From contig NZ_JAAIKE010000014.1 of NCBI RefSeq assembly GCF_010915705.1, positions 1-49,967 on the forward strand: a DNA stretch of 49,967 nucleotides. The letters run 5' to 3'. Below the pieces are notes generated by a model. It was not told the origin of the DNA and searched no databases. It was given only the letters and a program-made list of their open reading frames with translations. A program made the position numbers and the translations under genes. Below are positions 1 through 49,967 of the stretch, piece after piece (position 1 is the first letter of the stretch; every line of letters begins with the position of its first letter). Origin of the DNA: Pseudotabrizicola algicola (GTDB lineage Bacteria; Pseudomonadota; Alphaproteobacteria; Rhodobacterales; Rhodobacteraceae).

Positions 1-76
1 CGCCAAACCTAATAAGAGACAAAACTCTCAATACGATAACAAAAACCCGATCGAAATTAATCGCCCTCGGGAATGG

Positions 77-155
<79 letters not shown>

Positions 156-182
156 AAATTACATCATATCAAATACTTGTAA

Positions 183-204
183 CCCGGCGGAAACGTCGGG
201 CTTT
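183..204 (+). terminator. Hairpin downstream of tRNA-fMet
   Basis: CCCGGCG and CGTCGGG form a 7-bp stem (one G-T pair) around a GAAA tetraloop, followed by CTTTC. It is probably the terminator of the tRNA in its present, post-integration form, supplied by the element end. Confidence 0.6.
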
Positions 205-218
205 CGCTTGCGCGTTTT

Positions 219-237
219 ACCTCAACGCCACCTCAAC
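219..237 (+). repeat. Left-end tandem ACCTCAAC sites, possible integrase arm sites
   Basis: The 19-mer ACCTCAACGCCACCTCAAC holds two ACCTCAAC units 11 bp apart, one helical turn. The identical 19-mer occurs at 47659-47677 near the other end of the island. Paired short direct repeats near both ends are typical of arm-type integrase binding sites; assignment to the integrase is inference. Confidence 0.55.
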
Positions 238-269
238 GTTTGATGAGGCCCCCTTGGAAGAGGGTGTCA

Positions 270-602
270 TCACGCCGGTTTGCAGGCTGGTTCCAGCAAT
301 GTCCAAATGTCCGTCGTGACTTCGGCGAAAGATTTGCCGTCCAGCGCGGTCCCGTCGGAATAGGCACGTCACTGGGTCATCTTGTCCGGGTCAGCTGTGA
401 ACTCTGCCGACAAGCCGACTGGGCAGGTCGCCGGAACCAATGTATTTCTGCGCTCAAAGGTTCCCAGGATCGCATCGGCGAGATCCTTCATGTCAATCCC
501 GACTGCCTTCGGCAGCGCCCAGAGGTCGTAGAAATCCTTCATCCGGCTATTGGCAATGCCCAGCGCAACGATTGGCTGAAACCCCTCGGCGCTCCGCACA
601 TC
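270..602 (-). pseudogene. Remnant of AbiEii-type nucleotidyltransferase toxin (C-terminal part)
   Basis: Reading the minus strand, codons from about 599 give the AbiEii C-terminal signature, including GIANSRMKDFYDLW, TFERR and FTADPDKMTQ. A TGA at 369-371 sits exactly where the family usually has Trp (KxxQW). The same frame then continues with family-like sequence (AEVTTDIWTLLEP) to a second stop at 270-272. So this is a C-terminal fragment carrying a nonsense mutation. The N-terminal catalytic part and an AbiEi antitoxin partner are absent. AbiE systems are type IV toxin-antitoxin phage-defence modules; this copy is dead. The plus-strand reading frame over the same bases is an antisense shadow. 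Confidence 0.8.
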
Positions 603-737
603 GCCTTGCGAGACTGTTCCCCTTTTGCCTCAGAAACATTCAGTCTGACATCAATCGTCGACTTGGCCTCCGCAGGTCCGCACTGGAAGTTAATGCAGAA
701 AATTAACTATTTTCGTGGATCAGGAATGGGAGACGGT

Positions 738-2807
738 ATGAGCATGCTTCATCTGCAAAGAGGTCGCATGGTGCAGACCGTCGGCATGAGCCTTGGCGCG
801 GCTGTTACGCTCTCCTGCATGGGAGCAACCGCCTTTGCACAAGTCCTCGAGTGCGATAGCGCGGCACCGGTCGGGACAGAGGCATATGAAATCTGTGATC
901 TTGGCACGTTGGACACCGGAACCCGCAGCGCGGCATCGGGCGTCAGTGCTGACGGGACTGTTGTGATCGGCAGCGCCAACACCAATGACGGCATGCGCCC
1001 GTTCCGCTGGACCCAAAGTGGCGGTATGCAAAACCTTGGAGTGCTCTACGACGACTACACCACGGCAAGAGGTGTCAATGCGGATGGTACTGTCGTGGTG
1101 GGTACCAGCGGAAATCGCGCATTTCGATGGGTTGACGGTGTGGGAATGTCAGACATTGGCACTCTTGCCGGCGGAAACACCACGGCGAATGCTGTCAGTC
1201 CGGATGGATCTGTCGTTGTTGGATACAGCACCGTTTCGGATCTCCAGCTTGCTTATCGCTGGACCGAAACGTCGATGGAAAGCCTTATCACCGGAACCCA
1301 CAGCGAAGCCTTCGGCGTCAATTCTGACGGTACCGTCATCGTGGGGCATTACTACACCGGGTGGTGGGTCGCATTTCGCTGGGTCGAAGGCAGCGGGATG
1401 CAGTCTTTGGGAAGCCTCGGTGGGTATGTCCGCAGTCGCGCGAATGCGGTGACCCCGGATGGTTCCATCGTTGTGGGTTCCGCTGCCACGGCCGATGATT
1501 CAACGCATGCCTTTCGCTGGATCGCGAATGGCACTGCCGGAGTTTCCAGCAACCCCCAGATGGAAGACCTCGGCACGTTTGAAGGCGGAAGCTACAGCGA
1601 CGCCACGGCTGTGAATGCCGATGGCTCTGTCGTGGTGGGATATTCCGACGATGGCGCATCAGGCTGGGCATTCCGGTGGGTGGAAGGCGTGGGCATGCAG
1701 AACCTTGGTGGATTGACCGGAGCATCCTACAGCATTGCCAACGGCGTAAGTGCCGACGGGTCCATCGTGGTGGGGGAGAGTGCAAGCTACGGAGAAGATC
1801 ACTATGATATGGGAACAAGCAGAGCTTTCATCTGGCGCGAGGCGGGCGACGACGGCACCATGGAAGACATTGCCAACCTCACCGCCTCTGTCCCGATCCT
1901 TGGCAATGACAGTGCCGTCGCACAAGCCGAACAGCAGTTTGCGCTGGGTCAGACCATGGAGCAGCAGGCTTTTGTGCAATCCGGTCAGATGGTCATGTCT
2001 GCTCAGACCAATATCCAGCACACCGGGCGCAACCCGACGACGGTTGGCGCGCGCAATTCTTCGGTTGGCGCGATCAGCTTCGGGCGCGGGATCAGTGACA
2101 CAGTCACACTGGGCGCAACCCTCAGCCTGAGCGGCACCAGCCTGAAAAACAACGCCTTCGACATGGATACGGATCTGGGCGCAGCCCTGTGGGGTCAGTA
2201 CAGCGCAGGTGGTGCCGCGCGCACGGGCCTGCAGTTCAGCGGTGCAATCGGCTATATGACATCCGAGGGTGAAATCGCCCGCGGCCGACTGCTGACGGAT
2301 GTGCTTTTGGCGACGGGCTCGTCAACAGTCGAAACCCGGGCCGTAAAGGCCAGCATAGGACACGGGCTTGAGCACGGTGATTGGCTGATCACATCGCAGA
2401 TTGGCATCGCGCATTATGACACCCGCCGCGAGGCCTATGCCGAAACGGGTGCCAGCTTCAACGCCAGCTATGACGAGATGCGCAGCAGTCGGACCGTGGC
2501 GACGTTGGGCGTGACGGGAGCGTTTGACGTGAGCGAGCGTGGGCGACTGGCGATCGGAGTGGGCGTCGACCAGGAACTGAACCCGGAACGCCCTCGCCTG
2601 ACCGGGACATCCGACATTCCCGGGCTGGCGACTTTCGACATTGGTGGCACCTTCAGCCCAAACCGCACCCGCGGTTTTGCGACCGTTGACTACACCCATG
2701 ACTTTGAGAACGGGTCAAGTGTGACGGGAAATCTGCGGGTCGGCGACGCTGTCTATGGAACGACGCGTTCAGTGGGCGTTGGGGTCTCCTACAGCATGCA
2801 ATTCTGA
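738..2807 (+). CDS. Autotransporter with HAF-repeat passenger domain
   Basis: A 689-residue protein expected to be secreted by the type V (autotransporter) route. An N-terminal signal peptide ends near AFA-QV. The passenger carries seven copies of a repeat with core GVxxDGTVVVG followed by AFRW and GMQxLG, the pattern of the 'extracellular repeat, HAF family', likely folding as a beta-propeller-like structure. A Gln-rich linker leads into about 230 residues of alternating amphipathic strands ending in Phe, a typical outer-membrane beta-barrel. The start at 738 is preceded by GGGAG at proper spacing; an in-frame ATG at 726 is possible. The open frame extends upstream to 240, but that part lies antisense to the AbiEii remnant and is not coding. 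Role unknown; adhesion or surface display is inference. Confidence 0.85.
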   Translation: MSMLHLQRGRMVQTVGMSLGAAVTLSCMGATAFAQVLECDSAAPVGTEAYEICDLGTLDTGTRSAASGVSADGTVVIGSANTNDGMRPFRWTQSGGMQNLGVLYDDYTTARGVNADGTVVVGTSGNRAFRWVDGVGMSDIGTLAGGNTTANAVSPDGSVVVGYSTVSDLQLAYRWTETSMESLITGTHSEAFGVNSDGTVIVGHYYTGWWVAFRWVEGSGMQSLGSLGGYVRSRANAVTPDGSIVVGSAATADDSTHAFRWIANGTAGVSSNPQMEDLGTFEGGSYSDATAVNADGSVVVGYSDDGASGWAFRWVEGVGMQNLGGLTGASYSIANGVSADGSIVVGESASYGEDHYDMGTSRAFIWREAGDDGTMEDIANLTASVPILGNDSAVAQAEQQFALGQTMEQQAFVQSGQMVMSAQTNIQHTGRNPTTVGARNSSVGAISFGRGISDTVTLGATLSLSGTSLKNNAFDMDTDLGAALWGQYSAGGAARTGLQFSGAIGYMTSEGEIARGRLLTDVLLATGSSTVETRAVKASIGHGLEHGDWLITSQIGIAHYDTRREAYAETGASFNASYDEMRSSRTVATLGVTGAFDVSERGRLAIGVGVDQELNPERPRLTGTSDIPGLATFDIGGTFSPNRTRGFATVDYTHDFENGSSVTGNLRVGDAVYGTTRSVGVGVSYSMQF

Positions 2808-2825
2808 CCGTCGCAATGCTCTCGG

Positions 2826-2853
2826 CTCCGGCCCTCATAATTGAGGGCCGGAG
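2826..2853 (+). terminator. Perfect 12-bp hairpin after the autotransporter gene
   Basis: CTCCGGCCCTCA and TGAGGGCCGGAG pair perfectly around a TAAT loop, 19 nt after the autotransporter stop. There is no long T tract, but position and strength fit a transcription terminator. Confidence 0.75.
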
Positions 2854-2949
2854 GTAATATACAGAGGGACAGACCACACTTTGGGTGTTCACTCTGGCTC
2901 CGAGTCTCGGTGACGCTGGATAGAATGTGGTGGCAACGTCAGGGGGCCT

Positions 2950-3195
2950 CGGACGAATGAGGAGAAGCGGTCGATCTGCCTGCAGACGACTGCGTCGGCC
3001 ATGTCGGTTGTCTAGGTTGCTCAGCGCAACGCGGTCAACGCGAACATGGTGTTCAAGTCGCTGTGGTATACACGCTATGCGCCTAGCCGTGAGGGAGCCT
3101 GCCGATGTTTCCATCTTCTTGGCGATCTAGATTGTCGATCAGCACCTGAACACCATCATGCCGCCGGTGCTGCTTGAAATCGCGGCGGATTGGGC
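2950..3195 (+). pseudogene. Relic of an IS66-family OrfA (TnpA) gene
   Basis: The frame from 2950 reads EEKRSICLQTT, then MSVV-stop-VAQRNAVNANMVFK, which resembles the helix-turn-helix part of IS66-type OrfA proteins (family pattern MSVxxVARRxxVNANxVFKW). It is broken by an in-frame TAG and by a later frameshift; similarity resumes in another frame (FLAI-stop-IVDQHLN). It ends within a few bases of the aldolase stop. Together with the IS66 TnpC fragment at 31600-31860 it brackets the catabolic cargo. Identification is from remembered family patterns. Confidence 0.5.
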
Positions 3196-3198
3196 AGA

Positions 3199-4044
3199 TC
3201 AGCACTGCCCGCTTGAGCCGACCAGTGTCAGTTTTGAACGCGCAACGTCCGCCGCTGCATCTGCACCGCTTCTGAGGACGTCGAAGATCGAGGCCCCGCT
3301 GGTGGCGGCCAGGCGGGTCGCTTCTACATAGGCGTGGCGCAGTTCGGTTGCGAAGTTCATCTTGGAAATGCCGATTTCGACTGCCTGCCGCAGCACGTCA
3401 TCCGCAAGTCCCGACCCGCCATGCAAAACCAGAGGCGGCATATTCGCGGCCCGAAGTTTGGCAATTAGCTTGAAGTCGATCTTCGGAGCCGCTTTGTAGA
3501 ACCCGTGTGCAGTTCCCACCGCGACAGCAAGCGCATCGGGTCTGACAGCGGCAACGTACTGCTGCACGGTGTCGAATGAGACAGAAAAAACCTGATTCTC
3601 ACCGACGCTAAGACCATCTTCGACCCCTGCGATCCGGCCAAGCTCTGCTTCCACACCGGCACCAATCTGGCGACACAGATCCATAACCATGCGTGTCGCC
3701 GAAATGTTGTCGATCATAGGATGCGAAGAAGCATCGATCATGATGCCCGTAAACCCGAGCGCAAGCGCCCGGTCAATCTGGGGGAGGCTTTCGGAGTGAT
3801 CAAGGTGCAGACAGACCGGCACTGTTACGTGCCGGGCCAGTTGAAGAATCCCGGCCGCAACGGCTTCCATTCGGCCAACCCGGTCCACGCCCTGACCGAT
3901 GGCAAGGATGACCGGGGACCGCATATCCTGCGCCGCGATCAGGACCGCCTGGGCAATCTCGATCGTGTCGACATTGAACTGCGCGACGGCATAGCCGCGT
4001 TCGCGAGCAGCACAAAGCATTGGCGCGAGACTTTGCAACGGCAT
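3199..4044 (-). CDS. Class II ketose-bisphosphate aldolase (GatY/KbaY/Fba-like)
   Basis: A 281-residue zinc-dependent class II aldolase, expected to split a ketose (bis)phosphate into dihydroxyacetone phosphate and an aldehyde in the cytosol. Visible motifs: HLDHSE (catalytic Asp and first zinc His), EAELG (Glu), GTAHGFY and VLHGGSGL (zinc His residues), then NFATELR near the C-terminus. Length is normal for the tagatose/fructose-bisphosphate group. AGGA precedes the ATG at 7 nt. It is the last gene of an operon with the SDR (33 nt upstream) and the epimerase-like gene, and the kinase diverges from them. This suggests an oxidation/epimerisation, phosphorylation and aldol-cleavage route. Exact substrate unknown. 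Confidence 0.88.
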   Translation of the reverse strand: MPLQSLAPMLCAARERGYAVAQFNVDTIEIAQAVLIAAQDMRSPVILAIGQGVDRVGRMEAVAAGILQLARHVTVPVCLHLDHSESLPQIDRALALGFTGIMIDASSHPMIDNISATRMVMDLCRQIGAGVEAELGRIAGVEDGLSVGENQVFSVSFDTVQQYVAAVRPDALAVAVGTAHGFYKAAPKIDFKLIAKLRAANMPPLVLHGGSGLADDVLRQAVEIGISKMNFATELRHAYVEATRLAATSGASIFDVLRSGADAAADVARSKLTLVGSSGQC

Positions 4045-4077
4045 ACGATTATCCTTTTGTGGATGGCGTTTGCGCCA

Positions 4078-4821
4078 TCAGTCCATGTGTAATCCACCGT
4101 TCATGTCAACAATCTCGCCGGTGATGAAACCGCTGTGGGGACCGGCAAGATAGGCGACAAGATGGGCGACCTCTTCAGCTCTGCAAAACCGGCCGACCGG
4201 AATTTCCGTCAGAAGCTTGTCCCGTTGCGCCTGCGTCAGCTGCTCGGTCACCATCGGCGTCAGCACATAGCCGGGAGCAATGCCGTTCACGGTCACGCCG
4301 AAGGCTGCAGACTCGCGGGCCAGCGAGAAGGTCAGAACGCCAAGGCCACCCTTTGACGCGGCATAGGCCGTGCCTGCCGTTAGGCCCCCTGTCTTAATTC
4401 CGAGAGAGCAGATGTTGACGATGCGACCCCAACCGTTGTCTTTCATCCCGCCCAGCACTTGCCGGGACAGGTAAAACGCGCCGTCGAGATTAACCGACAT
4501 CACGCGTCGCCATTCTTCGGGCGTGGTTTCAACGGCCTTGTTGTTGGACAGGATGCCCGCATTGTTGACCAGGATGCTTACGGGCCCTTCGCGGACCAGA
4601 AGGTCTTTGTAAACTGCTTCAACAGCTTCGGAATCAGACACATCAATCCCGACGGCAACCACATGACCGCCGGTATCTTCAACAAGGCTGTCCATCATCT
4701 CTGCCCGCAGGTCAGTTGCGATGACACGGTGGCCGTCAGCAACAAGCTGCCGTGTGATTGCCTGTCCCAAGGTGCCGGCCGCTCCGGTCACCATGGCAAG
4801 CTGGCGTTTGATCTCATGCAT
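4078..4821 (-). CDS. Short-chain dehydrogenase/reductase (SDR, FabG-like)
   Basis: A classical SDR of 247 residues using NAD(P)(H). It has the cofactor motif TGAAGTLG near the N-terminus, NNAG in the middle, a Ser (NICS) and the YAASK catalytic pair, and ends GEIVDMNGGLHMD, typical of sugar or polyol dehydrogenases. The ATG at 4821 has GGGAGG at ideal spacing, so the longer frame starting 18 nt upstream is not favoured. It lies between the epimerase-like and aldolase genes in one transcript and probably oxidises or reduces a sugar carbonyl or hydroxyl. Substrate not determinable from sequence. Confidence 0.88.
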   Translation of the reverse strand: MHEIKRQLAMVTGAAGTLGQAITRQLVADGHRVIATDLRAEMMDSLVEDTGGHVVAVGIDVSDSEAVEAVYKDLLVREGPVSILVNNAGILSNNKAVETTPEEWRRVMSVNLDGAFYLSRQVLGGMKDNGWGRIVNICSLGIKTGGLTAGTAYAASKGGLGVLTFSLARESAAFGVTVNGIAPGYVLTPMVTEQLTQAQRDKLLTEIPVGRFCRAEEVAHLVAYLAGPHSGFITGEIVDMNGGLHMD

Positions 4822-4856
4822 GTCGATCCTCCCAATCAAGCTGAGTGTGTGGCGTA

Positions 4857-5738
4857 TTATGCTACAGGCCTTCGCCCAAAGATGTTGCGGATCATGTCCA
4901 TCGCGTTACACGCGAAACCGTCGGCATCATCAAAATGATTGCGCCAGATCGCCAGTGCATTTGCGTGGTCATCTGCCAGCCGGCTACGCGCAAAAGCTTC
5001 GACCCCGACAAGACCATCATAACCGGCAGCGACCAGCGGCGCAGACATGGCTGCAAGGTCAAGCGACCCTTGATCGAGCCGCCCGCGATGGCTTTGATCC
5101 AGCTCGAAATACCCTAGGCGCGGCAAAGCGCGCAGCACCGCGGATGGTACGTCTGCCTCCTCGATCGACATGTGAAATGTATCAAGGTGAAGATGCAGGT
5201 TAGCGTGACCGGCATCTGCCAGATAGGTCAGGCCGCTTTCAACGGTGTTCAGCAGTGCGGTTTCATATCGGTTCACAAGTTCAATGCACAGCCGGATACC
5301 AGATGTTTCGGCAATCTCGGCCACATGATGCAGTGTGTCTGCGCTGCGCTGGATTGTGTCGTCCGACACCGGACCGGCTGCGCGGCCAAGCGGCCCATAG
5401 AGTATGCCATTGATTTGGGTCATTCCGCAGTCACGGGCCAGAGCGACGGCCAGTTCCAGATGATCTCTGCCACGCGCGCGCGCGTCGGCATCGGGCGAGC
5501 CCGGGTCTGAATGCGGCGGGACGCCGGCTGTCCCGATTGCGCCGAGCCCTGCTGCTTGGAACGCGGCGGCGACTTGCGACGGTATGATCCTCGCGGGGTC
5601 GCGCAATGGCAGCGCCACACAGTCAAAGCCTGCCGAAGCCGCGCCGCGCAGAGTCCGGCCCAGCACCTCGGGCTTTGGGTCCGTTGACCAGATCGCCGCG
5701 TGAATTGCTGTTCGGACCTTCATCATCCTCGAAACCAT
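4857..5738 (-). CDS. Sugar phosphate isomerase/epimerase-like TIM barrel (ketose 3-epimerase type)
   Basis: A 293-residue member of the xylose-isomerase-like TIM-barrel superfamily (AP endonuclease 2 fold). Candidate metal ligands match D-psicose/D-tagatose 3-epimerases: CIELVNRYET (Glu), LHLDTFHM (Asp, His), DQSHRGRL (His, Arg) and GVEAFAR (Glu). It probably interconverts ketose epimers or related sugar acids. First gene of the three-gene minus operon; its promoter region is shared with the divergent kinase and contains the LacI-type palindrome at 5772. Start is uncertain: ATG codons at 5738, 5723 and 5720 are in frame, and the only purine-rich stretch (GAGG) lies just before the last two. 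Confidence 0.82.
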   Translation of the reverse strand: MVSRMMKVRTAIHAAIWSTDPKPEVLGRTLRGAASAGFDCVALPLRDPARIIPSQVAAAFQAAGLGAIGTAGVPPHSDPGSPDADARARGRDHLELAVALARDCGMTQINGILYGPLGRAAGPVSDDTIQRSADTLHHVAEIAETSGIRLCIELVNRYETALLNTVESGLTYLADAGHANLHLHLDTFHMSIEEADVPSAVLRALPRLGYFELDQSHRGRLDQGSLDLAAMSAPLVAAGYDGLVGVEAFARSRLADDHANALAIWRNHFDDADGFACNAMDMIRNIFGRRPVA

Positions 5739-5771
5739 CTACAATTTCTATAATCCTAGATCTTGCAAAAT

Positions 5772-5783
5772 GTAACCGGTTAC
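5772..5783. promoter_or_regulatory. LacI-type operator between epimerase operon and kinase
   Basis: GTAACCGGTTAC is a perfect 12-bp palindrome with a central CG, the layout of LacI/GalR operators. A near copy, TGTAATCGGTTACA, sits at 8643-8656 between the LacI gene and the TRAP operon. The shared site suggests that this LacI regulator controls both divergent units. Confidence 0.75.
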
Positions 5784-5827
5784 GCAAGTGATAGATCTTC
5801 AACGCCCTGCTTCGGAGGAGTTTAGCG

Positions 5828-7444
5828 ATGACTGTCACGATGAAAACGTTCGGCCGGGACCTCACACCGCCCGGAAGCAGAGGCACTGATCTGATCTGCA
5901 TCGGGCGGGGCATCGCTGACCTCTATGCCGATCAGCTTGGTGGCAGGCTTGAGGATGCGGTTTCATTTTCTGCCTATGTCGGAGGAAGTGCGCTGAACAT
6001 CTGTGTCGGCGTCGCTCGGCTTGGCCTCAACGCAGCAATGGTCCTTCGGCTGGGCGATGATCACATGGGTCGGCTTGTGCGTGAGACTATGGAGCGCAAC
6101 GGCGTTGCCACAAAAGGGGTCATTGTAGATCCTGTTGCGCCAACGCCGCTGTGCATTCTGGGTGTCCGCGACCGCGAAACCTTTCCGCGCGATTTGTTCA
6201 CCAACGGTGGGGCCTATCTGAACCTGACGGCTGAAGATCTTGACCGCGAAATGTTTCGCGATGCCCGCGCCGTGCTGATCAACGGCTCTTTTTTTGCCAG
6301 CGACTCTTTGCGCGGCACGTGCCGTCGGGCCTTGCAGCTTGCGCGCGAGGCGGGCTGCGCGACTGTGCTTGATGTCGACTATCGTCCGGCCTTGTGGGGG
6401 TTGGTGGGGCATGGCTCCGGCGAAGCGGCCTTTGTCGAGTCGTCCGTTGTCACTGAGTCGTTTGTCGAGTTTCTGCCGCAGTTCGACCTGATCGTCGGAA
6501 CCGAGGAAGAGATCGCCATTGCCGGTGGTTCCACCGACAGTCTGGAAGCGGTGCGGCGTATCCGGGCCGTTTCGGATGCGACGGTCGTGTTGAAGCGTGG
6601 TCCAGTCGGTTGCGTTGCATTTGACGGACCGGTTCCGGACAGCGTTGACGCAGGCGTTGTAGTTGCGGGTTTCCGGATCGAGGTGATGAACACCGCCGGG
6701 GCAGGCGACAGTTTCATGGCCGGCTTTGCCTCTGGCTGGCTGACCGGCCAATCGCTGGAGGAAAGCTGCCGTATCGCCAATGCCTGTGGTGCAATCAATG
6801 TGGCCCGCCACGGGTGTTCTGATTCTGCCCCATCGCGTGAAGAGATCGACGTCTTCATAGCCGAAGGAATCACACAGCCAGAGAAGAGCACCCGAATGAG
6901 ACAATTGCATGCGCAACTCGGCAGGCAGGTGAAGGTGGTTCCAAACAAAATCGGGCACCTTTCTGAGACAGCGTTTACAGACTCTGTTGGCGCGGCGCGG
7001 AAAGCAGTGGCGGAGGGGCGGTTGAATGGGTTGCTGTTTCCGGCCACTGATAGTTTCGCAGAGCTTGCGGAACTGACCGGCACATCCCTTTGGATTGCGC
7101 GCAGGCTTACAGTGGACAGCAGCCTTCGGGGTGGCATTCAGGCGATGTCTGCACTGCGCCGTTGGCCAAGAGAGCATATTTTGTGGGCCGCAGCGGCAAC
7201 CACAGCAGAGGTGGAGATGCTGGCGGCTTTGGCAGAAGCGGCCGTAGAAACCCGGCACGAGATCCTCGCCGACATATCGGACGCCAGCGATCCGCGTGCT
7301 GTTGCACTGGCCATCCTTGAAGCAGACCTTTGCCCAGAATGGTGGATGGTGAACGCAGCCGATCGGGCTCTGGTTGAGCTGATCAATGGCCAGCCGATCG
7401 CGCCGCGCGGGATTCTGCAAAGATCGGATGTTGGTCCGGTCTGA
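5828..7444 (+). CDS. PfkB-family kinase, IolC-like, with eroded C-terminal DUF2090-like domain
   Basis: 538 residues. The first ~345 form a ribokinase-fold sugar kinase: LICIGRGIADLYADQ, GGSALNICVGVARLG, the IolC-type DRETFP stretch, and the ATP/catalytic motif NTAGAGDSFMAGF. The best family match by eye is 5-dehydro-2-deoxygluconokinase. In alphaproteobacteria IolC is often fused to a ~300-residue DUF2090 aldolase-like domain. Here only ~170 residues follow, with recognisable pieces (RRWPREH, CPEWW), but the segment where I expect a KC..FYHP-type motif reads LWAAAATTAE. No iol genes are nearby, so the true substrate may be another ketose or deoxy-sugar acid. GGAGGAG precedes the ATG. It diverges from the aldolase operon and ends 5 nt from the convergent LacI gene. 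Confidence 0.8.
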   Translation: MTVTMKTFGRDLTPPGSRGTDLICIGRGIADLYADQLGGRLEDAVSFSAYVGGSALNICVGVARLGLNAAMVLRLGDDHMGRLVRETMERNGVATKGVIVDPVAPTPLCILGVRDRETFPRDLFTNGGAYLNLTAEDLDREMFRDARAVLINGSFFASDSLRGTCRRALQLAREAGCATVLDVDYRPALWGLVGHGSGEAAFVESSVVTESFVEFLPQFDLIVGTEEEIAIAGGSTDSLEAVRRIRAVSDATVVLKRGPVGCVAFDGPVPDSVDAGVVVAGFRIEVMNTAGAGDSFMAGFASGWLTGQSLEESCRIANACGAINVARHGCSDSAPSREEIDVFIAEGITQPEKSTRMRQLHAQLGRQVKVVPNKIGHLSETAFTDSVGAARKAVAEGRLNGLLFPATDSFAELAELTGTSLWIARRLTVDSSLRGGIQAMSALRRWPREHILWAAAATTAEVEMLAALAEAAVETRHEILADISDASDPRAVALAILEADLCPEWWMVNAADRALVELINGQPIAPRGILQRSDVGPV

Positions 7445-7449
7445 TCTGC

Positions 7450-8517
7450 TTAGGGTCGCGGCCGTGGCGGTGCCGTCGAATCCCTTACAACCAGATCGAA
7501 GTCCAGCAATGTGGCTTGGGGAAACTCGCTGCCGTTCAACTGCGCGACCAGAACCTCGGCTGCGAGTTCAGCCATTTTGCCCCAAGGCACACGGACCGTT
7601 GTTAGGGCAGGGGAGAGATGGCGCGCCCATTCCAGATCATCGAAGCCCGTTACAGAGATATCTTCGGGCACGCGCAGCCCCAGGGACTGGAGTTCCAGCA
7701 AAGCACCGAAGGCCTGCACGTCATTGTGGCACATGATCGCCGTGGCATCGGGCGTCCGGTTCAGCAGGTCCCGGCAGGCCTGGCGGGAGGCCGACATTTC
7801 GTAGGCGCAGATCCGGATCTGCTCATCTGGCAGCGGAAGGCCAGCGCTTTTCATGGCGTTTCTGATGCCTTCTAGCCGCAGTCGCGCACGGTCGCTTTCT
7901 ACGACGTCGCCGCTGATGACACAGATCTTCAGGTGACCAATGCTGATCAGGTATTTCGCGATCCGCGACATCGCCTCGGCATTGTTGAAACCGACATTGG
8001 GATGTGGGGAAGTCGCGTTAAAAACACTTGTGTTTACGTAGGCAATGTCGCGCGATTGCAGCAGCCGGTAAACTTCGGCGCGATGATCGGCTCCGATCAG
8101 CATGATGCCGTCGACGCCGGTCCGGACAAGTTGCTGGATTTTCTCCGCTTCGATGTCGCGGTTGAAACCTGCCAGTGCCACAAGCAGGTTGTAACCAAGG
8201 CCGGCGGCCCGCTGCTGCAGACTTTCAACCTGCGTTGCGAAAATCGAATTCTGGATCGTGGGTATCACGATGCCAATGTTGCGAGACCGTTGCGAAGACA
8301 GCGCCCGCGCTGCGTTGTGCGGGATATAGGCAAGGGCATTAGCCGCCTCGGTAACCTTGCGCCGGATGGTTTCGCTGACCGATTTGGGCGCGTTGAAAGC
8401 CCGTGAAACGGTCGCTGTCGAAACCCCAGCTCTTTCGGCAACATCGCGGATCCCTATTGAGCCCGATCCCTTTCGTAGCCTTGTGGATCGCCGCTCTTCA
8501 CTTGGTTCGTTATCCAT
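7450..8517 (-). CDS. LacI/GalR-family transcriptional regulator
   Basis: 355 residues. After a charged ~25-residue extension comes the LacI helix-turn-helix (IRDVAERAGVSTATVSRAFN), the hinge helix (AARALSSQRS), then a periplasmic-binding-like sensor domain with NIGIVIPTIQNSIFA, GVDGIMLIG and SVTGFDDLEWA. GAGG lies 7 nt before the ATG at 8517; an in-frame start 12 nt upstream lacks a better site. It lies between the kinase and the divergent TRAP operon. Its likely operators are the palindromes at 5772-5783 and 8643-8656, which would make it the local repressor, with a sugar or phosphorylated intermediate as inducer. The ligand is inference. Confidence 0.92.
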   Translation of the reverse strand: MDNEPSEERRSTRLRKGSGSIGIRDVAERAGVSTATVSRAFNAPKSVSETIRRKVTEAANALAYIPHNAARALSSQRSRNIGIVIPTIQNSIFATQVESLQQRAAGLGYNLLVALAGFNRDIEAEKIQQLVRTGVDGIMLIGADHRAEVYRLLQSRDIAYVNTSVFNATSPHPNVGFNNAEAMSRIAKYLISIGHLKICVISGDVVESDRARLRLEGIRNAMKSAGLPLPDEQIRICAYEMSASRQACRDLLNRTPDATAIMCHNDVQAFGALLELQSLGLRVPEDISVTGFDDLEWARHLSPALTTVRVPWGKMAELAAEVLVAQLNGSEFPQATLLDFDLVVRDSTAPPRPRP

Positions 8518-8642
8518 CGCGAACCTCAACCCCTGCGTCTGATCGGCCCTTTGAACTATATCTTCTGCACGGATAACGCGACAGCAGGTTTATGCACCTT
8601 GCCCTAATTTCACCGAATCCGTCCCCATGTCTTGACAGTGAA

Positions 8643-8656
8643 TGTAATCGGTTACA
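8643..8656. promoter_or_regulatory. LacI-type operator upstream of the TRAP operon
   Basis: TGTAATCGGTTACA is a 14-bp dyad nearly identical to the kinase-side palindrome at 5772-5783. It lies in the divergent region between the LacI gene and dctQ, consistent with autoregulation plus control of transport. Confidence 0.75.
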
Positions 8657-8710
8657 AACTCAATGACGGAGCAGGGAGGGCGCAGGCCAGCCTTGGGGGA
8701 GGCGAAGCTG

Positions 8711-9208
8711 ATGGAGAGAGATTTTCCAAAATTTGGTGTGGAAACCGCAATTGCGGCTGTCCTCCTGACAATTCTGATGGTCATGATGACCGCGCAGGTT
8801 GTCCTGCGTTTTGGCTTTGGAACCTCGATCACCTGGCTTGAAGAGGTGATCCGGATCGTGTTTGTCTGGGCGGTATATGCCAGCGTTCTGGTGGCGTCTA
8901 TTGAAGACAAGCACATCCGGGTCGCGCTGCACATCACTTTTTTGCCTCACAGATTGCAGCTTGTCGTCCTGGGAATCGCAGATCTTTGCTGGATCGGTTT
9001 CAACGCCGTCGTGATCTACGGTGCCTGCATTTATTCAATGTCGCTCTGGCAGTACCCGTACCGCCTTCCGACAACGGGCATTAACCTGATCTGGGCCTTT
9101 GCGATCATACCTGTCGCGTTCTTCATTCTCTCTGTTCGTATTTTGGTGAATATCCGCCGCCGCGCGCGCGGAGAGCTGGATATGACCGACGCACAGGCGG
9201 AGATGTGA
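8711..9208 (+). CDS. TRAP transporter small permease (DctQ-type)
   Basis: 165 residues with four hydrophobic segments, the layout of TRAP small membrane subunits. It carries the usual ITWLEEVIRIVFVWAVYAS stretch of the family in its second quarter. It forms the membrane complex with the DctM-type protein that starts 6 nt after its stop. GGGGGAGG sits 8 nt before the ATG at 8711; the frame is open to 8663 but without a ribosome site. First gene of the TRAP operon, under the palindrome at 8643. Confidence 0.92.
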   Translation: MERDFPKFGVETAIAAVLLTILMVMMTAQVVLRFGFGTSITWLEEVIRIVFVWAVYASVLVASIEDKHIRVALHITFLPHRLQLVVLGIADLCWIGFNAVVIYGACIYSMSLWQYPYRLPTTGINLIWAFAIIPVAFFILSVRILVNIRRRARGELDMTDAQAEM

Positions 9209-9214
9209 TCTGAA

Positions 9215-10510
9215 ATGAGCCCTAGCCTCATCATTCTCATCGCATTTGTCGGTTCGATCTTGATCGGGATGCCCGTCGCCGGGGCGCTTGGAATGGCGGC
9301 ACTGGCCGCATTGCTGGCTGCAGGACTGCCGCTCGAATATCTGGCCCAAAACGCGTTCAGCGCCATCGATTCTTTCACCCTGATCGCGATCCCGATGTTC
9401 ATTCTGGCTGGCACGCTGATGGAGCGGGGGCGGCTGACTCATGATCTAGTTGCCCTGTCCCGAAGCATCGTGGGCGATGCGCCTGGGGGCCTCGGCACGG
9501 TCACCATTCTTGCTTGTTCACTGTTTGCGGCGATCACCGGATCGGGGCCTGCGACAACTGCCGCTATCGGGTCGATCATGATTCCGGCAATGATGCGTGA
9601 CGGCTACAGCAAGGGATTTGCCGGCGGTCTTACGGCAAGTGCGGGCGGGCTGGGGGTTGTCATTCCGCCCTCCATCCCGATGATCATTTACGGCATCACG
9701 GCGGAAACCTCGATCACAGGGCTGTTCGTTGCAGGCATCATCCCAGGTATCCTGCTTGCCATCGTGCTGTATGGAACTTCGAAGTTCATCTGCAAGCGCA
9801 ATGGATTTGGTTCGGCAAAAATACAGGGAAACCGCGGTCAGGAAATCCGGGCCGCACTGGCCAAGGCGCGCTGGGCGCTTTTTGCACCGGTTGTGATCCT
9901 CGGCGGGATCTACACCGGTACCTTTACCGTCACCGAAGCATCGGTTGCCGGGGCCCTCTATGCCATATTCGTCGGCGTCGCCATCAACCGGGCGCTGACC
10001 TGGCGTGGCTTCTACGAATGTCTCCTACAGACCGCAAAGATCTCGGGCACCGTGCTGATTATCCTGTCCACGGGACTTGTTTTTGGTCGTCTGATGGCCA
10101 TCCACCAGATTCCGCAGGATGTGTCTGCCTTTCTGGTAGAAAACATCGCGAACGGCACATTGATGATTCTGCTCATCGCACTGCTGCTTTTGTTCATCGG
10201 TATGTGGATGGAGACCATAACGCAGATTGTGATCCTAACGCCCCTGCTGCTGCCGGTCGCGATGGAAGCTGGTCTGCATCCGATCCAGTTCGGCGTGATG
10301 TTCGTGATCGCTTGCGAGGTCGGTTATCAAACACCACCGCTCGGGGTGAATCTTTTTGTGGCAGGGGAGATAGCGAAGGCGCGGCTTGAAGACGTGTCCA
10401 AAGGTGCCTTGCCGTTCGTCATTGCTGAAAGCGCGGTGATGCTGCTTGTGGCTTTCGTGCCCGCCGTCACGCTCTGGCTGCCCTCGCTGTTTGGCTATGT
10501 TCGGTTATAG
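9215..10510 (+). CDS. TRAP transporter large permease (DctM-type)
   Basis: 431 residues with about 12 membrane segments of the DctM/IT superfamily. Typical motifs: AIPMFILAGTLMERG, SGSGPATTAAIGSIMIPAM, GGLGVVIPPSIPMIIYG and TPPLGVNLFVAG. It carries out sodium-driven uptake of the solute delivered by the periplasmic binding protein. Located between dctQ and dctP in one operon with short gaps (6 and 14 nt). Confidence 0.95.
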   Translation: MSPSLIILIAFVGSILIGMPVAGALGMAALAALLAAGLPLEYLAQNAFSAIDSFTLIAIPMFILAGTLMERGRLTHDLVALSRSIVGDAPGGLGTVTILACSLFAAITGSGPATTAAIGSIMIPAMMRDGYSKGFAGGLTASAGGLGVVIPPSIPMIIYGITAETSITGLFVAGIIPGILLAIVLYGTSKFICKRNGFGSAKIQGNRGQEIRAALAKARWALFAPVVILGGIYTGTFTVTEASVAGALYAIFVGVAINRALTWRGFYECLLQTAKISGTVLIILSTGLVFGRLMAIHQIPQDVSAFLVENIANGTLMILLIALLLLFIGMWMETITQIVILTPLLLPVAMEAGLHPIQFGVMFVIACEVGYQTPPLGVNLFVAGEIAKARLEDVSKGALPFVIAESAVMLLVAFVPAVTLWLPSLFGYVRL

Positions 10511-10524
10511 AGGAGGAGGTAACT

Positions 10525-11520
10525 ATGTTCATCAAGGCTGGTGCACTTGCCCTGACACTGGGGTCGCTTGCGACGTCTGTGCTGGCGCAAGACTTTACAA
10601 TCCGTTTGTCGCATGGCGACAACGAATCCAATCCGACACACATCACCGCAATGACATTTGCGGAAAAGGTCGCGGAGTATTCCGGCGGGCGGGTCGCGGT
10701 GCAGATCTTCCCGTCCAACCAGCTTGGCAGCGAAGAGGAAGTCGTTCGCGCTGTGCGCAACAACACCATTCAGGCACAGATCCCGGCGATGGCCAATGTC
10801 CATCCCGTTTCTCCGTCTGTTGGTGTTTTCCTCTTGCCCTACCTGTTTACGAACAGTGAAGAGGCACATGCCGGGCTGGATGCGATCCTCCCTGCAATCA
10901 ACGAGCGCACCACGGAAGAGGCGGGTATCCGCTTTCTCGGAATCCTTGAAAAAGGCTTCCGCGTCATGACCAACTCGGTCCGGCCTGTCGAAACGCTTGA
11001 AGATCTAAAAGGTCTGAAAATCCGGGTGTCTCCGAATGAAATCGTGATCAAGACCTTTCAGGCATGGGGCATCGAGCCGGTGCCGATGGGCTGGGGCGAG
11101 GTCTTCACAGCGCTTCAGCAGCGGGTCATCGACGGTCAGGAAAATCCCTATACCACGGCCCAGACGTCTAAGTTTTACGAGATCCAGAGCTACATCACTG
11201 AAATTCACTACATGATCTGGACCGGGCCGCTGCTGATCAGCGAGCAGTTCTACCAGTCGCTGCCTGCCGATCTGCAGGACGCCGTTTCTCGGGCCGGCCA
11301 AGAGGCGGTCGTGGCAGGTCGCGCTGCGAATGCGGCGCAGACCGAAGAGGCCATGAAATTCCTTTCCGAGAACGGAATGACTCTTTCGGGCGCACCCAAG
11401 GACGAAGAAAAATGGAGTGATGCGGCGCGCGGCATCTGGCCATCACTCTATGGCGTAGTGGGCGGCGAAGAATGGGCCAACGAAGCTATCGCAATCTTTG
11501 AAGAGGCCAAGACCAACTGA
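10525..11520 (+). CDS. TRAP transporter solute-binding protein (DctP-type)
   Basis: 331 residues with a signal peptide cleaved near VLA-QD. DctP-family features include RLSHGDNESNPTH at the N-terminus, IFPSNQLGSEEEVV, and LKGLKIRV with the conserved Arg that usually binds a carboxylate, plus GQENPYTTA. The conserved Arg suggests an acidic sugar or other carboxylate ligand, which sits slightly at odds with the sugar-kinase context; a sugar acid would fit both. A strong GAGGAGG precedes the ATG. Last gene of the TRAP operon, followed by a hairpin at 11544. Confidence 0.94.
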   Translation: MFIKAGALALTLGSLATSVLAQDFTIRLSHGDNESNPTHITAMTFAEKVAEYSGGRVAVQIFPSNQLGSEEEVVRAVRNNTIQAQIPAMANVHPVSPSVGVFLLPYLFTNSEEAHAGLDAILPAINERTTEEAGIRFLGILEKGFRVMTNSVRPVETLEDLKGLKIRVSPNEIVIKTFQAWGIEPVPMGWGEVFTALQQRVIDGQENPYTTAQTSKFYEIQSYITEIHYMIWTGPLLISEQFYQSLPADLQDAVSRAGQEAVVAGRAANAAQTEEAMKFLSENGMTLSGAPKDEEKWSDAARGIWPSLYGVVGGEEWANEAIAIFEEAKTN

Positions 11521-11543
11521 TACGGGATTGATTTTATCTCAAG

Positions 11544-11569
11544 GGCAGGGCGTCGCAAGGCTCCCTGCC
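11544..11569 (+). terminator. Hairpin after dctP
   Basis: GGCAGGG and CCCTGCC form a 7-bp stem with a 12-nt loop, 23 nt after the dctP stop, followed by AATTTC. A weak T run makes it a likely but not certain terminator. The rest of 11521-11759 holds no gene I can support. Confidence 0.5.
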
Positions 11570-11664
11570 AATTTCGTACATTAAACGATCAAGTTCAGCA
11601 GCCACTGTACGCTGTACATCATCGCGAGAAAACTTCAGCGGCAGGTCAGGCCGCGTTTGCATGT

Positions 11665-11683
11665 AAGGTAGTCTCGCTACTTT
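11665..11683. promoter_or_regulatory. Dyad upstream of the TrmB-like regulator gene
   Basis: AAGGTAGTCTCGCTACTTT contains GTAG and CTAC arms extended by two A-T pairs around TCTCG, about 80 nt before the regulator ATG. It may be an operator for autoregulation. It shares GTAG/CTAC ends with the palindrome at 17594-17613 but differs in length, so a common binding protein is only a guess. Confidence 0.3.
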
Positions 11684-11759
11684 GGAGCTATGAGTTGCCT
11701 GCTGTCGACCTTCCAACTATGATAGCCGAAGCTATTCAGGTCGAACGGGATCGAAGATA

Positions 11760-12632
11760 ATGAGTGGAAACATAGCAACTTTGGGTGTGGTTGCAGCTGA
11801 GGTCTTATCGGACCTTCGGGCGCTGGGCTTCACTGATTATGAAGCAAAAGTTTACATTCAGCTGCTGCGACAAAGCCCCGCGACTGCTTACGAGGTTTCC
11901 AAGAATGCCGGCGTTCCACGTCCCAATACCTATAACGCTCTGGAAAGCTTGGCACAGCGTGGTGTCGTGTTGCCCGTAAGCGAAGCACCAGCGCGCTATG
12001 TGGCGGCCCCGCCGGATCAAATATTGAACGAGTTGACGCGGCGAACCAGTGCTATTTGTGATCGCGTGTCTGCTAGATTGGCAGCGATGGTTTGGACGGT
12101 GGACGATCAGTATGTCTGGACCCTGTCAGGCGAAGATCAGGTGCACGCCAAGATCGACGCTTTGATTGATGGGACCGAGCACAGTCTGATGGTCAAAGCC
12201 GCATCTGACATTCTTTTCCGACACAAACCTGCACTTCAACGCGCCGGTAACCGAGGTGTCGAGATGCTCATCGTGTTGTTTGGTCCGGACGCCGAGGAGT
12301 TCAGGTTCGGTCCTGCCTGCAAGGTTTACATCCACGAAGGCAATGGGGTGCGGATGGGCAAGACTGACAATCTTTTCACCATTGCCACCGATCACAATGA
12401 AATGGTTACGGCAACGATCCAGAAGGAAGTTGTCGCCGTTCACACCCGAAACGGCCCAATCGTGACGATGGCAGAGTCTCTGATCCGTCATGATTTCTAC
12501 ATGGCAGAAATATTTGCGCGGTTTGGGGACCAAATCGACGATGCTTTCGGTCCCTATCTACGCGATCTTCGGCTGGCTTGTTTTACCGAGGAGCAGGCTG
12601 AAAGCTTCAAGAAAAAAACCGGTCTGGCGTAA
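11760..12632 (+). CDS. TrmB-family transcriptional regulator
   Basis: 290 residues. The N-terminal winged helix (LRALGFTDYEAKVYIQLLRQSPATAYEVSKNAGVPRPNTYNALESL) is the TrmB signature, followed by a coiled segment and a phospholipase-D-like sensor region (YVWTLSGEDQVHAKIDALI, then FLFG/VLFGPD). TrmB-like proteins in bacteria commonly regulate sugar or organic-acid catabolism. It is convergent with the acyl-CoA synthetase operon and is the only regulator near the organic-acid module, so it is the best candidate to control it. No clear ribosome site stands out before the ATG. Confidence 0.85.
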   Translation: MSGNIATLGVVAAEVLSDLRALGFTDYEAKVYIQLLRQSPATAYEVSKNAGVPRPNTYNALESLAQRGVVLPVSEAPARYVAAPPDQILNELTRRTSAICDRVSARLAAMVWTVDDQYVWTLSGEDQVHAKIDALIDGTEHSLMVKAASDILFRHKPALQRAGNRGVEMLIVLFGPDAEEFRFGPACKVYIHEGNGVRMGKTDNLFTIATDHNEMVTATIQKEVVAVHTRNGPIVTMAESLIRHDFYMAEIFARFGDQIDDAFGPYLRDLRLACFTEEQAESFKKKTGLA

Positions 12633-12633
12633 C

Positions 12634-12667
12634 GCGGGGGCGGTTTGGGGTCAGCCCCCGCCCCCGC
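12634..12667. terminator. Bidirectional terminator between convergent genes
   Basis: GCGGGGGCGG and CCGCCCCCGC form a perfect 10-bp stem in the 41-nt gap between the TrmB-like gene and the acyl-CoA synthetase gene. The loop can add further G-C pairs. It probably stops transcription from both sides. Confidence 0.75.
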
Positions 12668-12673
12668 TCCAGA

Positions 12674-14857
12674 TCATGTCATCCGACTGGCAAGCCGCTT
12701 CTCAAGATGGGCGACGATGGCAAGCGCTCCTGCCATGGCGGGTATCTCGTCAAAGACCGGGATGCCAAGAACCCGCGCCTTTTCCCGGTAGATCCGCCGC
12801 TTTTCTTCCAACTCGGGCGAACCGTCTGCTCGCAGTGCCAATGCGAAATGGGCGACCCCCGGGAATTTGCGCAACCTGTCTTCAATGACCGCAAACAGAT
12901 TGGCAATCGGATCGACACTTCCCCTGCCAACAAAAGCCGCGAGATTGAGGTGCATCGCCACCGCATCAGGCGCGGCGCCCGCGAGAACGTGATCTAGGAT
13001 TTCACCGGCGATCCAGCCGTCCTTTTCCTGAAGCGTCCGAACGGGTGTGTCTATCGGGTTCAGGACGCTGGTTCCGGGCGGCAGGCCCATCGCTTCGAGC
13101 GGAGCCAGAACGTCTGCCGAGAAGGGCGCGACTGTCAGGCCGTTCGCAGCAAACACATCGGTCCCCAGAACACTTGATCCTCCGCCATTCCCGAAAAGAA
13201 CGACATCACGCGTCGGTTTGTCGGGGCGCAATTCAAACGATTGCAGCACCAGAAGGGCATCGATGAATTCATCGACGGTCGTCACCAAGGCCACGGGCAA
13301 CTGTGCCGCCAGTGCATCCCAGGCCCGATCATCGCCAGCAAGAGCCCCTGTGTGCGACGCAGCCGCTGCACGGCCCAACGCGCTGCGCCCGCCTTTCAGG
13401 ATCACGACCGGTTTTGGAGCTGGATGGTTGCGCAACAGGTCGAAAAACGCCCGGCCTTCACGCACATCTTCAATGTAAAGGCCCACCGCTTTGGTTTGGG
13501 GATCAGCAAAGTAGTAGTTCACCAGTTCATGGGGCGTCACGTCAGCACTATTGCCGATCGTGACAAGCCCTGAGAAGCGCAGGCCACGCCACTGACCACG
13601 TTTGATGATGTCAGTCGACAGACCGCCGGACTGCGAGACAATGCCGATGTGGCCTACATCGCGCGGTGCGCCCACCGGAAAGGTCAGACCGCCACGGGGC
13701 GAATAGGTGCCCAGACAATTTGGGCCCAGCACGCGCACATCCGCGGCAGCGGCCTTGCGCACCAGATCTTCCTGCAGTGCGCGCCCTTCCTCCATCTCGC
13801 CGAAACCCGATGAGATGACCTGGGCGATTTTCAGTCGCCCCGCGGCATTGGCGATCACGTCCGGAATCCGCGTCGCCCCGATGGCGATGTAGGCATAATC
13901 CACCGGCTCCGGGGCTTCGGAAATTGTCGGATAGGCTGTCAGCCCTTCGATTTCCGTGGCTGATGGATGGATCGGATAGATCTGGCCGCTATAGCCAAAA
14001 TCCTTGAGCCGCCGGATAAACGTGTTCGCGATTGCGACATCCTTGGTCGACGCGCCCAGAACAGCGATGGTCTTCGGCTCGAACAGTGGCAGGAATTCAA
14101 GCAACGGATCGCGTGCGTTTTGAGCAGACGCAGCGAGTTTTGCGTCCGAAAGAATGAACCGTGCATCTGCCGCGACGGCACCTTTGGCCGACACGATGAC
14201 AGGATTGAGGTCCAGTTCAGCAATGTCGTCGGCCAGTGTCGTCAACAGCCCCTTCGCGCCGCCGATTGCCACCATTGCGTCCAGCAATGCGCCTTCGTTC
14301 ACCGCCGCCTCGCCGCGCGCACCCTGCAGCAGCGAGCGCCCTTTCAACTCAGATAGCATCTCCTGCGCCTGCGTGCGGTCGATGGGGCAAATGCGGAAAG
14401 ACACGTCCTTGAGCACTTCGACAAAGATACCGCCGAGCCCAACCATGATCATGGGGCCAAACTGCGGGTCACGAAAACCGCCGATGACGACTTCGCGTCC
14501 CGGCGGAATCATTTCCTCGACAAGCCATCCGTCCACCTTTGCGGTGGCAATTCCCGGCTTTTGCGACATGGCATTGATCGCGTCTGCCACGGCAGCGCCA
14601 TCGGCCAGATGCAGGGTCACGCCCCCTGCATCCGATTTGTGCAAAATCTCGGCCGAGACGACCTTGACGACAAAGGGGGCGATCAGACCGGCTGCCCGCT
14701 GCCTGCCTTCTTCTGCTGACGTCACCACGACAGAGCGTGGCGTACGGACTCCGAAATGTGAAAGCAATGTCTTTCCGGTGGCTTCGTCAAGTGCCTGCCG
14801 ACCCTCTGCACGGGCCCGGGCGATGATCTCTGCTGCGCTGATTGACTGGGTGTTCAT
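12674..14857 (-). CDS. Acyl-CoA synthetase, NDP-forming (fused ATP-grasp plus CoA-binding/ligase domains)
   Basis: 727 residues. Residues ~1-225 form the ATP-grasp (beta-subunit-like) domain. A CoA-binding Rossmann domain starts near FEPKTIAVLGAS, then comes succinyl-CoA-synthetase-like ligase sequence (GIVSQSGGLSTDI) and SHTGALAGDD with the His that is phosphorylated in this family. The enzyme makes acyl-CoA from a carboxylic acid, CoA and ATP, giving ADP and phosphate. The order is beta-like domain first, then alpha-like. GAGG lies 8 nt before the ATG at 14857. Last gene of the operon with the carboxyltransferase and the enolase-superfamily gene. Likely role: CoA activation of the acid imported by the TTT system. 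Confidence 0.9.
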   Translation of the reverse strand: MNTQSISAAEIIARARAEGRQALDEATGKTLLSHFGVRTPRSVVVTSAEEGRQRAAGLIAPFVVKVVSAEILHKSDAGGVTLHLADGAAVADAINAMSQKPGIATAKVDGWLVEEMIPPGREVVIGGFRDPQFGPMIMVGLGGIFVEVLKDVSFRICPIDRTQAQEMLSELKGRSLLQGARGEAAVNEGALLDAMVAIGGAKGLLTTLADDIAELDLNPVIVSAKGAVAADARFILSDAKLAASAQNARDPLLEFLPLFEPKTIAVLGASTKDVAIANTFIRRLKDFGYSGQIYPIHPSATEIEGLTAYPTISEAPEPVDYAYIAIGATRIPDVIANAAGRLKIAQVISSGFGEMEEGRALQEDLVRKAAAADVRVLGPNCLGTYSPRGGLTFPVGAPRDVGHIGIVSQSGGLSTDIIKRGQWRGLRFSGLVTIGNSADVTPHELVNYYFADPQTKAVGLYIEDVREGRAFFDLLRNHPAPKPVVILKGGRSALGRAAAASHTGALAGDDRAWDALAAQLPVALVTTVDEFIDALLVLQSFELRPDKPTRDVVLFGNGGGSSVLGTDVFAANGLTVAPFSADVLAPLEAMGLPPGTSVLNPIDTPVRTLQEKDGWIAGEILDHVLAGAAPDAVAMHLNLAAFVGRGSVDPIANLFAVIEDRLRKFPGVAHFALALRADGSPELEEKRRIYREKARVLGIPVFDEIPAMAGALAIVAHLEKRLASRMT

Positions 14858-14867
14858 GGGTATCACC

Positions 14868-16403
14868 TCAATAGCTCGTGGGCCATGTGCGCATCAGGTG
14901 CTGGCCGATGCCGCCAGTGCGCCGTCGCTGCTGCACGTCGAGCATGCGGATCAGATAGGCGCGTGTCTCTTGTGGCTTGATGACGTCATGGGCCGAAAAG
15001 ATTGTCGCCATATCCCAGATTTCCAGATCCTTCTGAATGTCGGCCAGTGCAGCCTCGAAGCCCTCGTCGCCCGCCTTGAGGTTGTGAACAATCGTCGTCG
15101 CAAAGACCGGGTCCATGAAAGAGACCTCGGCCATCGGCCATGCAACGATGGCATCGTTATGCGCGCCACCACCCATGGCAACATAGGCGCGGCCATAGGC
15201 CTTGCGGCAAATGACGGTGACTTGTGGAACCGTAGTCATGCAGGTGGCATTCATGAAGTTCATGATGTGGCCGGGCGCACCGCGCCGTTCAGCATCTGTC
15301 CCCACCACAAAGCCGGGCGTGTCCATCAACCGAACGATGGGGATGTTGAAACTGTCGCACAGCACCGTGAAATCGATGATCTTGCGGCAAGCCTCGGCAG
15401 ACAGCGCGCCGCCCCCGACCTGGGGATTGTTCGCAATGACCCCGACAACCTTGCCGTCAAGCCGGGCAAGCGCTACCACAGCCGAGCGACCGAAGCGGGC
15501 CTTGAACTCAAAAATGCTGTCTGTATCAAAGATCACGTCCATGACCTTTTTCATCGAATAGACCTGGGTGCGCTTTTCCGGAACGATGTCCAGAATACGC
15601 TCCTGATTGTCACCCGACCCTTCGGGAGCCGCTGCAACAGGCGGCAGTTCGCCATTATGTGAGGGCATGTAAGACAGGAAGCGACGGATCGCGGCCATTG
15701 CCTCTTCATCCGTGTCGACAAAATGATCGATCAGGCCGGTCTGTTCGGCATGCAGACGCCAGCCGCCGAGTTCCTCGAGATCGACCTTTTCCCCGATCGC
15801 CATAGACACGAGGCGGGGGCTGGACACCGACATGATCGAACCCTTGCGCATCACCGCAAAGTCAGAACAGCAGCACAGCCAGGCCGAGGAGCCGAACGAG
15901 GTGCCAAGTGCTGCCGCGGCCCAGGGTGTGTCGCGCATACGGCGGAACTGGCTGGTGTCATTCCCCAGCATGGTGCCCATGCCCTTTGACCCCATCGCAT
16001 CAGGCAGGCGTGCGCCAGTGGATTCGCCAATATGCACAAACGGCATTCCGCGCTCGGTCACGGTGCGGCGGATGTAGCCGATCTTTTTCGAATTAGTTGA
16101 TCCGGTCGACGCACCCTTGACCGTAAAATCGTTCACCACGACGCCGACATCACGGCCATCAATGCGACCAAAGCCCGTTATCTTGCCATCGCGCGGCGTT
16201 TTTCCGGCTTCGGCGTTTGAATAGCTTGAAGCGCCCAACAGGCCCATTTCGAAAAAGCTGCCCTCGTCGACCAGCGCATTCAGACGCTCTTCTGCGTTCA
16301 ACTGGCCCTGCTCACGGCGCTGGGTCAGCTTTTTTTCCCCGCCCATCGCAGATGCGTCCGCGCGGCGCTTATCCAGTGCTGCAAGAATGTCTTCATGTGC
16401 CAT
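14868..16403 (-). CDS. Acyl-CoA carboxylase, carboxyltransferase (beta) subunit
   Basis: 511 residues with both crotonase-like halves of the PccB/AccD family: GKITGFGRIDGRDVGVVVNDFTV, HIGESTGARLPD, GSSAWLCCCSDFAVM and, in the C-half, IANNPQVGGGALSAEACRK, DTPGFVVGTDAERRGAPGH and RKAYGRAYVAMGGG. It moves CO2 from carboxybiotin to an acyl-CoA (propionyl-, acetyl- or methylcrotonyl-type; not decidable by eye). Its ATG shares one base with the stop of the upstream enolase-superfamily gene. The matching biotin carboxylase and carrier protein are not adjacent but lie 11 kb away at 27571-29176, so the holoenzyme is genetically split. Confidence 0.92.
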   Translation of the reverse strand: MAHEDILAALDKRRADASAMGGEKKLTQRREQGQLNAEERLNALVDEGSFFEMGLLGASSYSNAEAGKTPRDGKITGFGRIDGRDVGVVVNDFTVKGASTGSTNSKKIGYIRRTVTERGMPFVHIGESTGARLPDAMGSKGMGTMLGNDTSQFRRMRDTPWAAAALGTSFGSSAWLCCCSDFAVMRKGSIMSVSSPRLVSMAIGEKVDLEELGGWRLHAEQTGLIDHFVDTDEEAMAAIRRFLSYMPSHNGELPPVAAAPEGSGDNQERILDIVPEKRTQVYSMKKVMDVIFDTDSIFEFKARFGRSAVVALARLDGKVVGVIANNPQVGGGALSAEACRKIIDFTVLCDSFNIPIVRLMDTPGFVVGTDAERRGAPGHIMNFMNATCMTTVPQVTVICRKAYGRAYVAMGGGAHNDAIVAWPMAEVSFMDPVFATTIVHNLKAGDEGFEAALADIQKDLEIWDMATIFSAHDVIKPQETRAYLIRMLDVQQRRRTGGIGQHLMRTWPTSY

Positions 16404-17491
16404 CAGTTTCTCCCTTGATGTGTGTAGTCGACCCGCTCGGCGGTCATCTGGTCCAGCTTTGCGCGGTCAAGCCGGGGCCGGTATCCTGCTTCAAGCTCGA
16501 TCACGCCGTTGGCAAAGGGAAGCGGGGTCTCGAAGAGCCGGTCTTTGGCTTTGATGAAGCCGTTGAACTCCCCGGCGTTGCGGATGGTGGTTCGGGCGAC
16601 GCAGGCTTCCATCCAGGCATGAACTTCGGACCCGAGCCCGTCGCCCAAGACGGGTTCCATTCCGTTGCGGCGAACCGCGTCGAGACCTTCTTTCAGGCGT
16701 CCAAGTCCCCCGAAGCGCTTCAGCTTCAGTTTGCAGTATCCAACGCCAGGGATCGTTCCAGCGCGCTCGATATCGCGCAGGGTGCAGATCGGCTCGTCCA
16801 GCATCAGGGGAACGGTCGATGCAGCGGCCACGGCGGCATTTGCATCCCAGTCCTCTGAATCGCAGGGCTGTTCAAAGAGTTCGATACCGGTAGGGTCCAA
16901 AGCGGCGGCAAAACGCACGCCCTGATCCTGGCTGTAGGCACGGTTTGCATCTAGACGAAGTGTGGCCAGTCCCTTGCTTGCGGCTTGAATGCATTGCACG
17001 CGGGACAGATCAGCCTGAACATCCTTGCCGACCTTAACCTTAAAGGTCCGAAACCCCTGTGCCAGCCAGGTTTCAATTTCTTTCTCGATCTTCGCAGGCT
17101 CGGTCTCGTTGATCGGAGTTAGCAAAGGGAGCGAGGCACTTTCAGAAATCTGCAAAAGCGGATCATCAAGTAAACTTTCAAGCGCGGTCACCAGCGCGGT
17201 TGAGGCAACCTTGCTGTCCTCAAACGCGGCAAGGGTGCTCGCGATGGCTTCATCTGGCGTCTTTCCGATGGCTTCGCGGATGTGTCGGTCGAGAAAGGCC
17301 CAGCCATCCTCGCGCGTCTCGCTGCTGGATCCTGGCGAGATGTGGGCATCAGCGAATGCAGATGTGCCGTCGGAGGCTTCGACTTCGACGAGAAACGGCT
17401 CAAACGACTCGAAGGTTCGATAGGACAGGCGGTAAGGGCGGATCAACGGCACCAATAGGCGCCGCAAAGTGATCTTCCGAATCGTTGTCAT
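16403..17491 (-). CDS. Enolase-superfamily enzyme (mandelate racemase/muconate-lactonizing group)
   Basis: 362 residues. An N-terminal capping domain is followed by a TIM barrel with the KxK motif at 151-153 (FKVKVG), metal ligands D181 (LDANRAY), E207 (FEQP) and D232 (LDEP), and a second KxK at 254-256. This Lys/Lys arrangement is that of the muconate-lactonizing/dipeptide-epimerase subgroup, which abstracts the proton next to a carboxylate. The reaction may be cycloisomerisation, epimerisation or dehydration. First gene of its operon; GGAG lies before the ATG. It diverges from the TTT transporter across a 197-nt region with a palindrome. Confidence 0.85.
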   Translation of the reverse strand: MTTIRKITLRRLLVPLIRPYRLSYRTFESFEPFLVEVEASDGTSAFADAHISPGSSSETREDGWAFLDRHIREAIGKTPDEAIASTLAAFEDSKVASTALVTALESLLDDPLLQISESASLPLLTPINETEPAKIEKEIETWLAQGFRTFKVKVGKDVQADLSRVQCIQAASKGLATLRLDANRAYSQDQGVRFAAALDPTGIELFEQPCDSEDWDANAAVAAASTVPLMLDEPICTLRDIERAGTIPGVGYCKLKLKRFGGLGRLKEGLDAVRRNGMEPVLGDGLGSEVHAWMEACVARTTIRNAGEFNGFIKAKDRLFETPLPFANGVIELEAGYRPRLDRAKLDQMTAERVDYTHQGRN

Positions 17492-17593
17492 TTTTTGCTC
17501 CGTTCATTCCAGTCTTCCGGGAATTTCCTTGTGTTTCGGGAACCTGACGGGTTGGATTGGCTGCTTGAGGTCTGGAAACACTAAAGAAAAATA

Positions 17594-17613
17594 GTAGTTG
17601 CTTAAGCGACTAC
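17594..17613. promoter_or_regulatory. 20-bp palindrome in the divergent promoter of the TTT operon
   Basis: GTAGTTGCTTAAGCGACTAC is a 20-bp dyad with a single mismatched pair. Its left half, with the flanking TA, repeats as TAGTAGTTGC in the divergent promoter at 29229-29250 in front of the biotin-carrier gene. This suggests a common regulator, perhaps the TrmB-like protein, for the two halves of the module. Confidence 0.6.
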
Positions 17614-17688
17614 GCTTACCTAGTCTTTGCCATGCGGTTGTCGTTAATGCAACAACGATCTGCCGCACGACCAAAGGGAGGAGACATT

Positions 17689-18657
17689 ATGAAGAATTGC
17701 AAAACAGCGTTCGCAACCGCTCTGTTGAGCCTTGCGCTACCGGTATCTGCAACAGCTCAGGCTTACCCGGGGGGCGACATCCGGTATGTGCTGCATGTTG
17801 AGCCGGGCGGCGCGACAGATGTGATGGCGCGTCGGCTCGCGGAACAACTGCAGAAATCACTGAACGTCAACGTCATCGTCGAAAACCGCTCCGGAGGCAG
17901 TGGCGCGCGTCAGATGGCGCAGCTTTCACGGGCGCAGCCTGACGGGTTGACCATCGGATCTGTGACCGCGTCGCATCTGGGAATGTTCCAGCAGTCGGGC
18001 CAGTTCAACATCGACTCTGTGGAATGGGCCTGCAACCTGGTGCTGGAGCCTTATCTTCTTGCTGTGCGTGCCGATAGCGGAATTGACTCGCTTGATGATC
18101 TGGTGGAGCAGGCCAAAGCCGCGCCGGGATCAGTTTCTGTTGCGGGCTTCGGGGAGGCTTCAGGCGGCCATGTCGCGTGGCTGATGTTTGACGAGGCGGC
18201 AGAACTGGAAAAAGGCACCATCAACTGGGTGCCTTACAACAGTGTCGGTGATGCGACGACCGCCACGCTTGGCGGGCACAACACCGTGGCCATTTCCTAT
18301 ATCGGGCTGGTCAAGCAGCATGTAGAAGCCGGAACGATGAAGGTCATCGGCATCATGTCTGATACCCGGTCTTCGATCATGCCGGACGTGCCGACCTATG
18401 CCGAAGCCGGATTTGAGGTTGATACGCGCTGGCAGCAGTTCCGTGGCATCATCGTGCCGGAAAACACACCGGTCGAGGCGCAGGAGGCGCTGTGCGCGGT
18501 GGTGGACGAGGTGCTGCAGACACCAGAACTGCAGGCCTACATTTCCGAAGCTGACCTTGTCCCAGGTTATATGCCACCGGCGCAGTTCACTGATTTCGTG
18601 AAGGCGCAGGAAGAGGCGACGAAAACTTGGCTTACCCGGCTTGGACAAGGGCAGTAG
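17689..18657 (+). CDS. TTT transporter periplasmic substrate-binding protein (TctC-type)
   Basis: 322 residues. The signal peptide is MKNCKTAFATALLSLALPVS with cleavage near ATA-QA. Bug/TctC features: YPGGDIRYVLHVEPGGATDVMARRLAEQL at the mature N-terminus, VENRSGGSGARQM and the VAGFGEASGGHVAW region. It captures a carboxylate in the periplasm for the TctAB permease. A strong GGGAGGAG precedes the ATG at 17689. First gene of a long plus-strand operon running through the permease, lyase and aconitase genes. Confidence 0.93.
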   Translation: MKNCKTAFATALLSLALPVSATAQAYPGGDIRYVLHVEPGGATDVMARRLAEQLQKSLNVNVIVENRSGGSGARQMAQLSRAQPDGLTIGSVTASHLGMFQQSGQFNIDSVEWACNLVLEPYLLAVRADSGIDSLDDLVEQAKAAPGSVSVAGFGEASGGHVAWLMFDEAAELEKGTINWVPYNSVGDATTATLGGHNTVAISYIGLVKQHVEAGTMKVIGIMSDTRSSIMPDVPTYAEAGFEVDTRWQQFRGIIVPENTPVEAQEALCAVVDEVLQTPELQAYISEADLVPGYMPPAQFTDFVKAQEEATKTWLTRLGQGQ

Positions 18658-18661
18658 CACC

Positions 18662-19198
18662 ATGGGTCTTTTTGACAAGAAAGGCGCCGGCGTAAAGCCG
18701 GCGTCCATACCATCCGGCCCGGATGATCCCGGCGCGTCACCGGACGTAGCGGAGGACGAAATAAGGATACCCGCGGCGCTGTTCGATGGGCTTGTCTGCG
18801 GCACCTTGCTTGTCTTGGGGCTGTGGTTTGTTGTCGGGGCGCTAAGACTGCCAACAAGCAATGCAGCCTTTGATCCGGGAACCTTTCCGATGATCACCGG
18901 CTCGTTGCTGATTTTGCTATCGGCGATCCAGATCGGGCTCACAGTTTCGAGCAGGGGGGCACGCGGCGATGTGGTTTTCCAGCGACCGGTCTGGCTTGGC
19001 ATCGGCATGGTTCTAATTGTTGCCTTTCCATTCGCCGTGGAAGCGTTCGGCTACTACATCGTCGCCGTGATTTGGGTGCCGATCTTTGGCGTGGTTGCCG
19101 GAATTCGCCGACCTCTTTCTCTTGTTGTCACAACTGCTGTCGTCCTCCTTTTGGCCAAGGGTGTCTTCGAGATGCTTCTGGGCACCCCTTTGCCATGA
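18662..19198 (+). CDS. TTT transporter small membrane subunit (TctB-type)
   Basis: 178 residues. A soluble ~40-residue N-terminal tail rich in Gly and Pro is followed by four hydrophobic segments, as in TctB proteins. The DPGTFPMITGSLLILLSA stretch is a family feature. It works with TctA in cation-driven carboxylate import. It starts 4 nt after the tctC stop and ends 12 nt before tctA. Confidence 0.88.
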   Translation: MGLFDKKGAGVKPASIPSGPDDPGASPDVAEDEIRIPAALFDGLVCGTLLVLGLWFVVGALRLPTSNAAFDPGTFPMITGSLLILLSAIQIGLTVSSRGARGDVVFQRPVWLGIGMVLIVAFPFAVEAFGYYIVAVIWVPIFGVVAGIRRPLSLVVTTAVVLLLAKGVFEMLLGTPLP

Positions 19199-19210
19199 TT
19201 GGAACGCACC

Positions 19211-20680
19211 ATGATTGAGAATTTCATTCAGGCGCTAGGCCTTGTCTTTACGATCAAGGTCCTGCTCGCGTTGGTTTCCGGCGTGCTCGTCGGCTACTTC
19301 GTCGGCGCGATGCCCGGGCTGACATCTTCCATTGGCATGGCTTTGCTGATCCCGTTTACCTTCGGGATGGAACCCATTCCGGCAATCGTCATGATGGTCA
19401 CGATCTATATGGCCGCAGACTACTCCGCAGGGATTCCGGCAATTCTTGTCAATGCTCCTGGTCAACCAGCGGCGGCTGTCACTGCCTTTGATGGCTTCCC
19501 CATGAGCCAAAGGGGCGAGTCAGGTAAAGCACTAAACCTGTCGATCATGGCCTCCGGTGCGGGTGCCCTAATCAGTGGTCTGCTTCTCGTATTATCGGCT
19601 CAGCTGATGGCTTCGGCGGCGCTGGCATTCGGTCCAGCAGAGTATTTCGCACTTGCAGTCGTCGGTCTGTCGCTGATTGGCGTGCTCAGCGCTGGGTCGA
19701 CGCTCAAGGCCGTCATCGGTCTGATGTTTGGGCTGGTCGTAGTTACCATCGGGATTGATCCGATCCGGGGCTCAGAACGATTTGTTGTCGATTATCTGCT
19801 AATTGACGGAATTCCGTTTCTGCCTGCGCTGATTGGACTGTTCGCTCTGTCTGAAGTCTTTGTAATGCTGGAGACTGCAAACCAGAAGATCATGCCGATC
19901 AAGCATACACCCTCGGCCTCGGCGTCGTTCCGGGCATTGGCCCCCTACAAGGCCACTGTCGTGCGCTCGTCCCTTATCGGATACTTCGTCGGTGTGGTGC
20001 CAGGTGCCGGGGCGTCGATCGCGTCTTTGATCAGCTATGGGGTCGCAAAGAACCTGTCCCCGACGAAAGATACGTTCGGAACCGGAAATCCAGAAGGAAT
20101 CGTGGCGTCAGAGTCGGCTAACAACGCCGCGGTGTCGGGTGCTCTTGCACCTCTGCTGTCGCTGGGAATCCCAGGCTCGGCCAGTGCCGCAGTGCTGATA
20201 GGGGGGTTGACGATCCAGGGTTTGCAGCCGGGTCCGCTACTGTTTACCAATAACCCAGAAATTCCTTACTCGATCTTTGTCGCCCTGTTCGTTGGTCTGC
20301 CGATCATGGTTGTGGTGGGCCTTTTCGGAGCTCGGCTGTGGGTCCAGATCACGCGGATTCCTCGACCGATCATCGCAACAATCGTAGCCTCCGTTTCTAT
20401 GCTTGGTTCCTATGCTGCTGCTAACCACACTTTCGAGATGATGGTCACCGCCATTTTTGGCGTGATCGGCTACGTTTTGCGGCGGTGCGATATCCACCCG
20501 GCACCCATCGTGCTGGCGCTAGTGCTGGGCGACATGTTGGAAGCAAACCTGCGACGGGCAATGATCACTGCAAACGACAACTTCCTGACCGTCCTGAGCC
20601 AACCTATTACGGCTGTGCTGATCGCACTTGCGGTCCTGGTTCTGGTCTCACCCATGCTGGGTCGCCGTGCGGCAAAGTGA
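19211..20680 (+). CDS. TTT transporter large permease (TctA-type)
   Basis: 489 residues, about 12 membrane segments. Conserved TctA motifs are present: GAMPGLTSSIGMALLIPFTF near the N-terminus, YSAGIPAILVNAPGQPAA, VVPGAGASIASLISYG and SGALAPLLSLGIPGSASAAV. It is the main translocation subunit for a di- or tricarboxylate or related acid. GGAA lies 6 nt before the ATG at 19211; a TTG 12 nt upstream is less likely. Confidence 0.95.
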   Translation: MIENFIQALGLVFTIKVLLALVSGVLVGYFVGAMPGLTSSIGMALLIPFTFGMEPIPAIVMMVTIYMAADYSAGIPAILVNAPGQPAAAVTAFDGFPMSQRGESGKALNLSIMASGAGALISGLLLVLSAQLMASAALAFGPAEYFALAVVGLSLIGVLSAGSTLKAVIGLMFGLVVVTIGIDPIRGSERFVVDYLLIDGIPFLPALIGLFALSEVFVMLETANQKIMPIKHTPSASASFRALAPYKATVVRSSLIGYFVGVVPGAGASIASLISYGVAKNLSPTKDTFGTGNPEGIVASESANNAAVSGALAPLLSLGIPGSASAAVLIGGLTIQGLQPGPLLFTNNPEIPYSIFVALFVGLPIMVVVGLFGARLWVQITRIPRPIIATIVASVSMLGSYAAANHTFEMMVTAIFGVIGYVLRRCDIHPAPIVLALVLGDMLEANLRRAMITANDNFLTVLSQPITAVLIALAVLVLVSPMLGRRAAK

Positions 20681-20685
20681 CTGAC

Positions 20686-21750
20686 ATGAAAGGTCTCGGA
20701 AACTTGTTTCTCGCCGTCACAGTCGCGGCGGCGGGCGGTGCTCTGGCACATCTTGCTGATCTGCCTCTTGCCTGGCTGGTCGGGGCTGCGATTGCAACGG
20801 CGATTTACACTCTGGCCATTGCACCTGTCTTTGTTCCGCGGCCTGCCTACCGGCTTGCCCAACTGGTGGTGGGCACCTCGGTCGGCCTGACGGTCAGTGC
20901 CGACATTGCGCAGCGCATTGGCTGGCATCTGGTGGTGATCCCCATCGGTGCATGCATTTCCATCGCCATCGGCATGCTGCTGACGGGTCCGTTGTCGCGT
21001 CTGGGCGCGGTAGACAGGGTAACAGCGCACTTCTCGATGATCCCAGCCGGGATTTCGGAAATGGCGGATTTGTCGGGCAAACACGGGGCCGATGTGGGGG
21101 CGGTGGCGACCTTTCACGCCATGCGCGTGATGCTGGTGGTCTTCTTGCTGCCGCCACTGATTTTTGCGCTGGACGGCGGGGCCAGGCTTTCGGCCGACCC
21201 CGATCAAGGCGCGTGGACCGTCTCCTTGGCTGTCGGACTGGCTTGCGCGCTTTTGGCTGGCTGGGGTGGGTCGCGTCTGGGTCTTCCCTCGGCTTGGTTT
21301 CTAGGTCCGATGGCAAGCGTTGCGGTGCTTTCGGGTGCGGGACTGGTCGCAGCCTCGGAACCGCAAGGTCTGCTTGCTGTTGCACAGGTCGCGCTCGGCC
21401 TCAGTCTCGGAGCGCGCCTGAAGCGCGAGACAGTGCGTCGCCTGCCGCGTGCCTTGACCGCCGGGGCGGCGCTGATGCTGGTTCACGCGGCGCTTATGGC
21501 TGGTCTCGCGGTCGGCCTTGCAATTTTGGCGGGAGCAGAGCCGGTGACCCTTGTGCTGGGACTTGCAACCGGGGGATCGGCTGAGATGGTTCTTACCGCC
21601 CGCGCCGTGGGCGCGGATGCCGCCATCGTGGCTGCCTATCAGCTGACACGTGGCCTGCTGGGCAACGCATTTGCCGAAAGGCTGCACGAGAACGCGAATG
21701 GCACTACTGCGGTCCTTAAAGAGAGGAAACGTCGTGACGACGATCATTGA
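20686..21750 (+). CDS. AbrB-family membrane protein (PF05145-type permease)
   Basis: 354 residues, about ten hydrophobic segments. The duplicated signatures FSMIPAGISEMADLSGKHGADVG and LGLATGGSAEMVLTARAVGAD identify the AbrB (ammonia-monooxygenase-like) membrane family; function is not established. It starts 5 nt after tctA and overlaps the next gene, so it is part of the same transcript. It may transport the pathway substrate or export a product. The ATG at 20686 is chosen because the upstream part of the frame overlaps tctA. Confidence 0.85.
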   Translation: MKGLGNLFLAVTVAAAGGALAHLADLPLAWLVGAAIATAIYTLAIAPVFVPRPAYRLAQLVVGTSVGLTVSADIAQRIGWHLVVIPIGACISIAIGMLLTGPLSRLGAVDRVTAHFSMIPAGISEMADLSGKHGADVGAVATFHAMRVMLVVFLLPPLIFALDGGARLSADPDQGAWTVSLAVGLACALLAGWGGSRLGLPSAWFLGPMASVAVLSGAGLVAASEPQGLLAVAQVALGLSLGARLKRETVRRLPRALTAGAALMLVHAALMAGLAVGLAILAGAEPVTLVLGLATGGSAEMVLTARAVGADAAIVAAYQLTRGLLGNAFAERLHENANGTTAVLKERKRRDDDH

Positions 21751-22747
21751 CCATCCACGCCTGCAACCACTGCGTTTGGCGCTGCCCCGCCTTGCGCCGG
21801 GGGTTGCCGTTGCGTTTACCGTCGCCGCTGCTGCCACTTTTTTAGCCGACCATTATGGCGCACCGGTCATGCTGTTTGCACTGCTGTTGGGCATGGCGCT
21901 TCACTTTCTGTCTGCGGACGAGAAATGCATGCCTGGCATCGACTTTACCGCCAAGAAACTGCTGCGCTGGGGCATTGCGTTGCTGGGCGCGCGTATCACC
22001 TTTACCCAGATTTCCAGCCTTGGTGCTGGCCCGATCGCACTGGTCCTGATCTGCCTCGTGGCAACCATCGGGTTTGGCCTGCTGATTGCCCGGCTGTTGG
22101 GGCGGCGATGGACATTCGGCGTGCTGACAGGGGGGGCAGTGGCCATCTGCGGCGCATCGGCAGCCCTCGCCATTTCTGCGGTTTTGCCCAAAGACCCTGA
22201 TCACGAGCAAAACACGCTGTTCACTGTAATCGCTGTGACATCACTGTCCACCATTGCCATGATCCTCTATCCGATGATTTTCACGGCACTGGGATTTGAC
22301 ACCGAACAGGTCGGCGTTCTGCTTGGGGCGACCATACATGATGTCGCACAGGTCGTCGGTGCTGGCTATGCGGTCTCCGACGAAACCGGCGACATCGCAA
22401 CCTATGTGAAACTTCTGAGGGTCGCCATGCTTCCAGTGGTTGTGGTGCTGCTGGCGGTTCTTGCAACCCGCAGTGGACGCGCTGACGGCAGCTCTGTGCC
22501 TTGGCCTTTGTTTACGGTGGCTTTCGTCGCGATCCTGTTTGCCAACAGCTTTGGCCTGATCCCGACGGGTGTCGCAACATTCATGGTCGACACGTCACGT
22601 TGGTTTCTGGTCGCGGCAATTGCAGCGCTGGGCATCAAGACCTCGCTTCAGGCGATGTTTGCCCTGGGGCCCGTGAACCTTGCCGTTGTGGTGGGCGAGA
22701 CGGTGTTTCTTGCCGTGCTGGCCGTGCTCATTCTTCTTCTTGTCTGA
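21734..22747 (+). CDS. YeiH/UPF0324-family putative exporter
   Basis: 337 residues, about ten membrane segments, GTG start with AGAGG upstream. Family features: LLRWGIALLGARITF, GGAVAICGASAALAISAVLP and GATIHDVAQVVGAGYAVSDETG. Members are annotated as putative sulfate/sulfite exporters, but direct evidence for the family is thin. The gene overlaps the AbrB gene by 17 nt, implying translational coupling. No sulfonate-cleaving enzyme is visible in the window, so a sulfur substrate is not claimed. Confidence 0.85.
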   Translation: MTTIIDHPRLQPLRLALPRLAPGVAVAFTVAAAATFLADHYGAPVMLFALLLGMALHFLSADEKCMPGIDFTAKKLLRWGIALLGARITFTQISSLGAGPIALVLICLVATIGFGLLIARLLGRRWTFGVLTGGAVAICGASAALAISAVLPKDPDHEQNTLFTVIAVTSLSTIAMILYPMIFTALGFDTEQVGVLLGATIHDVAQVVGAGYAVSDETGDIATYVKLLRVAMLPVVVVLLAVLATRSGRADGSSVPWPLFTVAFVAILFANSFGLIPTGVATFMVDTSRWFLVAAIAALGIKTSLQAMFALGPVNLAVVVGETVFLAVLAVLILLLV

Positions 22748-22758
22748 AAGGATTCCTG

Positions 22759-23613
22759 ATGCCATTCCGCCCACGTCGCAGCGCCCTCTACATGCCCGGT
22801 TCCAACCCTCGCGCTTTGGAGAAAGCGCGGAGTTTGCCTGCGGATGTGGTGATCCTTGATTTGGAGGACTCGGTCGCACCTGATGAAAAGGCAAAGGCGC
22901 GTGACAGCGTTCTGCGTGCCGTCGCCGAAGGGGGCTTTGGCACGCGCGAGGTGGTCGTGCGAGTCAACGGGCTTGATACGCCATGGGGCAAGGAAGATCT
23001 TGCAGCCTTCGTCGGAACACAGGCAGACGCCGTTCTGGTGCCCAAGGTCTCATCGCGTGCCGATGTTGTGGCCGTGCAGGCCGGACTTGGGGCAGGGCGT
23101 TCGATGGCGATCTGGGCCATGATGGAAACGCCGCAGGCCATTCTGGCCGCCGCCGAAATCGCTTCGGCACGGGCCGAGGTGCCCGGATTTGCCGCCATGG
23201 TGATGGGCACCAATGATCTGGCCAAAGAGACGCGCGCCACGCTCTTGCCGGGTCGCAGGGCGTTTCAGCCCTGGCTTGCCACTTGTCTAATTGCCGCGCG
23301 CAGCAGCGGGCTGGACATCATTGATGGCGTTTTCAACGATCTGGAGGATGCCGCGGGCTTTGAGGCCGAATGTCGGCAGGGCAGGGAGATGGGGTTCGAC
23401 GGCAAAACCCTCATTCATCCCCGCCAAATCGAGCCTTGCAACCAGGTGTTTTCGCCGGGCCCGGATGAACTGGCCTGGGCCGAACGCATCGCGCATCTGT
23501 TCGACCTGCCAGAAAACCAGAGCCTTGGCGTCGTGCGTCTGGAGGGGCGCATGGTCGAGCGTCTGCACGCAGAAATGGCGCAGCGAATGTTGGCCACTGT
23601 GACGCGAGGGTGA
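22759..23613 (+). CDS. HpcH/HpaI (CitE)-family CoA-ester lyase
   Basis: 284 residues of the citrate lyase beta/malyl-CoA lyase superfamily: RSALYMPGSNPRALEKA at the N-terminus, VVILDLEDSVAPDEK with Mg-binding acidic residues, VRVNGLDTPWG, MMETPQAILAA and FDGKTLIHPRQ. These enzymes split (or hydrolyse) 3-hydroxyacyl-CoA thioesters such as citryl-, malyl- or citramalyl-CoA into a short acyl-CoA and a 2-oxo acid. AAGGA precedes the ATG. It lies between the exporter and the aconitase. With the hydratase at 29292 it would cleave the hydrated, carboxylated acyl-CoA; citramalyl-CoA lyase-like activity is one candidate. Confidence 0.9.
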   Translation: MPFRPRRSALYMPGSNPRALEKARSLPADVVILDLEDSVAPDEKAKARDSVLRAVAEGGFGTREVVVRVNGLDTPWGKEDLAAFVGTQADAVLVPKVSSRADVVAVQAGLGAGRSMAIWAMMETPQAILAAAEIASARAEVPGFAAMVMGTNDLAKETRATLLPGRRAFQPWLATCLIAARSSGLDIIDGVFNDLEDAAGFEAECRQGREMGFDGKTLIHPRQIEPCNQVFSPGPDELAWAERIAHLFDLPENQSLGVVRLEGRMVERLHAEMAQRMLATVTRG

Positions 23614-23618
23614 AAAAG

Positions 23619-26225
23619 ATGGTAGATTGCGCGAACCCCCGGTATCTCAGGCCGCTGGCCGGCACCAATCTGACTTACCTCAGCCTGACTGCGGCAGAAC
23701 CGGATGTTGGGCCACTGTCAGCGCTGCCCAGATCGTTGAAAGTTCTGGCCGAAGACATTCTGTGGCGTTTGCCGCTCTCGCAGGCGCGGGCGGAAATTGC
23801 GGCGCTTCGGGGCGAAGGGCCCGCCCAGGGCATCAGTTTTGCTCCGGGTCGCGCGTTGCTTCAAGATTTTCTGGGTGTGGCCCTGATGACCGATCTGGCG
23901 TCAATCCGCGATGCCATTGCGGCAGAAGGCGGGGATCCCCGCAGCCTCGATCCGGTGATCCCGGTCGATTTTGTGGTCGACCATTCCCTTGCGGTCCAGT
24001 TCAGCGGCACCGCAGCCGCGCTGTCGCTGAACCGTCAGACCGAAATGGACCGCAACCGCGAGCGTTTTGCCTTTATCAAATGGTGCCAGACCGCCTTTGA
24101 CAACTTTCGTGTCATCCCTCCGGGCCGGGGGATCATGCATCAGGTCAATCTGGAATGGCTTAGTCCGGTTGTGCGGGTCTGCGCCGGTGTGGCCCGTCCC
24201 GATACCATGATCGGCACTGACAGCCATACAACCATGGTCAATGCGCTTGGTGTGCTGGGCTGGGGCGTTGGAGGGATCGAGGCCGAGGCTGCCATGCTGG
24301 GACTGCCGCTGGAGCTTTCGCCGCCAAGGGTTGTCGGGGTGCGGCTGATCGGAGACATGCGTCCGGGCACGACCTCGACCGACTTGGTGCTTCATGTCAC
24401 ACAGATGCTGCGCAGCTTGGGCGTCGTCGGCTCCTTTGTCGAATTTCATGGCGAAGGGGTGACACAGCTTCCGCTTGCAGATCGGGCGACGATTGCCAAT
24501 ATGTCGCCTGAATACGGCGCGACCTGCACGTTCTTTCCCATCGATGAAGCAACGATTGACTATCTGCGCATGACGGGGCGGGAGGAGCCGCATCTGGCCC
24601 GCATCGAGGCCTATGCCAAGGCCCAAGGTCTTTGGGCGAATGGTCAGCCGGTCTACAGCTCCGACTATGTGTTTGACCTCTCGACGGTAGAGCCCTGCAT
24701 GGCTGGGCCCGAGCGTCCCGAGCAGCGCGTGACGCTTGCACAAGTGCCCGCATCGTTTGATAAGCGCATGCTCAAACTTGACATCGCAGGCACTGCCGGG
24801 CCGGACAGCGGCCACGGTGCCGTGGCCATTGCAGCCATCACCAGCTGCACCAATACGGCCAATCCCGCCCTGATGATCACTGCCGGTCTCCTTGCGCGGA
24901 ACGCGGTCAGGCAGGGCTTGACCCCGGCACCTTGGGTAAAGACATCGCTTGCCCCGGGGTCGCGCGTTGTGACGGATTATCTTGATTCAGCTGGTCTGAC
25001 ACCGTTTCTTGATGCTCTGGGCTTTCAGACCGTCGGCTATGGCTGCACGACCTGCAACGGCAATTCCGGGCCGCTTTTGCCTGAAATGGCAAGGCGGATC
25101 GACGGCGAGGGATTGGCAACGGTTGCCGTTCTGTCGGGCAATCGCAACTTCGAGGGGCGCATCCATCCGGCGATCAAGGCTGCCTATCTTGCATCGCCAC
25201 CCTTGGTCATTGCGGCGGCGCTGGCGGGAAATGTATCGATCAACCTTGCCGAAAGCCCGCTGGGGCATTCGCCGCAGGGGGTGCCGGTCTATCTGCGCGA
25301 CCTTTGGCCTGATCCGGCCGAGGTGGCAGCGCTTGTGGATGGCCACGTCACTGCAACCACGTTCCGGCATTCGTATGACACCGGCATGGAGACGACCGAT
25401 GCCTGGGAAAGCCTGACGGCACCGGACGGAGATCGATTTCCCTGGGACCCGGGTAGCCTGTTCATTCAGCCTTCTGCCTTTGCCATGCTGCCCCCTGCGT
25501 TTGAAGCTGGCGCAAAGCTGGACGGCCTGCGCGCGCTCTTGTCCCTGAAGGATGGGATCACCACGGACCACATCTCGCCCAATGCGGCGATCCGGCCCGA
25601 CAGTCCAGCCGGACGGTGGCTAACCGAGCGTGGCACTTCGGTGCAAAAGCTTGGCAACTATGGTCTGCGGCGCGGCATCCCGGAGGTCTGTGCGCGGGGC
25701 ATGTTCGACAACCCGCTGCTGGAGAACGAATTTATGGGCGGTCAACGCGGAAATTTTGCGCGCTTGGGGTCTGACGTCGCAAGCGTCTGGGACGTTGCTC
25801 AGCGCCACGCAGAATCCGGCACCGGCTTGGTCATTATGGCGGGCCGCAACTATGGCGCTGGCTCGTCACGCGACTGGGCGGCCAAAGGACTGCGGCTGTT
25901 GGGTGTGGTCGCCGTGTTGGCGGAAAGCTTTGAGCGCATCCACCGGTCCAATCTGATTGGTATGGGCGTGCTGCCTCTGACCTTTGTCGATGGCACGAGC
26001 CGACGCGATCTGGGGGTGTCGGGCGACGAGGTGCTGACCATCGATATTCCAAGGGGCGGTCTTTCACCTGGTGCCTTGCTGGCGGTGGAGACCGGCGGTT
26101 TGCGGTTCCCCCTGCGTCTACAAGCTCATTCACCGACCGAAGTGGCACTTCTGAACGAAGGCGGCCTGTTGCCGATGATCCGCAAGCAGTTTGTGAAGAA
26201 CGCGGGACCCAACACCGTTGCCTGA
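23619..26225 (+). CDS. Aconitase-family hydratase (AcnA/AcnD-like)
   Basis: 868 residues, full length for the AcnA/AcnD group. The [4Fe-4S] ligands are C410 (SCTNTANP) and C476/C479 (GYGCTTCNGNSGPL). Other motifs: VDHSLAVQ, IPPGRGIMHQVNL, IGTDSHTTM, and in the swivelling domain RNYGAGSSRDWAAKG and NLIGMGVLPL. It interconverts 2- and 3-hydroxy tri- or methyl-tricarboxylates through an unsaturated acid. Length and the N-terminal third recall AcnD (2-methylisocitrate-forming), but no prpF, prpC or prpB is nearby. The AGGG at 23606 favours the ATG at 23619; a GTG at 23610 overlapping the lyase stop is possible. A pathway-specific hydratase is more likely than the TCA enzyme. Confidence 0.88.
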   Translation: MVDCANPRYLRPLAGTNLTYLSLTAAEPDVGPLSALPRSLKVLAEDILWRLPLSQARAEIAALRGEGPAQGISFAPGRALLQDFLGVALMTDLASIRDAIAAEGGDPRSLDPVIPVDFVVDHSLAVQFSGTAAALSLNRQTEMDRNRERFAFIKWCQTAFDNFRVIPPGRGIMHQVNLEWLSPVVRVCAGVARPDTMIGTDSHTTMVNALGVLGWGVGGIEAEAAMLGLPLELSPPRVVGVRLIGDMRPGTTSTDLVLHVTQMLRSLGVVGSFVEFHGEGVTQLPLADRATIANMSPEYGATCTFFPIDEATIDYLRMTGREEPHLARIEAYAKAQGLWANGQPVYSSDYVFDLSTVEPCMAGPERPEQRVTLAQVPASFDKRMLKLDIAGTAGPDSGHGAVAIAAITSCTNTANPALMITAGLLARNAVRQGLTPAPWVKTSLAPGSRVVTDYLDSAGLTPFLDALGFQTVGYGCTTCNGNSGPLLPEMARRIDGEGLATVAVLSGNRNFEGRIHPAIKAAYLASPPLVIAAALAGNVSINLAESPLGHSPQGVPVYLRDLWPDPAEVAALVDGHVTATTFRHSYDTGMETTDAWESLTAPDGDRFPWDPGSLFIQPSAFAMLPPAFEAGAKLDGLRALLSLKDGITTDHISPNAAIRPDSPAGRWLTERGTSVQKLGNYGLRRGIPEVCARGMFDNPLLENEFMGGQRGNFARLGSDVASVWDVAQRHAESGTGLVIMAGRNYGAGSSRDWAAKGLRLLGVVAVLAESFERIHRSNLIGMGVLPLTFVDGTSRRDLGVSGDEVLTIDIPRGGLSPGALLAVETGGLRFPLRLQAHSPTEVALLNEGGLLPMIRKQFVKNAGPNTVA

Positions 26226-27054
26226 GCTTGCGATTAGCCGGACGCCGCATTGCGGCGGGTCAATGGTCTGGCGAACAGGGGGTACAGGCGAGCCCGTCGT
26301 TCTTTTGCATGGGGGTGCCGGATCGTGGACCCACTGGGTCCGCAATATGGGCACGCTTGCCCGGCATCATCACGTGTTGGTACCTGACATGCCTGGCTTT
26401 GGCGGCTCTGATCGGGTCGGCCTGAAAGACAACATCGACCCATTGGCCTGGGCGCTGATCCAGGGAATTGAACGCCTGATCGGACATCAGCCGTTTCATC
26501 TGGTTGGCTTTTCCTTTGGCGGGCTTGTGGCCGCGCGCATCGCGGCACTTGCCAAAGATCGTGTGCGTCGATTGATCCTTGTGGGGGCGAGTGGTTTTGG
26601 CCTGCCAACCTCTCTGCGTCTTTCGCTGCAAAGCTGGCGAGGGCTTTCCGAGGCTGATCAGGCTGCGGCTCATGCACACAATCTGCGTGTCCTGATGTTG
26701 ACTGGAAAGATCACTGTAAAAACCATCCGTCTGCAGGCTGCCAATGCACAACTAGCGCGCCTCAACAGCCGACCTTGGTCGAACCAGCCAATCTTGCGCG
26801 ATACTCTGGCTGACCTAAAGATGCCGCTTGGTGCCATCTGGGGGACCAGCGACGCCATCTTAAACTCCGACCTTGAGTACCGCATCAATATCTTGCGTCG
26901 ATGTGATCCTGCCTGCCCCGTCGCGCTCATCAAAGGGGCAGGCCACTGGGTGGCCTATGATGCACCAATCAGGTTTACTAAGGCGCTTCTGCCGATGCTC
27001 ACCTCACCTTTTCCACCAGTGACCAGACCTGCGGTAAGATCATCACTGCAATAG
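26218..27054 (+). CDS. Alpha/beta hydrolase
   Basis: 278 residues of the meta-cleavage-hydrolase-like group. The oxyanion motif is LLHGGAGSW, the nucleophile S99 lies in GFSFGG, the acid is probably in GTSDAIL, and the His is in GAGHWVAYD. Candidate roles are hydrolysis of a CoA ester, lactone or C-C bond in the module; a lactonase would suit the enolase-superfamily enzyme. A TTG start at 26218 overlaps the aconitase stop by 8 nt. The 3' end overlaps the convergent bioY gene by 56 nt, so the last ~20 residues are probably a non-essential tail. Confidence 0.8.
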   Translation: MPELAISRTPHCGGSMVWRTGGTGEPVVLLHGGAGSWTHWVRNMGTLARHHHVLVPDMPGFGGSDRVGLKDNIDPLAWALIQGIERLIGHQPFHLVGFSFGGLVAARIAALAKDRVRRLILVGASGFGLPTSLRLSLQSWRGLSEADQAAAHAHNLRVLMLTGKITVKTIRLQAANAQLARLNSRPWSNQPILRDTLADLKMPLGAIWGTSDAILNSDLEYRINILRRCDPACPVALIKGAGHWVAYDAPIRFTKALLPMLTSPFPPVTRPAVRSSLQ

Positions 27055-27574
27055 CGATCTTGACCAAGTCTCCGGCGACGAAGGGAATGAGGCCAAGCGA
27101 AATTGCTTGTGTCAGGCCCACATGAACGGCCAGCCACCCGACACCGAGCGTGTAGATGAGAATGGTTCCAACACCCACGGCGGCCAGCGTGCCAAGAGCA
27201 CTGCGGTGCCAGTCACGGTCAGCAAGAATGCCCACAATTACAGCGGCAGCGAGGAACCCGAACAGATAACCTGCCGTGGGACTGATGAGAAAGGCAATGC
27301 CGCCGCCGCCCGCGAAGACCGGCATGCCAACAGCGCCCTGTAGCAGGTAAGCGACCAGCGTGGCAGCGGCCAAGCGCGCACCAAAACTGAGCGCAATCAA
27401 CAAAACGGCCAAGGTTTGTAGGGTCATTGGCACAGGCCACATTGGCACCTGAATGCGGGCCGACAGTGCAATCACCGCTGTTCCGACTAGCACGAGTGCT
27501 ATTTGTCGCAACAGGCCCATCGTCCCTTGTTGTGGAGTCCAGAGTTTATCAGCGATTGAAGATTGGGTTGTCAC
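26999..27574 (-). CDS. bioY: Biotin transporter BioY (S component)
   Basis: 191 residues, six membrane segments. BioY features: ALSARIQVPMWPVPMTLQTLAVLLIAL, GAVGMPVFAGGGG, PTAGYLFGF and GLIPFVAGDLVKI. It binds and imports biotin, alone or with an ECF module; none is encoded nearby. Its GTG start overlaps the TGA of the biotin carboxylase gene (GTGA), so biotin uptake is co-transcribed with and translationally coupled to the biotin enzyme it would feed. Confidence 0.94.
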   Translation of the reverse strand: MTTQSSIADKLWTPQQGTMGLLRQIALVLVGTAVIALSARIQVPMWPVPMTLQTLAVLLIALSFGARLAAATLVAYLLQGAVGMPVFAGGGGIAFLISPTAGYLFGFLAAAVIVGILADRDWHRSALGTLAAVGVGTILIYTLGVGWLAVHVGLTQAISLGLIPFVAGDLVKIAIAVMILPQVWSLVEKVR

Positions 27575-28953
27575 GATGCGATCTCCTCTTCTGCCGCACT
27601 CAGCAGGTCAATTCTGTGCTCGTCGATGAAACTTGTGTACACGTCACCCGTGACAAAGCTTTCATTTTCCAGACAGGCGATCAGGAAGGTGCGGTTGGTT
27701 TGCAACCCCTGCACCGACATCTCACGCAACGCTTTTGCGGCGTTGGTCCGGGCTTCATGGCGGGTCGCCCCATGTACAATTATCTTCGCAATCATGGGGT
27801 CGTAAAATGGCGTGACGCTGTCACCTTGACGATACCCGCTGTCGATGCGCAAACCTGGAATATCAGCGGGAAGACTGAAGACCGATAGGGTGCCGGGGGA
27901 TGGCATAAAATGCTTGGCTGGGTTTTCTGCATAGAGTCGGCACTCTACAGCGTGGCCCTGACAACCGATGTCGGCTTGCGGCACGCCGTGCAGTGCCCCG
28001 GATGCAAAGCGCAACTGCATCGAGACCAGATCTTGCCCCGTCACCATTTCGGTCACCGGATGTTCGACCTGGATCCGTGTGTTCATCTCTAGAAAGAAGA
28101 ATTCGAAACTTGCGGCATCCACGATGAATTCTATAGTGCCAGCCCCGCTGTAGGCGGTGTGACGGCACAGGGCGACCGCTGCTGCCGTCATGCGCGCACG
28201 CACAGAATCCGGCAATCCGGGGGCAGGGCTTTCCTCTATAACCTTTTGAAAGCGCCGTTGCAGCGAGCAGTCGCGTTCGTAAAGATGAACAGCACCGGCA
28301 GCACCAAAGCCAAAGACCTGAATTTCGATATGCCGGGCTTTTGGCACAAATCGCTCCAGAAACACCGAGCCGTCACCAAACGCCTTGCCCGCCATTGATT
28401 GCGTTGCAGCCACGGTTTCCAGCAGCTTTGCCGGATCATCCACCCTTCGCATGCCGATGCCGCCGCCACCCGCCGCAGCCTTGACAAGGAGGGGATAGCC
28501 AACCTCGGCTCCGGCAGCTTCAACGCCTTCGGTTTCACCTGGAAGGAACCGGCCGGAACCCGGCACGATCGGGACACCGGCCGCCTTGGCCAGATCCCGG
28601 GCGCGCTGCTTGTCACCCATCGCGCGGATGGACTCTGGCGTCGGACCCACCCAAGTAAGTCCGGCAGCAATGACGGCCTCGGCGAAATCGGCGTTCTCTG
28701 CAAGAAAACCGTACCCGGGGTGAATTGCATCTGCGCCGGATTGCCGAGCTGCATCCAGCACCTTGGACACGTCCAGATAGCTTTCACGCGCGGCAGCAGG
28801 GCCGATGGCCAGTGCTTCTTCCGCGTCGGCGACATGCGCTGCGTTCGCGTCGGCTTCGGAATAGACGGCCACGGTGGCAATTCCAAGATCGCGGGCAGAG
28901 CGGAAGATACGACGCGCGATCTCGCCCCGGTTGGCAACAAGGAGCTTTTTCAT
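27571..28953 (-). CDS. Biotin carboxylase subunit of an acyl-CoA carboxylase
   Basis: 460 residues, the three-domain AccC fold without a fused carrier. Motifs: KKLLVANRGEIARRIFRSARD, HPGYGFLAEN, the Gly-rich ATP loop KAAAGGGGIGMRRV, EMNTRIQVEHPVTEMVTG and VECRLYAENP. It carboxylates biotin on the carrier protein using ATP and bicarbonate. The ATG at 28953 follows the carrier gene stop by one base, with GAGG inside the carrier's last codons. An upstream frame extension to 29034 overlaps the carrier gene and is not used. Its carboxyltransferase partner is probably 14868-16403. Confidence 0.94.
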   Translation of the reverse strand: MKKLLVANRGEIARRIFRSARDLGIATVAVYSEADANAAHVADAEEALAIGPAAARESYLDVSKVLDAARQSGADAIHPGYGFLAENADFAEAVIAAGLTWVGPTPESIRAMGDKQRARDLAKAAGVPIVPGSGRFLPGETEGVEAAGAEVGYPLLVKAAAGGGGIGMRRVDDPAKLLETVAATQSMAGKAFGDGSVFLERFVPKARHIEIQVFGFGAAGAVHLYERDCSLQRRFQKVIEESPAPGLPDSVRARMTAAAVALCRHTAYSGAGTIEFIVDAASFEFFFLEMNTRIQVEHPVTEMVTGQDLVSMQLRFASGALHGVPQADIGCQGHAVECRLYAENPAKHFMPSPGTLSVFSLPADIPGLRIDSGYRQGDSVTPFYDPMIAKIIVHGATRHEARTNAAKALREMSVQGLQTNRTFLIACLENESFVTGDVYTSFIDEHRIDLLSAAEEEIAS

Positions 28954-28954
28954 G

Positions 28955-29176
28955 TCACGCCTCGATGCGGGCAACGACAGTGCCTTCGGTGACTGTTGCG
29001 CCTTCCTCAGCAAGGATTTCGACGAGAACGCCATCTTCGGTCGCGGAAACGGGGATCTCCATCTTCATCGACTCGAGAATCATGATCGTATCGCCCTCGG
29101 CAAGTTTCTGGCCAACCTGTGCTTCGATCTTCCAAATATTGCCTGTGATCTCGGTCTTTATGTTGATGATGGTCAT
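28955..29176 (-). CDS. Small biotin carboxyl carrier protein
   Basis: Only 73 residues: a single biotinyl domain with ESMKME, where K38 is the biotin attachment site. It has no N-terminal Pro/Ala linker such as AccB has. It resembles stand-alone biotinyl domains of acyl-CoA carboxylases. AGGAG lies before the ATG. First gene of the carrier, biotin carboxylase, bioY operon, divergent from the hydratase gene across 115 nt that holds the shared TAGTAGTTGC site. Confidence 0.92.
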   Translation of the reverse strand: MTIINIKTEITGNIWKIEAQVGQKLAEGDTIMILESMKMEIPVSATEDGVLVEILAEEGATVTEGTVVARIEA

Positions 29177-29230
29177 TTCGTACTCCTCTGCAATCGCCTG
29201 CCTATCGTCGCATCATAGGCAACGAATTTA

Positions 29231-29250
29231 GTAGTTGCAATAACAACAAC
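29231..29250. promoter_or_regulatory. Imperfect dyad sharing a half-site with 17594-17613
   Basis: GTAGTTGCAATAACAACAAC, preceded by TA, repeats the left half of the TTT-operon palindrome (TAGTAGTTGC identical over 10 bp) and matches its own reverse complement at 14 of 20 positions. It lies between the biotin-carrier and hydratase genes and may coordinate the two halves of the module. Confidence 0.5.
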
Positions 29251-29291
29251 GAATATGTCAAGCATCAGGCGTAGATGAGGGAGATGCACCA

Positions 29292-30131
29292 ATGGATATC
29301 GACAATCTGATGCCTTGGCTGGGGCGCACCGAAAGACGAGATGCCTTCGTAGATGCCTGGCCGGTTGAAGGCTTGCAGGCATTGCTCGACCAGTCGGGTC
29401 CCTGCGTCCCCGGCAGTGAGGCACCACTGCTGTCGCAGTGGCTGTATTTCGGACCAACGGTTGATCAATCGCGGATCGATGTTGATGGCCACCCCAAGCG
29501 GGGAAGATTTTTGCCGCCCGTAGAATTGCCACGCCGCATGTGGGCGGCCAGTGACATTCAGTTTCACGCGCCTTTGCTGATCGGGAAGGACGTGACCAAG
29601 ACCGCAGAAATCGCGGATATTTCATTGAAGCAGGGCGAAAGCGGCGCATTGGTTTTCGTAAAGGTTGCAAACCGGTACGAGAGCGGCGGAACACTTTTGC
29701 TGGAAGAAAACCAGACCCTGGTTTACAGGGACCACCCGCCCGCCAACTCGGCTGCGCCCGCCAGCAAGCAGGCCCCAAAGACACCGGCCTGGACGGTTTG
29801 TCATCGACCGGATGAAACTATGGTGTTCCGCTATTCGGCTGTCACCTTCAATGCGCACCGCATTCATTACGACCGCGCCTATGCGACCGGCGTGGAAGGC
29901 TACGCCGGTGTGATCGTGCAGGGTCAGTTGCTTGCGACATTGATGCTGGAGGCCTGCAAAGCCAACGCTGGTCCCAAGATCCGTCGATTCAGCTTTCGGG
30001 GGGTTCAACCCGTTTTTACCGGCGAAACAGTGTTTGCAGAGGGCCGGGAAAAAGAAGGTGGATGTGATTTATGGATACGCGACGAGATCGGTGTTTTACG
30101 AATGAGCGGCACTGCAGAGCTTGACCATTGA
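29292..30131 (+). CDS. Hotdog-fold hydratase (mesaconyl-C4-CoA/itaconyl-CoA hydratase-like)
   Basis: 279 residues of the double-hotdog MaoC/HTD2-like group (FAS1-like dehydratase). Features: WLYFGPTVDQSRIDVDGHPKRGRFLPPVELPRRMWA, FHAPLLIGKDVTKT, and in the second hotdog VMFRYSAVTFNAHRIHYDRAYAT with the hydratase Asn/His pair, then YAGVIVQGQL. Relatives hydrate mesaconyl-C4-CoA or itaconyl-CoA to citramalyl-CoA. With the acyl-CoA synthetase and CitE-like lyase this gives the activation, hydration and cleavage logic of itaconate or methyl-branched dicarboxylate breakdown. GGGAG lies upstream of the ATG. metK follows 17 nt after the stop. Confidence 0.85.
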   Translation: MDIDNLMPWLGRTERRDAFVDAWPVEGLQALLDQSGPCVPGSEAPLLSQWLYFGPTVDQSRIDVDGHPKRGRFLPPVELPRRMWAASDIQFHAPLLIGKDVTKTAEIADISLKQGESGALVFVKVANRYESGGTLLLEENQTLVYRDHPPANSAAPASKQAPKTPAWTVCHRPDETMVFRYSAVTFNAHRIHYDRAYATGVEGYAGVIVQGQLLATLMLEACKANAGPKIRRFSFRGVQPVFTGETVFAEGREKEGGCDLWIRDEIGVLRMSGTAELDH

Positions 30132-30148
30132 CAGGGGGCGGGGCGCAA

Positions 30149-31267
30149 ATGCAGATCCATAGCGGTCTTTTCACATCCGAAAGTGTGTCCGCCGGACATC
30201 CGGACAAGATTTGTGACCAGATATCAGATGCCATTTTGGATACTTGTCTGGCCCAAGACCCTGGCTCGCGCGTTGCGATGGAAACGGCGATCAAGGGTGA
30301 TCTCCTTTGCCTTATAGGTGAGTTAACCACCCTTGCGGAGTTTGACTTCGAAGCGGTTGCCCGCGATGTCCTGCGGGATATTGGCCATACAGATGGGCGG
30401 TGGGGAGTCGATACTGACCGCATCCGCATTGTAAGGCAGATAAGTCACCAGTCACCCGAAATCAGCAGTGGTGTAAGCCAGGACGACACGGGTGCAGGCG
30501 ATCAAGGCATCATGTTCGGTTTTGCCTGTACCGATACGCCTGAATACATGCCCCTTCCGATTCAACTTTCACACCAACTTATGCGTCAACACCACGCTCT
30601 ACGCAGAACTCCTGTCGGAATGCTTCTTGGACCGGATGCCAAGTCTCAGGTGACTGTACGTTACAAGGGCGGACGCCCGCAGCATGTCTCCCACGTCGTT
30701 ATTTCTTCCCAGCACTCACCGGACCTCGCAATCGAGGATTTGCGCGAAATGCTGCGCGAGGAAATTGCTCGTCCGGCTCTTGGCGGTTGGATTACAGATG
30801 AAACAGTATTCCACCTCAACCCGGCCGGCACATTTCATGTCGGCGGGCCACAGTCTGACGCCGGGCTGACTGGGCGCAAGATTATCGTGGATACTTATGG
30901 GGGTTACGCCCGTCATGGCGGCGGGGCATTTTCAGGAAAAGATGCAACGAAAGTTGATCGATCAGGAGCCTACGCGGCGCGTCAGCTGGCCAAGGATGTT
31001 GTTGCCCGAGGATGGGCGCAGGACTGCGAAGTTCGTGTCGCATATGCAATCGGAGTGGCTGAACCTATCGAGATCTCATTCAATGTTGAACGTGGCGTTT
31101 TCCCGGCCGATCTTTACCGGGAGTGCGGCGTCAATCTTCCGGAACTGATGCGTCCGCGCCGGATAATTGACCGGCTGGGTTTGACTCGCCCGTGCTTTCG
31201 TAAGACTGCGTCCTTTGGACATTTTGGCCAAGCAGGTTTTTCGTGGGAGGAGGGCCTGGCTGCATGA
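30149..31267 (+). CDS. metK: S-adenosylmethionine synthetase (accessory copy)
   Basis: 372 residues. All main catalytic blocks are present: TSESVSAGHPDKICDQISDA with catalytic H17, GAGDQGIMFGFACTDT at about 115, and GGGAFSGKDATKVDRSGAYAARQ in the C-half. It makes S-adenosylmethionine from ATP and methionine. It is slightly shorter than usual (about 385) and sits in a catabolic island, so it is likely an extra copy beside a chromosomal housekeeping metK. The gene is 17 nt after the hydratase gene. No SAM-dependent methyltransferase or cobalamin gene is near. I see no riboswitch-like leader. Confidence 0.93.
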   Translation: MQIHSGLFTSESVSAGHPDKICDQISDAILDTCLAQDPGSRVAMETAIKGDLLCLIGELTTLAEFDFEAVARDVLRDIGHTDGRWGVDTDRIRIVRQISHQSPEISSGVSQDDTGAGDQGIMFGFACTDTPEYMPLPIQLSHQLMRQHHALRRTPVGMLLGPDAKSQVTVRYKGGRPQHVSHVVISSQHSPDLAIEDLREMLREEIARPALGGWITDETVFHLNPAGTFHVGGPQSDAGLTGRKIIVDTYGGYARHGGGAFSGKDATKVDRSGAYAARQLAKDVVARGWAQDCEVRVAYAIGVAEPIEISFNVERGVFPADLYRECGVNLPELMRPRRIIDRLGLTRPCFRKTASFGHFGQAGFSWEEGLAA

Positions 31268-31398
31268 TCCCGTGAAAACTCGCTTCCGGCCAAATTAATA
31301 ATAATGCAGCTTCGAAATTCTGAGCGCCTCCCCGAAATCTCGACAGTGACGGAAGCTACGATCCTACGTCTGCGGGTCAAGCATGAGGAGAACAGGAC

Positions 31399-31590
31399 AT
31401 GTTGAAGCGCAGGAACCACGATGCAGCCTTTTTTGCGCGGGTAGCGTTGGAGGCCGTGACGGGAGAGCGCACCATGTCGGACATGGCCCCGCGTATGGCG
31501 TGCATCCGACGATGATCCATCAACGGAAACGGCCGCTGCTGGAGAGTGCCGCAGGCATCTTCGAGCGCGGCGGCAAGGCGGCAGTAAGTG
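31399..31590 (+). pseudogene. IS3-family OrfA fragment, frameshifted
   Basis: The frame from 31399 reads MLKRRNHDAAFFARVALEAV, then GERTMSDMAPR, the usual OrfA start of IS3-family (IS51/IS150-like) elements. A one-base loss near 31490 shifts the frame; in the next frame YGVHPTMIHQ and AAGIFERGG follow as expected. GAGGAG precedes the ATG. OrfB is missing. Confidence 0.8.
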
Positions 31591-31599
31591 CAAGCCCGA

Positions 31600-31860
31600 T
31601 TAGACCGTGACAGTGTATTTCCACGAGAGCATGTTGTCGATCTGGCTCTGCTTGTTCCCTTGGGCGATGGCGGTGAGCGTTGGTGACAGCCATGCGTGGT
31701 GATCGACGCCCTTCATTTTGTAGGTCTCGATCAGCGACGCGATGACGGCCCAGTTGTCGGCTCCGGCGTCATGTCCGGCGAAGAGGGCGTTCTAACGGTT
31801 CAGGACAACGGGACAGATGGTGCGTTCAACGGTGTTGTTATCGGGCATGTTGCCCGCGGC
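31600..31860 (-). pseudogene. IS66-family transposase (TnpC) C-terminal fragment
   Basis: Reading the minus strand from about 31860: MPDNNTVERTICPVVLNR, an in-frame TAG (Lys position in the family), then NALFAGHDAG, WAVIASLIETYKM and SQIDNMLSWKYTVTV before the stop at 31600-31602. This is the C-terminal end of an IS66 TnpC, truncated and inactivated. It faces, across the catabolic cargo, the IS66 OrfA relic at 2950. Confidence 0.85.
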
Positions 31861-32016
31861 GCCCCAGGATCGGCAAGCAATTCCCGCCCTGTCATGGTAG
31901 GGTTGATTTGTCGGCACAGGAGCGTCGGAGGGCGAAGAAGCGGGCATGCCGTTTTGACTATGAGCTGTGAGCTCGCGTTGTTATCTGGCCGCCCCTGCGA
32001 ATAGGTCCGCCTGATC

Positions 32017-32214
32017 TCAGGCGGTGTAATCTGCAAAAGAATCTGGTGCTATACCGAGTCTTACAAGCACATTAGCAGCAGGTTTACGCCGACTCTCTAT
32101 CGCCTTCGAAGCTTCAACCGCGGCACGGCACAGTGCAACAAAGTTCACCAGACCTCTGAGTGCGCCGCTGCTTTTGTGAACAAACGACGGTGTTTTGAGG
32201 AGAAGCGTGGCCAT
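32017..32214 (-). CDS. Small basic hypothetical protein
   Basis: 65 residues, with GGAGG 4 nt before the ATG at 32214. The sequence starts MATLLLKTPSFVHKSSGAL and ends VLVRLGIAPDSFADYTA, with an amphipathic basic helix in the middle (RAAVEASKAIESRRKP). I do not recognise a family with certainty; the C-terminal LGI..D.FAD pattern recalls small DUF1127-like proteins of alphaproteobacteria. It is the only frame in the 31.3-33.3 kb scrap region that looks intact. Confidence 0.5.
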   Translation of the reverse strand: MATLLLKTPSFVHKSSGALRGLVNFVALCRAAVEASKAIESRRKPAANVLVRLGIAPDSFADYTA

Positions 32215-32457
32215 AGGGCCTCCTGATTTTGGCAATTCCGTACGGTACCAAGTTAGTCGCTTACTCGGCCTGCTGCAATGCAGCGAAGCGGTCTTCCTGT
32301 CATGCGTGAAGCGCATAGCTCAGGCGAAAGGCAACTGCGCGTCTCGCATCGATCAGTGGAGCTTGACCTTGCCGGAGTGGCAGGTCGGCGCATAATTCAT
32401 CCATTTGATTGGTTGTAGCAGGGAGGCAACTTGCGCGTCTCGAGCATGGTGGCCGCC

Positions 32458-32553
32458 ATGACGAAACTCACAGAAATACAGACAACTACACTCAGCGCCG
32501 CGGCCCTGCGCCTCGATAATGCCCTGCCACTGCCAAGGGGGGTGGCCGGGTAG
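32458..32553 (+). pseudogene. Truncated DUF3489-type gene
   Basis: The frame starts MTKLTEIQTTTLSAAALR and NALPLP, which is the common N-terminus of DUF3489 proteins (MTKLTDTQxxxLSAAAxRxDGxxLPLP). It is cut by a TAG after 31 codons, and the rest of the domain is missing. Confidence 0.65.
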
Positions 32554-32647
32554 CGTCCACGGACGTGGTGTAGGGCGAGGTGGCCATCGAGGTGTATGAA
32601 CGAGGTGGAGTTTCGACGCTTCAAACACGCATCACACGGAGACCCCG

Positions 32648-32719
32648 ATGACCAAGACCAACATGGACCTGTCCGAGCTCTTGTCCAAGCACGATCAAGG
32701 CGACCTGCTACGCAGCATC
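32648..32719 (+). pseudogene. IS256-family transposase N-terminal scrap
   Basis: The frame from 32648 reads MTKTNMDLSELLSKHDQGD, then LLRSI, matching the start of IS256-family transposases (MDLxELLxKHDxGDFLRSI). Similarity stops after about 24 codons, indicating truncation or recombination into other sequence. Confidence 0.65.
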
Positions 32720-32813
32720 TGGAAAGGCTTTGGACTCGGACTGGCGGGCGCTTCGTGCGACCGATGCCGTCTCCAGATGGCACGCCAAACTCCTGCAAGC
32801 TTTGGCTTCCGCT

Positions 32814-32962
32814 AGGTGGATTCCGAAGTGGGTGGATTCCGCGTGGTGGATTCTCTGGATTCCGCAAAAGAATCCAGCACGCTCAGGTCGTGATTTCATA
32901 AGTTAATGATATTAGGTGATTTTCGGGCCTGGATCCCGCGAGGTGGATTCCAGGTGGATTCC
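32814..32962 (+). repeat. Cluster of AGGTGGATTCC repeats
   Basis: Three exact copies of AGGTGGATTCC (32814, 32941, 32952; the last two directly tandem) and three variants (near 32831, 32845 and 32855) within 149 bp, plus an inverted GAATCC at 32870. No gene overlaps. Nearby 32720-32813 and 32963-33200 show nothing I can name. Confidence 0.7.
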
Positions 32963-33212
32963 CCGGTGAAAGTGCTTGTCGCTAGCGAAATGCTGCGCTG
33001 CGCCCCCCCGCATACATTCGGGGCCGGGGAGGAACCATGCCAAGGGGGGGCAGAAGCGAAAGTCAGATGAAGGACTTCCTTTGAGCTACCATCTTCGATG
33101 GCAGGGTCCGCCGCAAAAGGGCGGCAAGGTCGTGCTGGGCTGGCTTAGCAGTTGAGCGCATAGCAAGCTTAGCGACTTTGGACTTAAAAATGCACACGTA
33201 AAAAAAATATAG

Positions 33213-33224
33213 TGATTATAATCA
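33213..33224. promoter_or_regulatory. AT-rich palindrome upstream of the restriction gene
   Basis: TGATTATAATCA is a perfect 12-bp palindrome flanked by TATAG on both sides, in an AT-rich patch about 110 nt before the endonuclease ATG. A second dyad, TGTGAA-N10-TTCACA, lies at 33300-33321 directly over the start region. Either could be an operator; the methyltransferase has an N-terminal helix-turn-helix that could bind such a site. Confidence 0.4.
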
Positions 33225-33331
33225 TATAGTTAGAAATTTTTGCTTGGTTTTGGCCCCGGCGAAGGGGTTGTGGCGCCTTGCGGAGTGACCTACCTACCTT
33301 GTGAAGCAATAGAATTTCACAGGAGTGGTCG

Positions 33332-34699
33332 ATGTCATTCGAATATTATCCGCAATCCCTTGGGGATCTGAGAGGCGTTCTCGCTGCGCATGGTGTCAGT
33401 GAAGCGTTGATCAAGCCACTCAGCAAGAACCACAACGACAAGAACCAAGTCTACTCTGGGTCAGACTTCCGCCCGCTGTATCCCTTGTTCGATTTGGAAT
33501 TCCGACTTCGTGGCTCGTCTTCCAGTCAAAAGAAGGGCGCACGGACTGAAGGGCAGGCAATCCAAGAGGCCGTGTTCAAGAGTTTCAGCTGGCTGCGGCA
33601 GGATGGAGGTGAGGTCGCTGCACGCGGTGTTCGGATGATCATTTATGCGCAGTATCCGGAAACCCGGCTCAGCGGATTCCAGACCTCCGAGAATACGATG
33701 CCCGCTGCAATGTCAGTGGAGTTCACAAAAAAGCATCCTGAAATTCCCCGTTACCTTGTTCTTGGGCGCCGCGGCGGTGGTGAAGCACTGGCCGTAATGG
33801 TCGCTGATCCAGGCGCAGCCTTTTGCGATGAGGTCTCAAATCTACCAGCTGCCCCTGGCTCCCGTGTCTGGAAGCACCTGCGCCTTCGTCAGACCGCCGA
33901 CGTACGACTTCAGGCATTGCTGGCAGGCGCTGTCGGTAAGTTGCTTCCGGGCTGTCGACTCGACGCGATGGGAATGACCTTGCCGTTCAACGGAACACAG
34001 GTCTGCGGATATACGCTAGAGCATGCGCTCGGCATCAACCCGAACAGCAATTCACATGGGGACTTCGAGGGAATTGAACTAAAGACCCATACTCAGAACA
34101 AAGTCACGCTCTTTACACCTGAGCCAGATATGGGTGCCTATTCGGATGACTTCACCCACTTCATGACTACGTTTGGCTATCAGGACAATGATGGCAACTG
34201 GCGACTGACGGGCATTCATAGGGTTGGTGTCCGTTGCCCGAAAAGCGGTCTGACACTCCAAATCATGAACCATGAACGCGGCAAGTCGCTTGCGGCCAGC
34301 GCTGATCAGGACGTCCATCTGGCCCTGATCGATGATTTTGGCACGCTGGCTGCTGGCTGGAGCCTCGAGCGGATCCTGAACTGCTGGACCGCCAAGCACA
34401 ACGAGGCAGTTTATATTCCGGCAGTAAAAAAAGACTGCAAAGACCCGGCGCTCCTTGGCATCGGGTACAAATACGATGTTAAGTTCTCTGAAAGCATCAT
34501 GTGGTGTCGGGAAACTTCGGCCGAGCAACTTTTCGAAGCGCTGTACAACGGAACGCTATTCTTGGACCCTGCGCCAAAATATTGTCCAGGGCGACTGCAT
34601 TTGAACAAGCGGCGCTCGCAGTGGCGCGTCAATGACATCCACTCGGCTGCCAAGGAGATTTACAATGATGTTCGGTTCATCACACTGAATGGAGGATGA
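33332..34699 (+). CDS. Type II restriction endonuclease, MvaI/BcnI family
   Basis: 455 residues. The segment at about 243-253, GDFEGIELKTH, carries the PD-(D/E)xK-type catalytic residues of MvaI/BcnI nucleases (Asp, then Glu-x-Lys), with TLEHALGI before it and ITLFTPEP-like sequence (VTLFTPEP) after. MvaI and BcnI cut CCWGG and CCSGG as monomers, so a CCNGG-type site is the inference here. The ~220-residue N-terminal half is longer than in MvaI itself and may be a recognition or regulatory extension. GGAG precedes the ATG. It converges on vsr with a 20-nt overlap; the matching m5C methyltransferase follows. Confidence 0.88.
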   Translation: MSFEYYPQSLGDLRGVLAAHGVSEALIKPLSKNHNDKNQVYSGSDFRPLYPLFDLEFRLRGSSSSQKKGARTEGQAIQEAVFKSFSWLRQDGGEVAARGVRMIIYAQYPETRLSGFQTSENTMPAAMSVEFTKKHPEIPRYLVLGRRGGGEALAVMVADPGAAFCDEVSNLPAAPGSRVWKHLRLRQTADVRLQALLAGAVGKLLPGCRLDAMGMTLPFNGTQVCGYTLEHALGINPNSNSHGDFEGIELKTHTQNKVTLFTPEPDMGAYSDDFTHFMTTFGYQDNDGNWRLTGIHRVGVRCPKSGLTLQIMNHERGKSLAASADQDVHLALIDDFGTLAAGWSLERILNCWTAKHNEAVYIPAVKKDCKDPALLGIGYKYDVKFSESIMWCRETSAEQLFEALYNGTLFLDPAPKYCPGRLHLNKRRSQWRVNDIHSAAKEIYNDVRFITLNGG

Positions 34700-35171
34700 C
34701 CTTGTCGAGGTCACCGCCACCGCCCTGAAACCAAAAATGTGCGTTCCTCGGGTCGAGGATGGCAGCAACCATATGGTCCAGCAGCTTTTCGATCTCCTGC
34801 CGCTTCGGGCCTTTCACAGCACATTCCCAGATTGTGCCGATGCGCCAGCCGAGGGCTACAAGAGCTTCTCGGTTCCTTTGATCGCGGAACACGGTGCCGC
34901 CGATCTTAGCTTGCCAGAACTCGGCCCGTGTTTTTGGCCAGTGAAACATAGAACAGTCGTGGCCGTGCCAGAAGCAACCATTTACGAAAATCACAACGTG
35001 ATGGCGGGGAAGAACCATATCTGGCTTGCCGGGCAACTGACTGTCATGCAGCCTAAATCTGAGGCCGCTAGCGTGAAGCCCGCGCCGGATCATCATTTCC
35101 GGCTTCGTGTCACCGCTCTTGATGGCGGCCATATTCCGGCTGCGGGTTTCGCTGTTGTGGACGTCAGCCAA
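34680..35171 (-). CDS. vsr: Very-short-patch repair endonuclease (Vsr)
   Basis: 163 residues. Vsr motifs: RSRNMAAIKSGDTKPEMMIRRGLHASGLRFRLH, LPGKPDMVLPRHHVVIFVNGCFWHGHDCSMFHWPKTRAEFW with the catalytic Asp and His residues, and WECAVKGP. It nicks 5' of T in T:G mismatches formed by deamination of 5-methylcytosine, so it protects sites modified by the neighbouring methyltransferase. Its start overlaps the methyltransferase stop by 8 nt, implying co-translation. Confidence 0.95.
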   Translation of the reverse strand: MADVHNSETRSRNMAAIKSGDTKPEMMIRRGLHASGLRFRLHDSQLPGKPDMVLPRHHVVIFVNGCFWHGHDCSMFHWPKTRAEFWQAKIGGTVFRDQRNREALVALGWRIGTIWECAVKGPKRQEIEKLLDHMVAAILDPRNAHFWFQGGGGDLDKVILHSV

Positions 35172-36396
35172 CCCGAAGAGCCACCTGCCGATTGTCCCGC
35201 TCTATGACTGCTTCAATATGCGGCTTCATGATACGGGCGACTTCGGCAAAAACGGGGACTGCGACAGAGTTGCCGAACTGCCTGTACGCCTGCGTGTCCG
35301 AAACCGGGATTCGGAAGTCATCTCCGTAACCCATTAACCGTGCACACTCGCGCGGAGTAAGTCGGCGGGGATTCTTTCCAAGCCCTCGACTGACCAAGAT
35401 CTCGGAACCATCCTTGAAATAGCGCGCCGACAGCGTGCGTGAGATGCTGTCACCGTTGACGAGGCCAAATCCGAAGCCATTGCCTTTTGCGCGGTGCTTG
35501 GCCGCATAGTCCTGTAAATATTGCCAAAGCTTGTCCGTGAGAGTGAATTTTTCGTTCACAAGCGCGTCAGGTCCAAGCGTATAGTGGCCCTCGGGTGCCT
35601 CGGAGCCGTCGGCTGGGTGCAAGATGTTACGCATTTTCTGATGGCCATAAGCCGGAAGATGCAGGTCGTCCCACGAAAAAGCGGTCTTCTCTCTGAAGCC
35701 AACCATTACGATCCGCTCCCTATGTTGCGGGACAAAGTGGGCCGCGTCGATGATCATCGTGTGCAGGCTGTAGCCCAGTTCTTCGGAAAGCTTGCGTCGA
35801 ATAACCTCGAAAGTCCGACCACGGTCGTGGCTCTTAAGGTTCTTAACATTTTCCAAAAGAAACGCGGCCGGTCGGTGAGCCTTCAAGATGCGCAGAACAT
35901 CGAAGAAAAGGGTTCCTTGGGTTTCGTCTTGGAAACCGTGCAGTCTGCCCAGCGCGTTCTTCTTGGAAACCCCGGCTATCGAGAATGGCTGGCAAGGAAA
36001 CCCTGCAACAAGAACATCATGCTCGGGAATATCCTCCGCCTTAATCTCGGTGATGTCACCGGCGATGGGCCGGTTGTCCGGGTAGTTGGCCAAGTAGGTC
36101 TGTTGGGCAAACCTATCCCATTCAGAAGTGAATACGCACCGGCCATCTGCGCTTTCCATTGCCCTCCGAAGGCCTCCAATTCCGGCGAAGAGGTCGACGA
36201 AGGTGAATGTACCGGATCCAGTATCACCGGAGCGGCGGGCGGCAACCTTCATGCGTAAGAGCTCCATCACGGAGTCCCTAGGTGCCTCTTCCCCCCGTTT
36301 GAAGCGGTATATATGACCCTCCGAGTAGCCCAACGCCTTTGCGGCTTCTTGCACAGTGTAACCTGCCTTGATCAGCAGTTCGGAAAACTCGGTCAT
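35164..36396 (-). CDS. DNA (cytosine-5) methyltransferase with N-terminal HTH
   Basis: 410 residues. Residues 1-45 form a helix-turn-helix (TVQEAAKALGYSEGHIYRFKRG). The m5C methyltransferase motifs follow: I FVDLFAGIGGLR (66-77), IV GFPCQPFS with catalytic C135, VI ENVKN (182-186), VIII QHRERIVMVG, and X QFGNSVAVPVFAEVA. It methylates cytosine in the site cut by the MvaI/BcnI-type nuclease. In M.SsoII/M.EcoRII-like enzymes the N-terminal HTH represses the methyltransferase promoter and helps the nuclease gene; the same may apply here. GAGGG lies 5 nt before the ATG. Confidence 0.94.
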   Translation of the reverse strand: MTEFSELLIKAGYTVQEAAKALGYSEGHIYRFKRGEEAPRDSVMELLRMKVAARRSGDTGSGTFTFVDLFAGIGGLRRAMESADGRCVFTSEWDRFAQQTYLANYPDNRPIAGDITEIKAEDIPEHDVLVAGFPCQPFSIAGVSKKNALGRLHGFQDETQGTLFFDVLRILKAHRPAAFLLENVKNLKSHDRGRTFEVIRRKLSEELGYSLHTMIIDAAHFVPQHRERIVMVGFREKTAFSWDDLHLPAYGHQKMRNILHPADGSEAPEGHYTLGPDALVNEKFTLTDKLWQYLQDYAAKHRAKGNGFGFGLVNGDSISRTLSARYFKDGSEILVSRGLGKNPRRLTPRECARLMGYGDDFRIPVSDTQAYRQFGNSVAVPVFAEVARIMKPHIEAVIERDNRQVALRVG

Positions 36397-36481
36397 GGAC
36401 GCCCTCTTCTGGGAATTTTTCTGACACCATGCGTCTAAGCATCCCTAAACGCAAGAACAGAATAAAAACAACGAAGCGCCA

Positions 36482-37141
36482 TCACCGCTTGATCCATGGC
36501 TGCGACTTCGGCATTGCCGTCGTCATCTCGACTTCCCTAAGCATCCCGCCCTCTGCCAGCCCGTCTCGCACCCAGCTCAGCGCCAACCACCAATCCTCAT
36601 AGCGTCGCCGGGCGGATGCGATCTGCTCCGGATGTGGCCGCCAGGTGATGGGGCATGCCAGCACCTCGACCGTCCGCAACTTGCCGCGCGTCTTCACTCG
36701 CTCGGTGCCGACTACGATGGTGGCCGCGCGTTCGCCGTGCTGGTTTCGCTTGGTCTCGACCGGCACGCAGCGTGGCACGGCGCCGGGCATCCAGTCCGGG
36801 GTCATGCCAGCACGCGCGAGTTCGGCCAACTGGATCGCCATGCGGATGCCGCCGAGACTGTCGGGCAAGCCTGCGACTGTGGCGGCGATCACCTCGGCGT
36901 CCGGATGGGAGCACCTGCCCATCTTGTGCTTGCCACCGTCGACCTTGCAGCCAAGAGCGGCGCGTTGCAGCAGGACGTATTCAAGGCCGAAGCCGAAGCC
37001 TTCCTCAGCTATTTCGTCTGGCAGCGGCAATTCAAGCTGCGCTTGCTCAACGCGGAATGCCCATTCCAGTGCCGCCTGCACGCCATGCGCGCGTTTCACT
37101 CGCGTTCCGCCCGTTCGGCAGATTTGTCGCTGCAGGGTCAT
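36482..37141 (-). CDS. Hypothetical protein at the end of the mobile-element operon
   Basis: 219 residues, no family recognised with confidence. A basic N-terminus is followed by ERAATIVVGTERVKTRGKLRTVEV and a C-terminal helical region (RRRYEDWWLALSWVRDGL). No signal peptide or membrane segment. Its ATG overlaps the TGA of the replication-like gene (ATGA), and it ends the five-gene chain. Proteins of this kind occur in prophage or integrative-element early operons, so a DNA-metabolism role is inferred from context only. Confidence 0.65.
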   Translation of the reverse strand: MTLQRQICRTGGTRVKRAHGVQAALEWAFRVEQAQLELPLPDEIAEEGFGFGLEYVLLQRAALGCKVDGGKHKMGRCSHPDAEVIAATVAGLPDSLGGIRMAIQLAELARAGMTPDWMPGAVPRCVPVETKRNQHGERAATIVVGTERVKTRGKLRTVEVLACPITWRPHPEQIASARRRYEDWWLALSWVRDGLAEGGMLREVEMTTAMPKSQPWIKR

Positions 37142-38163
37142 CGCACGCCCCGCAATCGGAGCCGTTCGGGCGTGACCAAGCCGCGCACCAGCATCAAATC
37201 ACGAATGCTGTTGTTGATCGCGCTGACAGGCAGGTAGCCGTCCGCGTTGACCATCTTGGCGTAGAACGCCGCCTTCTCGTCGTCGCTGAGCCGAGGAGTT
37301 TCTTCGCGTTTCCGCCGCCGTTTGGCCTTTTGGCCCTTGGCGGTTGCGATGGCCGTCTGCGAGTCGCGCTGGGCGGCACGTTCCATAAACCGGTCGAGGG
37401 CTTTGGGGCCATCGGGCGGGTTCGGATGATCGGCCCGGGTCTCGATGGCGACCTCGATGATCCGCTTCCGCGACAACCCGATATCGTCAATCCAACGGCG
37501 AACGTGGGTTCTGGCTGGCCAGCCCTGCCACCAAGCGGGCAGGGTGGCGTTGGCGGCGAAGCCCAGCGCTGTAAGCAGTTCAGCGAAGAACCGATCAAAA
37601 TCGGCCTCGCGCGTGCCTGCGTCCTCCTCCTCCTTTACTGGTTTACGTAGTGGTTCTCTTACAAGGTTGGTGTCCGGATTCCGGACACGGCTTTGGGCAT
37701 TTTCCGGACACGGGTCAGGGCAAAAACCGTACACGGGTTCTTGCGGATTGCCGTGTGCGATTTCCGGACACGGCTCGGGCAGATCAGCAGGGATGCTGCC
37801 TTTTTCAGGTGCAGTTTCAGCATCATGGCCGAAAAGTAAAAACCCGTGTCCGGTTTCCGGACATGGCTCGGGATCATGTGGTGCAAAGCCTTCCTCAAAC
37901 CCCAGGATGTAGCGTGTCGGCAGCTGGCGCTTGGTGACGGGATCGATGCGCGGTACCCGGCGCAGCAGATGTTCCGCCTCCAGCCGGTCGAGATGTTCGT
38001 TCAGGGTGGAGCGGCTGATCTCGCAATCATGGGCCAGCCGGTCCTGTGAAGGAAAGCAACCGAAGTCGGGGTTGAAGCGGTCGCAGAGGTGCCAGAGCAC
38101 GATCTTGGTCGTCGGCTTTAGCCCGCGCCGCTGGATCGCCCAGTTGGTGGCATCATGGCTCAT
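37138..38163 (-). CDS. HTH replication-initiator-like protein with repeat-encoding linker
   Basis: 341 residues. The N-terminal ~85 residues form a winged helix of the type found in phage and plasmid replication proteins (GLKPTTKIVLWHLCDRFN, CFPSQDRLAHDCEISRSTLNEHLDRLE). A ~95-residue low-complexity linker follows with repeated PCPE units (EPCPETGHG, EPCPEIAHG, DPCPENAQ), encoded by the DNA repeats at 37670-37866. A C-terminal domain (~185-341) has WWQGWPARTHVRRWIDDIGLS and a basic stretch. By analogy with lambda O, whose origin lies inside its own gene between two domains, this may be the element's initiator with its origin. That is inference. It is joined to both neighbours by ATGA overlaps. 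Confidence 0.7.
   Translation of the reverse strand: MSHDATNWAIQRRGLKPTTKIVLWHLCDRFNPDFGCFPSQDRLAHDCEISRSTLNEHLDRLEAEHLLRRVPRIDPVTKRQLPTRYILGFEEGFAPHDPEPCPETGHGFLLFGHDAETAPEKGSIPADLPEPCPEIAHGNPQEPVYGFCPDPCPENAQSRVRNPDTNLVREPLRKPVKEEEDAGTREADFDRFFAELLTALGFAANATLPAWWQGWPARTHVRRWIDDIGLSRKRIIEVAIETRADHPNPPDGPKALDRFMERAAQRDSQTAIATAKGQKAKRRRKREETPRLSDDEKAAFYAKMVNADGYLPVSAINNSIRDLMLVRGLVTPERLRLRGVR
37670..37866. repeat. Iteron-like GTGTCCGGA repeats inside the replication-like gene
   Basis: The 9-mer TCCGGACAC occurs at 37680, 37703 and 37763, with TCCGGACAT at 37856. Inverted copies are GTGTCCGGA at 37670 and GTGTCCGGT at 37846. Degenerate copies lie near 37727 and 37750. Copies 37670 and 37680 form the perfect palindrome GTGTCCGGATTCCGGACAC; a second, imperfect inverted pair lies at 37846-37864. 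The motif is read in different frames (PCPE versus RVRNPDT), so the DNA rather than the peptide appears conserved. A candidate origin or initiator binding array. Confidence 0.7.
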
Positions 38164-38555
38164 GGTGCGGCCCTCCGCATGGGGCGCTGCGCGCGGCTGG
38201 TGAAGCCATTGTCGGCCAGCGCGCCCAGCGCATCGTCGACTGACCGGACCAGCGCCCAGCCAAAACCCTGCGAACAGACGGTGTCGCGGAAGACCTCCTG
38301 CGATTTGCGCAATCGGCCGGTTTCGCTTTTGACCTCAAGGAACAGCACGCGGCCGCCGGAGATCACGATCAGGTCGGCAAACCCGGCATGGACACCCATG
38401 CCGACCAGGATCGCCTGACGCTTTGCACCGCGGGGCCCGGCCTCGGTCACCTCGTTGACGCAGTGATGGACGATGGCGTCGCGGGGCAGGGCGAAGCGCA
38501 AGGCCTGCACGATTGCGCGCTGGGCATCGGCCTCGGGTGTGCTGCGCCGGTTCAT
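38160..38555 (-). CDS. VRR-NUC domain nuclease
   Basis: 131 residues, the length of stand-alone VRR-NUC proteins of phages and integrative elements. Catalytic residues of the PD-(D/E)xK fold: D61 (GFADLIV), E74 and K76 (LFLEVKSETG), with Q86 (RKSQ). Members act as structure-specific nucleases, possibly on recombination or replication intermediates. Overlaps both neighbours by ATGA, between the small protein gene upstream and the replication-like gene downstream. Confidence 0.9.
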   Translation of the reverse strand: MNRRSTPEADAQRAIVQALRFALPRDAIVHHCVNEVTEAGPRGAKRQAILVGMGVHAGFADLIVISGGRVLFLEVKSETGRLRKSQEVFRDTVCSQGFGWALVRSVDDALGALADNGFTSRAQRPMRRAAP

Positions 38556-38818
38556 GCCGCACCACCTTTCGGAAAAACTGCCGCCGCGATGGCATGCAAG
38601 GGGCGCCGGTCCAGCAGGCGCAGCATTTCGATCGCATCACCGCATTCGCGTGCATCGTCGGTCTGGCCGACAACGACACGTGCCGCGAGGATCACCAAGG
38701 ATTCCGGATGCTTTGTGGTATCAGCCAGGACGCCGCGCGCCTCGGTCAGGCGGTCGTGCATCCAGTCGCCGGTGGCCGAGGTCGGGACAACGGGCGGGCG
38801 GGACAGGAGCTGTTTCAT
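38552..38818 (-). CDS. Small hypothetical protein of the element operon
   Basis: 88 residues from the ATG at 38818, which overlaps the stop of the HTH gene (ATGA). It starts MKQLLSRPPVVPTSATGDWM and contains a helical middle (ESLVILAARVVVGQTDDARECGDAIEMLRLL). Soluble, no recognised domain. The start is chosen because of the overlap; the frame is open further upstream but lies within the HTH gene. The chain of overlaps supports its being a real gene. Confidence 0.65.
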   Translation of the reverse strand: MKQLLSRPPVVPTSATGDWMHDRLTEARGVLADTTKHPESLVILAARVVVGQTDDARECGDAIEMLRLLDRRPLHAIAAAVFPKGGAA

Positions 38819-39063
38819 TTCCGCCCCCGCTGTGTCCGGGCCGGGCGGGTTTGTTCCTGCGCGCTGATCCAGTCCTGGACCGAGGTGCGCCGGTAGAGCA
38901 CCTTGCGGCCGATCCTCGTGCAGGGCGGGCCGAGCTGGCGGGCCTCCCAGCGGGCGAGGGTGTCGCATGCAAGGCCGAGTTCACCGGCCAGCTGCTCGCG
39001 GCTGATCCAGTCAGCCAGTAGGTTTAGGGGTTGGTCCTGCGGTGCAGGGGCTGTGGTCTGCAT
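38815..39063 (-). CDS. Excisionase/AlpA-like MerR-type HTH protein
   Basis: 82 residues. The central part (WISREQLAGELGLACDTLARWEARQLGPPCTRIGRKVLYRRTSVQDWI) is the helix-turn-helix of 'DNA-binding domain, excisionase family' proteins. Such proteins bend att DNA for excision or activate element genes. GGGAG precedes the ATG at 39063. First gene of the five-gene chain; the upstream region has a strong inverted repeat that could be its own binding site. Confidence 0.85.
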   Translation of the reverse strand: MQTTAPAPQDQPLNLLADWISREQLAGELGLACDTLARWEARQLGPPCTRIGRKVLYRRTSVQDWISAQEQTRPARTQRGRK

Positions 39064-39122
39064 TACGGTCTCCCATCCAGATCCCGGCAGAGGCCGGAGA
39101 CGGGGCGAGGGAAGCAGACGGT

Positions 39123-39180
39123 AAGGACCGGAACCTAGGCAGAGACCGGAATTGGGACGCGGCGGGCAATTCCGGTCCTT
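39123..39180. promoter_or_regulatory. Inverted and direct ACCGGAA repeats upstream of the HTH gene
   Basis: AAGGACCGGAA (39123-39133) pairs perfectly with TTCCGGTCCTT (39170-39180), and GACCGGAATT (39144-39153) with AATTCCGGTC (39168-39177). Two copies of the same ACCGGAAT core recur at 42588-42616 in front of the integrase gene. They probably bind an element-encoded regulator or excisionase. The rest of 39064-39367 shows no gene. Confidence 0.6.
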
Positions 39181-39367
39181 GTTTCATTGGGATTTGAGCG
39201 AAAAATCGGAATGCGAATCGGAAAGGCCGTCCAGCGCCATTCCGCCATTTCCGGTTGCCAACACCAGATCGATCCCGCTGCTCCATGCAGGAAGCGATGC
39301 AGTTCGGATTTCAACGGCGATCATTGCGCTACACCGGGCGGCGCGGGACAGGACGCGCGTGCCGGTG

Positions 39368-40369
39368 TCAGGGCAGTGAAGGGAAATCGCTGCGACGGTG
39401 GGCCTCGACGAGGATGCGCAGTTCCGGCGGGGCGATCACATCGACCACATCACCCCATTGATAGAGGTGCCAGGCCATCTCCAGCCAGCCCCCGGCGGTG
39501 AACCGAACGGTCAGGCTGCCGTCGGCCTCGTCCTGAACCTGCTGATCGGGGTGAAAGCCGAAGGTCCGTGCGACATCGGCGGCTGCGGGGGCAAACCGCC
39601 ACTCCACCGGTCCGTACTCATCGTCGGAATGGAACGACCCGAAGGCCTTGGCGGCGTGCCTGCCAAGATCAAAGCCGGGATCCCGCACGAAGGAGTCCTG
39701 CAGGAGGCTGGCGCGGCTGATCCGGTCCAGCCGGAAATGCCGATACTTGCCGCCGTTGTCGATCTCGCGGGCGATCAGATAGCCGCGCATGCCGAAGAGA
39801 ACGCCGTAGGGCTCGACCGCCCGCGACCGTGGCGCGGCATCCTGCGCACCGGCATAATCGATCTGCATCGTGAACGGGCCTTTCAGCGCGTTGTCGATCG
39901 CGCCAAGGACAAGCGCCGAATACTGCGCGCGGGGCCCAGGACGGCAGGCATGACCTCGGGCCTCCAGCACCGCCTCGGCATCCACCTCGGCGCGGCGGGC
40001 AAAGGTCGGGGGCATCGTGGCAAGCAAACGGTTGCGCAGGGAGGTCAGCGCAGCAACCTCAGTGGTTGCACCATCACGCTCGGCGCGACGGATCCCCATT
40101 TCCAGCGCTGACAATTCGCTGTCGCGAATGCCCTGCAGGTGCAGCAGGCGGCTGTCGGGCAGTTGCCACCACTTGCGCCGTTCCTTGTCGGTGCGGGTCT
40201 GCACCATCGGAAACGCCTCCTCCAGCGCCCGTGACATGCGCTGGGCTGTGCGGAGGGTCACGCCGAAGGTGTCCACGATCTGGACCAGGCTGATGCCGCC
40301 CGGCCTGGCGGCCGCCTCTTCGGCCAAACGCATGATGTCGAGGGCCTTGCCCAGACGTTTGTTGTCCAT
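39368..40369 (-). CDS. WYL-domain transcriptional regulator
   Basis: 333 residues. An N-terminal winged helix (ISLVQIVDTFGVTLRTAQRMSRALEEAF) is followed by a linker, a WYL domain (AVEPYGVLFGMRGYLIAREIDNGGKYRHFRLDRI) and a C-terminal WCX-like extension (GSLTVRFTAGGWLEMAWHLYQWGDVVDVIAP). WYL proteins sense nucleic-acid or nucleotide signals and often control phage defence or DNA-damage genes. The ATG at 40369 is chosen; the frame is open 276 nt further upstream but without a start supported by a ribosome site. Divergent from the 198-residue gene at 40644. Confidence 0.9.
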   Translation of the reverse strand: MDNKRLGKALDIMRLAEEAAARPGGISLVQIVDTFGVTLRTAQRMSRALEEAFPMVQTRTDKERRKWWQLPDSRLLHLQGIRDSELSALEMGIRRAERDGATTEVAALTSLRNRLLATMPPTFARRAEVDAEAVLEARGHACRPGPRAQYSALVLGAIDNALKGPFTMQIDYAGAQDAAPRSRAVEPYGVLFGMRGYLIAREIDNGGKYRHFRLDRISRASLLQDSFVRDPGFDLGRHAAKAFGSFHSDDEYGPVEWRFAPAAADVARTFGFHPDQQVQDEADGSLTVRFTAGGWLEMAWHLYQWGDVVDVIAPPELRILVEAHRRSDFPSLP

Positions 40370-40643
40370 CTTCCATCCCTGACCGAACCTGACAGGGACG
40401 TTAACGACAATTCGCTTCAAAAGCGATTGGCTGGCTATGGTCAGCTCAAGCCGATTCCACCTGTGCGTGTTTCCGATCACCGGGGTGTTTTTCACCCGGA
40501 TCTCCAGACATGGCTGTTTGAAGACACCTTGAGACGTGTTCCTGGACAGCGGGCCTGCTGGCAAGCTGCTGTTCGGCAACGCGATCCCTGCCATGCCCGG
40601 TGCTGACCCGGGTGTCGCTGAATGAAGTAAGGACGCACGACCC

Positions 40644-41240
40644 ATGAGCCTGCCGCCGAGAGCCTTCTATTCCTTGAATGAGACATCCGCCCGTTGGGGT
40701 TGTGCAGCTGCCGACCTGGCCGGATGGGCCGCAACCGACCATCTGACACTGGTCACCAGCATCGCTTCGGTGATCTGCGGCAAGCAGCCGGTGGCGGGCA
40801 TTGTGGTGGTCAGCGCCGCCGACATGATGCGGATGTTCCGCCGTCATGGCCCGAGCGACGAGGAATGCCGGATCTATCGCATCCGGCCGCAGGGCAGCGC
40901 AGAGTGGCAATACATCACGGAACCGACGGATGGCGTGGTCATCAAGATCACCGATCTGATGCTGCTGGCCGAGGAGGTGCAGAAGTTCGAGGACGAGCGC
41001 GACCTGCTGCGGCGCCCCGCCGGGTCAGCGGGTTCTGCGCCGCGCTACGATTGGGAGGGCATGACCATCATGCTGTTTCGCCGCATCAACGATCAAGGTG
41101 TGCCCGCAACGCAGGCCGAACTGATCGCGGAGGTGCAGGATTGGTTTGCCCAGAACTCGCCCAACGGTGAAATCCCCGAGGAAAGCACGACGCGGAAGAA
41201 GGTCGCGCCGATTTGGCGGGCGCTGCGAGAACGGGAGTGA
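40644..41240 (+). CDS. Hypothetical protein divergent from the WYL regulator
   Basis: 198 residues, no family recognised. The N-terminal part (YSLNETSARWGCAAADLAGWAATDHLTL) looks like a degenerate DNA-binding fold of the type that begins many phage-region proteins. The C-terminal third (TQAELIAEVQDWFAQNSPNGEIPEESTTRKKVAPIWRAL) looks like a second helix-turn-helix. This suggests a DNA-binding or regulatory role. It shares a 274-nt divergent region with the WYL gene and converges on the integrase gene with a 19-nt gap. Confidence 0.75.
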   Translation: MSLPPRAFYSLNETSARWGCAAADLAGWAATDHLTLVTSIASVICGKQPVAGIVVVSAADMMRMFRRHGPSDEECRIYRIRPQGSAEWQYITEPTDGVVIKITDLMLLAEEVQKFEDERDLLRRPAGSAGSAPRYDWEGMTIMLFRRINDQGVPATQAELIAEVQDWFAQNSPNGEIPEESTTRKKVAPIWRALRERE

Positions 41241-41259
41241 TTGACACCGATCCTGCCGT

Positions 41260-42516
41260 TCAGGCGCTTTTCTGTTCCTGATCGGCATCGTGCACCAGCT
41301 GGGGCCGGGGCCGGAAGATGCTGGCAACAGCATTGACCCCGTCGCGCAGCGGCGAGTCCATCAGGTGCGCATAGCGTTGGGTCGTTTGCATCTGCGTGTG
41401 ACCCAGCAGCTTGCCGATCATTTCCAGCGAGGCCCCGCCGCTGACCAGTAGCGATGCAAAGGTGTGGCGCAGATCGTGGATCCGGACATCGGGCAGTTTC
41501 GCCTCGCTCTGGATCCCGATCCAGAACCGGCGGATTTCCTTGACCGGCTGGCCGGGCGTGTCGCCGGGGAAGAGCCACGGATTGCCGCGTGGCACCAGCA
41601 GGGCGCGCTGGCGCACGATGGCCGCCACATCGCCCGAAATCGGGATGCGGTGGATCTTGCGCTGCTTGGTGGTCGCCGCCGGTTTTGACCAGCTGCCTAG
41701 GTCGAGATTGAACTGTTCAAACCGTGCCTGTCGCACCTCGCCCGACCGCGCGCCGGTCAGCATGCAGAGCCGGATGATCCCGGCCGCGCGCTGGTCCTTG
41801 GCGGCATCCAGCGCCTTGGCCAGCCGCCCGATTTCCTCGGGCGTCAGGAAACGTTCGCGTTCGTTCTCGATCCGACGGCGGAACCCGCTGGCCGGATTGT
41901 CCGGTCGCATGCCCCAGCCGATGGCCAGCGTGAACATCTTGCGCAGCACCTCACCCACTCGGTTGGCGCGCACCGGCGTGGGCTTCGGCCCCTGCAGCTT
42001 GCGGGCCCGGTTATTCGGTTTGGCCTTCGAGGGGCGAGCCCGGCCTGCAGCGATCTTGGTCAGCAGCTTTTCGACATCGGCCTTGGTGATCTCGGTAACC
42101 AGCTTCTTGCCCCAGTCGGGCGCCACCAGCTTGTGCATGATGGTGTGCTGGTCGGCGGCATTGCGGGCTGCGAGGTGCGGGGTATGTTCAGCCAGATAGC
42201 GCGCTATTATGTCGTTGACCCGCGGGGCCTCGCGCGACGTCTCGCGCAGGCTGAGAGGATCGATCCCTTCATCAATGTCGCGTCGCAGTTCCTTGGCCCG
42301 TTCCCGCGCGGCGACCGTGTTCCACTCCGGCCAGCGCCCGATCGTCATCCGCCTCTGTCGCCCAGCGATCCGGTAGTCCAGCGTGAAGGCCCGGTTGCCC
42401 GAGGGGTAGATGGTGATCGAGAACCCGCGCACATCGGTGTCGAAAATCTGGTAATCCCGCCCCAGGTTCTCAGCCTCTCGGACGGTTTTCTCATTCAGTT
42501 TCAGCCTGTTGACCAT
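41260..42516 (-). CDS. Tyrosine-type site-specific integrase (P4-like, DUF4102 N-terminus)
   Basis: 418 residues. The arm-binding N-terminal domain (YQIFDTDVRGFSITIYPSGNRAFTLDYRI, then RRMTIGRWPEWNTVAARERAKEL) is followed by a SAM-like core-binding domain and the catalytic domain. Catalytic residues: Arg in TGARSGEV (~255), Lys in KQRKIHRIPI (~288), HDLRHT (~345), LLGHTQ, and the nucleophile Tyr in TTQRYAHL (~383). It is the natural candidate for insertion into tRNA-fMet. It lies 5.3 kb inside the right att copy, separated by the defence module, which may have been inserted later. Confidence 0.95.
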   Translation of the reverse strand: MVNRLKLNEKTVREAENLGRDYQIFDTDVRGFSITIYPSGNRAFTLDYRIAGRQRRMTIGRWPEWNTVAARERAKELRRDIDEGIDPLSLRETSREAPRVNDIIARYLAEHTPHLAARNAADQHTIMHKLVAPDWGKKLVTEITKADVEKLLTKIAAGRARPSKAKPNNRARKLQGPKPTPVRANRVGEVLRKMFTLAIGWGMRPDNPASGFRRRIENERERFLTPEEIGRLAKALDAAKDQRAAGIIRLCMLTGARSGEVRQARFEQFNLDLGSWSKPAATTKQRKIHRIPISGDVAAIVRQRALLVPRGNPWLFPGDTPGQPVKEIRRFWIGIQSEAKLPDVRIHDLRHTFASLLVSGGASLEMIGKLLGHTQMQTTQRYAHLMDSPLRDGVNAVASIFRPRPQLVHDADQEQKSA

Positions 42517-42587
42517 GGATCTATCCCCATCTGCTCGTCCGACATGAGGCGTGGATTCGCGCCCTTATCAAGCAAAGCATGGCGACA

Positions 42588-42616
42588 GGACCGGAATGCA
42601 GGCGGTGACCGGAATT
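42588..42616 (+). repeat. Direct GACCGGAAT repeats upstream of the integrase gene
   Basis: GGACCGGAAT (42588-42597) and TGACCGGAATT (42606-42616) lie 18 bp apart, 72-100 nt before the integrase start. The same core occurs at 39125-39177 upstream of the excisionase-like gene. Probable sites for one regulator acting on both. The rest of 42617-42811 shows only a 36-codon open stretch that I do not call. Confidence 0.6.
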
Positions 42617-42811
42617 GATTAGGATACAAGCTTTCCGCATCTTGGTTGCAGGTGGTCTTTGTGAGCAGTATGATTTCGACACTATGCTCAAGATATGTGG
42701 AGGCCTTTGCTTTCAAAGAGCTTGAGGAAGCCAACACCCCTGTACAACGAGCAAGGTCGCCCGCCAAATAGCTGAGGAAAGGCGAAGATTGTTTTGGACA
42801 CCACAGTGAGC

Positions 42812-43696
42812 ATGGAAGAACTGGAAGAATATGCGCGTACCCTCGAAGCGAGCGGGGACTATCGTGTTTTGCGACGGCTTACCCAACGAAAGTCGATCGA
42901 AATACCTGATGAAGTAGTAACGCGCAGAGGCCTCTTTGTTGACGTTGAAACAACGGGGTTGGATCCATCTAAACATGAAATTATAGAACTTGCTATGGTG
43001 CCGTTCAGCTATGGATTAGACGGCAAGATTTATTCATTGGGTGAACCTTTCCAAAAAATGCGGCAGCCATTGAGGGCAATTCCGGCAGAAATTACTGCGA
43101 TCACCGGCATTGACGATTCAATGGTAGCGGGCGCAAAAATTGATCCACAAGAAGTTGCTGCATTCGCCGCCGGTTCTGTATTGATAATAGCTCATAATGC
43201 CGAATTTGATCGGCGTTTCCTCGAGCGCTTTTCCGACGTCTTTGCCTCGGTCGCTTGGGCATGCTCGATGACCCAGATAGATTGGATCGGTGAGGGTTAT
43301 CAGGGCTTTAAGCTAAGTTATCTCGCAAACGACGCTGGTTTCTTCTATGAACGACACAGGGCTACTAGCGACTGTCTTGCTGCGATTGAACTCTTGGCTC
43401 GACCATTGGCTCGCAGCGGGCGTCTGGCTTTGACTGAGCTCTTGGAACGGGCCAGGCGCCCTACTTGGCGTGTTTGGGCAGAAAGTGCGCCATTCGACAC
43501 TAAAGACTTACTGAAGGCGCGAAGCTATCGTTGGAATGCAGATGCAAATGGCAGGCCTCGTGCATGGTACATCGACGTTCTTGAGGCCGAGCTTGAAACG
43601 GAGTTGGAATTTTTGAAGAATGAAGTCTTCCGTCGGGATGTAAATATCCCCAAAAGCCGGATCGATGCCTACAATAGGTTCTCCGAACGAGTGTAG
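42812..43696 (+). CDS. DEDDh 3'-5' exonuclease (DnaQ-like)
   Basis: 294 residues. An acidic helical N-terminus is followed by the RNase-T/DnaQ exonuclease fold: Exo I FVDVETTGLD (Asp, Glu), Exo II IAHNAEFDRRFL (Asp), Exo III HRATSDCLAAIELL (His, Asp). A C-terminal ~70-residue domain (FDTKDLLKARSYRWN, then RAWYIDV) is found in many bacterial DnaQ-like proteins. It would degrade DNA or RNA from the 3' end. It lies 129 nt upstream of, and on the same strand as, the OLD/UvrD pair and shares their low GC. The start is uncertain: ATG at 42812 or TTG at 42794, neither with a good ribosome site. Confidence 0.88.
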   Translation: MEELEEYARTLEASGDYRVLRRLTQRKSIEIPDEVVTRRGLFVDVETTGLDPSKHEIIELAMVPFSYGLDGKIYSLGEPFQKMRQPLRAIPAEITAITGIDDSMVAGAKIDPQEVAAFAAGSVLIIAHNAEFDRRFLERFSDVFASVAWACSMTQIDWIGEGYQGFKLSYLANDAGFFYERHRATSDCLAAIELLARPLARSGRLALTELLERARRPTWRVWAESAPFDTKDLLKARSYRWNADANGRPRAWYIDVLEAELETELEFLKNEVFRRDVNIPKSRIDAYNRFSERV

Positions 43697-43825
43697 CTGT
43701 GGATGCCATAGAGGTTGCGCTTCAAGATTAAATTCACCCTCAGTGTGAAAGAGTTAAGAAGTAAAGCTGATGAATAAAAGCAGTCACCTCGATGAGTGGA
43801 ATATGATTATGAAAGTTTGGGGAAA

Positions 43826-45727
43826 ATGCACATAAGTCGACTAGCAATTGATAATTTTCGTTGCATTCGTGCACTCGATATCGAACTTTCGCCGACTTCA
43901 GTTATCATCGGCGAAAACAACGCTGGAAAGACTGCAGTTCTTGATGCTGTCAAAATTGCCCTAAGCCGTAAGTGGGGAAGGTCAGGGCAGACAGGTTTCA
44001 ATGAGTATGACTTTCCATTTGGTGCGGCGCAGGAAGGCACAGACGGTGATATTCGAATCCGACTGTGGTTCTCCGAGTCACAGCGAAATGAATGGCATCA
44101 GCCCATGGTGGATGATTTAATTGAGATAATACGTACTGATCCACACTCCGGCACGCACTCGATTTGTATGCAAGTGACGTGTTCCTTCGAGAGTGTCACC
44201 AACTCGGTTGAGCCTGTTTGGCATTTCCTGAACGATGCGGATCAACCGTTTGCCGGCGCCGGCGCAAGAAACCAAAATTTATCGCGTTTCTTTGACTATG
44301 TACCATGCTTCTCGATGGCTGCAATGCGCGATGCTGGGGTTGAATTTGGTGGCCGATCGCGGTTTTGGGGAACCCTGCTCAAGAGTATAGAGGTGGATAA
44401 GGACAAGGCGGCAAGTCTTGAAGAACGGTTTTCTCAGCTTAACGGCGAGCTCTTAGCTGCTGATCCTAAACTTGAGGCAATAAAGGATGCGTTGAAGGCG
44501 ATCAGCACGGTGATTGCAAACGGAGCGGCGGGCGATGTCGACATTCGTGCAATCCCGGTCAATCTATGGGAGATAATCAGTCGGAGCGAGGTGGTCATTC
44601 AAGGGCAGACCCAAGATCCTTGGCTGCCAATTGGAAAACATGGGCACGGTGTCCAAAGTTTGGCCATTATTTTCTTATTCAGGGCTTTTGTAGAGAATGC
44701 ATTAGGTGGAGCTTTGCCAGAAGAGGCGGAACCAATTCTGACTTTGGAGGAACCCGAGGCTCACCTACATCCTCAAGCGTGTCGGTCCCTCTGGTTGGCC
44801 ATAAATGCTCTGCCTGGACAGAAGTTTGTAACAACTCACTCACCATTTTTTGTTCAGAATGTGCCATTCAAGGACATCATTGTCCTGCGACGAGGCACCA
44901 GTGGTCCTGTCGCGGCGTCACTTCCGCGAAACTTCAAAGCCGTTGTGCCGTACAACGCACTGTTAGAGGCTGCAATCGCTAAAATTGGGCCGAGTATCAG
45001 TTGGAATCCGACATCCGGATGCATCGTCTGCACACAGACTATCTCTGATGCTCAGTTTCGTGATCTTTTAATGTGCTATACGGGCGCAGACAGAGGCCCG
45101 CACCATGCTGAGATTAAAGCTATGCGCGATCGCAGCAGGAGCTTCATCGGAAATGAAGAAATCAGCAAGCTGGAAAGTTGGGCAAAGCGGATCCGTGGGG
45201 AGATATTTTTTGCAAACAAGTGGCTATTATGTGAGGGCCAGGCTGAATATGCAATCTTGTCAGCAGTTGCAGACAAGCTCGGCTGTCCTCTTGACGCTCA
45301 CGGAATCTCTGTGATCGACTATCAGAACAACGGCAGTCCAGGTGCGTTTGCAGCTTTGGCTCGGGTATTAGATTATCCGTGGGCTATGATCTGTGACGGT
45401 GACAATGGTGGCAACGATCACATCGCTCAACTTAGGTCACACCATTTTTCTGACGCTGAGATAGCCGATCGCGTCACCCAACTACCGAAGGATTTTGACC
45501 TCGAAAGGCTGATCGTTACATGCGCCCTAAGGCCTTGCTTGCTGGCAGCGGCTCGCGAGCTGGATCCGCAGGTGGTGGACAGTGATGAAGCTCTGCTTGC
45601 ACTTGCCTATGCTCGAAAGGAAGAGATCGCTGTGCGGATAAGTGCCCAAATCCGGCTAACGGCGTCTGTTGGAGACATCCCAGCAGAGTTTCGAGCCATT
45701 TTTGTCAGAATAGGAGCTTGCGAATGA
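43826..45727 (+). CDS. OLD-family ATP-dependent endonuclease (Gabija GajA-like)
   Basis: 633 residues. ABC-type ATPase part: Walker A GENNAGKT (29-36), signature-like HGHGVQSLAII, Walker B ILTLEEPEAHLHP and TTHSPFF. The C-terminal TOPRIM nuclease has its Glu in LLCEGQAEY and the DxD in ICDGDNGGND. This architecture, followed by a UvrD helicase, is that of GajA of the Gabija anti-phage system (class 2 OLD). GajA nicks DNA when nucleotide levels drop during phage replication. The ATG at 43826 has GGGG just upstream; a GTG at 43796 is possible. Its stop overlaps the helicase ATG (ATGA). Confidence 0.88.
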   Translation: MHISRLAIDNFRCIRALDIELSPTSVIIGENNAGKTAVLDAVKIALSRKWGRSGQTGFNEYDFPFGAAQEGTDGDIRIRLWFSESQRNEWHQPMVDDLIEIIRTDPHSGTHSICMQVTCSFESVTNSVEPVWHFLNDADQPFAGAGARNQNLSRFFDYVPCFSMAAMRDAGVEFGGRSRFWGTLLKSIEVDKDKAASLEERFSQLNGELLAADPKLEAIKDALKAISTVIANGAAGDVDIRAIPVNLWEIISRSEVVIQGQTQDPWLPIGKHGHGVQSLAIIFLFRAFVENALGGALPEEAEPILTLEEPEAHLHPQACRSLWLAINALPGQKFVTTHSPFFVQNVPFKDIIVLRRGTSGPVAASLPRNFKAVVPYNALLEAAIAKIGPSISWNPTSGCIVCTQTISDAQFRDLLMCYTGADRGPHHAEIKAMRDRSRSFIGNEEISKLESWAKRIRGEIFFANKWLLCEGQAEYAILSAVADKLGCPLDAHGISVIDYQNNGSPGAFAALARVLDYPWAMICDGDNGGNDHIAQLRSHHFSDAEIADRVTQLPKDFDLERLIVTCALRPCLLAAARELDPQVVDSDEALLALAYARKEEIAVRISAQIRLTASVGDIPAEFRAIFVRIGACE

Positions 45728-47625
45728 GATCGGATCGAGACCAGGAATCACTACTGCTTGCCCTTACTGACGTTCAACGCGAAGCTGCCCTGTGGAACGA
45801 GGGCGCGATGATGCTGCTCGCAGGGCCTGGGTCTGGTAAAACACGTGTACTTACAGCTCGGATTGCTCGGCTGTTCAAGGCAGAGCCAAGCGCGAAGTGG
45901 AGGATACTTGCACTTACATTCACGACGCGCGCGGCTGATGAGATGCGCCAGAGAGTGGAGGAACTTGTTCCTGAATGTGTCGAACGCATGTTTGCGGGAA
46001 CCTTCCATTCCTTTGCCTGCGAGGTGCTTCGTCAGAGTGGCTCGCATGTCGGAGTGAGGACTGACTTTAAGATCTATTCAAGTCTCGAAGATCGCTTGCT
46101 CCTTCTTTCCGAGGCGCTGATGCGCGCCGATCTGGATATAGGTGAACCATTAGATCGGGCTCTGCCAGTACTTGACGGTTTGAGGGATCGACTTGCTGGG
46201 CCTGATGACTGCTTGCGCTACTTTTCAGATGAGAACCGGGGCAAGCGTTTTGCTTCGGCCTACGACGCCTACATGCGTCACTTGCAGGCTGAGAATGCTT
46301 TGGACTTTCCTGCGATTATATACATGGCCTATAGGCTTTTCACCAGTTTCCCTGTGATTGCAGATCGCTACAGAAGAACTTACCGTTTCACAAGTTTGGA
46401 TGAGTTTCAGGACACAAATCATGCCCAGTATTCGTTCGTGCGAGCCTTTACAGGAAATGACTATAAGAACCTGTTTGTTGTCGCTGACGACGATCAGGTG
46501 ATTTACCAATGGAATGGTGCGAGCCCACAACGGCTACAACAATTTGTGACGGATTATGACCCGTCTATTCTCCAGATGCCAACCAACTTTCGCTGTCCTT
46601 CGGATGTTGTGTTGATGGCTAATGGATTAGTTTCGCACAACTTGTTGCGAACTCCAGGCAAGAATCCGCTCGTTGCTGGAAAGGCAGAAGCCCATGACAT
46701 CGAAAGTGTGCGTCTCCTGCGATTTGAGTCAGACGATGAGGAGGCGGCAGGGGTCGCTGCGGATCTAGCACAAAAACGTGTTCAGAATGCCGGGGACGTC
46801 GCGATCATCGCGCGCACAAAGAACTTGCTTGTCAAAGTCCAAGGCGAACTCGCCGTCCTCGGCATTGCTTCACAGATTTCCCAACGAAGAGACTCGTTTG
46901 CGAGTGTCCCGTATCAATGGCTACATTGCTGCCTTAAGATTGCAAATCGGCGGACCGATCCACGAGAATTCGCTGCCTTTGTAGAGGCTGGGAACGTACT
47001 ATTGGACTTGAAACTTGAAGCTGATGATTTGGTCGAGCTGGCGCGATCAGCCCATGGAGATTTCTTGAGAGCGTGGGCGAGCGAGGCGCAACCTTTGTCG
47101 GCGTTCGCAAAAAAAGCAGTGGACATTCTGCGCACCGAGCTTGTCGATCGGAATGATTTTCGGAAGTTTGTCAGAGGCCTTACAGAACTCTTTGCACAAC
47201 CCGAGTGGACGCTAGTCGAAACGCAGCCTTCATTTGAAGAAGACCAGAGAGCTTGGCGGGATCTCTTCACAGAGATTTCTGGACAGGTCGGGCGGCTTGC
47301 GCCACTGGATACGTTCTTGCAGGAGTTGGATCTGCGTTCCAAAGAACCGCCAATGAAAACGGGAGTGGTCCCCCTTCTCACAATTCATGGCTCAAAGGGA
47401 AATGAGTTTCCACATGTCTATTTGATGGGTCTCGCAGAAGATGTTCTTCCATCCTTCCAGAGCAAGAAGGCAGGCGACCGATCGCCCCAAATGGAGGAGG
47501 AACGTCGCAATTGCTTCGTTGCAATCACGCGATGTAAAGATACCCTCACGCTCTCTTATGCTAGAGTATACAACGGTTGGGCTAAGGCGCCGTCGCGCTT
47601 CCTACGGGAGATGGCTATCATGTGA
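45724..47625 (+). CDS. UvrD/PcrA-like superfamily 1 helicase (Gabija GajB-like)
   Basis: 633 residues. SF1 motifs in order: Q-motif LTDVQREAAL, I AGPGSGKTRV, Ia LTFTTRAADEM, Ib AGTFHSFA, II TSLDEFQDTN, III VADDDQVIYQWNGA, IV PTNFRCPSDVV, V LTIHGSKGNEF, VI EEERRNCFVAITR. It is expected to sense or unwind DNA ends and partner the OLD nuclease. It is longer than GajB of the founding Gabija system (about 500), closer to a whole UvrD-like core. GGAG lies 8 nt before the ATG at 45724, which overlaps the OLD stop by 4 nt, so synthesis is coupled. Confidence 0.9.
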   Translation: MRSDRDQESLLLALTDVQREAALWNEGAMMLLAGPGSGKTRVLTARIARLFKAEPSAKWRILALTFTTRAADEMRQRVEELVPECVERMFAGTFHSFACEVLRQSGSHVGVRTDFKIYSSLEDRLLLLSEALMRADLDIGEPLDRALPVLDGLRDRLAGPDDCLRYFSDENRGKRFASAYDAYMRHLQAENALDFPAIIYMAYRLFTSFPVIADRYRRTYRFTSLDEFQDTNHAQYSFVRAFTGNDYKNLFVVADDDQVIYQWNGASPQRLQQFVTDYDPSILQMPTNFRCPSDVVLMANGLVSHNLLRTPGKNPLVAGKAEAHDIESVRLLRFESDDEEAAGVAADLAQKRVQNAGDVAIIARTKNLLVKVQGELAVLGIASQISQRRDSFASVPYQWLHCCLKIANRRTDPREFAAFVEAGNVLLDLKLEADDLVELARSAHGDFLRAWASEAQPLSAFAKKAVDILRTELVDRNDFRKFVRGLTELFAQPEWTLVETQPSFEEDQRAWRDLFTEISGQVGRLAPLDTFLQELDLRSKEPPMKTGVVPLLTIHGSKGNEFPHVYLMGLAEDVLPSFQSKKAGDRSPQMEEERRNCFVAITRCKDTLTLSYARVYNGWAKAPSRFLREMAIM

Positions 47626-47658
47626 GTGTGGCAAATGTGGATTGTCTATCCGCTCGTC

Positions 47659-47677
47659 ACCTCAACGCCACCTCAAC
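47659..47677 (+). repeat. Right-end ACCTCAAC tandem sites
   Basis: ACCTCAACGCCACCTCAAC, identical to 219-237. It lies 148 bp before the tRNA fragment, whereas the left copy lies 63 bp after the left att repeat. Possible arm-type integrase sites. The remaining 47626-47825 has no gene that I can support. Confidence 0.55.
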
Positions 47678-47825
47678 CCACGTATGCAGTTTTGCCCCGC
47701 TCCAACCCGCGACAATCCGTCGAAACTCCATCAATGCCAACGAACGGCATCCAACTTATCTCGTGATTTCAAGGGGATGGCGTCTAAGTTTATGAATCTA
47801 CGCGATTATTGATTTATGGGTCCAT

Positions 47826-47875
47826 AGGCTCATAACCTGAAGGCCGCAGGTTCAAATCCTGCCCCCGCAACCAAA
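47826..47875 (+). repeat. Right att copy: detached 3' part of tRNA-fMet (attR)
   Basis: Fifty bases from the anticodon arm to the CCA end, 47 identical to 106-155. The 5' half of a tRNA is absent, so this is not a working gene. The T-stem pair is G-C instead of A-U, a compensated change showing that it came from a functional tRNA of slightly different sequence. It is followed by a strong terminator, as the original chromosomal tRNA locus would be. Confidence 0.88.
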
Positions 47876-47912
47876 TCATCCCGGAATATTACAAAGGCTT
47901 AGGCCAAAATAG

Positions 47913-47933
47913 AGCGCCCCAAGGGGCGCTTTT
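47913..47933 (+). terminator. Rho-independent terminator behind the tRNA fragment
   Basis: AGCGCCC and GGGCGCT pair around CAAG, followed by TTT. It lies 38 nt after the tRNA fragment, where the native tRNA terminator would be; the island has carried it ~47.8 kb from the intact tRNA. Confidence 0.8.
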
Positions 47934-47948
47934 GGCGTTACAAGACCC

Positions 47949-47968
47949 GTGGAAGCACTGTGGAAGCA
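47949..47968 (+). repeat. Tandem GTGGAAGCA pair outside the right att site
   Basis: GTGGAAGCACTGTGGAAGCA contains two identical 9-mers 11 bp apart, the same one-turn spacing as the ACCTCAAC pairs. Such pairs close to tRNA 3' ends resemble integrase arm sites. They may mark the remains of a second element once inserted at the same tRNA. Confidence 0.5.
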
Positions 47969-47969
47969 A

Positions 47970-48770
47970 GAGGGCGCAAAGTCATTCATACCGCTTCGTC
48001 AAACGGTGCCTGTGATGACCGGACGCTTTCATTGTGGCTCGATCGGGATCATCGCATCGATACCGGCCGCGATTCCGCTCCAAAAAGCGAACTGTGTAAC
48101 GTCGATCGCGACAACATCCAGCACCGCCCGCTCTTCGGTCATGAACACGAACTCGGTAACCCTTCGCGGCGGGCAGCCCCTTGAGGCCGGGCAGACAAGC
48201 GCGAGTCGCTTGCAGCAGTAGCGACTGCAAGCACTCATCACTCCAGCATGGTGGCCGACCGAAAGGCGAGGCTTGACGGCGTGACCTTGGGCGGGTTGGC
48301 GGGACAGATGAAGGGCGAGCGCCTTTTCCATGCACAAGTCGACCACTACCAACCCCTAGACTCTCGTTTTGAATGTGGGAGGACCGCGGGAGGTTGATAA
48401 AATCGATTTTATTTATCTCGCGATGCATCTCTTTTCCGTCCTGTCGCAACAACCGCGATGGTTGATATGGCGGCGATCAGTCCAACTTGGGGTGTAGGAG
48501 TGCTGAGTTGAGGTGCAAGTCGAGACTACCTCAGGCCGATGCGAAATCCTTTAGCTGCCACGGGCGGTGCTTGTAATAATCAGATAGAAAACATTCTTTT
48601 TTCAGGGTCTGCGGCCCTCGCGGCGCCAGTCAGTGCTTTCGGATCGTCGGCTTTCGCGAGCCCTCGCCGTCAGAATGCGCCTTGAAGTTCCGGTCGAGAC
48701 CTCGCTCGCCACCCTTGTTGCGGTCATTGTCTCGCTCAGGCCATGATCATGATGGACAAGACCTTCCCAA
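47970..48770. other. Gene-poor, probably degenerate region
   Basis: About 800 nt without a convincing gene. On the minus strand a 44-codon stretch ending AAGIDAMIPIEPQ (stop near 48029) and, further right, ERDNDRNKGGERGLDRNFK (48600-48740) look protein-like but have no start, ribosome site or recognised family. It is probably decayed sequence of a former insertion between the tRNA locus and the next chromosomal gene. Confidence 0.5.
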
Positions 48771-48775
48771 ATGTG

Positions 48776-48789
48776 TCAAATCGATTTGA
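48776..48789. promoter_or_regulatory. LacI-type palindrome upstream of the second LacI gene
   Basis: TCAAATCGATTTGA is a perfect 14-bp palindrome with central CG, 16 nt before the start codon of the LacI-family gene. It probably serves for autoregulation and differs in sequence from the palindromes at 5772 and 8643. Confidence 0.7.
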
Positions 48790-48805
48790 GTAATAGGAGG
48801 AAAAC

Positions 48806-49852
48806 GTGGCAACCATCTATGACGTCGCACGTGCTGCGGGGGTTGCCCCCTCGACCGTGTCGCGCCACATCAATGGCCACTCTGTGCGCCAGAGCGAAGC
48901 GATCGAACGTGCCATTGGTACGCTGGGCTTTCGTGCCAGCGCCAGCGCACGCAATCTGCGCAAGGGCAACACGCAGGTCATCGCGATGATCGTGCCCGAT
49001 ATCCAGAATCCCTATTACGCCGCTACCGTGGCTGGGGCCGAAGAAATCGGTCGCCAGAACGGGCTGCGCATGGTTCTGTGCAACACCGACGAAGACATCG
49101 ATCTGGAAGATGATGTGCTGCGCGACATTGCCGGGCGCGTCGATGGCGCGATCCTTGTGCCCGCGTCCGAACGTTCCAGTACCTCCCTCTTTGATGCGCC
49201 CAATGCGATCCCGCTGGTGCTGATGGACCGCGAAACGCTAGGCAAGCGGCGCTTTGACACGGTCACCATCGAAAACCATCGCGGCGGGGTGCTGGCGGCG
49301 CAGCATCTGCTGGATCTGGGCCACCGCGATGTGGCCATCATCACCGGCCCCGTGACCGCATCACAATCGCGCGCCCGCGAAACCGGGTTTCTGGAAGTGT
49401 TCGCAAATGCTGATATCCAGGTGCCCGACCGCTTTATCGTGCGCGGCGATTTCCGCGAAGCAGGCGGCTATCAGGCGGCGCTGGACATTCTCAGCGCCCG
49501 CCGGCGCCCGAGCGCGCTGTTTGTCGTCAACAACATGATGTCGATGGGTGCCCTGCGCGCGATCAATGATCTCCGCCTGCGCCTTCCGCATGATCTGTCG
49601 CTGGTCTGCTTTGACCAGCTGCCTTGCGAAGGCGTCATCTCGCCCCGGCTTACGACGATCCGCCGCCCGATGGAAGAACAGGGCGCGATGGCCATGCGGC
49701 TGATGCTGACACGCCTGCGCGCCGAAGCAGATGACGACCGCGATCACGAACCCCGCACCCTGACGCTGCCCGTGGAACTGGTGCTGGGGGCGTCGACCGC
49801 GCGGGCTGGGCAGGGGGCTGCGCCCGTGACACTTGTAGAAGACGACAGATAA
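48806..49852 (+). CDS. LacI/GalR-family transcriptional regulator (chromosomal side)
   Basis: 348 residues from a GTG start with GGAGG 5 nt upstream. The helix-turn-helix is IYDVARAAGVAPSTVSRHIN, the hinge SARNLRKGNTQ, and the sensor domain has VIAMIVPDIQNPYYAATVAGAEE, GHRDVAIITGP and SLVCFDQLPCE. It lies outside the att-bounded region, upstream of and co-directional with the amidotransferase-like gene, so it probably controls that downstream operon. Ligand unknown. Confidence 0.93.
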   Translation: MATIYDVARAAGVAPSTVSRHINGHSVRQSEAIERAIGTLGFRASASARNLRKGNTQVIAMIVPDIQNPYYAATVAGAEEIGRQNGLRMVLCNTDEDIDLEDDVLRDIAGRVDGAILVPASERSSTSLFDAPNAIPLVLMDRETLGKRRFDTVTIENHRGGVLAAQHLLDLGHRDVAIITGPVTASQSRARETGFLEVFANADIQVPDRFIVRGDFREAGGYQAALDILSARRRPSALFVVNNMMSMGALRAINDLRLRLPHDLSLVCFDQLPCEGVISPRLTTIRRPMEEQGAMAMRLMLTRLRAEADDDRDHEPRTLTLPVELVLGASTARAGQGAAPVTLVEDDR

Positions 49853-49864
49853 GGAAGACGACCG

Positions 49865-49967
49865 ATGTCCAAGCGCCTGCTGCTTACCGGAGAGACCTGG
49901 ATCAGCTACGGGGTTCACCTGAAAGGGTTCAGCTCTTACACCACTGGCGGATACGAGGAGGGGCAGA
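49865..49967 (+). CDS. Glutamine-amidotransferase-like protein (DUF1355 type), 5' end only
   Basis: The window holds the first 34 codons. The start MSKRLLLTGETWISYGVHLK with the following GFSSYTTGGYEEG matches the N-terminus of the class I glutamine-amidotransferase-like family once called DUF1355. GGAAG precedes the ATG, 12 nt after the LacI stop, so the two are co-transcribed. The catalytic part is beyond the window edge. Confidence 0.6.
   Translation, partial: MSKRLLLTGETWISYGVHLKGFSSYTTGGYEEGQ

Follow-up and report, generated by a model that had tools for sequence, protein, structure and literature searches.

Organisation of the locus

The DNA analysed here (the window) is a stretch of 49,967 nucleotides from Pseudotabrizicola algicola, and contains an island with one att end, genes for a tyrosine integrase and an excisionase-like protein, and a gene resembling phage replication initiators (Table 1). 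Comparison of the window with other loci by blastn reveals a conserved block (36494-42617) in most of the 25 loci listed, comprising the PHROG 9306 gene, the initiator, the VRR-NUC gene, the excisionase-like gene, the WYL regulator and the integrase; parts of the 39.4-42.6 kb region are inverted or missing in some of these 25. Further conserved pieces are found near 47657-47990 (in 10 of the 25 listed loci) and at 32792-33051 (in 11 of the 25), with differing genes in between.

Near 47.8 kb, the conserved piece includes the 3' portion of a tRNA-fMet gene, the loci being alike from GGCTCATAACC onward and unlike before it. Among loci with a located initiator gene, contig duplicates included, 49 have a fragment of this tRNA (up to four mismatches in 28 bases), and in 47 of the 49 it lies upstream of the initiator, which is the side occupied by the integrase in the window. 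This distribution suggests that elements of this family most likely integrate at tRNA-fMet. Three contigs of the source genome (C6, C28 and C29) also begin with such a tRNA-fMet end.

For the left end of the island there are two candidates, the tRNA-fMet at 77-153 and a position at about 32.8 kb. The interval between this intact tRNA-Met and the module (153-32400) encodes an aconitase, a biotin carboxylase, a MaoC-like protein and MetK. A search for att repeats between the ends of the module returned two matches for the window, of 13 and 12 bp, and a 13-bp match in one of eight relatives with none in the other seven; none of these matches was convincing. Empty sites were sought across 16 genomes from the genus: two of the 15 others match the right flank, and 14 of the 15 match the metK-side flank, in short pieces only.

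Table 1. Features of the initiator gene and its surroundings, in window coordinates. The seven-base words are written in gene-strand orientation, the direct 9-mers as they read on the + strand.
Positions	Strand	Feature	Basis
36482..37141	-	Downstream overlapping gene, PHROG 9306, conserved in relatives	Profile match
37138..38163	-	Initiator gene containing its own putative origin, 341 aa	HTH_36 and PHROG 345
37141..37629	-	Predicted C-terminal helical domain, residues 179-341	AlphaFold2
37619..37668	-	Putative unwinding element, formed by AT-rich codons (NLVREPLRKPVKEEE) that follow the array	
37671..37677	+	Closing half-site of the array, inverted; exact 9-mer at 37670-37678	
37681..37687	-	Direct half-site TGTCCGG, last in the 23-bp direct series; 9-mer TCCGGACAC at 37680-37688	
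37704..37710	-	Direct half-site TGTCCGG, neighbours 23 bp away; 9-mer TCCGGACAC at 37703-37711	
37727..37733	-	Half-site with one mismatch (TGTACGG), absent from the initial annotation	
37764..37770	-	Direct half-site TGTCCGG; 9-mer TCCGGACAC at 37763-37771	
37847..37853	+	Inverted half-site, palindrome with 37857-37863; 9-mer ACCGGACAC at 37846-37854	
37857..37863	-	Direct half-site TGTCCGG, read as CP(E); 9-mer TCCGGACAT at 37856-37864	
37873..38163	-	Predicted N-terminal winged-helix DNA-binding domain, residues 1-97	AlphaFold2 prediction
37975..38013	-	Presumed recognition helix, residues 51-63	AlphaFold2 and residue-base covariation
38160..38555	-	VRR-NUC nuclease gene, conserved neighbour	Profile match
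38815..39063	-	Small HTH gene, excisionase-like	HTH_17 below cut-off; PHROG 66 'excisionase and transcriptional regulator'
39368..40645	-	WYL/WCX regulator	Profile match
41260..42516	-	Tyrosine integrase	Phage_integrase, E=9.4e-22
47823..47873	+	Presumed att end of the island, on its right side, formed by the 3' part of tRNA-fMet(CAT)	

The initiator and its predicted structure

The product of the initiator gene matches the Pfam family HTH_36 at residues 14-63 (E=2.2e-14) and, in a profile search, PHROG 345 ('replication initiation O-like') over residues 1-207 (E=3.5e-31). An AlphaFold2 model based on a 54-row alignment (mean pLDDT 72, pTM 0.32) predicts an N-terminal winged helix with helices at residues 3-11, 17-28, 40-47 and 51-63 and wing strands at 67-73 and 80-87. 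This is the confident part of the model, with pLDDT values of 76-95 by blocks across residues 1-90. The following linker, residues 99-169, has a pLDDT below 50 almost throughout and is hence predicted to be disordered. It leads into a predicted helical domain, left unmatched by a Pfam scan of the protein, that we presume to be the part recruiting the replisome.

The best sequence match in the PDB is the transcriptional regulator PA3341 (E=0.001), and a Foldseek search of the PDB with the model found generic winged helices only, with no match at E<=0.001. A fold search of viral models yielded 66 matches at E<=0.001, the best 50 of which are mostly HTH proteins or unnamed and have low overall TM-scores; one lambdoid O model is among these 50, at rank 21, as a weak match (E=1.5e-5, TM-score 0.24 by query).

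A half-site array in the DNA of the linker

The DNA that encodes the predicted disordered linker contains six TGTCCGG half-sites and a seventh with one mismatch, placing the repeats within the initiator's own coding sequence, between the regions for its predicted DNA-binding and C-terminal domains. The six words, four direct and two inverted, had been reported in the initial annotation and were all recovered at their places. At the position of the mismatched copy, several close homologues have TGTCCGG. Three of the direct copies in the window gene, the mismatched one included, are spaced in 23-bp steps, and the conserved features reach beyond the left edge that had previously been assigned to the repeat region, into the AT-rich codons that follow the array.

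The number of copies expected by chance was estimated from synonymous-codon shuffles of the initiator gene, in which both the protein and the codon pool were held fixed. The exact 8-mer TCCGGACA occurs five times against a shuffle mean of 0.73, and none of 20000 shuffles reaches five. The excess is weaker for the 9-mer with up to one mismatch, of which there are seven copies against a mean of 2.2, a number reached by 8 of 3000 shuffles. The same DNA word is indeed translated in different ways, as had been pointed out: TGT CCG GAA is read as CPE, and CGT GTC CGG AAT CCG GAC as RVRNPD, with the mismatched half-site using the third reading frame.

Conservation of the array among homologues

Homologues were collected at several taxonomic levels. 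Within the source's taxonomic family, 50 of 295 genomes match the initiator at E<=0.001, some by one domain only; scans of the class (40 of 385 genomes) and the phylum (54 of 398) gave matches, many of them weak. A scan of 84,980 species genomes gave 110 loci, 80 of which were retained, and two scans of IMG/VR added 50 loci from the first and 80 of 257 from the second. Matches were also found in 17 phage records, from which three stretches were retrieved. As two of the six search peptides used for the species genomes and for the first IMG/VR scan lie in or beside the linker, these two scans slightly favour genes with a retained linker.

Of 245 distinct initiator genes, 197 passed the length and score limits, and 191 of these 197 typed genes entered the tables described below. 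Half-sites were typed by the repeated words after CC, replacing an anchor-based typing that mis-registered some genes; in four genes the register was adjusted manually by a single base, with no call made for the last one. Because periodic copies were an inclusion criterion, the finding that 191 of 191 genes have a spacing of 22-24 bp is true by construction, and it was set aside as evidence.

The repeats are neither absent nor shuffled in close homologues, either of which had been named as grounds for abandoning the initial interpretation. Among 50 full-length loci with at least 70% identity, 45 have four to six exact TCCGGACA words, two have three and three have none; the last (L004, L057 and L069) lack the exact word because theirs differs. 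Elsewhere in each locus (up to 21 kb) the exact word is present in none to four copies. The anticipated peak of synonymous conservation over the repeats is also observed. In a profile of excess synonymous identity across 116 distinct full-length homologues, residues 153-168 reach +0.52 and +0.56, compared with an average of +0.24 over the gene, and all blocks from 97 to 192 exceed the mean except 121-128, which has one informative codon. Conservation is also raised outside the linker, at residues 1-8 (0.32) and 313-320 (0.38).

The use of the word across reading frames extends to the homologues. With at most one mismatch, 177 of the 191 typed genes use every one of the three frames for the forward word, and 89 do so with exact copies, while the reversed-word control gives 0 of 191; 168 genes have the exact word in at least two frames. 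Forward copies, again with at most one mismatch, number 997 in total (530, 247 and 220 by frame). Since the word is found in all three frames and the control in none, selection acts on the DNA itself, as the initial annotation had argued from the window. A triple with approximately 23-bp spacing is found in 180 of the 191 homologues when a six-base word with up to one mismatch is used, and in 87 exactly with the whole word, compared with 0 of 191 for the control.

The array is followed in 184 of the 191 genes by an anchor motif, NxV[RKTNS][EK]. The 13 codons from this anchor have a third-position AT fraction of 0.71, compared with 0.22 for the remaining codons of the gene, and third-position AT is higher after the array in every one of the 184 anchor-bearing genes. 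A GTAA..GAACC motif is present in 183 of them.

The initiator homologues in phage genomes sit among small early-type genes, and the presence of the family there as well implies that this is a replication gene common to phages and islands. A paralogue on another contig of the source genome (L002, G000:C28:55286-56320) has the same array, with an identical half-site word, and the same residues 51, 52, 53 and 56; each of the two initiators may therefore act at the origin of the other.

Covariation of the half-site word with the recognition helix

More distant homologues keep the array with other words, among them TCTCCGG, TGTCCAG, TGTCTCA, TGTCGCA, TGTGCAA/G, ACTCCGA and TCGGCAA. Across the 191 distinct genes, the word goes with the recognition helix. 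Base 2 is G in all 146 genes with Arg51 and C in all 45 with Ile, Val or Pro at this position. Base 4 is G in the four genes with Arg52 and C in all 187 with Ser52 or Ala52, none of which has G. Base 6 is C in 20 of 20 genes with Arg56 and in none of the 171 with other residues. The tables stay clean when one representative is counted for each of the 52 clusters at 90% identity outside the helix (40/40 and 12/12 for residue 51 and base 2; 3/3 and 49/49 for residue 52 and base 4; 13/13 and 0/39 for residue 56 and base 6).

When all 97 columns of the domain are ranked by their ability to predict each base, column 51 is the best for base 2 and column 52 for base 4, with no residual entropy. Column 56 is the best for bases 5, 6 and 7, with some entropy left, and a residue other than Arg at this position does not fix base 6. 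Base 3 is nearly invariant and explained by many columns; base 1 is best predicted by column 92, outside the helix. Leaving out whole clusters at 70% identity, the table predicts bases 2, 4 and 6 in 13 of 16 clusters, compared with 7 of 16 for the nearest neighbour outside the helix; the three missed clusters concern base 6 with Asp56 or Asn56. A tree from which the helix columns were withheld requires a minimum of four changes for R51, three for R56, two for R52 and nine for base 6. The independent pairs all go the same way, with one pair per trait on well-supported branches, a number that leaves the sign test without power.

Six typed genes were left out of the tables, three of which fit by eye: L223 mostly, L235 (R56 with TGTCTCA) and L022 (I51 with a TCTCCGA-like word). 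The other three (L159, L160 and L278) have a DERS helix and GAACCGGACA-type repeats and cannot be registered. The array of L223 is a mosaic of three TGTCCGG, one TGTCCGA and one TGTCTCA, with a helix, SRSTLNE, of the TGTCCGG class; it is possibly a recombinant, or a switch in progress.

Remote homologues were inspected visually and post hoc. Repeated GTGAA, GTGCA or GCGCA words occur in the linkers of several whose helix has Arg51-Arg52 or Lys51-Arg52 (L282, L284, L287, L288, L292, L294, L249 and L254), and two with Arg51 and Arg56 (L279 and L280) have GTCTCA. The pattern is not seen in L290, L291 and L251, which have Arg51-Arg52, and L285, with Arg51 and Arg56, does not fit. On balance, these relationships seem to us to favour a family-wide residue-by-base code, in which residue 51 would set base 2, residue 52 base 4, and residue 56 would contribute to bases 5-7.

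A probable origin of replication within the gene of its initiator

These repeats are very probably the iterons of an origin embedded in its own initiator's gene and bound by that protein's winged helix, which would make the gene a single-gene replicon. The N-terminal winged helix would bind the TGTCCGG half-sites, namely the three direct copies in 23-bp steps, the closing inverted copy and the more distal copies. The assembled nucleoprotein complex would then melt the stretch of AT-rich codons that directly follows. Recruitment of the replicative helicase of the host may fall to the C-terminal domain. Initiator and origin would thereby be inherited and swapped as a unit, the half-site word changing in step with residues 51, 52 and 56 of the recognition helix. 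The covariation between residues and bases lends indirect support to binding of the iterons by the initiator. The array would serve in the replication of islands or phages, and the autonomous replication of this island that the initial annotation had proposed appears plausible.

Covariation with the helix would be expected equally if the same protein bound these sites as an internal operator, repressing or timing an early operon while replication starts elsewhere, and the HTH of the initiator does have similarity of the MarR/GntR type. Such an operator seems improbable: the AT-rich codons adjoin the array in 184 of 184 anchor genes, which fits an origin, as do the assignment to PHROG 345 and the phage context. 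A role for the inverted repeats in mRNA structure, for attenuation or translation control, is rated lower still. The region 37650-37880 of the window, folded as minus-strand RNA, has a z score of -5.29, with 0 of 200 shuffles as good, yet palindromic DNA yields such a fold automatically, hairpins need no direct copies of the same word at 23-bp spacing, and residues 51, 52 and 56 of the protein change together with the word. Least credible of all is the duplication of a functional peptide (PCPE...GHG), with the DNA words as a by-product. Frame 0, which gives PCPE in the window, is the commonest (530 of the 997 forward copies), but all three frames are used in most of the genes (177 of 191 with at most one mismatch, 89 exactly), the repeat region is predicted to be disordered, and the peptide differs by class while the layout remains constant.

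A further possibility, compatible with an iteron origin in the family, is that the origin is genuine there while the copy in the window's island is a relic that neither excises nor replicates. The mismatch in one half-site would be consistent with this, as would the missing left end of the island, sought through att repeats and empty sites in the genus, and the lack in the window of a gene of about 400 residues that follows the initiator in L040 and L113. This gene (L113:7880-9142 and L040:11027-12196; 389 or 420 aa) lies between the initiator and the PHROG 9306 gene and matches PHROG 27243, with a weaker match to DNA methyltransferases; a 420-aa frame is found at the same place in L055 (11009-12271). 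Against a relic, the reading frame of the initiator, its recognition helix, the AT tract and the integrase are all intact, and we regard it as unlikely, if less so than the operator.

Comparison with known origins

The iteron origin favoured here recalls that of lambda, a parallel already drawn in the initial annotation, which holds for the layout and not for descent that can be traced in sequence. A DNA-binding domain, repeats in the linker, an AT-rich tract and a C-terminal domain follow each other as at lambda ori, and the 23-bp steps of the window gene compare with 20-24 bp in lambda, where the starts of successive annotated iterons in gene O are separated by 20, 24 and 23 bp (record J02459, used as a yardstick). 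Profile comparison detects no homology between lambda O and the window initiator, which is not a match to PF04492 (Phage_rep_O), its own Pfam family being HTH_36. Next to the initiator no lambda-P-like helicase loader was found, the adjoining gene being that of PHROG 9306. The array would thus appear to work like lambda ori, in a protein outside the lambda O family. In lambdoid phages, gene O has iterons and an AT-rich region in its middle, each iteron being a dyad, and extra iterons lengthen the O protein of Stx phages, according to the sections consulted of a study of these phages (PMC7466680). The difference here is that half-site words and helix switch within one family.

Among phage proteins, gene 66 of Rhodobacter phage RcHotPocket offers a comparison, as phages of the RcHotPocket type encode a full-length homologue with approximately 40% identity. 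The phage records annotate this protein only as a 'helix-turn-helix DNA binding domain protein', with no origin annotated in the three stretches fetched, and none is described in the excerpted text of the paper on these R. capsulatus phages (PMC8601537).

Covariation between initiator and origin has been described for the PLE satellites of Vibrio cholerae, where the DNA-binding domain of RepA covaries with the origin and cognate pairs are required for replication (PMC8263062, in part). An initiator DNA-binding domain that covaries with its origin, a putative one in the present case, is common to both, and the PLEs are satellite islands, as the present element may be. The PLE origin is intergenic, however, the domain is of the RepA_N type, and the covariation reported in that part of the paper concerns whole domains rather than a residue-by-base table (PMC8263062). 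The phage-inducible islands (PICIs) of Gram-negative bacteria share with the present island an integrase, an excision or regulator gene, a replication module, putative here, with iterons at an AT-rich region, and cargo. They differ in having a pri-rep module with the ori after the gene and two sets of iterons flanking the AT region, as described in the portion consulted (PMC6092414). No primase match was detected among the genes scanned, and no phage structural gene was seen in the set of scanned ORFs, which covered the window and portions of L040, L113 and L055.

Residues of the begomovirus Rep initiator are said to covary with bases of its iterons. That protein is a rolling-circle initiator, unrelated to the one in the window, with an intergenic origin. 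A search of the openly licensed literature found no described origin or recognition code for the family of the window initiator. Origins within initiator genes are known from lambdoid phages; what appears to be new is a family of such self-embedded candidate origins with a residue-by-base code. If this is correct, a few initiator residues would be enough to predict which type of origin an island or phage has, incompatibility groups among these elements could be read from sequence, and the gene would rewrite its own coding sequence, in several frames at once, whenever the specificity of the protein changes. Beyond the known case of lambda, the family would offer many natural versions of a lock and key, each in a single DNA segment, with which a joint change in the specificity of initiator and origin could be tested while the same bases encode protein. 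It would also offer a route to annotating origins in alphaproteobacterial phages and defence-carrying islands, and perhaps to island incompatibility.

Cargo and accessory sequences of the island

The island carries defence genes as cargo. Between the integrase and the att end (42794-47625), a DEDDh exonuclease gene is followed by those for Gabija GajA and GajB, and relatives carry other DNA in this slot. A second variable slot (33332-36396) encodes an MvaI/BcnI-type endonuclease, Vsr and a C5 methylase; in relatives it contains type I restriction genes (L113) or genes for a methylase, GmrSD and HEPN (L040). A second cluster of short repeats, GTGGATTCC and its variants, is located at 32816-32962, near the far end of the module, and could be an accessory site for recombination, transfer or packaging. 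Similar clusters are present in the ten relatives examined.
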